Positions 1 to 64,000 of a DNA stretch of 64,000 nucleotides are shown here, in pieces. Below the pieces are notes generated by a model. The model was not told where the DNA came from, searched no databases, and worked only from the letters and a program-made list of their open reading frames with translations. Positions within the stretch are counted from its first letter, which is position 1, and each line of letters opens with the position of its first letter. Made by a program: the position numbers and the translations under genes. The stretch is from Halichondria panicea (lineage: Eukaryota; Porifera; Demospongiae; Suberitida; Halichondriidae), in contig NC_087378.1 of NCBI RefSeq assembly GCF_963675165.1, positions 6,071,205 to 6,135,204 of the forward strand, in the 5' to 3' direction.

Positions 1-149
1 TAAATGTTCGCGGTTTTCGCTGATAAAGCATGTACCCCGAACATTTATAACCGCAAATTTTCGAGGCACTAAATTTTCAGATTTTTAGGTCAATCCTTGA
101 AAACCTCAAACATTTCGTGCCTCGAAAATAACCAGCTATACGTACGGTA
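1..149. mobile_element. TA-flanked miniature inverted-repeat element, cut by window start
   Basis: This is the right part of an element whose complete copy is at 24,020-24,198. It contains TAAATGTTCGCGG near the left and ends CTATACGTACGGTA at about 149. The ends match the CCGTATAG..CTATACGG family found several more times in this window. Confidence 0.6.
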
Positions 150-1969
150 TTAATCATTAACAGAAACATCAATCATCCTATTTGCTAGTCCCTCTGGCAT
201 ACATGTACATATAATTATTAACATCTGAACTAGCTGGTCAGTAACTCTGTACGTAGTAACCTACTTTATGCAAATAGTGTGATGTGTTGTGCTAAAGATC
301 CTTGTCTCATATGATATCAGCCCCCCGGCCTCTTACCATTTAAAGGCAGGTGGTAGCTACAGGTTAAGCCATGCCTCAACAGTGAAGTACAGCTGCATGT
401 GACCTGTGGTTGCCTCTGGGCAAATTTTACTGGAAGTCCATATACAGCCATGTATCATCAGTCAAACTTTTAGAGAATTGTTTATTAAATACCTCCATGC
501 ATGCATGACCTTTTTTCCCTGCAATACAATACAAAATGGCACATATTTTCAGTGTAAACTGACCATCAATATTAATTGGTTGGCATTCAAACTTTGTTGT
601 ATAACTTAAGTTATTAAGATACGTAACAGTATATCCTATAGCGTGATTGTTTTGAGAGACAGGGAAGCTAGTGAACCCTGACCTTTCTTTGATGCCATAT
701 TGTTTGTGGGGAGTTGGAGGACATTAGGTGAAAGTTGCAGGTGTGCGTTCTCATTGCTCCCATATAACACACATACAGTAATTGTGTCTACATTGAGGTG
801 CTTAGTTTCTGTATCCCACGTATATAGGGTGAGGTCGACAAATACATTGAACAGCTGTTGTGTGTTCCCATAGTTTCTGTATCCCATCTTGTTATTGCCC
901 ATAGTTTTCACATCCCATACATACAGGGTACAGAGTAGAGTTCATTGTCAGGGTTAGGTTTCCATAGCATTTGTTCAATATTATACAGATAGGGTATTGC
1001 TTTCCATGATATAGTGTTTGAAGATACGTTAAGACATTAGTTTATTGAAAATGTCAGTGTCTCCGCACAGTACAGTTACCATAACCCACTGGCTTTGTCA
1101 GCAAGAGTGATTCCTCACTTTAGAATCTAGGATGTAGCTGTATAATATAAACATGTACCAATAGTGAAGTACAGACTACTGCCTGTACACCCTACAGGCA
1201 TGCAGTTACCTTCAAACAATCTCTGTGTGTTATTGCCTGCAGCTTGAAGGTAGTACGTACATGTATTATATGTAGCATTACCAATTCAAAGTGTGCATGG
1301 TCCGATATTGTTGGATATCGCAACAATATCGATTCAATTTTGTTTGTTATGTGTGAAGCTTCTGGTTAAATCATGATGTTTCATATTCATTGACATAATT
1401 TATGATGTGTGTCCATATTCGCGATGATGTAGCCATTAAATTGTATGTATGTATTCATGATTGCTTAGTTCAAGATCAATCATAGTCCTAGTCTGTTGTG
1501 TCTCTTTGTTCTATCCGGTCCGTACCAGTCCATGCCGGATATGAAGTACAAACGTATATCGGTCGTTAACCATATAATGTTATTCATAGCTTTGAATCTA
1601 AGCACAAAATCTGTGACCCATAAAGTTTACAGGTGCTGTTGTATTGTGTAAAGTGCATTGGGGAGATTTAGCTGAGCTTAGGGATATTATTCATTGTAAT
1701 ATTGGTACGTGACCCATATAACCACTTCTTGTGCTGTGTACTGTGTACTGTACTTACTGTTATGTCTTTATGGGTCCATTATAATTATGTGCAACATGTG
1801 TAGTTATTGGTTGGGTCAATAACTAGGTAGGCTGTTTTGTGGAATCTGTTGCTGGATTAGAGCATATTGAATGGCTGAGGTCAGAGAGTGCAGTTACATA
1901 CACATTTGGTACGTAGATACATCAGTATGTTCTGATTGAGTCTCTGTATACTGTAGTGACATTTACGCA

Positions 1970-2147
1970 TACCGTATAGCTGGTAATTTTCGTGGGGCAA
2001 AATATTCGTGATTTTCGTGATTGAATACTGGACCGCGAATATTTTACCCACGAATGAAGCGACCTTGCCTACCTTTGCCTGCAGTGCAAGCAGCAACCAC
2101 GAAAACATTGCCCCCCCCCCCCGAAAAAAATTACCCACTATATGGTA
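1970..2147. mobile_element. Miniature inverted-repeat element in copy A
   Basis: The left end TACCGTATAGCTGGTAATTT and the right end AATTACCCACTATATGGTA are inverted copies flanked by TA. The interior has smaller inverted parts (TTTTCGTGG and CCACGAAAA) and a run of C. It is non-coding and likely mobilised by a TA-targeting transposase of the Tc1/mariner kind, an inference from the TA flank only. The copy B counterpart is at 26,008-26,175. Confidence 0.65.
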
Positions 2148-2280
2148 CAGAAACTCAATCAGTGTATATAGTTACATACATGTATATTGTATCGTACCTA
2201 TCTATCCACCTATTCATGCCATTCACAACCAGCTATTTCACTAGCCATTAATCAATTCACCTCTCCTCCCCAAACACACA

Positions 2281-2544
2281 CAAGATTACAAAAATTGGAG
2301 GAATTTCTCTAAAGCTGCTGACAAACAGGAGATAGAACAGTGCCTACTGAACGTGGAAGACAAATTCAGACCAGATGGACACCATCGCCCTAACATTGAT
2401 GTTTTCAAAGCCAAGAAAGCGCTGCAAAAACTACACTCTATAGCTGAATCCATATACGATGACTCCTACATATTGGGTGGTCTACTACCTTCCTGCAAGG
2501 GAAATTCCCTCCCCAGAGAACATCACGTTGTCGAAATACCGTGA
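2281..2544 (+). other. Unrecognised open frame, copy A (possible decayed exon)
   Basis: The frame is open from about 2,281 to a stop at 2,542-2,544 and encodes about 87 residues, including KAADKQEIEQ and FKAKKALQKLHSIAESIYD, which would form helices. A second open stretch continues in frame after the stop to about 2,739. A splice acceptor could lie at CACACACAAG just upstream. The copy B version (26,309-26,572) differs by several amino-acid changes, which suggests no strong constraint. I do not recognise the protein. It could be a fossil exon or chance. Confidence 0.25.
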
Positions 2545-5500
2545 CGGAGTTTGCAATCCAGAGAGGGGCCGGACCCTGAAAAAGATGATGTACACTTGTT
2601 TGTGAAAAGCAGAGAGGTCAAAGGTCGGTCAGAGAATAGATATCGTGCACAAGACAGTATTACTTTTTTGAGTAGCCAATCGATTAGTGTACATGTAGTT
2701 AGGGTGCATGTGGATTTTGTGGATTTTAATGATTTTTAATTATGCATAAGTAACGTTTTACTTGCAATTTTTATAGCTAAATAACTGTTTTTGTAGTGAA
2801 CTCCTACTATAGTCATGAGCCATGCTTCAAATTCTTTGATGCAGGTGGGCTTACTAATTCAATTTATTGAGTTTACTTATAAGTACAATGTACCATGTAG
2901 TATGTATGTTGTTTATTTAACCTAACAAGAAGAGCACTAGCATAAAGCACTAGCACTAGCATAAACGGCTGTACTATGACATCAGTCTTCTGCGTAATTA
3001 GCACGATAGCTAATGAAGTGTTAATAGTGTTGTTTTAAAAGAAAGTGTACGTACGTACATATTACTGTTTTATTTGCGTATGGATAAAGCTATAGTTGCG
3101 TGACCATCAATCTGCAAAATTAGGACACTAATCAATTCTGTCTACCTAGGCATGAACACTAATAGCCATATATACTAGGCTACGTATCTATGTGGGCGTA
3201 TACCCATGCAATGGAGCTCGTTATCCAATATGTACAAGACGCATAGTTACTTGTTTGTATCACACATTGGGACCCTAATAAAGCAGCGAGTTTGTTTAAC
3301 TATGATTACGATTGCTTTAGTAGGTTCCTATCACGCTCATAGATACATGTGGCTCTTATGCTGCAACTCGTGAATCTGGTATCCATGCCAACTGTACGTA
3401 TAATCGTGTTGTTTCTTGTCATATGTACCCTCATCTGTGTACACATATGCAAGCTACGTACATATATAGCCACCTTTAGAAGTGAAAACCTTCAATTTAT
3501 ATATATGAGCCTTGCATGGATTCTATGCAATAGCATAAAATTATACATATCTAATTACCTACATGTACGTATGTTGGATTCTAGGAATTTTAGAGCTATT
3601 CTATTGAATTCACACATAATACATCCTCTGAATAGTACATCTCATATGGTGTTGATAAATCACCATCCCATAGTATCTGGGCAGGATTACGTACTTTGTT
3701 TAGGTGAGAGTCAGGAAGAATGGGTCCGGCCCCACACTGACAGACAGACTGACTGGAGTCCAGGCATGTAGCCAGGTAGCTCATATAGTTCAACTGCTGT
3801 CTTCCTCTCTAGGAAACACTGACTGACTAAGTGTATCATATCTAGCATAGTTTGTTACTATTCTCCTCTTCAGGTCACTTGTGTGTGCATGATGTGATTC
3901 AACTACGTATGTTAGATGGATGTTGGGAACTATAATTAGCATGGTACTGGTATGCATTTTGTTTGCTGTTGCTATACTGTTTTATGTAAAGCACCAAGCA
4001 CAGTGCTGCCCCTGGTTTGCAGGCATTCCAGTACGACACTTTAATTGCTACAGCGTAGAACTGTCAGGCCTGTATATATGTCGTTGAGGTACTATGACGC
4101 ATGTGATATAATTATTCCTAGTCGCATCTCATTACAAAATCTTTACAGCCGTGTGTACAAGTGTACATTGCCATAATTGTTTCCTATTTTGCTATGTTAT
4201 GTTGACATTGATCATGTTACGTATGTTTGTGTATAGAGCATTAAATATGAAAAGACTTGATTGTTTACAGTGAATACCTTAATTAAAATCTTGTGGTATA
4301 ATTCGTGTCATGTTAGTCAAGCAATGTCTTTCTGAACACAATCCGACTATGCAATAATCTGTTTCTATGTTCTTAATATGCCATTTTCACAGAGGCATGT
4401 ACCTATGTACCAACTTAGTCACACTACAAAGTTTCCAGGAATTACTCTGTAACGCAATAAGCCAGCCATCCAAGAAATCGATTTCCATGTGAGGTCGGAA
4501 GTGATGAGTTATCATACAATAGGTACCATACTTCGTACCTGGAATGATTGGAAGCTTTCCTATAACATAACTGTTTAGGTAGCAAGAAGAGTAGTAATTC
4601 AAATTTATCCAACATCATCATGGTTGCACCATAATTATCTGTTCTCTGCATTGCATTATCTGTCCTTATTCATGTACTCCTGATCAAGCGTATGGTGTTT
4701 CAAAATCTGTCTACCTGGTGTTTTGAACGCCTAGACTTAGTGTCCAATTTGAAATCTGAGTAGTAATTTGGAATAAGTAATTGTGCAGCTATATCCTGTG
4801 TACTGCTAGTCCCACCACCCCCTTCACATTCACTCACACTTTGGTGATATATGAATAGAGGTGTTGTTTTGCCTTGTATTACCATAAAAGTGATTCTGTT
4901 TTAGCAGTAGCTGTGGCATGGAATGATGTGTTGCTTTGGTATTCTACTTCCTCTGGTTGATTAACTCATTTGATTTCAACAAACACACGTACTCCACCAA
5001 GTCTAACGTGACTCAATATGTTGGCATGATATATTCAATAATATATACAAACAAACGAGGATCACATTTCAGTTTAATAGTAAATCTGTACGAATCTATG
5101 ATGTCTATCACCTACAGAGATCAGATCTAGTTTTACCGTTTGCCGCGGATATATTTCTTTTCGTCGTCATTACCATGGATGCATTTCCGTCGTTATTATC
5201 ATGTCTGTGCTTGGAAGAGGGGGTGGGCATAGCTAGACAGAAACATTACCCACCTTGTAAATAACTGTATCAGCTCGGCTTTTAAGTGAATGGGAGCTTT
5301 ATTGTATTACGGTGTCAATGCACACACTTGAGGTTCAATTATCATATAGGGTGTGTGTTTAGTGTGTAGCATAAAAATATTGTGATTAAAGGAATAATCA
5401 AAGGGTGGGAGAAAGTGTATATTTATGTAGGAAATCAGTGTTTTCCTGCGACCAGTAGGCATGTCTCTTACTGGTATGACAATAACAACTGCCTAACTGT

Positions 5501-6080
5501 CTCCTGTCGGGAAATGTTGTGTGCATGATCAACCCTCACTGTTTGCGACGATGATCGATGAAGGAAGGAAACTGGATCACGAATAAATTAAATATGTTTA
5601 TGAAATAATAACAGGCATGAAAGTGGCCAATTTAAAGAGACACAATATCCCTTTTAATTCATTAATGGTCCGTTGATTTTCTTTAGGCCTTGGTATGTAA
5701 TTTGTAAGTGTGCCATAACAACTTTACTCAGGTGGCGCTGATTATACGGCCAAGTGACCTCTTGCACGAGAAAGATCCCTTCCACCGTGGTTCATCGAGC
5801 TTGTATTCATGTTGGCCTCGTGGGGGTGGGAATGGTTTAATAAGATCATTCATTCACATCCTGGATGTGTCATGTGCCTGCATGTGCATGTGTGTGTACG
5901 TGCAGGCAAGTGGGTGCAAGTGTTTGATTGAAATGAAATATGTATTGTAATCGACTGTTTTGAATAGAATCCATCAAATTGTAGATTGTTGATGCAATTT
6001 GGGAATGCCATTTCTGTTTGCGTGTACTTGTGTATTGAGTGTGGGTGTAGGTGTTTGCATACATGGTTATGTATATAACT

Positions 6081-6107
6081 GTGTGTGTGTGTGTGTGTGT
6101 GTGTGCT
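6081..6107. repeat. GT microsatellite, copy A
   Basis: An uninterrupted (GT)n run inside a longer GT-rich tract (about 5,880-6,190). Long open frames on both strands here (Cys/Val-rich on plus, His/Thr-rich on minus) are by-products of the repeat. Confidence 0.9.
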
Positions 6108-9100
6108 GTGTGTTTATGGGTGTGTTTTGCGTGTGTAGCAGCCTGTGTGCATGTGGGTATGTGTGCTTGTGTGTATTCTTGTGTGCTTGTGTGCCTCTGT
6201 TTTCCTTTTTTTTCCTGCCACCCTGGTCTGTTTTGGGGGATTAAAAGTCTGTGAAACATAAGATCAACTTGGTGTGGCCTAGCAAAGATTATGTTATGTG
6301 CTCCACCTTAAGAGACATATGATCCACGTGTGTTGATATCAATGCAATTTAGGAGAGATACGTACGTACTTTTATGTGATGATTAGTCATAATCATTTTG
6401 TGAGGGCATGCTAGTCCACGAAGGAATGATTGTTTTCGTTTTTGCATTTTTTTAGTATTCATGTAATTTGCGGTATGATAGTTTGTCATAATTATCTCAG
6501 TTTATTGCACCACCCAAACCTACACTTTGACAGTTTGTTGTTCACTGTTTTGTGCCCACTTTAAGTTGGTGTACCCACTGACACAATTTGTTCAACTTAA
6601 TAATGGATTAAACCTCCAGGGAATTTTTGGCAAACCTTAAAATGTTACACTTACTTACATTATTTGGAAGATTTAGCATTGACCATCTCTTTAACCACAG
6701 TTACTACCGGTAGAGCGTTTTTAACAGTCATAATTTGTACTGAACTTGCTATGAACAACAAATGTAATTGCATGTTTATAACAGATATGTGATCAGCGAT
6801 TAGCACTGCGACGTCAGTCTGTTAACCTGAAAAACATGCCAAATAATAGTATTGCATAGACTTCTCGGCAGGCTATTATTTGAATATCGAGAAGAGGCAC
6901 GCTTACTGAAGAATGCTAGGATTTTGATTATCATTGTACGTGCAGATAGTAGCCTAAGGCAGTGATGACATGTGCACATGTTGTAAAACATGTTTTTGTG
7001 GGTACATTTTGTTGGGTTCTGTGTACAAATAGCTCACAACATGAGCTTGAATACTTGCACACTCTTGTGTACGTTACCTCATCACTATTGGTACACTCAT
7101 GAAGTGATGTTGTTTATCTCTTGACGACAGAAGTATGTCCATAACTCGCTCAGTTCAAAGACCTTGTTTTGGTAAAAAATGCAATTTATTCATTTCGAGT
7201 GACAATTTTGTAGACAAACATTGCATTATCGATTCTTGCTGAAATAGACATGTTTTACTGTGATAATCCCACCGCCATTGTGAATGAGCTAATTGATCAT
7301 CTCACTATTACATGCAATTTTCTTCTTGTCATACAGATTTAGAGACTATAGTTGATCTGATGGTCTTGTAATGTGCATTGTGTAAATCATATAGATGTGC
7401 AGCTAATCAAGTACACAAACTGAGTGACATTTTTGCAGTGATGAGAGACTAACTAGCCTACAAGCTTACCCTCTTTGTGTGAAACATATCTGCTTTATAC
7501 ACCGACATCTTAGTAAGTACAGGCACGTACGTTGGATGGATGATTACCCATGGGTTGCTATTGAATCAGCTAAACTCTATTGTCCATGCAACTGGTTTGT
7601 ACGCTCCCACTAATAGCATACGAGTATAATAGTAGTTGTTATTTCTGCTCCGTTAGCTAATGTTGTCTTATGTTTTCTCTCGTGTTTGTTTCTATATTGG
7701 AGCATAAGAAAATATTGTGAGCGTTTCTATTAGTTAGCCTTGAGTCGGTTTGCTAACCTGTTGCCATGGCATTGCATAGGAATTAGAGAGGAGAAGATCT
7801 CTGCATAGCGAAACCTCTTTACTTCAATGCATGTACATAATTATATATATAATTATGTTAAATATGAACTTACACCAGTCATATAATTATATTACTGTCT
7901 AGGTTTGCTGTACTCGATGAATGCATGTGAACGCATTAAAGAGCAGGAAGCAAATAGGCCAATAATTTAACCACAAGGTCACATATAAACACAATATAGA
8001 TCACCAGCTATAGCTATATAGTTCCTTTTTAGGAAATGTGTACTATATTGTCTTCACAAAGAAGTCAAAGTATCGTTAGTAGCCCATCGATATAACCATG
8101 TAGGAATAAAACAGTCACTGTGTTATCTTATGCTGTATATAGCCATGTGTAACCGTATATTCACAAACAATACTCAGCATGCTTGTTTAACTTAAGAAAA
8201 TTAAGCTTAGGTACACATTCGGTACTGTCTTGTCTCATAGCCTAGCACTCAAAACCTACATTATAACTGTTCGATTCATTACCCAATGTAATCATTCAAT
8301 TATGGGGTATGCAATCCTTTTAGTGACTCATTTTACTATTGTAGAGAGCTCGAGACAGGTGCGGAGTCAATTAGTATCACTATACAAGACTAGTGTCCTT
8401 CAGTACAACACTGTGAGCATTGTGCACATAATAATGAATGTTAATAACATTCATGCGTCTCACTGGTAGTCTAGGTGCATGCATTACTCGGTATTCATGA
8501 AGGCAGGTTAATGCACTGTTCCTGCCATAGCATCCTCTTTCTAAAACAGGTGCCCAAACAATCCAAAAAGAAACCATACTTTTAACTGTACTCTTGTACT
8601 CTGAGGTCATACACACAGTTTTACCATCTAGTTTTACGTAAGTTTTGAGTTTCTTGTGTGGAAGTAATGGTATATATAGATCCCTGCACATTTTTAGAAT
8701 CAGTGGAAGCTAGAACTTAGGTATATGATTGACTCTGGGTGGCGAGCAGAATATTGGCACCTCCCCATAGTTAAGATGTTGCTCAAACCCTCTCACATAT
8801 ATACCACCTTTGTAATGCCCATGCACAAAGGGATGGTCCATTAGTTGATAAGAGCAACACACATGCGGAAACCCACACCATCTGAATGTATAATGTGTAC
8901 ACACGCCGTATGAGGAAAAAACACATCTTGATCGTCCATAACAACTGCAATCTGCCAAAAATTTTTGTCTAAGTGTATCACCAAGGTGACGTAATTGCTG
9001 ATTTGGTTGTTCTTTTGAGTGTTGTGTCAGTTACTAAGTTTGTTCACGTAGTCAGCCAAACATTAATTTATGTATTTATAAATCGGTCGCATCCGCTTTA

Positions 9101-9612
9101 GATCTACTTAGTGTTTACTAATTTTGGAGAAATGCATGTAGAGCCAATTAAACGTCACTAAATAGATTAGCAATTTCACGTCACTAAGGAGTATAGGTGC
9201 ATGGTTTGTTTAATCAGGGCCAAAGAGTTTATTTGAAGTATCAAACTTAGACAGATATCTCTCATCATAACTTAATAACTATGCCCTTGGAAACTTTAAA
9301 TGTGCAAATGCATGATGATGTAACATTGGACTACACTGCTCACAAGACTATCAGATCTTAGAAAAGTCGATGATTCTGACTGCACATTTACGTAATAATG
9401 TTTCTATCTGTTTCTCTATTGATAATAATTTATGTCAAACATTGTTGTAAACACCCTTAGTGTATAGCAGGCTATGGACATGCCTCTGAGTAACTTAAAT
9501 TAAATTACTAGCAGCAGGAGTAGATGAATTACCTATAGTCTTTTTAATGTGCCATTTTTAAACGTTTCAAATCACATTACAAACACACAAACAGGTGAAA
9601 AGTAAACAATTA

Positions 9613-10599
9613 TTACAGAGTTGCAATGAGAGAATTCATGTGATTATGATGATGTGTGCGAGTGCTCAATACTGACAGAATAAGTTCGTGATGACTGAGG
9701 TCTGTAGCCTTCTCGAATGAGTTAGTGAGTGCATTAGTGTTCGCTTTGTGTCCAATCAGTACTAGGACCACTTCGATGTTGTTGAAATATGTGGCCACAT
9801 GTAGAGGAGTCCAGCCATTCTTGTCTCGAGTTTCAGTCGATATCAGATGCGATGCACATACAAGTTCTGTTAATTTTGCATAGTTCTTTGTAGCTGCTAG
9901 ATGCAGTAGTGAGCAATATGGAGTATTGTTCTTTAGGAAAGTGTTCAAAGAGTGACATTCATTGTGCTTTCTGTAGTAGTCTTGAACGAGCTGGATCACA
10001 GAATCTTCACTTTCAATCGATGAATCAGTTGTGGATGATTTAGTCACTTGATTTTCCAATTCTCTTCTGAAGCGTGTCAAGTTAGCATCTAGTAGTAGCC
10101 TTGCCATTTCAATGTTCTCAGCGAGATCGATAGGTATCTCCCCAGCCATGTTCTCTGAGTGCAACATTGTGTCAATATCTTTGCAAGAGCAGATTATCAA
10201 CTCGGCTGCTTCGTAATCGTCCATTGCAGCTGCAACATGGAGTACGTTCCAGTCTTCTGGATCACGAACTGAGACATCTGCTCCAGCATTAATTAGCATT
10301 TGCAGGGAGTTGAGCTGCCCTTCGAAAATGGCTCTCATGACTGGAGGAAGGCCACTGGGTTCTTTCTCATTCATAGCCTCAGGCCCAAAGTCTTTCACCA
10401 ATTGCTTGATTTCTTTTAGATCTCCATTAGTGACTGCTTGCTGGATTAACACTCCTAGAGGAAAGTGTACTCCTTTCTTGGTCTTCTTTTCTTCGACTGG
10501 GACCAGTGACTCAGATGTTGAGAGAACTGGGAGGCTCATTCTCCTCTTGTTTAGCCTTTCAAGGCTAATTCTTCTTGTCTTTGAGTCATTGGAAGACAT
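9613..10599 (-). CDS. MYPT-like ankyrin-repeat protein, gene A1
   Basis: 328 codons in one exon. Residues 42-46 (KGVHF) fit the RVxF motif with which protein phosphatase 1 (PP1) regulators dock on the catalytic subunit. As in the MYPT family (PPP1R12/PPP1R16), this motif is followed directly by ankyrin repeats, at about 47-75, 83-112, 117-149 and 150-170. After a linker of about 55 residues come two or three more (227-257, 262-292, 295-310). NMAGEIPIDLAE and NGWTPLHVAT are typical repeat cores. The N terminus is basic, with two RRxS sites (RRIS 9-12, RRMS 19-22) that fit basophilic kinases such as PKA. MYPT proteins are about 1,000 residues; this lacks their long C-terminal part. The likely role is a small PP1-binding scaffold or inhibitor in the cytosol, by inference. 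A TATA box lies 64-71 bp upstream of the ATG. Confidence 0.85.
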   Translation of the reverse strand: MSSNDSKTRRISLERLNKRRMSLPVLSTSESLVPVEEKKTKKGVHFPLGVLIQQAVTNGDLKEIKQLVKDFGPEAMNEKEPSGLPPVMRAIFEGQLNSLQMLINAGADVSVRDPEDWNVLHVAAAMDDYEAAELIICSCKDIDTMLHSENMAGEIPIDLAENIEMARLLLDANLTRFRRELENQVTKSSTTDSSIESEDSVIQLVQDYYRKHNECHSLNTFLKNNTPYCSLLHLAATKNYAKLTELVCASHLISTETRDKNGWTPLHVATYFNNIEVVLVLIGHKANTNALTNSFEKATDLSHHELILSVLSTRTHHHNHMNSLIATL

Positions 10600-10662
10600 T
10601 AGTTTGGCTTTTTCTGTTTTCAGAATTGTTGTTCAGATGTGTTGACTGCAGCGAAAGAGCCC

Positions 10663-10670
10663 TTTTTATA
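10663..10670 (-). promoter_or_regulatory. TATA box of ankyrin gene A1
   Basis: TATAAAAA on the minus strand, 64-71 bp upstream of the ATG. The block TATA, then AGAGCC on the plus side, is kept in all four ankyrin genes, consistent with a transcription start about 30 bp downstream and a short leader. Confidence 0.6.
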
Positions 10671-10866
10671 ATTGCAGTGGTCAGGAAGTAGACTCGCTAA
10701 CCACTCCCATATTTTCCAGAAGCACTAATTAACTAATAATTATTGGTTTTCTTGTACATAATTATAGTACTTCTTCTAGCCGAGTTTTTAGTGTCTGTAG
10801 GGCCTAAGCTTAAAACTTTATTTTTCAGTTGGGTTTTATTTTCGCCAATTTTGCTCAAAAGCGGAA

Positions 10867-11035
10867 GATACAATGCTGTTAATTAAGCTAGCCTAGTTAG
10901 TCTCACGGACCCGACCCTGAAATATAGGCTGGTCTACGAGACTAGAGCTAGCCTCGATACCTGAGCGGCTTGTCAGTCTAGAGGTTAACACAAAGCTAGC
11001 TGGTCTCGAGGACATACAGAACTAAACTCAGCAAG
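10867..11035. mobile_element. Copy A-specific insert with hairpin-family remnants
   Basis: Copy B reads straight through GCGGAAGAGAGAAGG here; copy A has about 170 bp in between. The insert contains TAGTCTC..GAGACTA (10,898-10,944) and TAGCCTCGA..TAGAGGTTA (10,950-10,987), both related to the short palindromic family described at 51,156. The ends share only AAGA, so a deletion in copy B is equally possible. Confidence 0.5.
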
Positions 11036-11612
11036 AAAGAGAAGGTAGCAATTAATGACCTTAATCAAGTTAACTATATAAGGTCAAGTGCTTCCCACCT
11101 CCTCTGAGTCTCATGCCAGGATATGTACTTTGCACTGAATCTGCACTGTCAGTTAACCTTAGGTAATAATTATGACCTAAACGATTTTCTCTCTGTTACA
11201 GTTTAATACGGAGTATTAAAGAAAAAAAGGATGAAGTAAATTGTCATAATAATATTATAATTATTAGTGGCTAAGGTTAATTGTGTCCTCCCTTCTCTGC
11301 TGCACTGACACCATAGATACTTAGATACTAGCGTCTATGCTGCTACATTACAAAACTAGCTGATCAACACATCTACTTTGTCAATATATGCCAGGCAAAA
11401 CAATTAAACCATTATGATTAAACCAACCACAATAATTATGGCTTTCAGGCTTTCAGCACTAGCAGGCCGTAAGGCTATGAGTATGCCTCTGAATAACCTT
11501 CAAATACTCAATTAAACTATTGGTAGCTTATAGTCTCACCATTCTTCATTTGTATGAAATCACATTGTACAAACACAAAGAAACACACAAACAGGTGAAA
11601 AATAAATAATTA

Positions 11613-12590
11613 TTACTGAGTTGCAATGAGAGAATTCATGTGATTATGAGGAAGTGTGCGAGTGCTCAATACTGACAGAATAAGTTCGTGATGACTGAGG
11701 TCAGTAGCTTTCTCGAATGAGTTAGTGAGTGCATTAGTGTTCGCTTTGTGTCCAATCAGTACTAGGACCACTTCGATGTTGTTGAAATATGTGGCCACAT
11801 GTAGAGGAGTCCAGCCATTCTTGTCTCGAGTTTCAGTCGATATCAGATGCGATGCACATACAAGTTCTGTTAATTTTGCATAGTTCTTTGTAGCTGCTAG
11901 ATGCAGTAGTGAGCAATATGGAGTATTGTTCTTTAAGAAAGTGTTCAAAGAGTGACATTCATTGTGCTTTCTGTAGTAGTCTTGAACGAGCTGGATCACA
12001 GAATCTTCACTTTCAATCGATGAATCAGTTGTAGATGATTTGGTCACTTGATTTTCCAATTCTCTTTTGAAGTGTGTCAAGTTAGCATCTAGTAGTAGCC
12101 TTGCCATTTCAATGTTCTCAGCGAGATCGATAGGTCTCTCCCCAGCCATGTTCTCTGAGTGCAACATTGTGTCAATATCTTTGCAAGAGCAGATTATCAG
12201 CTCGGCTGCTTTGTAATCGTCCATTGCAGCTGCCACATGGAGTACGTTCCAGTCTTCTAGATCACGGACTGAGACATCTGCTCCAGCATTAATTAGCATT
12301 TGCAGGGAGTCGAGCTGCCCTTCGAAAATGGCTCTCATGACTGGAGGAAGGCCACTGGGTTCTTTCTCATTCATAGCCTCAGGCCCAAAGTCTTTCACCA
12401 ATTGCTTAATTTCTTTTAGATCTCCATTAGTGACTGCTTGCTGCATTAACACTCCTAGAGGAAAGTGTACTCCTTTTTTGGTCTTGACTGGGACCAGTGA
12501 CTCAGATGTTGGGAGAACTGGGAGGCTCATTCTCCTCTTGTTCAGCCTTTCAAGGCTAATTCTTCTTGTCTTTGAGTTAGTGGAAGACAT
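11613..12590 (-). CDS. MYPT-like ankyrin-repeat protein, gene A2
   Basis: Tandem neighbour of A1, same strand, about 1 kb upstream. The frame opens at an ATG at 12,605, but the ATG at 12,590 matches the start of the other three copies (MSS-SKTRRISLERL) and is preferred. Compared with A1 it lacks three residues before the PP1-binding motif (VKTKKGVHF). It ends LPHNHMNSLIATQ and carries Lys for Glu in DDYKAAEL. All ankyrin cores and both RRxS sites are kept, and there is no frameshift. It pairs most closely with B2 (both end in Gln after SLI-T). The upstream flank beyond the TATA box differs from the other three copies: the duplication ends exactly there. Confidence 0.85.
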   Translation of the reverse strand: MSSTNSKTRRISLERLNKRRMSLPVLPTSESLVPVKTKKGVHFPLGVLMQQAVTNGDLKEIKQLVKDFGPEAMNEKEPSGLPPVMRAIFEGQLDSLQMLINAGADVSVRDLEDWNVLHVAAAMDDYKAAELIICSCKDIDTMLHSENMAGERPIDLAENIEMARLLLDANLTHFKRELENQVTKSSTTDSSIESEDSVIQLVQDYYRKHNECHSLNTFLKNNTPYCSLLHLAATKNYAKLTELVCASHLISTETRDKNGWTPLHVATYFNNIEVVLVLIGHKANTNALTNSFEKATDLSHHELILSVLSTRTLPHNHMNSLIATQ

Positions 12591-12656
12591 TTTAACTAAT
12601 TTCACTTTTCTGTTTTTAGAATTGTTGTTCAGATGTTTGCTGCAGCTAAAGAGCCG

Positions 12657-12664
12657 TTTTTATA
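12657..12664 (-). promoter_or_regulatory. TATA box of ankyrin gene A2; duplication border
   Basis: TATAAAAA on the minus strand, 67 bp upstream of the ATG at 12,590. This is the last block shared with copy B. Immediately upstream the sequence becomes unrelated to the other three promoters. Confidence 0.6.
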
Positions 12665-13135
12665 ACGACGTCCTCAACATTGCGCATGCGTACAACCTTA
12701 ACTTTCATTACCCATGTTTAATACAACTCAGATGCATAGTGCCTAGATTTATCTCTGATGAGTTGAGTTGGACGGTGAGAGTTTCTCGAAGAGCTAGATA
12801 CCAAGACCAGGTTCTACCAGAAAGACAAGACTCTAGAACATTAGCGATGGCAAAGAAACGAGTTAGTCTACAAAGCGTGTGGAATGTGCCAACCATGCAT
12901 GCTTCTAAGACTCTATCTACATTTTGCTTGTGTTTGAGCAGAGATGCAAACAAAGGTTAGTCATATATGACATAGGAGGTATAGTTTTATAATAGAAGTT
13001 TAATAGTAGTCTCGAATTCCAGCCTCTTTTTGGAAAAGAGTCTGGTAAACTTCGTGTCAGCCCTTAGGCCACTCCAAGTGACTCTGGTTTCTGGTCCTGA
13101 AGTTTCTCATTGCATGCGGGCGGGCGACTTTTCTC
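12665..13135. other. Intergenic DNA, no gene seen
   Basis: Unique sequence upstream of gene A2. An open frame runs through it on the plus strand from inside A2, but it is antisense to the ankyrin gene and looks accidental. A worn relative of the short palindromes (TCTCGAATTCCAGCC..) lies near 13,011-13,053. Confidence 0.5.
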
Positions 13136-13174
13136 ATTATGCCTCGGTGTGCATGCGCAAGCAAGGTATACGGT

Positions 13175-13205
<31 letters not shown>

Positions 13206-13676
13206 AGACTGCTACAGCTGCTCAAGGATCAATGAAGTGCAAGTAAGAGTTTCTATAGGCTTCTATAGTCCTATAGTCATGTTTTCTTGGATTTTAATTC
13301 GTGGATTTGCAAAATAATACTTCGTTCTCGAGTTATGCCTAGTTTTGCTTACTTGGAATGCCATTGCAGCCTTTTCAGAAGAGCACGTAGCCAAAATTGT
13401 TTACTGAGTGTTGCTACTCTACTTAGTAGTTAGCTCTGCACTAGAACGCTAGTTATTGGTAGCTGCAAGAGTGAGAAGAGAGCTGCAACTGCCAAGGCTC
13501 TGCTGACTTGCAGCCATTAATTTTAGACTTGAACTTTTGGCATCGATCGTTTTTAACAACAACCATCATCGATCATTACCCATTCTTTGGATTTTGCAAA
13601 TAATTATAATATGTGTGTATAAAAGCTAGCTTAGTAGCTTTATGTTATGTAGCTTTGGCACCTTCACCGAGGCATC
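13136..13676. mobile_element. Dispersed element, ends ATGCCTCGGTG
   Basis: It begins TATGCCTCGGTGTGCATG and ends TTCACCGAGGCATC, short inverted ends of about 11 bp. It includes a GT run near 13,182-13,205. Most of it is repeated at 50,645-51,655, and a piece lies in reverse at about 39,290-39,540. It is non-coding. Confidence 0.6.
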
Positions 13677-13731
13677 AGCACCAGTGGTGCTTTCATTATA
13701 TCATTATTGGTTATCTTTATGAATATCATTA

Positions 13732-14026
13732 TGCACCTATCAATGCAAAGCCCCACTACCCCCCTCCCGTGACAAGGGGGGGGCTTTGTCAATTATGAGG
13801 TGCAAAGGACTCTCCCCGGGGCTATTTTATTTGACAAACCCCTGGCAAATACCCCGGGGCATGACAGTTGAACACAATAATAATTGCAATACTTTAGTAT
13901 ACAGACACATGCAGCTATGATATACTGACTTTACAAAGTTCCCACCCCCAGGGCTAGGTTTTACTAATAAAGCTCCCACAAAGCCCCCCCTTGTCGGGGT
14001 AGTGGAGCTTTGCATTGATAGGTGCA
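13732..14026. mobile_element. Miniature element with TTA target duplication
   Basis: 295 bp. The ends TGCACCTATCAATGCAAAG and CTTTGCATTGATAGGTGCA are inverted copies, each flanked by TTA. A TTA or TAA target duplication is the hallmark of PIF/Harbinger transposons. G- and C-runs follow the ends. A second family member with TAA flanks is at 15,370-15,837. Non-coding. Confidence 0.75.
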
Positions 14027-14029
14027 TTA

Positions 14030-14660
14030 TCACACTCATGTTCTGACACTTGCAATTATTACGTACATGTATAGACACATAATTTTTGAGAAACTTACTG
14101 TTTGCATATTGATTAACTCTGTCACTCCAGTCTTTACGACTTCCTTCAGCTGTCCAGGTATTCTAGGGCACTATAGCGCCAATTCTAGCTATAGTTTAGA
14201 CTCTTAACGTGCTCTACAGTGTCTCTACATCAGGGGCGTTACTAGCAATGAGGCAGAGGAGGCCCTAATTGCCTCCTGTACAATTGAACTTCAAGTGTCT
14301 GTGACTCACCTCACCTTTTAATACACATGTAGCTCTGGCTAGCTAACTTCTGTATACCGTATTACTAGAATGTTTTGCAAACTTTGTGATGGTTGATCAA
14401 TTTGCAACAATAAAATCCGCAATATCTAAATTATTACTAGTAAAATACCCTTACCAGAACGCAATATTTAGATAGCAAAGGGCCACATTTTCTGCTGATT
14501 TGGCTCATTCGCAAAGGCATTCTAGTAATACCATAGATAGAAGAGAAAGAGATTGGCAGCGGAGTGCACTTCCGGTACCATCCGTGTTTCGCCTCGAGGC
14601 TTACTTCTAACGTGGGAGTCTAAACATGAATAATTCATGAGAATTGTTTTTGCCGTCTTT
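14030..14660. other. Intergenic DNA
   Basis: No gene recognised. A possible element relic begins near 14,231 (CAGGGGCGTTACTAGC). The rest looks unique. Confidence 0.4.
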
Positions 14661-14736
14661 TTCTTCGCGTAAAAAACATTAAGGATTTCACCGACTGTGC
14701 GATCCTTTACGTGATGCCATGCATCTTCTTTATAGT
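14661..14736 (-). pseudogene. 76-bp fragment of the giant Death-domain gene
   Basis: Read on the minus strand, it encodes YKEDAWHHVKDRTVGEIL, which is also found at 55,054-55,129 in the last exon of the giant gene. The DNA match is about nine in ten bases over 76 bp, with one single-base gap, and stops sharply on both sides. It is far too short to be a gene. It looks like a captured scrap of the gene (or of a paralogue), carried here by transposition or repair. Confidence 0.8.
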
Positions 14737-15366
14737 CATGTGTCAGAGCCTCTGTCAGAGGCTTTTTCATGCTTGTGTTCCTCCTATAGCACCTACAGTG
14801 CAACAACCAAAGAGAGTAGAACTTTTGTTTTTTTACGTTTTTGTCTATATCTTCTAAACTAAATGTGATTGAATCAATTTGAGTGCAGGTACTGAAAGTT
14901 CAACTATTGGCGCTTCCAGTGGACCACCACCTGTTACATCATATGACATCATCATTCCAAAATGGCTGCTAGAATATGTGTACATTAGAAAATATGTTAG
15001 GCATGGAACTATCTTATATGTTTGAGTTAAGGAAATTTGTTGTGCAAGTACTTCATTACCTTGCACATCTTTTGAGCTCCAGCGGAAGTGCTGGCTGTTA
15101 GTAGGTTCTGAGATACACAGAATTTTGTAAATTTTTAGTAGCAAATGTGATGCATTGATTTTTTGATAGTTAAGGTCTGATTTTTGAGGAGCATGTACTA
15201 CAATAGTATACTTTTCATTTGTGCTAACTTACAGGAGCTAGACCAGTCTCTTCTTTGCTAGAGCAGCCCTTCTTGTCAAAAATGGTGATTTTGCTTCATT
15301 TTGCTGCTCTTTGATGATTGATTGCTTATAATTATTATTCCGCTTACTAGTTGAATACCAAAGAGG
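14737..15366. other. Intergenic DNA
   Basis: No gene or repeat recognised. Short open frames exist on the minus strand without domain features. Confidence 0.4.
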
Positions 15367-15369
15367 TAA

Positions 15370-15837
15370 TGCACTTGTCAAAGTAATGCCCCACCTCCCC
15401 CCTACCGGGGATAAGTGGGGATTAGTTGGGGATTAGACTTGAATTTGCTCCCCTACAGGTCAATTAAAGATCACATGATATCTGCCCACACTCTTCCTTC
15501 CAACAGTATACAGTGACAGCAAAATTTAATCCTGAAGCAATTTCTGCCTTGACTTCACTAGCTCTATAGGAGTAAGCTTATAGCTGTCAATGTAAGAACA
15601 TGTTTATATAGTGATTCTGTACTTGTTATCTTCTCGCTACAGTGAAACCATGAAGAAATAGCTATAGTGTGATACAATGCAGGTCTAATCCCCACATATA
15701 TAACCCCCATGTTGCACCAGGGGCTACCAGGGGATTAGACCAAATAAACACGCCCAACGGTAGGGGTATTAGATCATGTGATTGGTCTAATCCCCACCTA
15801 TCCCCAGTAGGGGTGGGGCATTAGATTGACAAGTGCA
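15370..15837. mobile_element. Miniature element with TAA target duplication
   Basis: 468 bp. The ends TGCACTTGTCAAAGTAATGC and ATTAGATTGACAAGTGCA are inverted copies with TAA on both sides (15,367-15,369 and 15,838-15,840). It is rich in GGGGATTAG motifs. Same family as 13,732-14,026 by ends and target. A truncated copy is at 22,375. Confidence 0.8.
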
Positions 15838-15907
15838 TAACAACTCACTTTGCAGACACTAAAACCATAGATAAACGAACAGATATTGATTTATCTATGC
15901 TAAAACA

Positions 15908-17004
15908 TATGGAATGCCATAGTGGACAATACTAGAGTTTGATTCCGATTGTTGATGGCGATTATCGATTTCCTTTCAAGTGATCGATTGTTGGAATCGA
16001 TTGCCACCATCGATTGTCATAGAGGAATCGATTGCAGGAATCGATTGCCACCATCGATTGTCATAGAGGGATCGATTGCCACAACCGATTGCGGGAATCG
16101 ATTGTAGAGTGGTAGAATCGATGTTTGGAATCGATTGCCACCATCGATTGCCATAGAGGAATCGATTGCAGGAATGCATTGCCACCATTGATTGTTGGAA
16201 TGGATTGTAGGAATGGATTCCGATTGTCGGTTGCCTTCCCAGCTGTCATAGAGGAATCGATGTGGTAATCGATCATAGGAACGGATTGTTGGAGTCAATT
16301 GCCCCTCTCGGCTCATTAAAAATTATGATTACAAAGTTGTTCATAGCACATGCCAGTACAATTTAATTATATTATCTTCGCAATCATTTAATCAACAATA
16401 ATAGTGTCATATTAACCAAGGTATATACGTACATAGACTCGATGAACTACTAGACCGATTCCTCTATGACAATCGATGGTGGCAATCGATTCCAAAGATC
16501 GATTCCACTATGACAATCGATGGTGGCAATCGATTCCTGCAATCGATTCCACTATAACAATCGATGGTGGCAATCGATTCCAACGATCGATCACTTGAAA
16601 GGATCGATGGTGCATGGCAATCGATTCCAAAGATCGATTCCACTATGACAATCGATGGTGGCAATCAATTCCTGCAATCGATTCCTCTATGACAATCGAT
16701 GGTGGCAATCGATTCCAACGATCGATCACTTGAAAGGATCGATGGTGGCAATCGATTCCTCTATGACAATCGATGGGCAATCGATTCCAACGATCGATCA
16801 CTTGAAAGGATCGATGGTGGCAATCGATTCCTGCAATCGATTCCACTATGACAATCGATGGTGGCAATCGATTCCTGGCATCGATTCCTCTATGACAATC
16901 GATGGTGGCAATCGATTCCAACGATCGATCACTTGAAAGGAAATCGATAATCGTCATCAACAATCGGAATCAAACTCTAGTATTGTCCACTATGGCATTC
17001 CATA
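15908..17004. mobile_element. Foldback element with ATCGATTG minisatellite arms
   Basis: 1,097 bp. The outer about 80 bp (starting TATGGAATGCCATAGTGGAC) are repeated in reverse at the right end. Inside, each arm is a tandem array of units of about 24-31 bp containing CAATCGATGGTGGCAATCG, in opposite orientations (about 15,970-16,315 and 16,447-16,940). A unique spacer of about 120 bp lies between them. AAAACA flanks both ends (15,902-15,907 and 17,005-17,010) as a 6-bp target duplication. This architecture matches FB-type foldback elements; no transposase is encoded. Open frames in the arms are by-products of the repeat. Confidence 0.85.
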
Positions 17005-17182
17005 AAAACAAAGTTAGTTATTACTTTTGGTTGCTATGTTGTGGAAGCAACATCTTACTAAAGGAGTCAACAAAAGTGAGAAAATCAGAGAGGCACATAA
17101 AGTTTGCCTTCAGTCTCTAATGACCATGCAACATCAGCTAGAAGTTTACATACATGTAGAACGAGTGCTACATTGGAACTTG

Positions 17183-17224
17183 ACCAGGCGTTCTTTCAGA
17201 TAACGAAAGGCTGGTCTCGAGGTT
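17183..17224. mobile_element. Worn short palindromic element next to P450 pseudogene
   Basis: GACCAGGCGTTCTTTC and CGAAAGGCTGGTCTCGAGGTTA face each other across a small loop. It matches the right half of the TAGCCTCGA family; the left tip is lost. It abuts the 5' end of the P450 pseudogene. Confidence 0.5.
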
Positions 17225-17225
17225 A

Positions 17226-18564
17226 AGGTCCTTGGGGCCTACCAGTATTGGGCTACCTGCCCTTTCTGGGGCAAAAGAGGAATCTTACATTCAGTAATCT
17301 GTCCAAAAAATATGGAGAAATATTTCAGCTGAAAATAGGTAGTCGAAAAGTTGTGATCAGTGGAGAGAAAGCTATTCGAGAGGCTCTCTTGGATCGTGGA
17401 ACTACCTTCGCTGGAAAACCCGATTTTTACTCGTATGCTAAAAACGATGCGTTTGCGTTCTATGATTTTACTCCCAAATACCGTGCGTGTATAATGAACG
17501 AATTCTTTAAATCGCAGCAAACAGAGTTTCAGGGTATTGCACAGAATGCTGCTACGATGTTTGTTCTTTTTTTCCGTGTGACATGTACTATTATAGGCTA
17601 TGTTTGCTTTCATAAGCAATTTGATGCGAATGACAAGGATGTCACTGCTATTCTTGAGCTAGGAAAGCAGTTTGGAAACTTTATCATTTTTGGAGTGATC
17701 TGTGACTACTTGCCTTGGGCGAAAGTCCTTTTGAAAACAAAGCTGAAAAAGTTTGAAGCGTTTTCTAAAGAGTTGGCAGATTATTCTGACAAAATTTTTC
17801 AGATTCAAAGCGAAGAGGGTACTGGTAATTCTATGATTGACATCTTCAACCGAGTATATGAAAAAACAACAGACAATGAAACTACTTCGTTCAAATTTGA
17901 TGAGCCTACAGTGAGAAAACAAGTGTCTTCCTTGTTTGGTGCTGGATTTGCAACTACTGCAGTTACACTGAAATACAGTTTGATGATGATGGCTCTCTAT
18001 CCTGATGTTCAGAGAAACTTCATGAAGAGCTTGATCGTGTGGTGGGTAAGAATCGTTATCCGGAATTTACTGACAAAGACGATTTGCCTTACACTATGGC
18101 TGTAATGTCCGAGATCTTTGGTTGATCTCGGACATTAATCATGAGTGCTCTGAGTCTGACACATACAACTACTTGTGATACTGAGTTTCATGGATATATA
18201 TACTCACTTGCTAAACACACTCCAGTTATTTAACTACTACTCCATCAATCGAGGTGGTGATGTCTTTAAGAATGCTGACAAGTTTGATCCTGAGTGGTTT
18301 CTAAAAGAAGATGGATCATTTGACGCTGCTTTGGCTAAGTCGAGTGATCTTATTTGGACTCGGTCGGAGGCGCTGTGCTGGAGAAGAGCTTGGTCGTTTT
18401 CAGTTGTTTTTGTTTTTTGCAACTCTTCTACAGCAGTGTATACGATTGAGGAGCCCCCAGCCCACCCCCTGGATACTGCATGAGGATTACTATATTACTT
18501 TTGGAATAACACATGGTACAATCAAAGTGGTAGTTCACTCGAGGATTGAGGATATAGTTCAATG
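17226..18564 (+). pseudogene. Cytochrome P450 pseudogene (CYP1/2-like, clan 2)
   Basis: Starts in the proline-rich hinge (GPWGLPVLGYLPFLG) without the N-terminal membrane anchor or an ATG. It continues through YGEIFQLKIG and an I-helix-like GAGFATTAVTL. A frameshift at about 18,019 moves the HEELDRVVGKNRYPEFTDKD stretch to another frame. The C-helix region is shortened, and the K-helix ExxR is lost at a small palindrome (18,103-18,137). TTTCDTEFHGY and NYYSINRGGD follow across further frame changes. The haem-binding loop [10 protein letters not shown], with its cysteine at 18,374-18,376, is intact in a third frame, then C-terminal sequence to a stop at 18,565. No introns are visible. Living members oxidise lipophilic substrates on the ER membrane. 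This copy cannot encode a full enzyme. Confidence 0.9.
18103..18137. repeat. 14-bp perfect inverted repeat inside the P450 pseudogene
   Basis: TAATGTCCGAGATC, 7-bp loop, GATCTCGGACATTA. It replaces the K-helix ExxR segment and may have formed by local inverted duplication. Confidence 0.8.
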
Positions 18565-18776
18565 AATGTATTGACAGATAGCTATAGTCGTGACATTACA
18601 GACAGAGTTTATTTTTTGAATATGTTATATTGTTATATTATTATACCTTAATTATGATGCAAATATCTGCTTGTATATTATAGTGGCTATTTTATTCAAG
18701 AGTAATTAAATAATTCGTTCATTATCATGACATAATATAATTATAATTATAATTATGATGTTACACACAAAAAAAA

Positions 18777-20669
18777 TTAAGAATCAGAAATGTGTACATC
18801 TTCAGCATTAAAAAACACAGTTGAGCTAGTGGGAGAAAATACAGGGGACATAAGTTCCTCCTCGTGAGTTATACTATTATTCTTTTGTTGTATTAAAAAG
18901 TGACTTCTTGTGGCAGCCACTCCGTGAGTTGCTCGTCTGTGTCCTATTCTCACTGACACGCTACGGACATTTGTGCTCGGTGATATGTAACTGCTGTTGA
19001 TTCGCTCCAGATTTGTTAGGTCAACAGATTTTTGGGGCCACATAATCCTTGTTCTGTGGAGGGTATAGAAAAAATCATCATAAGTTCACCATACACAAAG
19101 AAGTAGTATATGCATGTAATAGAAATTGACCTTAAATAGTTTATTAGTACCACCCCAATCACAACCAGCAAACCGAGAAGTGGTAGGTAGTAGAAAGGCA
19201 ACAAAATCCAAGTCAGAGTTGAAATCCCGGAGTACAATTGACAAGCAGTAGTGGTAAGATTGAACTCAGTTATGGCATCAGGCAATGGGAATACAACGTA
19301 ATTGTCCTTTATGAGCTGGGTAGACTGCAACATCAATATAGCAGGAGAAAGTTTGAGAGTACGCATATCTCGAGTATATTGACTGCGATTGACTTGTAGG
19401 GCTGAAACAGTCCGTATATACACGGCCACCAGTATGCACACAATCAAGAGAGGTACAGCCTGCAATTAAGAGATACATTTCTTCAATTAAGCTCTTGTTT
19501 CATAGCAATATTACAATAATGATCTTGTACCAGGCTCTTAAAGTATAAGCATTTGTTGTAGCATGAACAGTTGTTGCCACAATGTACCAAACCACGAGGT
19601 AACAATGTCCCTAATATATATGTAGCACAGAGCCATGGAAGTGTTTAACAATGTGATCTAAGTACTCTTACGTTGGTTACTGGTAGAGGGACAATGAGTA
19701 ACAATAGCAGAAGTCTTCTTCCCAACTCCACACTAAACCACCACTTGAGGTCATCCTTGTAGCTCTCCTTCAATGGAGCAGAAATGTTCCTAAGCCAATA
19801 GAGACGTCTCTGCACATAGACAACAAACACAGTATTAGGCTAGTTAGGAAGCAGCTATACACAAAAAAGTATTTAAATCGACCCACAACTATAATCAATG
19901 GTTTCTAGGAGTCTCTCAACATGCAGCAACAGAACACTCAGTGTATTATGTTATGGAGCATGCATACTACATTCTGTTACCTTTGGGTACTTGTTGAGTG
20001 CTATAACTACTGTTAGGGGGATGAGAGCAAAACATAGCAACAACATAATGATGGCCACGATGCCCAGTGGAGCATGCCATCCAGTAAAACACTCGACTGA
20101 TCCATCCACAAACCATATCTGTACACGGGGAGAAAAAAACAAACACAGCCATTACACAATCAACTACAGTGTCTGAGTCTACATGCAGTCATGCAGTTAC
20201 GTACATTTCAGCAAAATAATCCAAGACTGATAACATTAAATTGATGCAGACTTGAAAGGCTTAAATAGACTTTCCTACTTACATACTCTCCGACAGTGTC
20301 GACGTATGGACAGTTGAGAACTGAGACTGAAGTGTGCACAACAGGAGTTTACAGTAGCCTCGACTCCAGCCCCGCCTTTCTCAGCGGCCTGGAATCGAGG
20401 CTAGAGTGTACAGTAGCAGGATAATAGACCACAGTCCAAATGCTCCAACACACGATATCTTGTCCTCCTGTGGCACACAGAATTGGATAATTGGAATTGG
20501 AATTATAATCACGATGCTTACCTAAGAATAAACAGAAGGGGTGGTGCCATTGCCATGGCAATAAAGATGGGGACGTAGCGCAGGAAGTATGCCACGACTG
20601 GGACATATTGCCATAGAGACAGAAGTCGTAGGGAAAGTAGAAACTCAGTGCACTCCCAATGAATACCAA
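18777..20669 (-). pseudogene. Multipass receptor gene remnant (sponge-type, C-terminal membrane region)
   Basis: Six exons with GT..AG borders read from right to left: 20,669-20,522, 20,467-20,283, 20,118-19,981, 19,809-19,672, 19,459-19,131 and 19,053-18,777. They encode hydrophobic segments typical of the C-terminal membrane part of a large sponge cell-surface protein family: FYFPYDFCLYGNM, then IWFVDGSVECFTGWHAPL, then SYKDDLKWWFSVELGRRLLL, AVPLLIVCILVAVYI, and a polar cytoplasmic tail ending AEDVHISDS. The last junction is in frame (NYLRTRIMWPQ). The gene is broken: a frameshift in the first exon (before VVAYFLRYVPIFIA), two in the fifth (around LFQPYKSIAVNILEI), and a hairpin element with an in-frame stop in the second. 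The large extracellular part expected upstream is not seen. Function unknown; the family is recognised by pattern only. Confidence 0.7.
20355..20403. mobile_element. 49-bp hairpin element inserted in a receptor exon
   Basis: TAGCCTCGACTCCAGCC..GGCCTGGAATCGAGGCTA, flanked by AGTTTACAG (20,346-20,354) and AGTGTACAG (20,405-20,413), a 9-bp duplication with one mismatch. Removing the element and one flank (59 bp) restores a 126-bp exon of exactly 42 codons in frame with its neighbours. Confidence 0.85.
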
Positions 20670-20828
20670 CTGTAAATAATTATCTGATCTGACTTGCAGC
20701 ACAGCTTAGTGGTTGTCTCAGTACAGTCTTATTAACTCTGAATTCGTGGGAGAATACCTTACGTCACGATTGTGGGCTACATATCGCCCACGTTCATAAA
20801 AATCCTTGTGGATCACGCGATTTCCCAA

Positions 20829-20953
20829 ACCAGGCCTTACTTTTTCTTAACTGTACGCCCATTTCTTTCTTTGCTGCCTCACCATGTGTTTCTTATGATT
20901 TATGGATGAACAGTGACAACAGCAAGAAAAAGTAAGGCCTGGGAACGAGGCTA
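20829..20953. mobile_element. Inverted-repeat element with AAGGCCTGG arms
   Basis: ACCAGGCCTTACTTTTTCTT and AAGAAAAAGTAAGGCCTGG face each other over about 75 bp. It ends GAACGAGGCTA like the short palindromic family. Possibly a longer, older relative. Confidence 0.6.
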
Positions 20954-20970
20954 AGTCCATAGATTGAAAA

Positions 20971-21591
20971 GGAAGGGGATTGGAAACGACCAGGCCTCCC
21001 TGTGTAAATGGTTAAAACACTCCGCGTTATGATTTCGCGCTCGTGATTATTTTTGTTTTGACCGTACTCTGGTTGTATTATTTCAACTGTTTCTGAGCTC
21101 TCCTATCTACTAGCGATCACTCAGAGGCTGGGAGGTTACTCTAGAGAAGTAAGTTTACACCACTGACAAGCCCTAACTTGTCTAAGTCCGCTGTCTTTAC
21201 TCTGTTTTTAGCTTTTGTTGAGTATAGCTTGAATTACTCCATGTCAACTTTTTTCTTTCCCTGCTGCAAAGCCTAAACAGCAAAAGACATTGCTTGACTT
21301 GGTTATTATGTATCTAAGTGCTATATAGAATGGTTTCATGCCATGGATAAGCTTTACTGTTCATAAACGTTTGCAGTATAGTCCTTCAAACTGCTTTAGT
21401 ATACTTTTAGACACACCACGGGCCTTGACCTCTCATGACTTCATAGTAAGGGCTATGTATTTCTTCTTTTATTGTTTAGTGATAGTGGTTGCGTTGCTTA
21501 GTCGACCTTTTAGAGCTATATTCTCTTTACTAACGCGGAGTGTACAGTATCTATGGTTTCATGCAAAAATTTTCGTTTCCAATCCCCTTCC
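20971..21591. mobile_element. Element with 19-bp terminal inverted repeats
   Basis: GGAAGGGGATTGGAAACGA at the left and its reverse complement at 21,573-21,591. Just inside lie ACTCCGCGTTA and its inverse near 21,532. The interior (21,380-21,450) shares a stretch with 40,900-40,950. A similar single end lies at about 37,886-37,915. No transposase. It directly abuts the foldback element at 21,596. Confidence 0.65.
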
Positions 21592-21595
21592 TACG

Positions 21596-22355
21596 GTGGC
21601 CCTGAGTGCTACTCTAGTTGATAGTTCATACTTGATAGTTCAAATGCCTAGTTGGTAGTTCGCAGTTGCTACTTGATAGTTCAACCGCGTAGTTGGTAGT
21701 TCGCATTTGCTACTTGATAGTTTAAATGCCTAGTTGGTAGTTCGCAGTTGCTAGTTGGCAGTTGGGAGTTGGCAGTTGGTAGTTAGTTGGCAGTTGGCAG
21801 TTGGTAGTTCGTGACCTTTAAACTTCGCAACGAACTAATGCCAGGAATTATTGCCTTCATTGATGGGGGCAAGCCCTACTTATACATTGTAGATCTATAT
21901 AGTGGACACACATTAGTGCCGTCTGAGGCCAGTAAACTTAAAAGACTACATGTATACATCTTGTACGCCAGTTAGCAAATGTTGTATATAGATCTTTGCA
22001 CTGCCTCTAATCTTTTAACCATAACTTTAAATGGCCTCAATAGAATCTAAGATTTGCCATGCAAAACTGTTTCCCCCCCCCCCTACCAGGAATATAGGTG
22101 CATGGGGATTAGACTTGAAATTACCTCCCTACCTAGATGTGTAGACTCTACATATAAAGATTAATATTGCCGTCTTAGGCCAGCTAGATCTATTGGTGTC
22201 AGTATCATAATTTAAAAGCAGGCTAATTATTGTTGCAAAGTTTAAGGTTACGAACTACCAACTATACCAACTCCCAACTGCCAACTGCCAACTCCCAACT
22301 GCCAACTCCCAACTGCCAACTGCCAACTACCAACTAGAGTAGCACTCAGGGCCAC
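21596..22355. mobile_element. Foldback element with AGTTGG/AGTTC minisatellite arms
   Basis: The outer ends GTGGCCCTGAGTGCTACTCT and its reverse complement (22,331-22,355) enclose two opposed arms of short tandem units. The left arm (21,615-21,815) has TAGTTGGTAGTTCGCAGTTG and later GGCAGTTGGTAGTT. The right arm (22,250-22,330) has CCAACTGCCAACTCCCAACT. The spacer includes a piece resembling the TAA-flanked family (about 22,072-22,140). No clear target duplication was found. Confidence 0.8.
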
Positions 22356-22374
22356 GTACCTCAATCTATGCTAA

Positions 22375-22745
22375 TGCACTTGTCAAAGTAATGCCCCACC
22401 TCCCCCCTATGGGGGATAAGTGGGGATTAGTTGGGGATTAGACTTGAAGTTGCTCCCCTACCTAGGGGAATTAGACAGATCACCTGATGCATGCATTGGG
22501 TCAAAGGTCAATTAAAGATCACATGATGTCTGCCACACTCTTCCTTCCAACACATGCTGAGTACAGTGAGAGCAAAATTTACAGTTTATTGATCCTGAGC
22601 AATCTCTGCCTTCTTAACTTCACTAGCTCTATAGGAGTATAGCTGTCAATATTTATATAGTAATTCTGATACTTCAAATAATCTGTTTATCTTTTCGCTA
22701 GAGTGTGATACAGGTCTAATCCCACATCGCCCCCATGTTGTACTA
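22375..22745. mobile_element. Truncated copy of the TAA-flanked element
   Basis: Starts TAA then TGCACTTGTCAAAGTAATGC and follows the 15,370 element closely for about 370 bp, then loses homology before the right end. Confidence 0.75.
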
Positions 22746-22919
22746 TAGTCTGGCCCCAGACCACTCCCTTGCACGTGATCTGACATTCTCTGGATACCTC
22801 CCTCCATCATTGTCAGCATCATAGTAAGTGGTCCAGAAGATACCTTATAGTGTGTTTGCATGATGGGCTTTTTGTACAACATCCTTGTGATTGCCACACT
22901 CAGTAGTTAGGTGACAATG

Positions 22920-23125
22920 TATACTGTGCTAGCACTAGCCGTATGATAGCCATGCCGGTGGTGAGGGGACAATGTCTAATGTGTGCTAGCACTAGTCATG
23001 TGATAGCCATGCTGGTGGTGAGGGGACAATGTCTGATATGTGCTCTAGTGTCTTATGATTGTCAATAGTTGGGGGCAATGTCTGGTATGTGCTAGCACCA
23101 GCCGTGTTATAGCCATGTGATTTCA
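22920..23125. repeat. 57-bp tandem repeat, about four units
   Basis: TGTGCTAGCACTAGCC recurs at 22,925, 22,982, 23,039 and 23,088 (periods 57, 57 and 49). Each unit contains ATAGCCATGCCGGTGGTGAG or a variant and GGGGACAATGTCT. Confidence 0.8.
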
Positions 23126-24019
23126 ATGTATGTGGTAGCGCATGAGTAGCATGCAATTTACCCCATGATTGGCTTTCCCTCTTTTACCATGTTGCCAGTT
23201 TTTTTGCGTGTTTTTTGCTCGGAATTTGCTACTGGTGCACTGTACACCTGGAACTGTGTGGCCTCCGTTTGTTTGCTTACTTGGATGCACAAGTTCATTA
23301 ATTTTGGCTTCCTGAATAGACGGACTCCCTAGTGGTCAGGGGTTTCTATGACAATACTACACCTCTCAAAAAAATAATGTACCAAAACAGAAATTTGGTT
23401 GTGAGTACAAAGCTTGATTTCAGCTGCTTAGTAAATTGTTGTGTACTACAATTATAGTTAATTAACATGTACCTACAGAGACACCTGTTTAGTGCATGCA
23501 GTCACGGACTAACATTACAGGTACGTGTGGCCAGCTAACACAGTAAAACACATGCTATTGCAGGCTTTGGGACCTATTACATTGTAACCAGCTGTGTTAT
23601 ATTGAGGGTGACCCCTGATGTTATCGTGTGGTAGTTGTATTACTGCATGTAGGATATGAGTCTGTCAATTCCACGGCTGATCTCATGGTAACCATAGAAT
23701 GTGTGCCCAATACAATTGTTCGATATTTTTAGCCTCTTTGAGAATGACATAGTTAACTGGACAGTGCTTGTGATTGACCTCTAGGGAAGTGGAAGCTTTG
23801 AGCTGTGAAATAGGATACTGCCTTAGTAACATGTGATTGTTTTGGAGCACTTCCTATCAGTACTTTACCCACCCACTCATTTCCACTAAACCAGGTGAAC
23901 CAAAACTGCCAGAGGCACATTACGTGCGTACAACATGCGCAACGTTCAGGCTATGAATATCATTAACAACCTGTTCTGTTAATGACCTCCAGTATAATCC
24001 TGACCCTAGCCAATTTGTA
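23126..24019. other. Intergenic DNA before copy B
   Basis: No gene, element end or repeat recognised. Confidence 0.4.
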
Positions 24020-24198
24020 TGAGTCTATAGCGTGTATATTTCGAGGGTATAAATGTTCGCGGTTTTCGCTGATAAAGCATGTACCCCGAACATTTATAAC
24101 CGCAAATTTTCGAGGCACTAAATTTTCAGATTTTTAGGTCAATCCTTGAAAACCTCAAATATTTCGTGCTTCGAAAATAACCAGCTATACGTACGGTA
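24020..24198. mobile_element. TA-flanked miniature inverted-repeat element (complete copy)
   Basis: The left end is CTATAGCGTGTATATTTCGA with a worn tip. The right end is TTCGAAAATAACCAGCTATAC followed by GTACGGTA. The ends are inverted copies in the style of the intact relative at 48,367-48,570. There is no coding sequence. Confidence 0.6.
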
Positions 24199-26007
24199 TT
24201 AATCATTAACAGAAACATCAATCATCCTATTTGCTAGTCCCTCTGGCATACATGTACATATAATTATTAACATCTGAACTAGCTGGTCAGAATAATTAAT
24301 AACTCTGTACGTAGTAACCTACTTTATGCGAATCGTGTGATGTGTTGTGCTAAAGATCCTTGTCTCATATGATATCAGCCCCCCGGCCTCTTACCATTTA
24401 AAGGCAGGTGGTAGCTACAGGTTAAGCCATGCCTCAACAGTGAAGCACAGCTGTATGTGACCTGTGGTTGCCTCTGAGCAAATTTTACTGGAAGTCCATA
24501 TACAGCCATGCATCATCAGTCAAACTTTTAGAGAATTGTTTTATTAAACACCTCCATGCATGCATGACCTTTTTTCCCTGCAATACAATACAAAATGGCA
24601 CATATTTTCAGTGTAAACTGACCATCAATATTAATTGGTTGGCATTCAAACTTTGTTGTATAACTTAAGTTATTGTAGAGAATTAAGATACGTAACAGTA
24701 TATCCTATAGCGTGATTGTTTTGAGAGACAGGGAAGCTAGTGAACCCTAACCTTTCTTTGATGCCATATTGTTTGTGGGGAGTTGGAGGACATTAGGTGA
24801 AAGTTGCAGGTGTGTGTTCTCATTATTGCTCCCATATAACACACATACAGTAATTGTGTCTACATTGAGGTGCTTAGTTTCTGTATCTCACGTATATTAG
24901 GGTGAGGTCGACAAATACATTGAACAGCTGTTGTGTGTTTTCCCATAGTTTCCGTATCCCATCTTGTTATTGCCCATAGTTTTCACATCCCACACGTACA
25001 GGGTACAGAGTAGAGTTCATTGTCAGGGTTAGGTTTCCATAGCATTTGTTTAATATTATACAGATGGGTATTGCTTTCCATGATATAGTGTTTGAAGATA
25101 CGTTAAGACATTAGTTTATTGAACATGTCAGTGTCTCCGCACAGTACAGTTACCATAACCCACTGGCTTTGTTAGCAAGAGCGATTGCTCACTTTAGAAT
25201 CTAGGATATAATATAAACATGTACCAATAGTGAAGTACGGACTACTGCCTGTACACCCTACATGCATGCAGTTACCTTCAAACAATCTCTGTGTGTGTTA
25301 TTGCCTGCAGCTTGAAGGTAGTACGTACATGTATTATATGTAGCATTAAGTGTGCAATGTCCGATATTGTTGGATATCGATTCAATTTTGTTATGTGTGA
25401 AGCTTCTGGTTAAATCATGATGTTTCATATTCATTGACATAATTTATGATGTGTGTCCATATTCGCGATGATGTAGCCATTGAATTGTGTGTATGTATTC
25501 ATGATTTTTTAGTTCAAGATTAATCATAGTCCAAGTCTGTTGTGTCTCTTTGTTCTATCCGGTCCGTAACAGTCCATGCCGGATATGAAGTACAAACGTA
25601 TATCGTTAACCATATAATGTTATTTATAGCTTTGAATCTAAGCACAAAATCTGTGACCCATAAAGTTTACAGGTGCTGTTGTATTGTGTAAAGTGCATTG
25701 GGGAGATTTAGCTGAGCTTAGGGATATTATTCATTGTAATATTGGTACGTGACCCATAACCACTTCTTGTGCTGTGTACTGTGTACTGTACTTACTGTTA
25801 TGTCTTTATGGGTCCATTATAATTATGTGCAACATGTGTAGTTATTGGTTGGGTCAATAACTAGGTAGGCTGTTTTGTGGAATCTGTTGTTGGATTAGTA
25901 GCATATAGAATGACTGAGGTCAGAGAGTGCAGTTACATACACATTGGTACGTAGATACATCAGTATGTTCTGATTGAGTCTCTGTATACTGTAGTGACAT
26001 TTACGCA

Positions 26008-26175
26008 TACCGTATAGCTGGTAATTTTCGTGGGCAAAATTTTCGTGGTTGAATACTGGACCGCGAATATTTTACCCACGAATGAAGCGACCTTGCCTAC
26101 CTTTGCCTGCAGTGCAAGCAGCAACCACGAAAATATTGCCCCCCCCCCCCGAAAAAAATTACCAACTATATGGTA
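26008..26175. mobile_element. Miniature inverted-repeat element in copy B
   Basis: This is the counterpart of 1,970-2,147 with the same ends and interior and a few small indels. It was present before the block duplicated, because it sits at the same place in both copies. Confidence 0.65.
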
Positions 26176-26308
26176 CAGAAACTCAATCAGTGTATATAGT
26201 TACATACATGTACATTGTATCGTACCTATCTATCCACCTATTCGTGCCATTCACAACCAGCTATTTCACTAGCCATTAATCAACTCACCCCTCCTCCCCA
26301 AACACACA

Positions 26309-26572
26309 CAAGATTACAAAAATTGGAGGAATTTCTCTAAAGCTGCTGACAAACAGGAGATAGAACAGTGCCTACTGAACGTGGAAGACAAATTCAGACC
26401 AGATGGACACCATCACCCTAACATTGATGTTTTCAAAGCCAAGAAAGTGCTGCAAAAACTACACTCTATAGCTGAATCCATATACGATGGCTCCTCCATA
26501 TTGGGTGGTCTACTACCTTCCTGCAAGGGAAATTCCCTCCCCAGAGAACATCACGTTGTCGAAATACCGTGA
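26309..26572 (+). other. Unrecognised open frame, copy B (possible decayed exon)
   Basis: This is the counterpart of 2,281-2,544, with the same stop. The visible differences are mostly replacements (Arg to His, Ala to Val, Asp to Gly), as expected for sequence under weak or no constraint. No start codon or partner exon is evident. Confidence 0.25.
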
Positions 26573-29500
26573 CGGAGTTTGCAATCCAGAGAGGGGCCGG
26601 ACCCTGAAAAAGATGATATACACTTGTTTGTGAAGAGCGGAGAGGTCAAAGGTCGGTCAGAGAATAGATATCGTGCACAAGACAGTATTACTTTTTTGAG
26701 TAGCCTATCGATTAGTGTACATGTAGTTAGGGTGCATGTGGATTTTGTGGATTTTAATGATTTTTAATTATACATAATTAACGTTTTACTTGCAATTTTT
26801 ATAGCTAAATAACTGTTTTTGTAGTGAACTCCTACTATAGTCATGAGAGCCAAGCTTCAAATTCTTTGTTAATTAAAAGGATGCAGGTGGGCTTACTAAT
26901 TCAATTTATTGAGTTTACTTATAAGTATACAATGTACCATGTAGTATGTATGTTGTTTATTTAACCTAACAAGAAGAGCACTAGCATAAAGCACTAGCAC
27001 TAGTATAAACGGCTGCACTATGATTCTGCGTAATTAGCACGATAGCTAATGAAGTGTTAATAGTGTTGTTTTAAAAGAAAGTGTACGTACGTACATATTA
27101 CTGTTTTATTTGCGCATGGATAAAGCTAACTAGGCTACGTATCTATGTGGGCGTATACCCATGCAATGGAGCTTGTTATCCAACATGTACAAGACGCATA
27201 GTTACTTGTTCGTATCACACAAATACTTAATTAATTGGGAGCCTAATAAAGCAGCGAGTTTGTTTAACTATGATTACGATTGCTTTAGTAGGTTCCTATC
27301 ACGCTCATAGGTACATGTAGCTCTCATACTGCAACTCGTGAATCTGGTATCCATGCCAACTGTACGTATAATCGTGTTGTTTCTTGTGATATGTACCCTC
27401 ATCTGTATACACATGCAAGCTACGTACATATATAGCCCACCTTTAGAAGTGAAAACCTTCATATGAGCCTTGCATGGATTCTATGCAATAGCATAAAATT
27501 ATACATATCTAATTACCTTCATGTACGTATGTTGGATTCTAGGAATTTTAGAGCTATTCTGTTGAATTCACACATAATACATCCTCTGAATAGCACATCT
27601 CATATGATGTTGATAAATCACTATCCCATAGTATCTGGGCAGGATTACGTACTTTGTTTGGGTGAGAGTCAGGAACCACATGGACAGACTGACTGGAGTC
27701 CAGGCATGTAGCCAGGTAGCTCATAGTTCAATTGCTGTCTTCCTCTCTAGGAAACACTGACTGACTAAGTGTATCATATCTAACATAGTTTGTTACTATC
27801 CCCCTCTTCAGGTCACTTGTGCATGTGATTCAACTACGTATGTTAGATGGATGTTGGGAACTATAATTAGCATGGTACTGGTATGCATTTTGTTTGCTGT
27901 TGCTATACTGTTTTATGTAAAGCACCAAGCACAGCGCTGTTTGCAGGCATTCCAGTACGACACTTTAATTGCTAAGCGTAGAACTGTCAGGCCTGTGATA
28001 TTTATATGTCGTTGAGGTACTATGAGAACATTGCATGTGATATAATTATTCCTAGTCGCATCTCATTACAAAATCTTTACAGCCGTGTGTACAAGTGCAC
28101 ATTGCCACAATTGTTTCCTATTCTACTATGTTATGTTGACATTGATCTTGTTACGTATGTTTGTGTATAGAGCATTAATTATGAAAAGACTTAATTGTTT
28201 ACAGTGAATACCTTAATTAAAATCTTGTGGTATAATTCGTATCATGTTAGTCAAGCAACGCCTTTCTGAACACAATCCGACTATGCAATAATCTGTTTCT
28301 ACGTTCTTAATATGCATGCCATTTTCACAGAGGCATGTACCTATGTACCAACTTAGTCACACTACAAATTTTCCAGGAATTACTCTGTAACGCAATAAGC
28401 CATCCAAGAAATCGATCTCCATGTGAGGTCGGAAATAATGAGTTATCATACAAGTACAATAGGTACCATACTTCGTACCTGGAATGATTGGAAGCTTTCC
28501 TAACATAACTGTTTAGGTAGCAAGAAGAGTAGTAATTCAAATTTATCCAACATCACCATGGTTGCACCATAATTATCTGTTCTCTGCATTGCATTATCTG
28601 TCCTTAATCAAACTACGGTATTCATGTACTCCTGATCAAGCGTATGGTGTTTCAAAATCTGACTACCTGATGTTTTGAACGCCTAGACTTAGTGTCCAAT
28701 TTGAAATCTGAGTAGTAATTTGGAATAAGTAATTGTGCATCTATATCCTGTGTACTGCTAGTCCCACCACCCCCTTCACATTCACTTACACTTTGGTGAT
28801 ATATGAATAGAGGTGTTGTTTTGCCTTGTAATATCGCCATAAAAGTGATTCTGTTTTAGCAGTAGCTGTGGCATGGAATGATGTGTTGCTTTAGTATTCT
28901 ACTTCCTCTGGTGGATTAACTCATTTGATTTCAACAAACACACGTACTCCACCAAGTCTAACGTGACTCAATATGTTGGCATGATATATTCATTGTAACT
29001 ATAATAATATATCAAACAAACGAGGATCACATTTCAGTTTAATAGTAAATCTGTACGTATCTATGCACATACGTACGTCTATCACCTACAGAGATCAGAT
29101 CTAGTTTTACCGTTCGCCATGGATATATTTCTTTCCGTTGTCATTACCACAGATGCATTTCCTTCCGTCGTTATTATCATGTCTGTGCTTGGAAGAGGTG
29201 GGTGGGCATAGCTAGACAGAAACATTACCCACCCTGTAAATAACTGTATCAGCTCGGCTTTTAAGTGAATGGGAGCTTTATATTGTATTACGGTGTCAAT
29301 GCACACACTTGAGGTTCAATTATCATATAGGGTGTGTGTTTAGTGTTTAGTATAAAAATATTGTGATTAAAGGAATAATCAAAGGGTGGGAGAAAGTGTA
29401 TAATTATGTAGGAAATCAGTGTTTTCCTGCGACCAGTAGGCATTCTTACTGGTATGACAATAACAACTGCCTAACTGTCTCCTGTCGGGAAATGTTGTGT

Positions 29501-30046
29501 GCATGATCAACCCTCACTGTTTGCGACGATGATCGATGAAGGAAGGAAACTGGATCACGAATAAATTAAATATGTTTAGGAATAATAACAGGCATGAAAG
29601 TGGCCAATTTAAAGAGACACAATATCCCAATTAATTCATTAATGGTCCGTTGATTTTCTTTAGGCCTTGGTATGTAATTTGCCATAACAACTTTACTCAG
29701 GTGGCGTTGATTATACGGCCAAGTGACCTCTTGCACGAGAAAGATCCCTTCCACCGTGGTTCATCGAGCTTGTATTCATGTTGGCCTCGTGAGGGTGGGA
29801 ATGGTTTGATAAGATCATTCATTCACATCCTGGATGTGTCATGTGCCTGCATGTGCATGTGTGTGTACGTGCAGGCAAGTGGGTGCAAGTGTTTGATTGA
29901 AATGAAATATGTATTGTAATTGACTGTTTTGAATAGAATCCATCAAATTGTAGATTGTTGATGCAATTTGGGAATGCCATTTCTGTTTGCGTGTACTTGT
30001 GTATTGAGTGTGGGTGTGGGTGTTTGCATACATGGTTATGTATATT

Positions 30047-30071
30047 ACTGTGTGTGTGTGTGTGTGTGTGC
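30047..30071. repeat. GT microsatellite, copy B
   Basis: The copy B counterpart of the run at 6,081, slightly shorter. It lies in the same GT-rich tract. Confidence 0.9.
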
Positions 30072-30500
30072 TGTGTGTTTATGGGTGTGTTTTGCGTGTG
30101 TAGCAGCCTGTGTGCATGTGGGTATGTGTGCTTGTGTGTATTTTTGTGTGCTTGTGTGCCTCTGTTTTGCCTGCCACCCTGGTCTGTTTTTGGGGATTAA
30201 AAGCATAAGATCAATTTGGTGTGGCCTAGCAAAGATTATGTTATGTGCTTTGGAATGCGAGGAGTGCCTGCTCCACCTTAAGAGACATATGATCCACGTG
30301 TGTTGATATCAATGCAATTTAGGAGAGATACGTACTTTTATGTGATGATTAGTCATAATCATTTTGTGAGGGCATGCTAGTCCACGAAGGAATGATTGTT
30401 TTCGTTTTTGCATTTTTTTAGTATTCATGTAATTTGCGGTATGATAGTTTGTCATAATTATCTCAGTTTATTGCACCACCCAAACCTACACTTTGACAGT

Positions 30501-31077
30501 TTTTTCGTCACTAACTATTATAATTATATGAAAGCAAATATGAAGTAGGTGTGTATTCATAATTGTTACGATATATCCATTCCTTTTCTCTGTGTAATAA
30601 CATTTACTCCACAATATCTTGTTGCCATATAATAGTCAGTCACATAATCCCTTGTAATAATTATTATGTTAGAAGGTGTACGGAATGTTTGTTGCCTAGT
30701 AATCAGATTGTAGTGGTCCTTCATGGCTCCCAATTTCTAATTTGTTAACTGTCAACAGAAAAAGTACAAGTTTCACACCAATGACTTTATGTCCGTTTTG
30801 TGTACTTTGATCTTTCTGTCACCATTTCTTTCCTCCCCTGTTAGGAAATACCATGCTTGTTGGTCAACATTAAGTTGTTGAGGTCACAGAGTTCATTCTT
30901 GCAAACAACCAATACCTGTTGCATACACATCCATCCGCTCAGTTTAAAGGTGCATGTGCAGTTCATTTTATTTTCCCATGCTTATCAAATTAATGTTCCT
31001 TGTTGTTACTGCGTGTACGGCCAGCTCTGCCTAGTGATATTTGCGACCTGATTAGACATATTTGGCAAGTTCAAACG
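30501..31077. other. Copy B-specific 577-bp segment
   Basis: It sits between CTTTGACAGTTT and GTTGTTCACTG, which are adjacent in copy A (about 6,533). I see no terminal inverted repeats and no convincing open frame. It may be an insertion in B or a deletion in A. Confidence 0.7.
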
Positions 31078-34000
31078 TTGTTCACTGTTTTGTGCCCACT
31101 TTAAGTTGGTGTACCCACTGACACAATTTGTTCAACTTAATAATGGATTAAACCTCCAGGGAATTTTTGGCAAACCTTAAAATGTTACACTTACTACATT
31201 ATTTGGAAGATTTAGCATTGACCATCTCTTTAACCACAAGTTACTACCGGTAGAGCGTTTTGAACAGTCATAATTTGTACTGAAGTTGCTATGAACAACA
31301 CATTTAATTGTATGTTTATAACAGACATGTGATCAGCGATTAGCACTGCGACGTTAGTCTGTTAACCTGAAAAACATGCCAAATAATATTATTGCATAGA
31401 CTTCTCGGCAGGCTATTATTTGAATATCAAGAAGAGGGATGCTTACTGAAGAATGCTAGGATTTTGATTATCATTGTGCGTGCAGATAGTAGCCTAAGGC
31501 AGTGATGACATGTGCACATGTTGTAAAACATGTTTTCGTGGGTACATTTTGTTGGGTTCTGTGTACAAATAGCTCAAAACATGAGCTTGAATACTTGCAC
31601 ACTCTTGTGTACGTTACCTCATCACTATTGGTACACTCATGAAGTGATGTTGTTTATCTCTTGGCGACAGAAGTATGTCCATAACTCGCTCAGTTCAAAG
31701 ACCTTGTTTTGGTAAAAAATGCAATTTATTCATTTTGAGTGACAATTTTGTAGACAAACATTGCATTATCGATTCTTGCCGAAATAGACATGTTTACTGT
31801 GATAATCCCACCACCATTGTGAATGAGCTAATTGATCATCTCACTATTACATGCAATTTTCTGCTTGTCATACAGATTTAGAGACTATAGTTGATCTGAT
31901 GGTCTTGTAATGTGCATTGTGTAAATCATATAGATGTACAGCTAATCAAGTACACAAACTGAGTGACATTTTTGCATGATGAGGGACTAACTAGCCTACA
32001 AGCTTACCCTCTTCGTGTGAAACATATCTGCTTTATACACCGACATCTTAGTAAGTACAGGCACGTACGTTGGATGGATGATTACCCATGGGTTGCTATT
32101 GAATCAGCTAAACTCTATTGCCCATGCAACTGGTTTGTACGCTCCCACTAATAGCATACAAGTGTAATAGTAGTCGTTATTTCTGCTCCGTTAGCTAATG
32201 TTGTCTTATGTTTTCTCTCGTGTTTGTTTCTATATTGGAGCATAAGAAAATATTGTGAGTGTTTTTATTAGTTTGCCTTGAGTCGGTTTGCTAACCTGTT
32301 GCCATGGCATTGCATAGGAATTAGAGAGGAGAAGATCTCTGCATAGCGAAACCTCTTTACTTCAATGCATGTACATAATTATATATATGTTAAATATGAA
32401 CCTACACCAGTAATATAATTATATTACTGTCCAATTCTTTTAGGTTTGCTATACTCGATGAATGCATGTGAACGCATTAAAGAGCAGGAAGCAAATAGGC
32501 CAATAATTCAACCGCAAGGTCACATATAAACACAATATAGATCACCAGCTATAGCTATATAGTTCCTTTTTAGGAAATGTGTACTATATTGTCTTCACCG
32601 CAAAGAAGTCAAAGCATCGTTAGTAGCCCATCGATATAACCATGTAGGAATAAAACAGTCACTGTGTTATCTTATGCTGTATATAGCCATGTAACCGTAT
32701 TCACAAACAATACTCAGCATGCTTGTTTAACTTAAGACAAGCTTAGGTACACATTCGGTACTGTCTTGTCTCATAGCCTAGAAGCACTCAAAACCTACAT
32801 TATAACTCATTACCCAATGTAATCATTCAATTATGGGGTATGCAATCCTTTTAGTGACTCATTTTACTATTGTAGAGAGCTCGAGACAGGTGCGGAGTCA
32901 ATTAGTATCACTATACAAGACTAGTATCCTTCAGTACAACACTGTGAGCATTGTGCACATAATAATTATAATTATGAATGTTAATGACATTCATGCGTCT
33001 CACTGGTAGTCTAGGTGCATGCATTACTCGGTATTCATGAAGGCAGGTTAATGCACTGTTCCTGCCATAGCATCCTCTTTCTAAAACAGGTGCCCAAACA
33101 ATCCAAAATATAAACCCTTAACTGTACTCTTGTACTCTGAGGTCATACACACAGTTTTACCATCTAGTTTTACGTAAGTTTTGAGTTTCTTGTGTGGAAG
33201 TAATGGTATATATAGATCCCTGCACATTTTTAGAATCAGTGGAAGCTAGAACTTAGTATATGATTGACTCTGGGTGGCGAGCAGAATATTGGCACCTCCC
33301 CATAGTTAAGATGTTGCTCAAACCCTCTCACATATATACCACCTTTGTAATGCCCATGCACAAAGGGACGGTGCATTAGTTGATAAGAGCAACACACATG
33401 CACTTTGTGCAAGGAAAACCCACACCATCTGAATGTGTAATGTGTACACACGCCGTATGAGGAAAAAACACATCTTGATCGTCCATAACAACTGCAATCT
33501 GCCAAATCAATTTTTGTCTAAAGTGTATCACCAAGGTGACGTAATTGCTGATTTGGTTGTTCTTTCGAGTGTTGTGTCAGTTACTAAGTTTGTTCACGTA
33601 GTCAGCCAAACATTAATTTATGTATTTATAAATCGGTCACATCCGCTTTAGATCTACTTAGTGTTTGCTAATTTTGGAGAAATGCATGTAGAGCCAATTA
33701 AACGTCACTAAATAGATTAGCAATTTCACGTCACTGTGCATGGTTTGTTTAATCAGGGCCAAAGAGTTTATTTGAAGTATCAAACTTAGACAGATATCTC
33801 TCATCATAATAATTTTAACTTAATAACTACGCCCTTGGAAACTTTAAATGTGCAAATGCATGATGATGTAACATTGGACCACACTGCTCACAAGACTATC
33901 AGATCTTAGAAAAGTCGATGATTCTGACTGCACATTTACGTAATAATGTTTCTATCTGTTTCTCTATTGATAATAATTTATGTCAAACGTTGTTGTAAAC

Positions 34001-34163
34001 ACCCTTAGTGTATAGCAGGCTATGGACATGCCGCTGAGTAATAACTTAAATTAAATTACTAGCAGCAGGAGTAGATGAATTACCTATAGTCTTTTTAATG
34101 TGCCATTTTTAAACGTTTCAAATCACATTACAAACACACAAACAGGTGAAAAGTAAACAATTA

Positions 34164-35150
34164 TTACAGAGTTGCAATGAGAGAATTCATGTGATTATGA
34201 TGATGTGTGCGAGTGCTCAATACTGACAGAATAAGTTCGTGATGACTGAGGTCTGTAGCTTTCTCGAATGAGTTAGTGAGTGCATTAGTGTTCGCTTTGT
34301 GTCCAATCAGTACTAGGACCACTTCGATGTTGTTGAAATATGTGGCCACATGTAGAGGAGTCCAGCCATTCTTGTCTCGAGTTTCAGTCGATATCAGATG
34401 CGATGCACATACAAGCTCTGTTAATTTTGCATAGTTCTTTGTAGCTGCTAGATGCAGTAGTGAGCAATATGGAGTATTGTTCTTTAGGAAAGTGTTCAAA
34501 GAGTGACATTCATTGTGCTTTCTGTAGTAGTCTTGAACGAGCTGGATCACAGAATCTTCACTTTCAATCGATGAATCAGTTGTGGATGATTTGGTCACTT
34601 GATTTTCCAATTCTCTTCTGAAGCGTGTTAAGTTAGCATCTAGTAGTAGCCTTGCCATTTCAATGTTCTCAGCGAGATCGATAGGTCTCTCCCCAGCCAT
34701 GTTCTCTGAGTGCAACATTGTGTCAATATCTTTGCAAGAGCAGATTATCAGCTCGGCTGCTTCGTAATCGTCCATTGCAGCTGCAACATGGAGTACGTTC
34801 CAGTCTTCTGGATCACGAACTGAGACATCTGCTCCAGCATTAATTAGCATTTGCAGGGAGTCGAGCTGCCCTTCGAAAATGGCTCTCATGACTGGAGGAA
34901 GGCCACTGGGTTCTTTCTCATTCATAGCCTCAGGCCCAAAGTCTTTCACCAATTGCTTGATTTCTTTTAGATCTCCATTAGTGACTGCTTGCTGCATTAA
35001 CACTCCTAGAGGAAAGTGTACTCCTTTCTTGGTCTTCTTTTCTTCGACTGGGACCAGTGACTCAGATGTTGAGAGAACTGGGAGGCTCATTCTCCTCTTG
35101 TTTAGCCTTTCAAGGCTAATTCTTCTTGTCTTTGAGTCAGTGGAAGACAT
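34164..35150 (-). CDS. MYPT-like ankyrin-repeat protein, gene B1
   Basis: Copy B counterpart of A1, 328 codons. It differs from A1 by only a handful of residues (for example SSTDS for SSNDS near the start, VLMQQ for VLIQQ, GQLDSL for GQLNSL, GERPID for GEIPID). The PP1-docking motif KGVHF, both RRxS sites and the C-terminal HHHNHMNSLIATL are kept. It is intronless, with the same TATA box and leader. The low divergence and intact frame suggest that all four copies are functional or very recent. Confidence 0.85.
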   Translation of the reverse strand: MSSTDSKTRRISLERLNKRRMSLPVLSTSESLVPVEEKKTKKGVHFPLGVLMQQAVTNGDLKEIKQLVKDFGPEAMNEKEPSGLPPVMRAIFEGQLDSLQMLINAGADVSVRDPEDWNVLHVAAAMDDYEAAELIICSCKDIDTMLHSENMAGERPIDLAENIEMARLLLDANLTRFRRELENQVTKSSTTDSSIESEDSVIQLVQDYYRKHNECHSLNTFLKNNTPYCSLLHLAATKNYAKLTELVCASHLISTETRDKNGWTPLHVATYFNNIEVVLVLIGHKANTNALTNSFEKATDLSHHELILSVLSTRTHHHNHMNSLIATL

Positions 35151-35223
35151 TTCTATATATTAGTTTGGCTTTTTCTGTTTTCAGAATTGTTGTTCAGATG
35201 TGTTGACTGCAGCAAAAGAGCCC

Positions 35224-35231
35224 TTTTTATA
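35224..35231 (-). promoter_or_regulatory. TATA box of ankyrin gene B1
   Basis: TATAAAAA on the minus strand upstream of the ATG at 35,150, in the same setting as gene A1. Confidence 0.6.
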
Positions 35232-36023
35232 ATTGCAGTGGTCAGGAAGTAGACTTGCTAACCACTCCCATATTTGCCAGAAGCACTAATTAACTAATAA
35301 TTATTGGTTTTCTTGTACATAAATAGTACTATACTCTTCTTCTAGCCGAGTTTTTAGTGTCTGTAGGGCCTAAGCTTAAAACTTTATTTTTCAGTTGGGT
35401 TTATTTTCGCCAATTTTGCTCAAAAGCGGAAGAGAGAAGGTAGCAATTAATGACCTTAATTAACTATAAGGTCAAGTGCTTCCCACCTCCTCTGAGTCTC
35501 GCCAGGATATGTACTTAGCACTGAATCTGCACTGTCAGTTAACCTTAGGTACTAATTATAACCTAAATTCTTTGAACGATTTTCTCTCTGTTACAGTTTA
35601 ATACGGAGTATTAAAGAAAAAAAGGATGAAGTAAAATGTCATAATAATATTGTAATTATTAGTGGCTAAGGTTAATTGTGTCCTCCCTTCTCTGCTGCAC
35701 TGACACCATAGATACTTAGATACTAGCGTCTATGCTGCCACATTAGAAAACTAGCTGATCAACACATCTACTTTGTCAATATGCCAGGCAAAACAATTAA
35801 ACCATTATGATTTAAACCAACCACAATAATTATGACTTTCAGGCTTTCAGCACTAGCAGGCCACTAGGCTATGAGTATGCCTCTGAATAACCTTCAAATA
35901 CTCAATTAAACTATAGGTAGCTTATAGTCTCGCCATTCTTCATTTGTATGAAATTACCATTTGTATGAAATCACATTGTACAAACACAAAGAAATACACA
36001 AACAGGTGAAAAATAAATAATTA

Positions 36024-37010
36024 TTACTGAGTTGAAATGAGAGAATTCATGTGATTATAAGGAAGTGTGCGAGTGCTCAATACTGACAGAATAAGTTCGT
36101 GATGACTGAGGTCAGCAGCCTTCTCGAATGAGTTAGTGAGTGCATTAGTGTTCGCTTTGTGTCCAATCAGTACTAGGACCACTTCGATGTTGTTGAAATA
36201 TGTGGCCACATGTAGAGGAGTCCAGCCATTCTTGTCTTGAGTTTCAGTCGATATCAGATGCGATGCACATACAAGCTCTGCTAATTTTGCATAGTTCTTT
36301 GTAGCTGCTAGATGCAGTAGTGAGCAATATGGAGTATTGTTCTTTAGGAAAGTGTTCAAAGAGTGACATTCATTGTGCTTTCTGTAGTAGTCTTGAACGA
36401 GCTGGATCACAGAATCTTCACTTTCAATCGATGAATCAGCTGTGGATAATTTGGTCACTTGATTTTCTAATTCTCTTCTGAAGTGTGTCAAGTTAGCATC
36501 TAGTAGTAGTCTTGCCATTTCAATGTTCTCAGCGAGATCGATAGGTCTCTCCCCAGCCATGTTCTCTGAGTGTAACATTGTGTCAATATTTTTGCAAGAG
36601 CAGATTATCAGCTCGGCTGCTTTGTAATCGTCCATTGCAGCTGCAACATGGAGTACGTTCCAGTCTTCTGGATCACGGACTGAGACATCTGCTCCAGCAT
36701 TAATTAGCATTTGCAGGGAGTCGAGCTGCCCTTCGAAAATGGCTCTCATGACTGGAGGAAGGCCACTGGGTTCTTTTTCATTCATAGCCTCAGGTCCAAA
36801 GTCTTTCACCAATTGCTTGATTTCTTTTAGGTCTCCATTAGTGACTGCTTGCTGCATTAACACTCCTAGAGGAAAGTGTACTCCTTTCTTGGTCTTATTT
36901 TCTTTGACTGGGACCAGTGACTCAAATGTTAAGAGAACTGGGAGGCTCATTCTCCTCTTGTTCAGCCTTTCAAGGCTAATTCTTTTTGTCTTTGAGTCAG
37001 TGGAAGACAT
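36024..37010 (-). CDS. MYPT-like ankyrin-repeat protein, gene B2
   Basis: Copy B counterpart of A2, 328 codons, ending LPYNHMNSLISTQ. Distinct residues include KTKRIS at the first kinase site (RRIS has become KRIS), LLTFESLVPVKENK in the linker, KNIDTML and KLAELVCASHLISTETQD. The PP1 motif KGVHF is intact. It has an extra residue or two in the linker compared with A2. Upstream, the sequence past the TATA box (ATTGCAGTGGTCAGGAAGTA) matches genes A1 and B1, so B2 keeps the ancestral promoter flank that A2 has lost. Confidence 0.85.
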   Translation of the reverse strand: MSSTDSKTKRISLERLNKRRMSLPVLLTFESLVPVKENKTKKGVHFPLGVLMQQAVTNGDLKEIKQLVKDFGPEAMNEKEPSGLPPVMRAIFEGQLDSLQMLINAGADVSVRDPEDWNVLHVAAAMDDYKAAELIICSCKNIDTMLHSENMAGERPIDLAENIEMARLLLDANLTHFRRELENQVTKLSTADSSIESEDSVIQLVQDYYRKHNECHSLNTFLKNNTPYCSLLHLAATKNYAKLAELVCASHLISTETQDKNGWTPLHVATYFNNIEVVLVLIGHKANTNALTNSFEKAADLSHHELILSVLSTRTLPYNHMNSLISTQ

Positions 37011-37071
37011 TTTATGTTTTCAAAATAATTTATTGTTGTTCAGATAGATGTTTGCTGCGAAAGAAGAGCCG

Positions 37072-37079
37072 TTTTTATA
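37072..37079 (-). promoter_or_regulatory. TATA box of ankyrin gene B2
   Basis: TATAAAAA on the minus strand, 62-69 bp upstream of the ATG at 37,010, followed upstream by about 20 bp shared with the A1 and B1 promoters. Confidence 0.6.
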
Positions 37080-37080
37080 A

Positions 37081-39289
37081 TTGCAGTGGTCAGGAAGTAC
37101 AATGTACAGCAATAATTTTGTGCATGCGCAAGCAGTCAGAGCTCTGCCATTAGGCACCTTCGATGTTCCACTGTTCTGCAGGCTGTACAGAGACACTGCA
37201 AGAAGTGGCCTAGGAACACTCCCATCGCCCTCTCACCTTCCCTACACTGCTTTTCCAAAAAAATTCTATTCTCCGAGAAAACTTGTCCTATATACCGCCC
37301 ATGCACTAACACACACAGTAAAATCTGATTGGGGTGAGTTGTTTGCAGAAGCTCTATTGCTTATAATAATTATTGTATTACTCATGCTAAAATGTGGTAT
37401 GCAAATGATTTTGGAGTGATCAGGGCATCCAATCGTGATTTACAATTATCATTAATTGTCTTTTTAGGATGTGAAGCAAAAAGCTCGTAAGAAAAGGTGC
37501 AAGTCCTCCTCAACCAGATCCCACTCTCTCTCAACAAAACAAAAGCATCTAGGAAGATATGAATTCAACAATATCAGCCATAAGACACATAGTAACCTCA
37601 CCTCATATTAAATATACATGTACGTGTTTATTTTTGCTTGTGGGTATACACTGTTGTTCATTCTCTCTGCAACCACTATATACACATTCCTTAGAGTACA
37701 GTATACACTTATGATTAGTGTCAAGACTCACAAAGGGAGTTCAGTAAGATAATAAAATTTTTGTCGTCGGTTTACATGTAGATCTTGAATGCTCAAATAT
37801 CAATGTGGCCTCAAATTTACGCCGCAATGAAGGGCCTGTAATCGAGGTTAAGATTAGTAAGTAGAATTGAGCCGTATGATGTAATGGGTTTCCAATCCCT
37901 TTCCTTTACTATCTATGGTGTTCTCTATAAGCTTTTACATTCTCACCTTTGACCTCAAAGGAGTTCTATAAAGGTCTATAGTTATCACATGACTGAAGGC
38001 GTCAAGATGATGTGTGTCGAACCGCCTCTGTATGATGATTATGTATTCAGGGGGGAACACGCCCCTCCTGAGATACAAGAGTGATAATATTATTGTCCGT
38101 GTAGACTGGTTTATGCAAAGAGGCTCATAGAGACGCTCGAATGCACATGATTGAGGAGCGAATGGATGCAAATGATAGCCTGCATCTAAGCCATCCCATT
38201 ACAGCTGGGTAGGGATTCTGTTTCTTTGATGCTATCTGTCATTTGATGCTATCTGTCATTAGAAGGTTACTTCTTCCTCGCCCGTTCCTCCCCAGGTTGA
38301 GAGGACTAGGGGTATGAAGACTCCCTGCTCGATCTCTCTGACCCTGTGTTCGTATTCTTCTTTTTAACTTGCTCGTGTCTCCTGTAGGCATATCCTGAAC
38401 GGTTACTAGCTTTAGGGTAAATGTAGAAGACCCTTAGGCCAATGTTAATCAATGTCTTACCTCCCTCCTCAAATTTCACTGCCTCATCAAAAAACTCATT
38501 ATTATGACATCACTCCATTATTTTCATTAGCCACACCTACTTGTGGGTGTGTCACATGATAAAGATTAAAGCATAGATTAGGTAAGATTTTCCTTTTTTA
38601 TATTTGTGGTTTTATTGTATATCCAGTGTGGTTATTTTAATTAACAGGAAATGGGGTCTTACAAGTGATGTCACAACTAGTGTTCAAGCTGGCGCTGTGC
38701 TAATGCCTCTCGCCATGTTTTTGCTTTCGCTCAAAAGTATTAGAGTGTTATCTATAATGAATTTTATATTAAAGTTAGCTTATCTATATAAAGTCACTGA
38801 GAAGAAAAGACTTATTTACATGCATCTATTGTAAGTTATTATTTTTTGTATTATGTGGCTTACCAGGACATCAAGAAAGAAGAAAATTGATTCTTCCAGG
38901 ATCTGTAGTTCAGTGTATATAATATCTAAGAAGAAAAGACCTGTGTACATGCATATTGTTATCTATATTGTTATATGGTAGTGTTTTGTGGCTTACCAGG
39001 CCCTCAAGACAAAGATGATTCTGCCAGGAGGATCTGGATCTGGATCTTGGATATTATTTTCTCACACATGGGGAATGAGCGCGCATGCGCATTACATCCA
39101 CAGGAATAATTAAAGGGTGTGTCCAAAGAGATCAATTTTACAAATGGCTACTGTACTGCTAGCTAGCTGTTTTAACAGATATTTTCTGAGTATTGTAGCT
39201 AACAAAAAGCTAGCGCTTTAGTGCAAGGCTAACTCATATGTTGAATAGAAAGTTTGTGCGGACAGATGATGCTATGAAAGATTCTGAAG
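37081..39289. other. Intergenic DNA after copy B
   Basis: No recognised gene; short hydrophobic open frames near 37,081-37,419 and 38,604-38,834 have no domain features. A single element end (TTTCCAATCCCTTTCC) lies near 37,886, and a half hairpin (GGCCTGTAATCGAGGTTA) near 37,838. Confidence 0.4.
38780..39050. repeat. Direct repeat, two units of about 130 bp
   Basis: AGAAGAAAAGACTTATTTAC..GTGGCTTACCAGGACATCAAGA is followed by AGAAGAAAAGACCTGTGTAC..GTGGCTTACCAGGCCCTCAAGA. Both units end with a GATTCTTCC/GATTCTGCC AGGATCTG stretch. Confidence 0.7.
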
Positions 39290-39540
39290 AGACTGCAACA
39301 GCCTTCAATGTGAGTCAAACTAGCCATAACTCGAGAAAGAAGCTTTAGTTTGCTAATCCACGAATCAAAATCCAAGAGAACGTGGCTAGAAGCCTATAGA
39401 AGCTGTTAGTTTTCGTCGCATTGTAACCGTTGAGCAGTTATAGCTGGAATACACACACACACACACAGACAGACACACACACAGTCAGCTTTACCGTATC
39501 CCTCGTGCGGCTACGCCTCGAGGCATAATAATGAATAATG
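39290..39540 (-). mobile_element. Partial reverse copy of the ATGCCTCGGTG element
   Basis: It contains a CA run, then CGAGGCATAATAATG at 39,527-39,541, the reverse of the start of the elements at 13,136 and 50,645. It has lost one end. Confidence 0.5.
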
Positions 39541-39616
39541 ATAACCTCCCTCCCTCACTAGTGGTAAGGTGATTTCCAAACCAGAAACAAGACATTGACG
39601 AACACTGGCCTTACAT

Positions 39617-39661
39617 TAGCCTCGACTAGCCGTTCGTTACGAACGGCTGGTCTCGAGGCTA
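39617..39661. mobile_element. 45-bp hairpin element with target duplication
   Basis: TAGCCTCGACTAGCCG, centre TTCGTTACGAA, CGGCTGGTCTCGAGGCTA. The flanks GCCTTACAT (39,608-39,616) and CCCTTACAT (39,662-39,670) match at 8 of 9 bases. Confidence 0.85.
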
Positions 39662-39726
39662 CCCTTACATTAAAAAATGCATCTTAGTGGTTGTTCCGGA
39701 AACCTTGTGCACGAATATCGGGTTGT

Positions 39727-40782
39727 TATGGGAGGTGATCACCGCCAAAATTAGCAGTAAAAAAATGATGCTGTTTTTTTACAGAGGTGTCTTTTAAAAA
39801 ATGATGCTGTTTTTTTACAGAGGGTTTTAAAAAATGGTGCTGTTTTAAAATAATGCTGTTTTTTTTACAGATGGTTTTAAAAAAATGGTACTGTTTTTTT
39901 TTACAGAGGTGTTTTAAAAAATGATGCTGTTTTTTTACAGAGGTGTGTTTTTAAAAATGATGCTGTTTTTTTACAGAGGGTTTTAAAAAAATGGTGTTGT
40001 TTTAAAATGATGCTGTTTTTTTTACAGAGGGTTTTAAAATGATGCTGTTTTTTTACAGAGCCGGTTTTAAAAAATGGTGCTGTTTTTTTACAGTAAAAAA
40101 TTGTGACACTGTACATGCACTGAGTGAGATCTTCTTTCTTACCTCCACTTTTAAGCACAGGTGGAGGCAAAAAAGAAGGACATTCTCCCACATGGCTTTG
40201 CTAAGAGAGCTAGAGATGGAAGACAAAGACACCCTCCACCTCAGGATTGCTCCAATTAAAGAGTTTGTTCATCTCCAACTTTAAGGCACTTTGGGTTTGG
40301 GAAGCAGACGTAGAGCTAGAGCTAGTCGGCATAGACGGCACCGCCAAGGCACTTGAGCTTGACCTACCCTCCCCCTTGCTCTTGCACTCGAGTCTGTCAA
40401 AAGTCTTTAGCAGCAGCTTTGTGCTTTCAACTACCTGCTGCCTGAGGTCGAGGGTGTTATTGTCTTCCATCTCTAGCTCTCTTAGCAAAGCCATGTGGAG
40501 AATGTCCTTCTTTTTTGCCTCCACATGGTGGAGGCAAGAAAGAAGATCTCACTCAGTGCATGTACAGTGTCTGCCCATCGTTGTTGCTCTGGTTCTGCAT
40601 TGCTCTCTGAAATACAACAAACTCTCTACAAAATAGATCTACACCTCTCTGCAAAAAGGAACATAAAACCCTCTAAAAAAAAACAGCATCATTTTAAAAC
40701 AGCACCATTTTTTTAAAACCCCCTGTAAAAAAAACAGCATCATTTTTTTTACTGCTAATTTTGGCGGTGATCACCTCCCATA
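39727..40782. mobile_element. Foldback element with poly-T/CAGAGG minisatellite arm
   Basis: The ends TATGGGAGGTGATCACCGCC.. and ..GGCGGTGATCACCTCCCATA are inverted copies of about 53 bp. The left arm is a tandem array of units of about 30 bp (ATGATGCTGTTTTTTTACAG) to about 40,095; the right arm keeps only two or three units. Nested inside, 40,120-40,240 is repeated in reverse at 40,445-40,575. The central part (minus strand, 40,210-40,524) has an open frame of 104 codons, with LLRELEMEDNNTLDLRQQVV and a Ser-rich stretch. It could be a captured coiled-coil tail or chance. No transposase was seen. Confidence 0.8.
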
Positions 40783-41179
40783 GTACGTTGGTGTTCACTG
40801 ATCTGGCAGAAAAGAGCTCTCCAGTGAAGGGCCGGCTGGTTGTTCACCTAACCGTTATAAAGGCGAAAACTCGACCTGGGAAGCTGTACTGTTCATAATC
40901 CTTTTTACTATACTTTTAGACACACCACAGGCCCACGACTTCATATTAGTGTCCAGCCTGTGGCTCTTCCATGTTTCGTGGGACCCACTGTCTTCCACGC
41001 CGCGGTTAAACATGGACTTGGTCACGTGGGTAAGGTGGGGCCCAGAAATTGAAACCTGGGGGGATCCGATCAAAGAAGAAACTTCCTGTGCCAAACAAAC
41101 CCCCTTCTCAGGGAACACAAACCCCTCCCGTACTGTCCAAGAAAAGGATTTTCAGGCAATGAACGTGGCTCAACCCAAG

Positions 41180-44100
41180 ATGACGGAAGGCACATGCATA
41201 CGGTTTGTGTTGCAACTTATGTGAGAATTGGTCCCACTCGTTGTGCGCTGGTCTCTCAGAAGAAGAAGCCTATACTGCTCCATTTCGCTGCCATAATTCA
41301 GCCCGTCCATCTATCAGTAGTGCTCTCGTCAATCCACTTGTGTCTGCAATCGAGCAATTGTCAGATAAGATATCGCTCATGGAGGCCACCCAAGGGGAGG
41401 GCGTAGTACACAAAGTTTGCCTGCCCTGATGACTCAGCAATTACTTTAACGCTCCCCCATGAAGATGGCTCATCTGGAAAAGTGTAAAATTATGGGTAAA
41501 AGGAAATGGTGGTTTACCATTCTAGCTCCTCCAGAGATCCTCTCCGTGGTCGAGAACAAGTGGGACTCCCTGGATTGCCCTCCACATTGGCGGCTGCTCT
41601 CTAAGCATTCAGATCTGGCACCCGTTCACCCTCCCCTGAGAGGGGTACTGTGACTCCAGTGTCCCCCCCCCCCCCCCCAGAACAGGATACCATGCCTCCC
41701 CCAGAGCAGGTTGCCCCCTCTGAGGTCCCCAGTGAAAGGGCTATAGATCTATCTGTACTCCAGTCCTCCTCCGCTGATAACCCAGAGATTCCCCGGTCTG
41801 CCATCCCACCCGGAAAACTACCTTTTTTAGAAAGGCCCCCCCTCCCCTTCACGGAGCTAGAGAGAATGGATTAACCCCCCCTCACAACGCACCCTCCACA
41901 CAATTGAACTCTATTCTGGAATTGGCTGTTTATAATATAAGAGGCTTCAAATCAAACACTGATTATATGCTTAACAATCATGACATATTTGCTACTTCTG
42001 AGCACTGGCTCCATGCTTACTACCTCTCCTCCCTGTCAACAGATTTCTCATGCATCTCATCCTCTTCACCTATCCCGGAGGACCTGGTATGATGTCGCCC
42101 TCATTATCTAAGAGGGCAGGGAGGAGTCGCCATCCTCTACAAAATTCAGTTAAGTTTGATACCTCTCAATCGCACCGTATAGTAGGGATGCGGCTGCATA
42201 CCCAACCTCTCCCTATTTGTTTCCTTGGACCCTCTAGGTTAGGTTGCACTGATGAATTTAAGGAATGCCTTGATCACCTAGACTTGCTTATAGGTTTTGA
42301 TAACGAGGTCATTATCCTGGTGGACATAAATGCAGACCCTGGTGTCTATGAACCTCCTAACAAACAAGACAGGATACTTCGCCGATACTTCTCCGCTACC
42401 TTGCTCGGTGGAACTTCGTTTCTGTGCATCTGCACCTCGGCTCTCCACAAAACACTCACACATACGTCTGTGAGGCCATATCTACCATAGACCATATCCT
42501 CTGCCACAATCGCTTCCTGGACGCCTTGGATGAATCGCCTCTAAACACTTCTGACCACCTCCCTCTCTCAGCTAAGGTACCCTGGCAACACTGCCCATCG
42601 TAAACCGGTCCTCTGCTGGTGGCTCAGTTGTTCGGGCAAACTGGTCCAAGCTGTCCCGTTCTGAGTTGAAAGAGAGATACACAGCACCACTCGAGTTTGC
42701 TGTCAGTAAGTTGTCCTCTCCAACTGTACTAGACTCCAACCTGACAAATTTAAGGAAAGAAACATCAAGCAGAGCAAGAAAATATGCAAAACACATTCTC
42801 CCTGGCTGGTCTGCTGCACTCAAATCAGCTCACTTGGATTTAGAACTGACATTCTGTCGCTGGAAATCAGCTGGCAAGCCGCAGTCCCCAACAAACACAA
42901 ATCAAAGAAGTGCTTATTTAGAAAACTGCTCTGCGCATCATCAATCCATCAAAGAAGATTACCTCCTCAATTTCAACAAGGACTCAAAAAAGCTTTTCAG
43001 AGATATCAAAAGATTCTATGGCTCATCTTCATCTTCTAGTCCTGGTAGGATTGTATTTAGGGGCACCTCATACTCTGGTGATACCCTCCTGGATGGCTGG
43101 GCAAACTACTTCGAATCTCTTGGCACCCCCGGGCACAGCAGGCTGTTTGATAATCGTAATAATGATAAAGTAATGGGTAGCTTTCGTGCTCTTCTTGAAA
43201 CCTCCCGTGGTGGTAACATCGTGTTCACACCACTGGACATAGCCACGGCAACAAGAGAGACAAGGCCCCAGGCATTGAATCAGAACACCTATGTTTCTCT
43301 GGACCCCTAGTCCAACAAGAACTTTGTAAAATCTTTAATGCAATGCTTGCCTCCTGCCATATCCCAGAGTTGTTCACCCTAGGATTCGTCACGGCGATCC
43401 CTAAAGGGGCTGACAAAGACCTTCAGAACCCATCCAACTGCAGAGGAATCTCACTCATATCGAATGTCGGGAAACTGTTGGAGAAACTTATATTAGACAA
43501 GTTGTCAGATGATGGTATTGAGGAATCCCCTTCAGGGGGGATTCGAAGCAGGCTATAGCTCGATTTATACTGCATTCATTTTCCAAGAAGCTGTACAATC
43601 TCTCCGTGACATTGGCAATAAGGCATTCTTGGACGTAAAGAAGGCCTTTGACACTGTTTAGCGTGAGGGCCTGTTTGTTAAACTACACGATAAAGGCATT
43701 CATCCGAGAATCTGGCACCTTCTGGTCAACTTGTACACTCGCTGCTTCCTTCTAAAGGGTGAGCGGTCTCGTGTCAAACAGGGTGTTCGGCAGGGTGCAA
43801 TCCTGTCCCCACTGCTCTACTCAGTCTATGTTGACGAGCTTCTGGTTCTACTTGATGAAAGCTGCCTAGGTGCTACGGTCGGCTCGGTTCACTGTCCCTC
43901 TCCAATGTATGCAGACGATCTATCTCTCATAGCGGAGACCCCTGACAAGCTGCAATCTCTACTGGACATTGTTTCAGAGTATGCTAGTGCTTGGAGATAT
44001 GAAATTAACTCATCAAAATCTGCTATCTTAATCCGTGGGGAATCAGCAAAATCTCGCTCCTCTGGTCGCCTAACTCGATTTTTTTCGGTATGCTCTGAGA

Positions 44101-44780
44101 CAATACATGAGGCGGACAGCTACTCCCACTTAGGAATCTTGCGCCTAGTTTCAACCTCTGGCTCGATCAGAATCTCAAATCGCTGCTCTGCAGGGAGGAG
44201 TGCCTTGAATTCGGTGGTGCAAGGTTTGGCCGCCTTCATCCCCACAAACTGTACTCACCTCTCTGCCTCCCTATACGGGTCAGAGCTTTAGTCCCTCACA
44301 AAAACTGACCTAATAATGTTAGAAAGAACACACAGAACAATCCTACGTACAATTCAGGGCCTCCCTACCAGATGTCCCTCGCTAGCCTTATTGGCTCATT
44401 GGGGATCTCCTCTCTGGTATAGACTGTAGGCAACTTTGCTTTGTCAACTCTATTGCATGCATGTCAACAGACGACCTTCCTAAGAGAATACTGAAGCAAA
44501 GGCTGCTCCTGGACACCTCGATTCCAGGCCGCGAAGAGAAAGGCTAGGTCCTCCCTAGCCTCAACCCATGCATTCTTTCATATGGGAAAAGTAAAGACCC
44601 TTTCAAAGCAGCAGTGAAAAAGTCCTTCCTCATTGGACAGTAGCTATATGTCAATCTGGTGGACTCCTGCTCTCAAGTCCAGATATCATCTCATCTTGGG
44701 AAGCCCTCCCAGTTATGGTCGTACTCACTGAAAGACCCTCTAACTTCAGAATTAGACTTCTCACAGGCTGTGACCGCCTT
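41180..44780 (+). mobile_element. Decayed non-LTR retrotransposon (LINE, CR1/L2-like)
   Basis: Remnants lie in the right order. First is a PHD-like zinc finger, CCNLCENWSHSLCAGLS (about 41,190-41,320), followed by KRKWWFTI (about 41,490) and a proline-rich tail with a run of C, as in ORF1 of such elements. Next is an endonuclease start, LAVYNIRGFKSN (about 41,920), with a catalytic-type VDINADPG (about 42,325). Then a reverse transcriptase, ending with FVTAIPKG, NCRGISLISNVGKLLEK, VKKAFDTV, RQGAILSPLLYSVYVDEL and the YADD motif at 43,908-43,919. Many frameshifts and an in-frame TAG at 43,659-43,661 (where Trp is usual) show that it is dead. No terminal repeats; the ends are approximate. Host element, not a virus. 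Confidence 0.85.
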
Positions 44781-45299
44781 GAACAAGAATATCTAAACTT
44801 TAGACACTTTTTATTTTTATAATATTTTTTGAGCACAAAGCACTAACAATTAAACAGTAAACCTGTATATACAAGTAACACAAGTAGTAAAAGTAATGCT
44901 ACATTGTTGTACATGTACAATTAGAACTGAGTTAGGTTAATACAATGCCCTACTCCTCCACCCTGTCCTGGCTACGCTGCCGCCTAAATTAAGATCAGCA
45001 ATCCAGTGCATTTGAGTCGTGGGGCCCGCTCAAGCACTGGTCAAGCCAACTCCAAATCATCTGAACTCAGCATCCACATAGTAATCATTTTTCCCTTATT
45101 TTTCCTTTTATTTTGTCTAGCGTATCTCACCGAAGTATTATTGCACACAAAATAGAAAAGTCAATTATGACGTCATAATTAAGAGGCGTGGCTTCCAGTT
45201 AAATTTCGGCGCTGCGCGGCTGATAAGTTTTACCCCTCTTCCAAAAAATCCTGGCTACGCTCGCGCTCCTCATATTAATAGTAAATTTAGCAAGCTCAA
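44781..45299. other. Region upstream of the giant gene
   Basis: Unique A+T-rich sequence; the promoter of the giant gene should lie here, but I see no clear TATA box. Confidence 0.35.
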
Positions 45300-48200
45300 A
45301 TGGAATTCGAAGTGGAAGGTTAGCCGGTATGCAGTTTTATTTACAGCACATACTATACTCAAGCACTAGAGTTTAAGTTGTTGTTAATGATTAATTAATG
45401 TTGTGTACGTGTGTTGTCCGCATGTATAGATACAGAGCTTTCAAAGGCTGATCTGAAGGTTATATATAATGAAGTATATAATGAAAGAGCTGAGTGGAAA
45501 TTTATTGGCCTTGAGCTTAATCTCACTTCGGGAGACATTGATGCTATTGAACGGAGGCCGTCTCACAATCGTGACATTGACAAAGATCGACTCATGGAAG
45601 TTCTGCAAATTTGGCTCAGTAAAGAGAGAGCAACATGGAGACAACTGATTAGGGCCCTTCGCTCTCAAACTGTTGACAAAGAAAAAAAAGCTCGGACACT
45701 GGAGGAAAAGTATTGTCCACAAGGTAGGCCACCCACTTTAGGTTACATACTGTGTGTCTTATTTATAATGATATGCAGATGCACTCAAAACTGAGGAGGT
45801 AAAAGAGAGAACTGGAAGGAAACGAAAACGCAGTGTTGCCATGGAGCAGCAGTTGAGTAGTGATGTGAGAATCATTAGAAATGAGTATAAGGTCTTGCAA
45901 ACATGGACAAGATTATCACTAAAAAATAGAAAGACGCCTCCTTCAGAGCTGATTGCCCGTCTATCATCATATCGAGAGTATCCTGCTGCAATGAAGAAAG
46001 ATGATAAGTTGCTTGCTGATCGTTATAATGATCTCGAGAAAGCTGAGAATATCGACAAAATATTTATAATTGTGGCACCGTTCTGGTCATTCCTTGATTT
46101 TGACATTCTTGAGGACATCATCAACGCCTTTGGAATAGATGAAGATAAACTTAAGTTGAAGAATTATAAGCTTAAGCTCAAAGAGATTCTCAGTTCCTGG
46201 AAAGTTGAATCACTTCAAAGTCGTTGTCTGCATGTAGATGCTGATGATAATGATGACAAGGGGTGTCAAAGATTACTTTGCCTTAAAGTAGACACTCATA
46301 CAATGTCTACTTACCGATACGTAAAGGATACCATTGCAAATATTTTAGAAGTAGATATGTTTGCTTTGCGAGTGAAAACAGTTGAAGAGGGTTGTATCAA
46401 ATTGGTTTTCTGCTGTCCTAAACTGTCCATTATACATTTGCTTCCTCTATCGCAAAGTCGCAACGATCAGATAAAACAAATAATTCCTCGGATCCTTAAG
46501 ATGACGACAATGGATGATAAGACAGCGCTGGAATCAATCATTTTTCAGGTAACTATTTTGCATCATTTGAGTGTGTCTCTTGTGGGGGAAAGTACATATT
46601 TACGTGTCCTAAGCTGCTCAGCTTGTTTTAGACATTAAATTGAAAATTGAAAGCATAATCTATCTATATCAGTTTGTACTAACCTAATACGGGGTTTTCC
46701 CAGGGAATTTCTGCATTGGTTTATTATCTATGCATGGTGGGTAGATATAATAACTCAATAATTGGCCTGGACCTTATCATGTGACCTCAAATGACATCAA
46801 TGCACTGAATTTGCAGTCATTCTTGTACGCATGTCCAGTCCTCCAGTTATAGGTTGTAATTAGGGCTTTAGATTTTTCACGTATTTCACTCATTTACATA
46901 TCCGCAAGAAAAGCCCAGATCTGGAAACTGACTGCACAGCTTGTTTATTACCCCGTGCTGCGTGTGCGTGTGCGTGTGCGTGCACGTGCGCGCACTGAAT
47001 GAAGGATTGGTATGTGTGTGACTGACACTGTCAGTTTGTGTGTGTGTGTGGACACAAAAGTGAGCTGTTTGAGCGAACTAGACACTTTCATAGACTGCTT
47101 TAACTTTTAATGAGACAGTGGGTGAAAAATATTAGGCCGTATAGCGTGAAATTTTCGAGGGGCTTAATTTTCGCGGATTTCATGGGTTAGAATTCTACAC
47201 GAAAATTAAGCCCACGAAAATTGTTCTTTAATAAGAATTACCTGCTATAGAACATGCAAAGATTTAAAGGCGTGGCTTCCGGTAAGCAGTCATTCCGCGA
47301 ACATTGTGCAACAAAATGGCTTTTAGAGGCCAATCCGCGAAATATATAAGTGCCTCGAAAATTTCGCACTATACGGTAGTTCAAAAAGCGAAAAAAAACA
47401 CTGTTTTGTTGTTTTATAGATTCACGATTATTCCCCCATAATGTTAAGGTCATTGCGGTAAAAGTTATCGTATCAGTTCATCCAGTGCAATATATGGCAT
47501 GTTGCACGAGGGCGCCTGCAATAACTAACTTATTGCCCAATGACGACTCGTCTGACTGGTCATATAAGGTGTTTTGAAGGAATTTAGTGTATTCGTTAGT
47601 TTGTTGAATTCCATAGTAAATTTTTAGGTTTTCTTATACCATAAAAGTAGTAGCCTATAAAAGGGACCAAATGAAGGTGGGATGGTGGGGCATAAGTCCC
47701 AACTGGATATCTCTTATGGTTACGGTCAACGGTTTACTCATTAATTATTCATGAGCTAGATCTAGTGATCTTTTCCAGCTAGAATGAGCTGGAAGTCCAG
47801 CTGAAACGCAGTAGTCATTTCATGGCTCGAATAGACATTTTTACTATAAAGCTTAGGGTACAGTCTACTGTAGCTTCACTATATGCAGGGTGGGTCGAAG
47901 AGATATTTCGAAAAAAGGCTACTGAAAGCTCACAAGAGGCTGTTTTCCTTGGCTCTGGCCGCCATTTTAAGTGGAGTTAAGTCTACATATTATTATTTTG
48001 TGAGAGTTTGTTGGCCTGGAAAGAAAAAAACGCTTCGACCCGCCCTCCAGAATGGTAAGAAGCATCATATAAGAGCAAGAACACAGAGCTAGAAGTGTTT
48101 TTAGAAGTTTAAATGACTACTAGTTTTGTGTTGTTTCTAGTAACTTAATGATCGCTCAGAGCTTCCACTGGAAAATGTTTTGAAGATTGATACTTGTCAT

Positions 48201-51200
48201 ACAGGATAATACACCAATATATTTATCATGTGTGTGCTTTAAATTTTTATCATGGCATTTATAGTTTCACAAAAATCATTATAAGAAAATCATGAATATT
48301 CATGAGCAAACTGTTTACCGCAACCTTAAAGAAATCTACTGCATTTACACACAGTGCAAGTGCATATACCGTATAGAGGGTATATTTCGAGGGTATAAAT
48401 GTTCGTGGTTTTCGCGGATTAGGCATGAACCGCAAACATTTATGAATTTAATATTTCATGCATGCATGCTGCAAAAAAGGCGCTATTCCATGAAAATTAA
48501 ATCCGCGAAAACCTTTCTAAAGGCACATCCGCGAAAATTTATACCCTCGAAATATACCCGCTATACGGTAATCCAGTGCATTAGTGCCATATAATGCAGT
48601 GCAATATATGGTAGCCATGGCAGTGATGCAACATGCCATATACTGAGCACTCACTGGGCAACAATAATCAAACAAATGTTCACATGCATGAATATTGTCA
48701 CGCATTTTGTCTGTCTGACTGACTGAGTAAATAACGTACATTCTGCAAAGTAACAGTTGACCATGGGTGTGGCTGTGACATGCTGATTTAGTGCAGTTTT
48801 ACAAGTTTGAAACCTCTTTTCTTCAGAATTCCATTGTTGTCAGTTATAATTATGCTAATGCTATAACCATAGGCTTCCATACACTTGCAACACTATATAT
48901 ACACCTCCCTTATACTGCTCTTCAGGGTAGATCAGATTCTGTGTACCTGGCAGGGGGGTTAGTAGAAAGGGGCAAAGCTCCGTACGAGGGTGGCGGAGGC
49001 GAAATTTCTTAGCTTTTTACAATTTGCTCACAATTTGACCTTTGAACTTTCATATTAATGAGTGAATATATACTGAATACGAAAAAGTTAATACAAAAAA
49101 CTCGTTCTAATCAACAAAAGGATTGTATACTGTATAGATGTTATATGTAGATTCATGCACTCTTGGTACATTGAAAGAATCACAATGCCTGCACTGAGAG
49201 TGAGAGGAGGTAAGGCTGCTTCCTTGCAGCTAGCTGAAAAAGTCTGAGATCTACTCCATGTTGCAGCAGCATGCACAATAGCCTTCACAAGGCCTAGGAA
49301 GAGAGGTCTGGGATCGAGGCTACAAAACATTGCACAAGGAGCTGACTCAGCAACAGCAATAGTTGACCTATGCACTTTAAATTAGTATGTAAGTCTACCG
49401 TAAGACCTCGATTTAAAGCGACACTTTTTAATAATTACGAAGCCAGAGGTCGCTTCTTTAAATTTGGAGGTTGAAAAATTATATTGAAGTCCTGGTGTCG
49501 CATATTTAGAGGGTCGCTAGAGGTAACTTTACAGAGTCCTTGCCTCGATTTCAGGCCGCTTAAAAACACAGTGGGCTACAATCGAGGCTAGGGAGTGGCT
49601 ACATTTACCTCTATTTAGAACGCAACATTAAAAAATAATTGTCAACGCAGCTGTCGCTACTTTTAGAGGTCAGAAAATTGCTGAAGCTCCTGGGTGTCGT
49701 ATATTTGGAGGGTCGCCTTAAATCGAGGTCTTACGGTAGCTAGCTTAGTAGATCCAGCTAGCTAGCTAGCCTAGATCCTTATACTCTTAGTAGCTATACC
49801 TGGCTGTTGTCTAGCATCTCTTAAGTCAGTGAGTCTACATGCAAATGCATAAGTAACAAGGTTGGTGGCAAAATTGTTGTAACCTCAGACTAGCAATACA
49901 TAGGCAAAAAGGGGGGGGCTTCAGCCCCTCAAAACCAGCCCCTGGATCCGCCCGCGCCCCTGCCTGGTTCTCATCATTCTATCGACCAACAGAAATCAGC
50001 AACATAATAAAGGATCGTTCCTTGCCTCTAAAAAAGTTTCTTGAAAGTGATTGCTTCTTGAAGTTCCCCTACTCTGCAAACAAAGGGGATCTTTCCAAAT
50101 AGAATGTGAAAATTACTACGATTGGCCATGGAAAGCACTAAAAACATCATTCCTTACAACGTCATCAACACAACATCAGCACATTTACCATCAATATAAT
50201 ATAATATATTAATAGACAGTTTATTGTCTATAAACCAGCTTAAAAACTGCACCATAATTATACTCATTGTTTTACACGTAAATGAAGTTGTAACGATTTG
50301 ACGTACGGCTCTCTCTCGCGCTTGCTTATGTCCATGCTTTTTGGTGCTTTCCCGTTGGTAATTGTCACATGTAAATGCATGTGTTTTTGGACTTATCATA
50401 ATATATTTCTATGTACGTTTTGTACATGCAGTGATATATACTGTGTATTTGAAGGGACAGTTCAGAATGCGTATGAGACCTATTTATACCACATGCAGAT
50501 TTTTTTTTATCTTCTGTAATGCATTGTGTTTATATGAATACAGGGATCAGAAATTGAATTGCTGCTGCATATTGTTGATGGTGACTGTGGCTTGACTATC
50601 CTTGTACAGCATGGTGAGCAGTCACAGAAGTATTAAAATGTTTATGACCACATTATGCCTCGATGTGCATGTGCAAGCGAGGTATACGGTAGTGTGTGTG
50701 TGTGTGTGTGTGCACGCGCACGCGCTCAATGATCAATGAAGTGCAAGTGAGAGGCTTCTAGTCATGTTTTCTTGGATTTTAATTCGTGCAATTGCAAAAT
50801 AATGCTTGGTTCTCGAGTTATGCTAGTTTTGCTTACTTGAAATTGCATTGCAGCCTTTTCAGACGTAGAAAAACTTGTCCATGGAGTGTTGCTACTCAAT
50901 TTAGTAGTTAGATCCAGTGGCGGATCCAGGGGGAGATCCCAGGGTGCCACGGATCCCCCTTTTCAGACTAAGCTATTGTGGCTTTACTATATACAGCTAC
51001 CAGCTAGCTATTTATCAGTTTTGTAGCTATTGTAATTTGATTCAATGATTGTACCTGTTGTTCTGATGCATCAACTGCCAAAGGAGTGTTTAGGTTAGCC
51101 TAGGTTAGCTAGTTGACTGTTCTTGGCAGCTAGCTAGCTCTAGCTAGCTCTACGCTAGCCTCGAGACCAGGCCGATTAAAATACGTATTTTAATCGGCCT

Positions 51201-54200
51201 GGATTCGAGGCTAGCTCTACGCAAGTCTATTATGGGATTTCCCCTGGCTGAGTATGGGATTTTCCCTAGTCACGTGTGACCGGAAGTGGGCATTACCCCA
51301 AAAATTTCGCGCTGCACGCTCGTAGTTTGGAACCCCCCTTTCATTTTTCCTGGGTCCGCCACTGAGATCTGCACTAGAATGCTAGCTATTTATAGCTGGC
51401 CTGCAAGAGTGAGAAGAAAGCTGCAAATGCGCTGATGCAGCCATTAATTTTAGACTTGGACTTTTGGCATCGGTCGTTTTTAACAACAATCATGGTCGAT
51501 CATTACCCACTCTCTGTAATTGTGGAGTGCTAATTAATGCAAAAAATGTTCATCACGATAGTCACTTTGTGTGTATAAAAGCTATTAGTAGCTTTATGTT
51601 ATGTAGCTTTGACACTTCCACCGGGATATCAGCACCTGCGATACTTTCATTATTTTCAGGGTCAGATTAAATAGGTCAAGTCCACGCTATTCAGAGATCC
51701 AAAGGCCTGAGGCTCTCTGAATAGCATGGCCCTAGGGACTATTGGCTGAGGCCTATGTAACGAAAGCACTATGGAGCCCCATAGTGTCGAGCCATAGTTC
51801 TGCGTTTACAGCATGGATAGCCTTCACACAACAAGTTATTAGTTTTTAACAATGGCAGATTTTGATGTTAAAGCTTCATGCGTCCTTTTCTCGAGGTACA
51901 TATTTACAGCTGAAGTGATCCTGTACCAGGAACGATGGAATTTCATTTCTCATGTTACTTGCTACTTAGCCAGCTTCTCCATGCTTCATACATACTACTA
52001 TTTTATTGTATTCAAGTAAACAGCCGAAAGTTAGCACTTCAGTACTCTAGTAATTATAGCTGAGAAACCGCAACTCAAAGCAAAAGGTTGATATAGGTGT
52101 AGTATACAAACTTAAAGAGAAATTACGTGAGGACGTCATCAAAATAATGCGCAGTGCTTGGGCCTCCATCTGGCCTATGTATTACTGTATTCTACTGAGA
52201 TTACACCCACCTTAATTGCATGCTACAAAGCAGCTACAGGTGGGATGGGCTTAATTTCGAAAACAGTAGTTTTGTCTTGAAATTAAGCCCACCCACCGCC
52301 TCGAAGTTACACCCACTCATTACAAAACTAAGTCTGCATCCATCAATATAGTATTACAACAATACAATAAAGTATAGCTAGGGTACAAACAAGTCATGAG
52401 TCTCACTGTCAGAGTTTTCAACTTGTCTCTTATACTTGCATGCAAATATAGGAGCAATATACTTATTGATAGCTATATTCAGAACTAACCAGCTTACACA
52501 AGAAATTGCTAAATCTTTTCTTGACAACTGCTCATTGACAAATGCATCACTGCCTGCCTGGTGGGCGTATTAATGCAGGCCGGAGCTTTCACTGGGGTGG
52601 GCGTAATTTCGGACGTGCATGGGCCTATCTATTCTCGGTAGAGTAGTAGTCTCAATCTTTTTGCAGTAACATCGACTGTTGCCATCTTTTTTAGTAGTCT
52701 CAGTACGATCGTGTGCGAGGTTTGTATGGCCTACTTAGAAGAACTCTAACATTGACAGGTTGCAGCTAGTATATTTAGACCTTCCAGTGACCAATCTCGT
52801 TGCTTATGATGAATTGAGACTTGCTATTGTGACTTAATGTAGACCTGATACTATATACCTTAGGTGACATATTTTTGCGGATATTAATTTCTGCTATTTC
52901 TGCTAAAATCATGTACTTGCAGATAATTTGAAAATTCAATGAATCTCATTAAAACTACTTGCGAATACAATATAACATTAATTTCGTAACTTAAGCAGAA
53001 TTTAGTACCAGCGAAATGAGCTAAACAGTGAAATTGCAGACAAATCTACCTGTGAAAATATGTCACCCTAAGATAATTATATAGTTATGTTATATTAATT
53101 ATGATCGTAGTAGATGGTGATCATCCATGCAAATATTATTTATCAACATGCAGGTCAAAATCTATTTGTTTATGATACGGGATATAGAACAACTAACCAC
53201 AGCAACTGCCTGGAAAAGGCACTCCAGGAGCTAATTGAATTCCGGTCCGTTACTGTTAGTGGGGCTTTCTTTTCAACTTCACAGCCTAACCTCAAATCCA
53301 TCTTCAAAAACAAAGTTATTGAGGAGATATCAGTTATTACCCCTGCAAACATTAATCCTAGTTCATGCCTCGAGAGTACATTTAGTTCAGAATTGAGTCG
53401 ACTCCCACTAGATCATCCTGACGTCTTATTTGAAGAGTGTGACCTTCTTTCTGGACCGAGTCTTTCTTTCCAATTCAATAGGAAACATCCCTTAGTAAAA
53501 CATCGGGTATCGTATCAAACAGACACGGGTGACAAGGAGGGAGTGTCCGACACAATAGATGTGGACAGGAGTGGAAATGATATAGCAATGCAGATCAAAC
53601 ACTATTGCTCTGTTCTTGTCACCGGTGAAACACCGATAGCTAAACTTCACAATCTAGATGAAGAGTTTTTCAGTGTTTTCGTAGTTCCGCATCAAGACAG
53701 TGACCAGTGTGTATCATTCTTTCCTGAAGAAGCACGGAAGTTACTATGGAACCCCAGTTCTCTGCAAGATTCAGCTCTACACCTAGCCATTTATCATAAA
53801 AGAAATAGATTTATCCCAATATTAGGCGAACTCAAAAATAAACACCTTGGTGATAAGGGAGAATCCTTTCGTAAAGACTATCTAACTATATGTCATCCTG
53901 AAACTGACCTAAAGGCAATCTTACAAGATGCAGACGCCAAACTTAGTCTATTTTCAGAGTACAGTGACAAGTTCTATTTAAATTGGTACAAAAAAAACAA
54001 ACCTGGGATTTTTTTACAGGTAGCAAAGTCTGTTTCAGAAGAGGAGCGTAGACAGTACAAACGAATAGTTTTTCTTCGAAACAGCCTTGCATGGGCCCAT
54101 TTTTACAAGCATGTGAATGCCGAGGTATATTTGTTGTCTGGTGAGGATCTTAGGCAAGGTCATCAATTGGAAGTTCTTAACGGTATTCTCATAGCCAGAT

Positions 54201-57200
54201 TTTGGAAAAAAGCTCCTTGTTCAGTGGTTATCACTGACAGCTTGCCATTGCCAATGGATGAAATCATCCAGAGAGATGTGCGAAAGCTTGTCTTTCCCAA
54301 TCAAACTCAGCATAATGTACGTATGGGATTCATTGAAAAACGTTTGATGAGGTCTACTCCTTTCTTCACTATCAATCCATGCTCCCATGTCCAACATTAT
54401 GAATCAGAATACTGTGACTACACCATTTCTGTCGACCCCTTGGCTCACATAGTGAGTGGTGTCGGCGTTGAACCAACGATAAACCTTGTTAGAGATGCGA
54501 TAGACATTTGTGATGACATCAGCACCCAAAAATCCAATGAGATGGTAGGCCATATCACTTATAGCTACAAACCTCCACCATCAAGTGCAGCTTCAAGTGG
54601 GCATATTAATCGTCAACCCTTGGGTACATACATGAATGGTATTGGTTACAAAAAGAAGCATTCTTATAATATGACTAAAGTCTTAAACTGCCTCATTGGC
54701 CCTACATTAGTTCAGCAACTCAGGAAAATTCGTTTGAAAGAAGTACCTGAACTTATTCCAGCCTTGCTTACTCAAACGGCAGCTGGTAACTCAACGTTTG
54801 CTTTATCTCCCACTGAATTTTCTGCCTCTGATGCGGATGTTGTGGTTCATATTAATAAGCGCCAGCCACTACAAGTTGGAAATAAGGCAGTGTATGAAGC
54901 AAAATTTATTGTGAAAAAAGCTAAGACAATGCAACTGGAGTTTGTGTTAGTAGCTAAAGTCAATTCCAAAGAGTTGAAAATTATCATTTCTACAAACTTA
55001 GAACTGAAGGGAACCTGTGGAACCTCTGTAGGTGATTACCTTTATAACACTTGCTATAAAGAAGATGCATGGCATCATGTAAAGGATCGCACAGTTGGTG
55101 AAATCCTCTATGTCTTTTTACGCGAAGAAAACGCTATCTCAGCAATTCAGTCTCTACCACTGTTCCTCTCGTCCCCCCTGATTAAGTGCAAGATAAACCA
55201 CTATCTAACCACAGTTCTTGTCGAGTCACAGGTGCTGCAAGAGGCTCATATATATGTGAACTTGTTTGAGCTTGAACCAGTCTCTATCAACAACCACAAG
55301 CTTTGCATTAAGATAGAATCACTAGCCATGCATATTTTAAAGCTTGACATAGATCAACAAATGATCAAAGTCGAAGGAAATTGCAGTTTAAACAAACACC
55401 TCCTGAAATTCACTTGCTATAGTACGCCAGCTACAGACTCACAAAAGCATCTGAAATGTGTTTTTGTTGAAACCATGCCAGCGAAGGAGATGTTTGAACT
55501 GTTTGGAATCCGTGATTCTCCCTCTTCCCTGCAACATCCTTCACATGTAACTGCTCTGAATAATCACACCAAATACAGTGGAGGCTTTGTACTGTCTCAG
55601 ATTTTCGGGAACACAATCGAGTCACGGCTCACTTCATTGTTTTTTTATGTTAAATCCGGAACAAGCATTGAAAGCGTACTGCCACCCACGTGTACCCTAA
55701 GTATTCCTATGGAGGTTGAAGTAAAGACAATTGTACATTTCCCATCAGCAAAAACTCCAATATTAGGGCTTGAAGCTGTGTTCAATTCAGAAATTGATAT
55801 AGCTATTTTTACTGCTGCAAAAACATGTAAAACCTTGTTAAAATGCTGTTTACATATCGTACCATCAATTGCGGATGGAACTTACTCTTCAGAGTTAGTG
55901 GTTAGACAGCGTGTCAGTGAACGTGATCCACAAGAAATCTGTGGCTTTTCAGTTCTAGCAATTGTGTCAGCTCTTGATAGTGATCTGGGAAAGAATATTG
56001 AAGACCAGATCAAGGCGATTCCCAAAATTGGTGACCAGGTTTGCAAAACCTTGGCACTCAGAAAGATTGTATTTAAGCTATCGAATCGGCAAATAATACT
56101 TTGTGAGGTACATGGTTCTCTAAGTAAACTTGATATCATAGATGGAACGCTATCTATTGATAAGTGTACAATAAACCTATCATTTTCAAGTGAAGGATTG
56201 TGTATAGTTTGCAGTGGGAATATAAAGCTAATCAAGCAATACGTTTACTCAGTTCCTCGGTTTAGTTTTCCAACACTCAAGCAAAAAGGAAAATTGAGCT
56301 TTGAAACTTACGATAGTAACTTGATCTTCAAAGATTTCATGAAGGAATTTGGCTGGCTTACTCCAAGTGTCACAAAAAACCTGGTTCTGGATAAGATTCT
56401 GGACACTCCTATCAGAAAAGTAATTTTGTGCTTTTATTTTACTGACAAACTTTGCATTACAGATGCCAGTATTAGTGTCTTCAAGAAACAAATAGATGTT
56501 GGACTGATCGAATTAGATGGTGTTGACCTAGAAGTCATTGTAAAGCTTGTGGAGGATAAGTACATCACCACATTTTCTCTTCAAGGTTTTATTTCTGAAG
56601 CTCTTTATACTAAACTAGACTATGATCCCACCAATAAACTTCTGTCAGGACAAGTAAAAGTGATATTTGCTAGGACTGTTCAAGCTCTCAGTGTGCTACA
56701 ACTATTTTCAACGTCTATAGATTCGTATCAGAACATGAAGAAGGCTCTTTCAGAGGAATTCATGGATATATTGTCATCAGACTTAAGAATCACTGCAAGA
56801 AACCATGAGAAACCAGGGCTTACAGCTTCTCTTGGTGTCAGTATTAGTCTACCTTCTAAGCATTTAAGAGAATACTCGCTTCGATATCTCAATTTAGAGA
56901 CAAAAGACGCACTGAAAATTAATTGTGAAAGCACGTATGTCCTGAACAATTTTCATTTTGAGTACACTGAGGAGCTAACAAGTAAAGATTCTCCTTCAGA
57001 TGCTCATCTTTCTATGACACTCCACAAGCTCAATACCGAGGAGAATATGTCTTTGTATTTTAATTTCTCGGAAAAAATTTACTTGACAGCAAAAGTGGCT
57101 GCTGGACCTTGCGGCGGCCTCTTAAAATTATGTTCTGCTATTGACTTTGCCCAAGCCCCTACTCCAGAGTTTCCTGAGTTTGATGTGAGATTACCTGCTG

Positions 57201-60200
57201 TATTTGAAATTGAATTAATGTCTGGCTTAATTACATTCAGAAAACAGCCCAGTTTTCAGCCTGCTGCATTTAATATTAACATCTTGATTAAGGAATGGCT
57301 ATTGTTTGCCGAACCAGAAGTTTTAGTGCACGATATCAGTCTGAAGGCAACATGGGAATCTGGTAGTCGCTCCCAACTCAGTTTCACAGACTGTTCTTTG
57401 ATATTTCTTAGTCATAAATTCATCCTCAGTGGCAGTCTAACAACTAAAGATGTCTTTATTAAAGGACATTGCACTGCAGATTCTGAAACACAGTCCCCAA
57501 CTCAACTTCAGCACATACTAGATAGGTACACTCCTTTGTCCGCAAAAAAACCCTTTGTTCCAACTAACATTGATTTGCCTCCCATGCTGGTTGAACTTAA
57601 GAAGTTAATTATTCATATTCAAGAACCAAGTGAACAGTTTTGTATGATTATGGTAGTGATGAGTCCTTCTTGGAAACTGCAGTTTGGCCCTTATGAAATC
57701 CCTGTTTGTGATCTCAGTGGAACTTTAGAGTGGGAAAAATTGGATACTAGGACAAACTACAAAGCCTACATTGATGGTATTGCTGAGCTGTTTAGTATTC
57801 AAGTTGATGTAAAAATGCTGCTTGAGGAGGAAGACAAGGACTCCATAGTTTTCTCTACAGTCGAGTATCCACACTGCCTTCATTACAGTCAAGCCATTGA
57901 CCATTTACTGGGCATCAAAGATTCAGCTGAAATAATTCCATACAACCAATATGATCCCAGTACCTCAGGCCTGTCAGAGTTGGTTCCCTCTACAATGCAG
58001 AGCATATGTTTCACAGAAGCTAAAGTTGCCTTTAATCTCGTACAAAAACAGTTCTTTATCAGCAGTAAAGTGGAGGGATGGGGAACTGGGTCCATTTTCA
58101 TGGGCTATCTTATCAGTGACACGGACTCTATAGACTATGTCGCTAGTTTGTCCCTTGAGAGTGACGTCTCATTTGGCAGGTTATCTGAATCTTTAACTTT
58201 TGTTGACGAATTGGTAAAGTTGCAAACAGCAAACGCACTTGTTTCTTCTGCTGAATTTGGCCATTTATCAGACATTACCACCAAATTCCACCATTCGTTT
58301 TCTAGGTCTTGGGTCAAAGAGCTCCTTCTTCAGTTGCCTTTCTATGAATCCAAGCTTGAATGTGAATTAAAACTAGCAGAGTATGAAGTTCAGGTTGGGA
58401 CAACGATCTATGCAAGCATTGATATTAACCTGTCACAAGGAATCATTACCAGATTGTTACAGCTTGGAGATACATCAGTGCCACATAGCCTTTCAATTGT
58501 GACATTTATTGGTCAATCAACAACTAAAACAGATATCAATATCAATGCTTGGATTCCTAGAATTTTACTGTTTGGAATGCTCGAATTCTCTGATATTCAT
58601 TTGCTGTATAGAGTTAAGGCTGCCACTAAGTTTGAGCTCACAGGGGCAGTTGCTCTTAATGTTAACCTTGATGACACTGACGATCAGATATTTAAATTTG
58701 ATGGTACACTTTCTGTTAATCCTGATCATGCTGAATTCAGTACTGTGAGCTATGGCAATTCCTTATCTCACCCCTGTCGAATCAATGTTGTGGCAAAAGA
58801 ACTACATCTTGCACTCAAACTGTACCTAAATAAAGGATACCCGAATTTGTATGTGAGAGGGAAGGTGGAAATTGCCGAAACGAAGCTCACCTGTATATTC
58901 ATTTTTGTTGGTATTGTTTTCAAAGTGTTCAAAATTTCCTTGAAACAAGGTCTAAAACTCTCTGCTCTACTCAGCTGCTGCTCCATTGAATGGCCTCTTA
59001 GCCTAGATATTGTCCTAAAAAAAGGAAAGTTCTACTATGCTGCTTCACAAATCACTTTAGATGAAGATGGAGTAACATCTGCTTATGAGCGTGGTTACCG
59101 TATAGAAGCGACTGTCACATTTTTCAAACTTGATTTTGAAATACAAAATGGTATTGTAATGTTTGATGAACACAATGTTATTTTTGATGCAAGGGCCAAA
59201 AGAACAATTAATCTTGATTTTGCAAAACTAACCGGGGAACAAGAGGATCACCTTGAAAGTGAAGAAATTAAACGAAAGTATGAAGTTGAACACAGACATA
59301 AGGGTCCCCTTTTATCATATAAACAGAAAACCCTTGTCTTAACTCACGGATTAGAAATTCTTGATATTCCTTGCTGCGATGGTCAATTAAAGTGTATGCC
59401 TGGAAGTGGGACAATGAAAGGTGAAATCAAATGCCCGAAATTTCTTTGGATTAGTGAACCTTTGATTCAGCTAGAATGGAGCCAAAGCAATGGGTTACAT
59501 ATACTAGAGTTACAACTTAATGGAGATGTCCCAGGGTTTTCTTTGCTTAAATCAATTGAAGATGTTGCTAAAGTCACTGCAAACAGTCTTTCAGGTAAGT
59601 TGTTATGGAATTGGAAGCTCTGCTTGAAAACGTGTAATTACAACAAGCAAGAAGAATGTCTAGTTCGTTTCATCCTATCTGGCGTTATCAAGATCTCTAT
59701 CATAGGGTTGCTCGAAGAAATAACATTTAATGTGCCAGATATGTTCATCTCCTTGCCCAGGATTTCAATCGAAGGCTTCCCTATGTCATACTTACTTGGT
59801 CAGTATATCTTAAAAGCTTTGAAGAATAACAGTGGCCACTTTATTGAACCATTACTGGCTTTAATTGACGAAGCAAAGCATTTTTCCAAGTCATTTACAT
59901 CGATACGGGAGAGTATTAAGGGGACAAATGAGATATTGGACATTGTAACGAAAAAAGTAGACACAGTTTCAACAGACGATACTGAAACAGACAATACGCA
60001 AAAAGGCGCTTTTGGGAATAACAAGGTTTGGAGAGGAATGTGGAGTGTCCCTGGTGGCTCAGTATTTATTGTGGATTTTGTAAATAGAATTGTACTTGGT
60101 TATATTCCTGGAGGAACAGCAGGAAACTCCAAAACTAAGGCAGAAAAGTCTACGCCAGAGCAATACATTATAGAGGAATTCGGACCCATTGTGACAGTTA

Positions 60201-62935
60201 ATGCAATTAGTAGTATGGCACATGAGATTCACAAGTATCTCAAGTCTTGTGTTGATGCTCAAGAATATAAAACTGAAGAACAACAAGAGGCGAGTGATGT
60301 CAAGCAGAAAATAGAGAATGATTTGGCAGTGCTAAAATCGAAAGCGAATACTCTTTCAAAGACTCTGACCATTGTAGCTGACAATGTATTGACTGTGACA
60401 GATGTTTACTTGAGTGTCATTGTGAAAGCTCAAAACAAATGTGCTATCGTAATGACGTGGTTTACTTACAACCCTGAAGAAGGTACCTTTTATACCAAAG
60501 ACAAAGGAGGCATTGAGTATGATGTGGAGATTTCTGCCATTACCATCCAACCTCGTACCTCTCAAGTTGTTCTTCTACGCAATGACACCTTCACTCTTAA
60601 AGATGTAAAGCATATGACAAAAAAATCGTCTTATAGTATGCTTCAATCAGGCATGGAACACTTTACTGAACAAAGTAAGGATTCAGACGCTGCTAGCAAG
60701 CAAAAACAGAGTACTAGGTCCAAGCCAGAGAAATGCATACAACTAGTGATTCCTATTAAGCCCAAAGTTTTGGAGCAAACAGTGTGCTTTAATGTTGGCA
60801 TTCAACCAAAAGTAAAATTTAAAGTGAAGATGTTACAACCTGATAAAATAGTTCAAAATGCTTTTAAAAAAGATGAACTGTTTAGTAATACATGGATGAA
60901 GGACACTAAGAAGCAAATTGAGGCAAGTGGTCGATTAACAGATGTTACGATTGAAGGAAAAAAGGTGTCTAAGCAACATATAATCAACAAAGATTCTGAG
61001 TCTGAAGTAGTTACATTTACAGCTAAATGTGACCACAAGAAGGAGAGCTTAAAAGTTTCAGGTACTTTAAATCCAGTACATAGCGCAGCATCGTATATAG
61101 TACAATTAGTGGATGAAACTGACTCAACAGTCATTGTCAAGCAGAGTCGCGTGTTTCCTCCCCAACTAAAGTACCAACTTGAACCATCGAGCACTCACTT
61201 TCCAGAAACTTCCTCTGGTCCATACTGTGTTTCTGCTCTTGCTCTTAGTGATAAGCACAAAGCATTATCTCCTTTCACAGTCTCAGAATTGAGGATAGTC
61301 CGGCATGATCCACCTGAAATTCTGACTGTTACACTACCCAAATTGGATTTGTTCGATACAGAAGTTGTCCTGTTGAAATGGTTGTATCCATCATCAGAGG
61401 TAAGTCTTATAGATGGATCTCAGTTAATATTTCCGGAGCCTGGAAATCAGTATTTCTTCACCGTCACCATAGTTGGCTTTGCGGTAAAGCCGCGAAAACT
61501 GAACGAAGAGGTTAAAAATCTTGACAAACGTAAAAAAGAGTTTACATTCTCTGAAAAGGTGAATTTATGTAAGGATACTCGATGGGTTAAATATCAATTT
61601 AACTTAGTCGATATCCTTAAAAAGTATAGCCCCAAACTAAAAGGTGGACTTATATTTCAATGCCAAATAGTAGCTAATGGTATTTCAAAACTTCAAAGTA
61701 TGCCAAAGTCTTTCCCGGAGTTTATCTTGCTTGCACCTCCAAAATACTTGAAAGTTTTGACTCGTACACAAAAAGCTGGACTTCATATTAGCTGGGAATA
61801 TGGTGCTCATGCTATTGGCTACAGATTAGAGTTAGTAACTACAAAGTCTCAAAAGTTGGAGTTCTCTAAAGTGCTGAAATGTAGAGCTGGAAGGAATGGT
61901 CAAACTGTTCTCTACAAAAATGATTTCATGAATGTTCCTACTAGTGTTGATAATGGTTACCAGTTGCAAATGTATTCTCTTGGATTGGGTCAAGACCTCA
62001 TTCGGTGCCTAAAACCCACCATTGCAGAAGGATATACATTACATGTAATGTCAGCAGAGCTTCATTACTTGCAGGAGTTGAACAAAGTGCGAGTTACATT
62101 TAAGCCATTGAATACTAGCACAGCTCGGTTATACACTGTAGAATTATACCAAGGCTTAAATGTTACGGATGAGCTATGTGCTCTGTCAATTGAAAAAGTC
62201 GAGGCTAAAAAGGGCTTTAATAATGAAATTTCTTCAGATTTTGCTCTCAGCAAGTTTCATCAAAAGCTGCATTCAGGAAGTCTGATCACAGCTTGGATTC
62301 ATTGCACGATTAAACCTTTTGGTAGAAAGACTCACATATACGTTGGATTACCACAAGAAGAGATACTTGTGTTACACTCCCCAAAGCTTAAAGCTTCATT
62401 TACCTACCACTCTGATGGTTCTATACATGAAATGAAGCTTGTCTGGTCAGATGTACCAGGGTCTCATGGATATGAGTATGGGCTTTGTCTCCTAAATGTA
62501 AATGATAGCATTATCTTAAAGCAAGAAACAGATGCCATTAAAGTTGTCATTGACTTTGCCCAGGAAAGGTACAGATGCATACTAGAACAGCTTTTGCGTA
62601 AAAGCAATGGTTCTTGTCCACAATTTCGAGGTTACGTATCAGCTCTTGGACAACCTGACCAATTAGTAGTAGGAGCTGTTACCATAGATGTGCAAATGAT
62701 TAACTACATAATTCCTTCTTCGGGAAGGTGTATTGTCTTCACAACAACTCAACTACAGAAAATGTGGACCTGGTACACTACCCATCCTGTTGATCATGTT
62801 TTTTCCTTACCCATATTACGACAACAGTATCTTATGTATCCTAGTGGAAACCCGTTTCCAAAGATTCCAATCCCGTCAAAGCTCAACGAAAAGTTTTGGA
62901 GAAGAGGATACCAGCTGTTCCAAAATGGTATATAG
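45300..62935 (+). CDS. Giant Death-domain protein, five-exon model
   Basis: Exons 45,300-45,318, 45,430-45,723, 45,779-46,548, 50,544-50,613 and 53,154-62,935. All four introns start GT and end AG, and codon phases match at every junction (1, 1, 0, 1). The total is 10,935 coding bases: 3,644 residues plus stop. Residues 8-90 are a Death domain (KFIGLELNLTSGDIDAIE, LQIWLSKERATWRQLIRALR, then EEKYC), a homotypic adaptor module of immune and cell-death signalling. Residues 207-219 (WSFLDFDILEDII) and about 270-320 (DMFALRVKTVEEGCIKLVF) are two modules that commonly follow Death domains in sponge proteins. Everything after residue 385 comes from one exon and is not recognised. There is no signal peptide, so a cytoplasmic location is likely. 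The exon 3 to exon 4 and exon 4 to exon 5 links rest on splice sites and phase only; extra small exons could exist in the long introns. Confidence 0.75.
45430..45723 (+). CDS. Death-domain exon (exon 2)
   Basis: 98 codons entered in phase 1 after the exon 1 peptide MEFEVE. It contains a complete six-helix-like Death domain with the conserved core (GLELNLTSGDIDAIE) and the WRQLIRALRS helix, ending KYCPQ before the donor AG|GTAGGC. The intron after it is 55 bp, a size usual in sponges. Without the first exon the open frame begins only with intron codons, so the spliced start at 45,300 (ATGGAATTC) is preferred. Confidence 0.8.
45779..46548 (+). CDS. Exon 3, Death-associated modules
   Basis: Begins after the acceptor ATATGCAG and ends at CAG|GTAACT. 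A basic stretch (KERTGRKRKRS) could be a nuclear signal. It is followed by a helical segment, the WSFLDFDILEDII module and a beta/alpha module with SVEEGC-like VEEGCIKLVF. If the donor is not used, the frame runs on to a stop at 46,638 and gives a short Death-domain protein of about 390 residues, a plausible alternative product. Confidence 0.75.
47136..47378. mobile_element. TA-flanked miniature element in intron 3
   Basis: The ends CCGTATAGCGTGAAATTTTC and GAAAATTTCGCACTATACGG are near-perfect inverted copies; the right end is followed by TA. Interior inverted pieces include GGGCTTAATTTTCG and CGAAAATTAAGCCC. Non-coding. Confidence 0.85.
48367..48570. mobile_element. TA-flanked miniature element, best-preserved copy
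   Basis: 204 bp. TACCGTATAGAGGGTATATT continuing TCGAGGGTATAAAT, against ATTTATACCCTCGAAATATA continuing CCCGCTATACGGTA: about 35-38 bp inverted ends. It is the type example for the copies at 1, 1,970, 24,020, 26,008, 47,136 and 63,042. Confidence 0.9.
49279..49322. mobile_element. Short palindromic element in intron 3
   Basis: TAGCCTTCACAAGGCCT..GGTCTGGGATCGAGGCTA, 44 bp. It belongs to the TAGCCTCGA family by its ends. No clear 9-bp duplication. Confidence 0.55.
49396..49738. mobile_element. Miniature element with ACCTCGATTTAAAG ends
   Basis: TACCGTAAGACCTCGATTTA at the left and TAAATCGAGGTCTTACGGTA at the right, 343 bp. Further inverted parts (AGAGGTCGCT and TCGCTACTTTTAGAGG). A short TAGCCTCGA-type palindrome is nested at 49,540-49,590. 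Confidence 0.85.
49540..49590. mobile_element. Short palindromic element nested in a miniature element
   Basis: TTGCCTCGATTTCAGGCCG..TGGGCTACAATCGAGGCTA, inside 49,396-49,738. It interrupts the host element, so it arrived later. Confidence 0.6.
50544..50613 (+). CDS. Exon 4, small linking exon
   Basis: 70 bp between a strong polypyrimidine tract plus AG (TTTTTTTTTATCTTCTG.. ATACAG) and the donor ATG|GTGAGC. It encodes GSEIELLLHIVDGDCG and then LTILVQH, and enters in phase 0 and leaves in phase 1. That is what exon 3 and the AG at 53,152-53,153 require, so the joined reading becomes ..VQHGQNLFVYDTG. Confidence 0.65.
50915..51364. mobile_element. CAGTGGCGGATCCAGG element with 5-bp target duplication
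   Basis: The ends CAGTGGCGGATCCAGG and CCTGGGTCCGCCACTG are flanked by AGATC (50,910-50,914 and 51,365-51,369). The uninterrupted copy at 13,430-13,450 shows a matching empty site (TTAGCTCTGCACTAG). It holds the hairpin element at 51,156. Confidence 0.8.
51156..51213. mobile_element. 58-bp hairpin element, type copy with exact 9-bp target duplication
   Basis: TAGCCTCGAGACCAGGCCG, centre ATTAAAATACGTATTTTAAT, CGGCCTGGATTCGAGGCTA: almost a perfect palindrome. GCTCTACGC stands directly on both sides (51,147-51,155 and 51,214-51,222). A 9-bp duplication suits Mutator-type transposases. Confidence 0.9.
51656..52858. other. Rest of intron 4
   Basis: No exon recognised. A palindrome GGGCTTAATTTCGA..TTGAAATTAAGCCC lies at about 52,247-52,289. 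Several GGTGGGCGTAATTTCG-type fragments suggest old relatives of the TA-flanked elements. Confidence 0.4.
52859..53072. mobile_element. Miniature element just upstream of the giant exon
   Basis: CTTAGGTGACATATTTTTGC at the left and GTGAAAATATGTCACCCTAAG at the right, inverted with one extra base. About 214 bp, ending 80 bp before the giant exon. Confidence 0.7.
53154..62935 (+). CDS. Giant last exon, about 3,260 residues of unrecognised beta-rich protein
   Basis: A single uninterrupted frame of 9,782 bp. An in-frame ATG exists at 53,114, but the acceptor CAACATGCAG|GT at 53,153 makes those codons intron. Much of the protein alternates hydrophobic strands in loose modules, for example TTFSLQGFI..TKLDYDPTNKLLSGQV and KFELTGAVALNVNL..KFDGTLSVNPDHAEF. 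A helical, charged stretch lies near 60,280-60,380 (ASDVKQKIENDLAVLKSKA). Near the C terminus are fibronectin-III-like strands (LHISWEYGAHAIGYRLEL at about 61,780; MKLVWSDVPGSHGYEYGL at about 62,430). No enzyme motif, signal peptide or clear membrane helix was seen. From memory only, the strand modules recall large repeat proteins of bacteria and fungi (DUF6603-type); this is unverified. The stop at 62,933-62,935 is TAG. Confidence 0.85.
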
Positions 62936-63041
62936 ACCTGTAGTTATATTCAGGGGGGCTGCATTTACTTTATTTTGACTCTATTGTGTAGCTGTTTACA
63001 TTAATTGTAGACTATAATTAATTACCGCAATCATACTATAA

Positions 63042-63708
63042 TACCGTATAGCGCGAAATCTTCGAGCCACTGACATTTCGTGGAATGGCCTCTAAAAGCA
63101 TTTAGTTGTATTTTTCGTGAGTTGACTGCTGACTCAGAGGAGGAACGACATGCATGCACGAATCACTACAAGTTCAGTGCATTGTGGCCAGGCATTATCA
63201 CGTGACCGCAATGACATCAATGCACTGAACTTGTAGTGATTCGTGCACGCATGTCGGACCTCCTCTGCTGCTGACTGGAAGCACTACTAGGCCACACCTT
63301 TAATCTTTGCATGTTATAGCAGATCATTTTAATTAAAAAACGAATTAATTTTGGTGTAGGATTGCTAATCCACGAAAACAGCAAAAATTAAGTCCCTCGA
63401 AAATTCCGCATTTCAAAATTCCTGGGTTGACCGGAAGCACTACCAGGCCACGCCTTTAATCTTTGCATGTTATAGCAGATAATCCTAATTTTCGTGGAAT
63501 TAATTTCGTTTTAGGATTGCTAACCCACGAAAACAGCGAAAATGAAGCCCCTCGAAAATTCCTCTAAAAGCATTTCGTTGAATATAGTTTGTGAGTTGAC
63601 TGGAAGCACTAAAAGGCCACGCCTTTAATCTTTGCATGTTCTAATTAACAATTTTCGGGGTATTAATTTTGTTTTAGGATTGCTAACCCATTTTCGCGCT
63701 ATACGATA
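63042..63708. mobile_element. Composite TA-flanked element with three internal copies
   Basis: Starts TACCGTATAGCGCGAAATC and ends TTTTCGCGCTATACGATA. Inside, the block GGCCACGCCTTTAATCTTTGCATG is repeated at about 63,290, 63,448 and 63,616, each time followed by TTAGGATTGCTAA-type sequence. A long palindrome is nested at 63,136-63,266. Confidence 0.75.
63136..63266. repeat. Palindrome with arms of about 48 bp
   Basis: AGAGGAGGAACGACATGC..CAAGTTCAGTGCATTG faces CAATGCACTGAACTTG..GCATGTCGGACCTCCTCT over a loop of about 33 bp. A single related half lies at about 46,790-46,855. Confidence 0.85.
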
Positions 63709-63750
63709 CAATGTAGCTACCTGTCCACTCTTGTATTCATAATTATACAG

Positions 63751-64000
63751 AATCGGATTGTCTCTATGCACGAGATGTCTTAATGGTGAATGGTCTAACG
63801 ACATCCAAAAAGTCTCTAATGGAGTGGAAGAAAATTGACCCATTTGCAAAGCCATTTGGAACTGTTACCCGAAAAAAGATTGAATACAAAAAGGACAATC
63901 TTGAATGCTTTGGTGTTAGTGAATTACGTATTTTACTATATACAAGGTTGGTAACTATGAAAAAAGTTTGCCGTAGATTTTATCTTCTTTTATTACCACC
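63751..64000 (+). CDS. Possible partial exon of the next gene
   Basis: After the acceptor TTATACAG the frame is open to the window end. It reads SDCLYARDVLMVNGLTTSKK and goes on with WKKIDPFAKPFGTVTRKKIEY. A donor AAG|GTTGGT lies at 63,946. The composition looks like real protein, but I do not recognise it and the rest lies outside the window. Confidence 0.4.

Follow-up and report, generated by a model that had tools for sequence, protein, structure and literature searches.

A sponge Death-domain gene model with a TRADD-N-like domain, a degenerate metallo-beta-lactamase domain and a giant, partly beta-rich body

Proteins that combine a Death or DED domain with a TRADD-N domain have been described from sponges, molluscs and lancelets (Kaur et al. 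2021, PMC8195603). In the parts of that paper used here, both domains are presented as adaptor parts in apoptosis and immunity, and 357 proteins of the Death and TRADD-N type are counted in Amphimedon. Most architectural types there consist of an N-terminal Death-like and TRADD-N unit followed by a variable C-terminus (ankyrin, SH3-LRR, kinase, caspase and HD, among others). Retrotransposition is suggested there as the origin of such fusions in the related DEDD2 clade. Sponges also have NOD-like receptors with an N-terminal DEATH domain (NLRD, in the sections of PMC12909245 used here), and metallo-beta-lactamase (MBL) is named, in the portion of PMC4784904 cited here, among the common domains of presumed prokaryote-derived genes of Amphimedon. 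A further comparison is with the MBLs of Lamassu LmuA, AVAST Avs1a and the RT-associated systems, whose models are matched by MBLs of Halichondria panicea that keep their metal motifs.

The locus described here lies in a 64,000-nucleotide stretch of H. panicea DNA, analysed as a whole and called the window below. Its predicted product shares with the proteins of Kaur et al. an N-terminal Death domain followed by a putatively RRM-like domain of apparent TRADD-N type and, as far as the cited parts of PMC8195603 describe them, a large expansion in a sponge genome with a variable C-terminus. It differs in what that C-terminus is, namely a degenerate MBL domain and a giant body; the words MBL and lactamase are absent from the main text of PMC8195603, and we did not find this combination on a Death and TRADD-N unit in the literature searched. 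The sequence-only reading had called the architecture unfamiliar, which holds for the C-terminus and not for the Death and TRADD-N unit, already published in the cited parts of that paper. With NLRD, as partly described in PMC12909245, the giant shares a Death head on a long, here putative, sensor body, but neither NACHT nor LRR was found in the window protein by Pfam (E up to 1), which sets it apart from NOD-like receptors.

Gene structure of the locus

The window covers positions 6,071,205–6,135,204 of contig C2 in the H. panicea assembly (131 Mb, 39 contigs; own-genome positions below carry the contig labels C2, C4 and C13). Upstream of the giant, four open frames of 328–330 codons with ankyrin repeats form a repeated family on the minus strand (9,613–10,599, 11,613–12,605, 34,164–35,150 and 36,024–37,010; Pfam Ank_2, E 6e-21 to 1.4e-24). 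A cytochrome P450 piece (17,248–18,105, plus strand; PF00067, E 8.4e-31) and a reverse-transcriptase fragment (43,731–44,291, plus strand; PF00078, E 6.8e-15) were also seen, the latter 1 kb upstream of the Death gene.

Our model of the gene has eight exons on the plus strand of 19, 294, 770, 70, 9,774, 196, 77 and 683 bp, encodes 3,960 residues and shows GT-AG borders in all seven introns. Over residues 62–3,960 it agrees exactly with the NCBI predicted product of locus LOC135331030 ('uncharacterized protein', isoform X2, 3,899 aa; P0001 below), with which the window frame is 100% identical. Both the gene structure and the homologies described below we regard as supported. Exon 2 (45,430–45,723) encodes the Death domain, exon 3 (45,779–46,548) a helical part and then the TRADD-N-like domain (about 46,255–46,530), exon 4 (50,544–50,613) the strands with which the degenerate MBL domain opens (GSEIELLLHIVDGDCGLTILVQH, present in P0001 and aligned with MBLs by eye). 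Exon 5 (53,154–62,927), recognised from P0001 and from ten relatives, encodes the main part of the MBL domain (53,154–54,247) and then the beta-rich body with the C-terminal part (54,608–62,660). Mapping of P0001 places exon 6 at 63,751–63,946; exons 7 (64,006–64,082) and 8 (64,179–64,861, with the stop codon) lie beyond the window, so that the C-terminal exons run to about 64,861.

The sequence-only reading had joined the Death exons to the large frame through the 70-bp exon, with fitting splice sites and phases, and P0001 bears this out: it is identical to residues 62–3,642 of the chain drawn there (3,581 residues, running from Met62 across the 70-bp exon and up to where the big exon ends), although it does not confirm the start of that chain. 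Where the earlier chain ended has to be corrected. P0001 leaves exon 5 at 62,927 (AATG/GTATAT), eight bases short of the last base of the stop codon previously taken as the end, and skips 62,928–62,935, which hold an intronic donor and that stop codon. It continues into three more exons, and the 9.8-kb exon is therefore not the last; the 3,644 residues given earlier are the length of the chain as drawn, against 3,960 in the eight-exon model.

At the other end of the gene, P0001 opens at Met62, inside the Death domain, and lacks exon 1 (45,300–45,318), a mini-exon reading MEFEVE(D) with the donor GTTAGC. A short ATG exon ending in GAA G/GTT, in the same phase, is present in three of the eight paralogous loci displayed (L007, L009 and L014), and a fourth, L008, has a similar short first exon, all as judged by eye. 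It is this resemblance to paralogues that makes mini-exon 1 the probable start of the gene.

The open frame that contains exon 5 extends from 53,114 to 62,935, has its own ATG at 53,114 and comprises 3,273 codons, the size claimed before; in 20 mononucleotide shuffles of the window, no stop-free frame exceeded 205 codons. Ten relatives of this frame show 44–57% identity, with coverage of 72–99% in eight and 50–63% in two. Such relatives indicate that the frame has been kept for long. As P0002–P0011 and P0022 represent unspliced frames, a fusion with the Death exons is predicted for H. panicea and shown in no further species.

The Death and TRADD-N-like head

As the sequence-only reading had proposed, the early exons carry a Death domain: exon 2 matches PF00531 above cut-off (E 3.6e-7; about 45,483–45,665), and a Death search of the own genome recovers the same place at E 5.8e-5. 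That search gave at least 148 Death places in the genome, with 150 of 503 candidates scored. The domain of exon 3, a piece of 255 residues, has at least 113 matches in the own genome, against one full giant body, and we read this as a lineage-specific expansion with different C-termini. On C4, between 6.32 and 6.43 Mb, ten loci (L006–L014 and L017) contain the exon-3 domain at E 3e-30 or better and 41–45% identity, and in all ten a Death match lies ahead of it. This is a cluster of Death and TRADD-N-like genes; downstream of them, short frames alone were seen in the three stretches inspected.

The second half of exon 3 is predicted, with low confidence (block means 41–64), to have the order beta-alpha-beta-beta-alpha-beta. 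According to the parts of PMC8195603 used here, the beta2–beta3 turn of TRADD-N has a tiny residue followed by Ser (or Cys). In an alignment of 16 rows out of the 113 places, all 16 have Gly at this turn, followed by Cys in 11 and by Ser in 5; the Gly-Cys pair of the window lies at about 46,390–46,395, and the turn is flanked by predicted strands at 197–202 and 207–212. Profile evidence points the same way only in part. PF20694 (TRADD-like_N) matches three of the 16 rows (best 0.0029), the window row not among them, and gives no match to the window protein. Over the genome it gives eight weak matches (E up to 1), none above cut-off, seven of them inside exon-3-domain places. PF13820 gave no match anywhere, controls included. 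With fair, not full, confidence, we therefore assign the second half of exon 3, from its pattern and predicted fold order, to TRADD-N.

The join between exons 3 and 4, which would bring the Death and TRADD-N head to the MBL domain, follows from the predicted gene model and its splice sites and not from homology. Two adjacent genes might have been fused by an error of prediction: a small Death and TRADD-N gene at 45.3–46.6 kb, and a separate MBL-derived giant whose start would be the ATG of 53,114 or an exon lying before 50,544. The intron concerned (46,548/50,544) is at 4.0 kb the longest of the gene, P0001 is itself a predicted model, and own-genome searches found the giant body absent from the C4 relatives of exons 2–3, with short frames alone in the three downstream stretches inspected. 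Against this, P0001 joins both parts, and the phase is 0 on both sides, at the end of exon 3 (donor CAG/GTAACT) and at the beginning of exon 4. A start at 53,114 would, moreover, lose exon 4, which completes the beginning of the MBL domain and shares an intron with MBL genes. We consider two genes improbable and continue with the single gene.

The degenerate metallo-beta-lactamase domain

Model residues 362 to about 750 (∼390 residues, encoded by exon 4 together with ∼1.1 kb at the beginning of exon 5) appear to be derived from an MBL domain. By eye, exon 4 can be aligned with HPINVGQGDAILLE... of own-genome MBL genes, in which this stretch is followed by the same intron. Further along, the MBL motifs can be followed in altered form: HPINVGQGDA corresponds to LHIVDGDCG in the window protein, LIDGG to VYDTG, THPDxDH to FSTSQPN, TGDS to TGETP and VPHHGS to VPHQDS. 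The last motif, HPHxEV in MBLs that keep their motifs (HPHSEVITGIL), reads GHQLEV (GHQLEVLNGIL). The metal motifs H-x-[HD]-x-D-H, D and H are thus absent from the window protein, in which one His of VPHH is left; single histidines occur in some rows of the giant family (FSHSQP in P0003, VPHHES in P0004), and VPHQ is found in most.

Profiles rank this region ahead of all decoys. The tests covered 11 giant-family members (the window protein, P0002–P0010 and P0022; P0011 starts inside the body and was omitted) and shuffled or reversed decoys, and their E-values apply to sets of about 220–240 sequences. A profile of five own-genome MBLs (five of the eight loci fetched, out of 16 matches) found all 11 N-termini, with E-values between 1e-11 and 8e-6 (2.5e-8 for the window protein); the best of 231 decoys reached 0.11. 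With a profile of the MBLs of all ten proteins of a second giant family (P0012–P0021, described below), all 11 were again found (3e-7 to 2e-3, the window protein being the weakest at 2e-3; best of 231 decoys 0.22). In the reverse direction, a giant-family profile found ten of ten P0012-family MBLs at 6e-8 to 8e-4, and the best of 210 decoys at 0.15. The hhalign score of the real alignment was 64 versus 26 for the best of 30 column-shuffled controls. The high-scoring stretch of that alignment covers 51 columns, and in the profile alignments taken together it is confined to a single segment of 51–54 columns.

Separate evidence comes from the intron that divides exon 4 from exon 5. It lies in phase 1 before the LIDGG strand, and by eye the same intron is found within one residue in all five own-genome MBL loci with both sides visible (L037, L038, L040, L041 and L042), and its acceptor in all seven loci that have one, among the eight MBL loci fetched. 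Through the shared intron, exons 4 and 5 are linked to each other, without recourse to the annotation, and also to MBLs. The profiles and this intron together support homology to the MBL superfamily and, by sequence comparison, an MBL origin for the start of the exon-5 frame. Pfam MBL models gave no match to the window frame or to P0001 at E up to 1, and Lactamase_B stays below cut-off even in the five own-genome MBLs and in P0012. The MBL part of the AlphaFold2 model (block means 24–62) is of too low quality to reveal the fold. Since most metal ligands have been exchanged while single histidines survive, the domain is probably, not certainly, inactive.

Matches to the MBL part of P0012 in the own genome comprise fifteen places at C4:5.33–5.59 Mb and one on C13. 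The five of these MBLs that were tested, with metal motifs kept, match the PADLOC model of LmuA at 1.4e-9 to 2.7e-17 and that of Avs1a down to 6e-11. The domain of the giant is homologous to the MBLs that match these models, but it lacks most of the metal ligands, and the window frame, which includes exon 5 but not exon 4, matched no PADLOC family at E up to 1. Among the MBL genes of this group (L036–L043), L040 seems by eye to run into a putative OTU-like protease domain.

The beta-rich body and a possible role of the protein

The body, about 2,700 residues long, matched no Pfam family, but it has relatives. In a profile-profile alignment, residues about 870 to 3,554 align over 2,396 columns (E 2e-112) with P0012–P0021, ten proteins of 4,068–4,773 residues (nine from ENA, one from JGI) with long uninterrupted frames, about 20% identical to the window protein; two of the comparisons used four of these ten. 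Both families have the same body, an N-terminal MBL and a long uninterrupted frame. They differ in that all ten P0012-family proteins keep H-x-x-x-D-H, NGD and HHGS at the N-terminus and carry Jacalin repeats (precomputed annotation), whereas the giant is without the metal motifs and, by Pfam, without Jacalin. No Death domain was found in Pfam scans of three of the ten, and the combination of MBL, beta body and Jacalin was not found in the literature searched. The sequence-only reading had spoken of an unknown beta-rich giant. Pfam indeed finds no family on the exon-5 frame and the first quarter of the body is predicted to be beta-rich, yet the first ∼390 residues are MBL-derived, the body has relatives and exon 3 ends in a TRADD-N-like domain.

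For the first 1,200 residues of exon 5, AlphaFold2 (14 sequences) gave a mean pLDDT of 59 and a pTM of 0.42, and between residues 481 and 1,170 the score was at least 70 in 48 of the 69 blocks of ten residues. Long antiparallel strands with short helices between them are predicted at 54,611–56,665, about the first quarter of the body. Foldseek and VIA-align each returned no meaningful solved relative of the modelled part in the PDB. The C-terminus of the window protein has, by eye, a low-complexity look.

A reading that we regard as unlikely is that the giant acts directly, the MBL hydrolysing with a reduced site or the body forming a lipid-transfer channel, with the Death head as a regulator only. 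The predicted long antiparallel strands broken by short helices form a pattern which we take to resemble lipid-transfer repeats, single histidines survive in the giant family, and the P0012 family keeps its metal motifs in ten of ten proteins. Among the structure matches listed there was no bridge-like lipid transfer chain.

One full copy of the body and one relic were found in each of two own-genome searches. A relic fragment lies in the window at 14,546–14,734 on the minus strand (tblastn E 4e-8, 44% identity to model residues 1,019–1,089). Some 15 kb downstream of the gene, L004 holds at about 5081–6271 a second, incomplete copy of the last part of exon 5 and of the C-terminal exons (about 71–85% identity), which adjoins open frames resembling a retroelement by eye. 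Relic copies of body parts, 9.8 kb without introns and the reverse-transcriptase fragment 1 kb upstream would suit a recent, useless chimaera, in which a retro-copied giant was inserted near a Death gene and is now decaying. The uninterrupted 3,273 codons and the ten relatives of the frame, at the identity and coverage given above, speak against it, and we hold decay to be very improbable.

We lean, without strong conviction, towards a sensor or scaffold: an effector-type giant (MBL and body) that would have lost catalysis and gained a Death and TRADD-N head. This is the simplest reading of a protein that begins with signalling domains and continues with a hydrolase fold, stripped of most of its metal site, on a very long beta body. 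From the N-terminus the protein would consist of a Death domain, a helical linker, the TRADD-N-like domain, an MBL without most metal ligands, the long beta-rich body and the C-terminus. A ligand or partner may be bound by the body together with the degenerate MBL fold; the Death and TRADD-N domains may then signal this onward, through oligomerisation and the recruitment of adaptors acting downstream. Judging from the MBL-body-Jacalin family, the body would be the older part and would at first have carried an active enzyme; catalysis would have been lost with the arrival of the signalling head, the latter presumably taken from the large own-genome family. The earlier reading of a single spliced Death-domain giant of the sponge innate-immune type draws support from the gene model, the conserved MBL intron and the large family of Death and exon-3 domains. 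The immune role itself, like ligand binding, inactivity, the order of events and a cytosolic location, is what we infer about function.

A wider scenario is more tentative, and we think it rather doubtful as a whole: sponges may keep an MBL family related to anti-phage effectors, some of them in giant beta-body-lectin proteins, and in this lineage one such giant may have turned from effector into receptor, its enzyme silenced and a Death and TRADD-N head attached. Controls are at hand in the P0012 family and in the own-genome cluster of MBL genes that retain the metal motifs. If this is true, an animal immune sensor would use for sensing a defence enzyme of bacterial type, now dead, carried on a beta scaffold of a new kind. 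It would bring together three subjects mostly treated separately, namely Death-domain signalling in animals, the MBL effectors of bacterial anti-phage defence and a family of giant beta-rich proteins with no recognised fold, and would give a concrete case of an effector enzyme becoming a pseudo-enzyme sensor.
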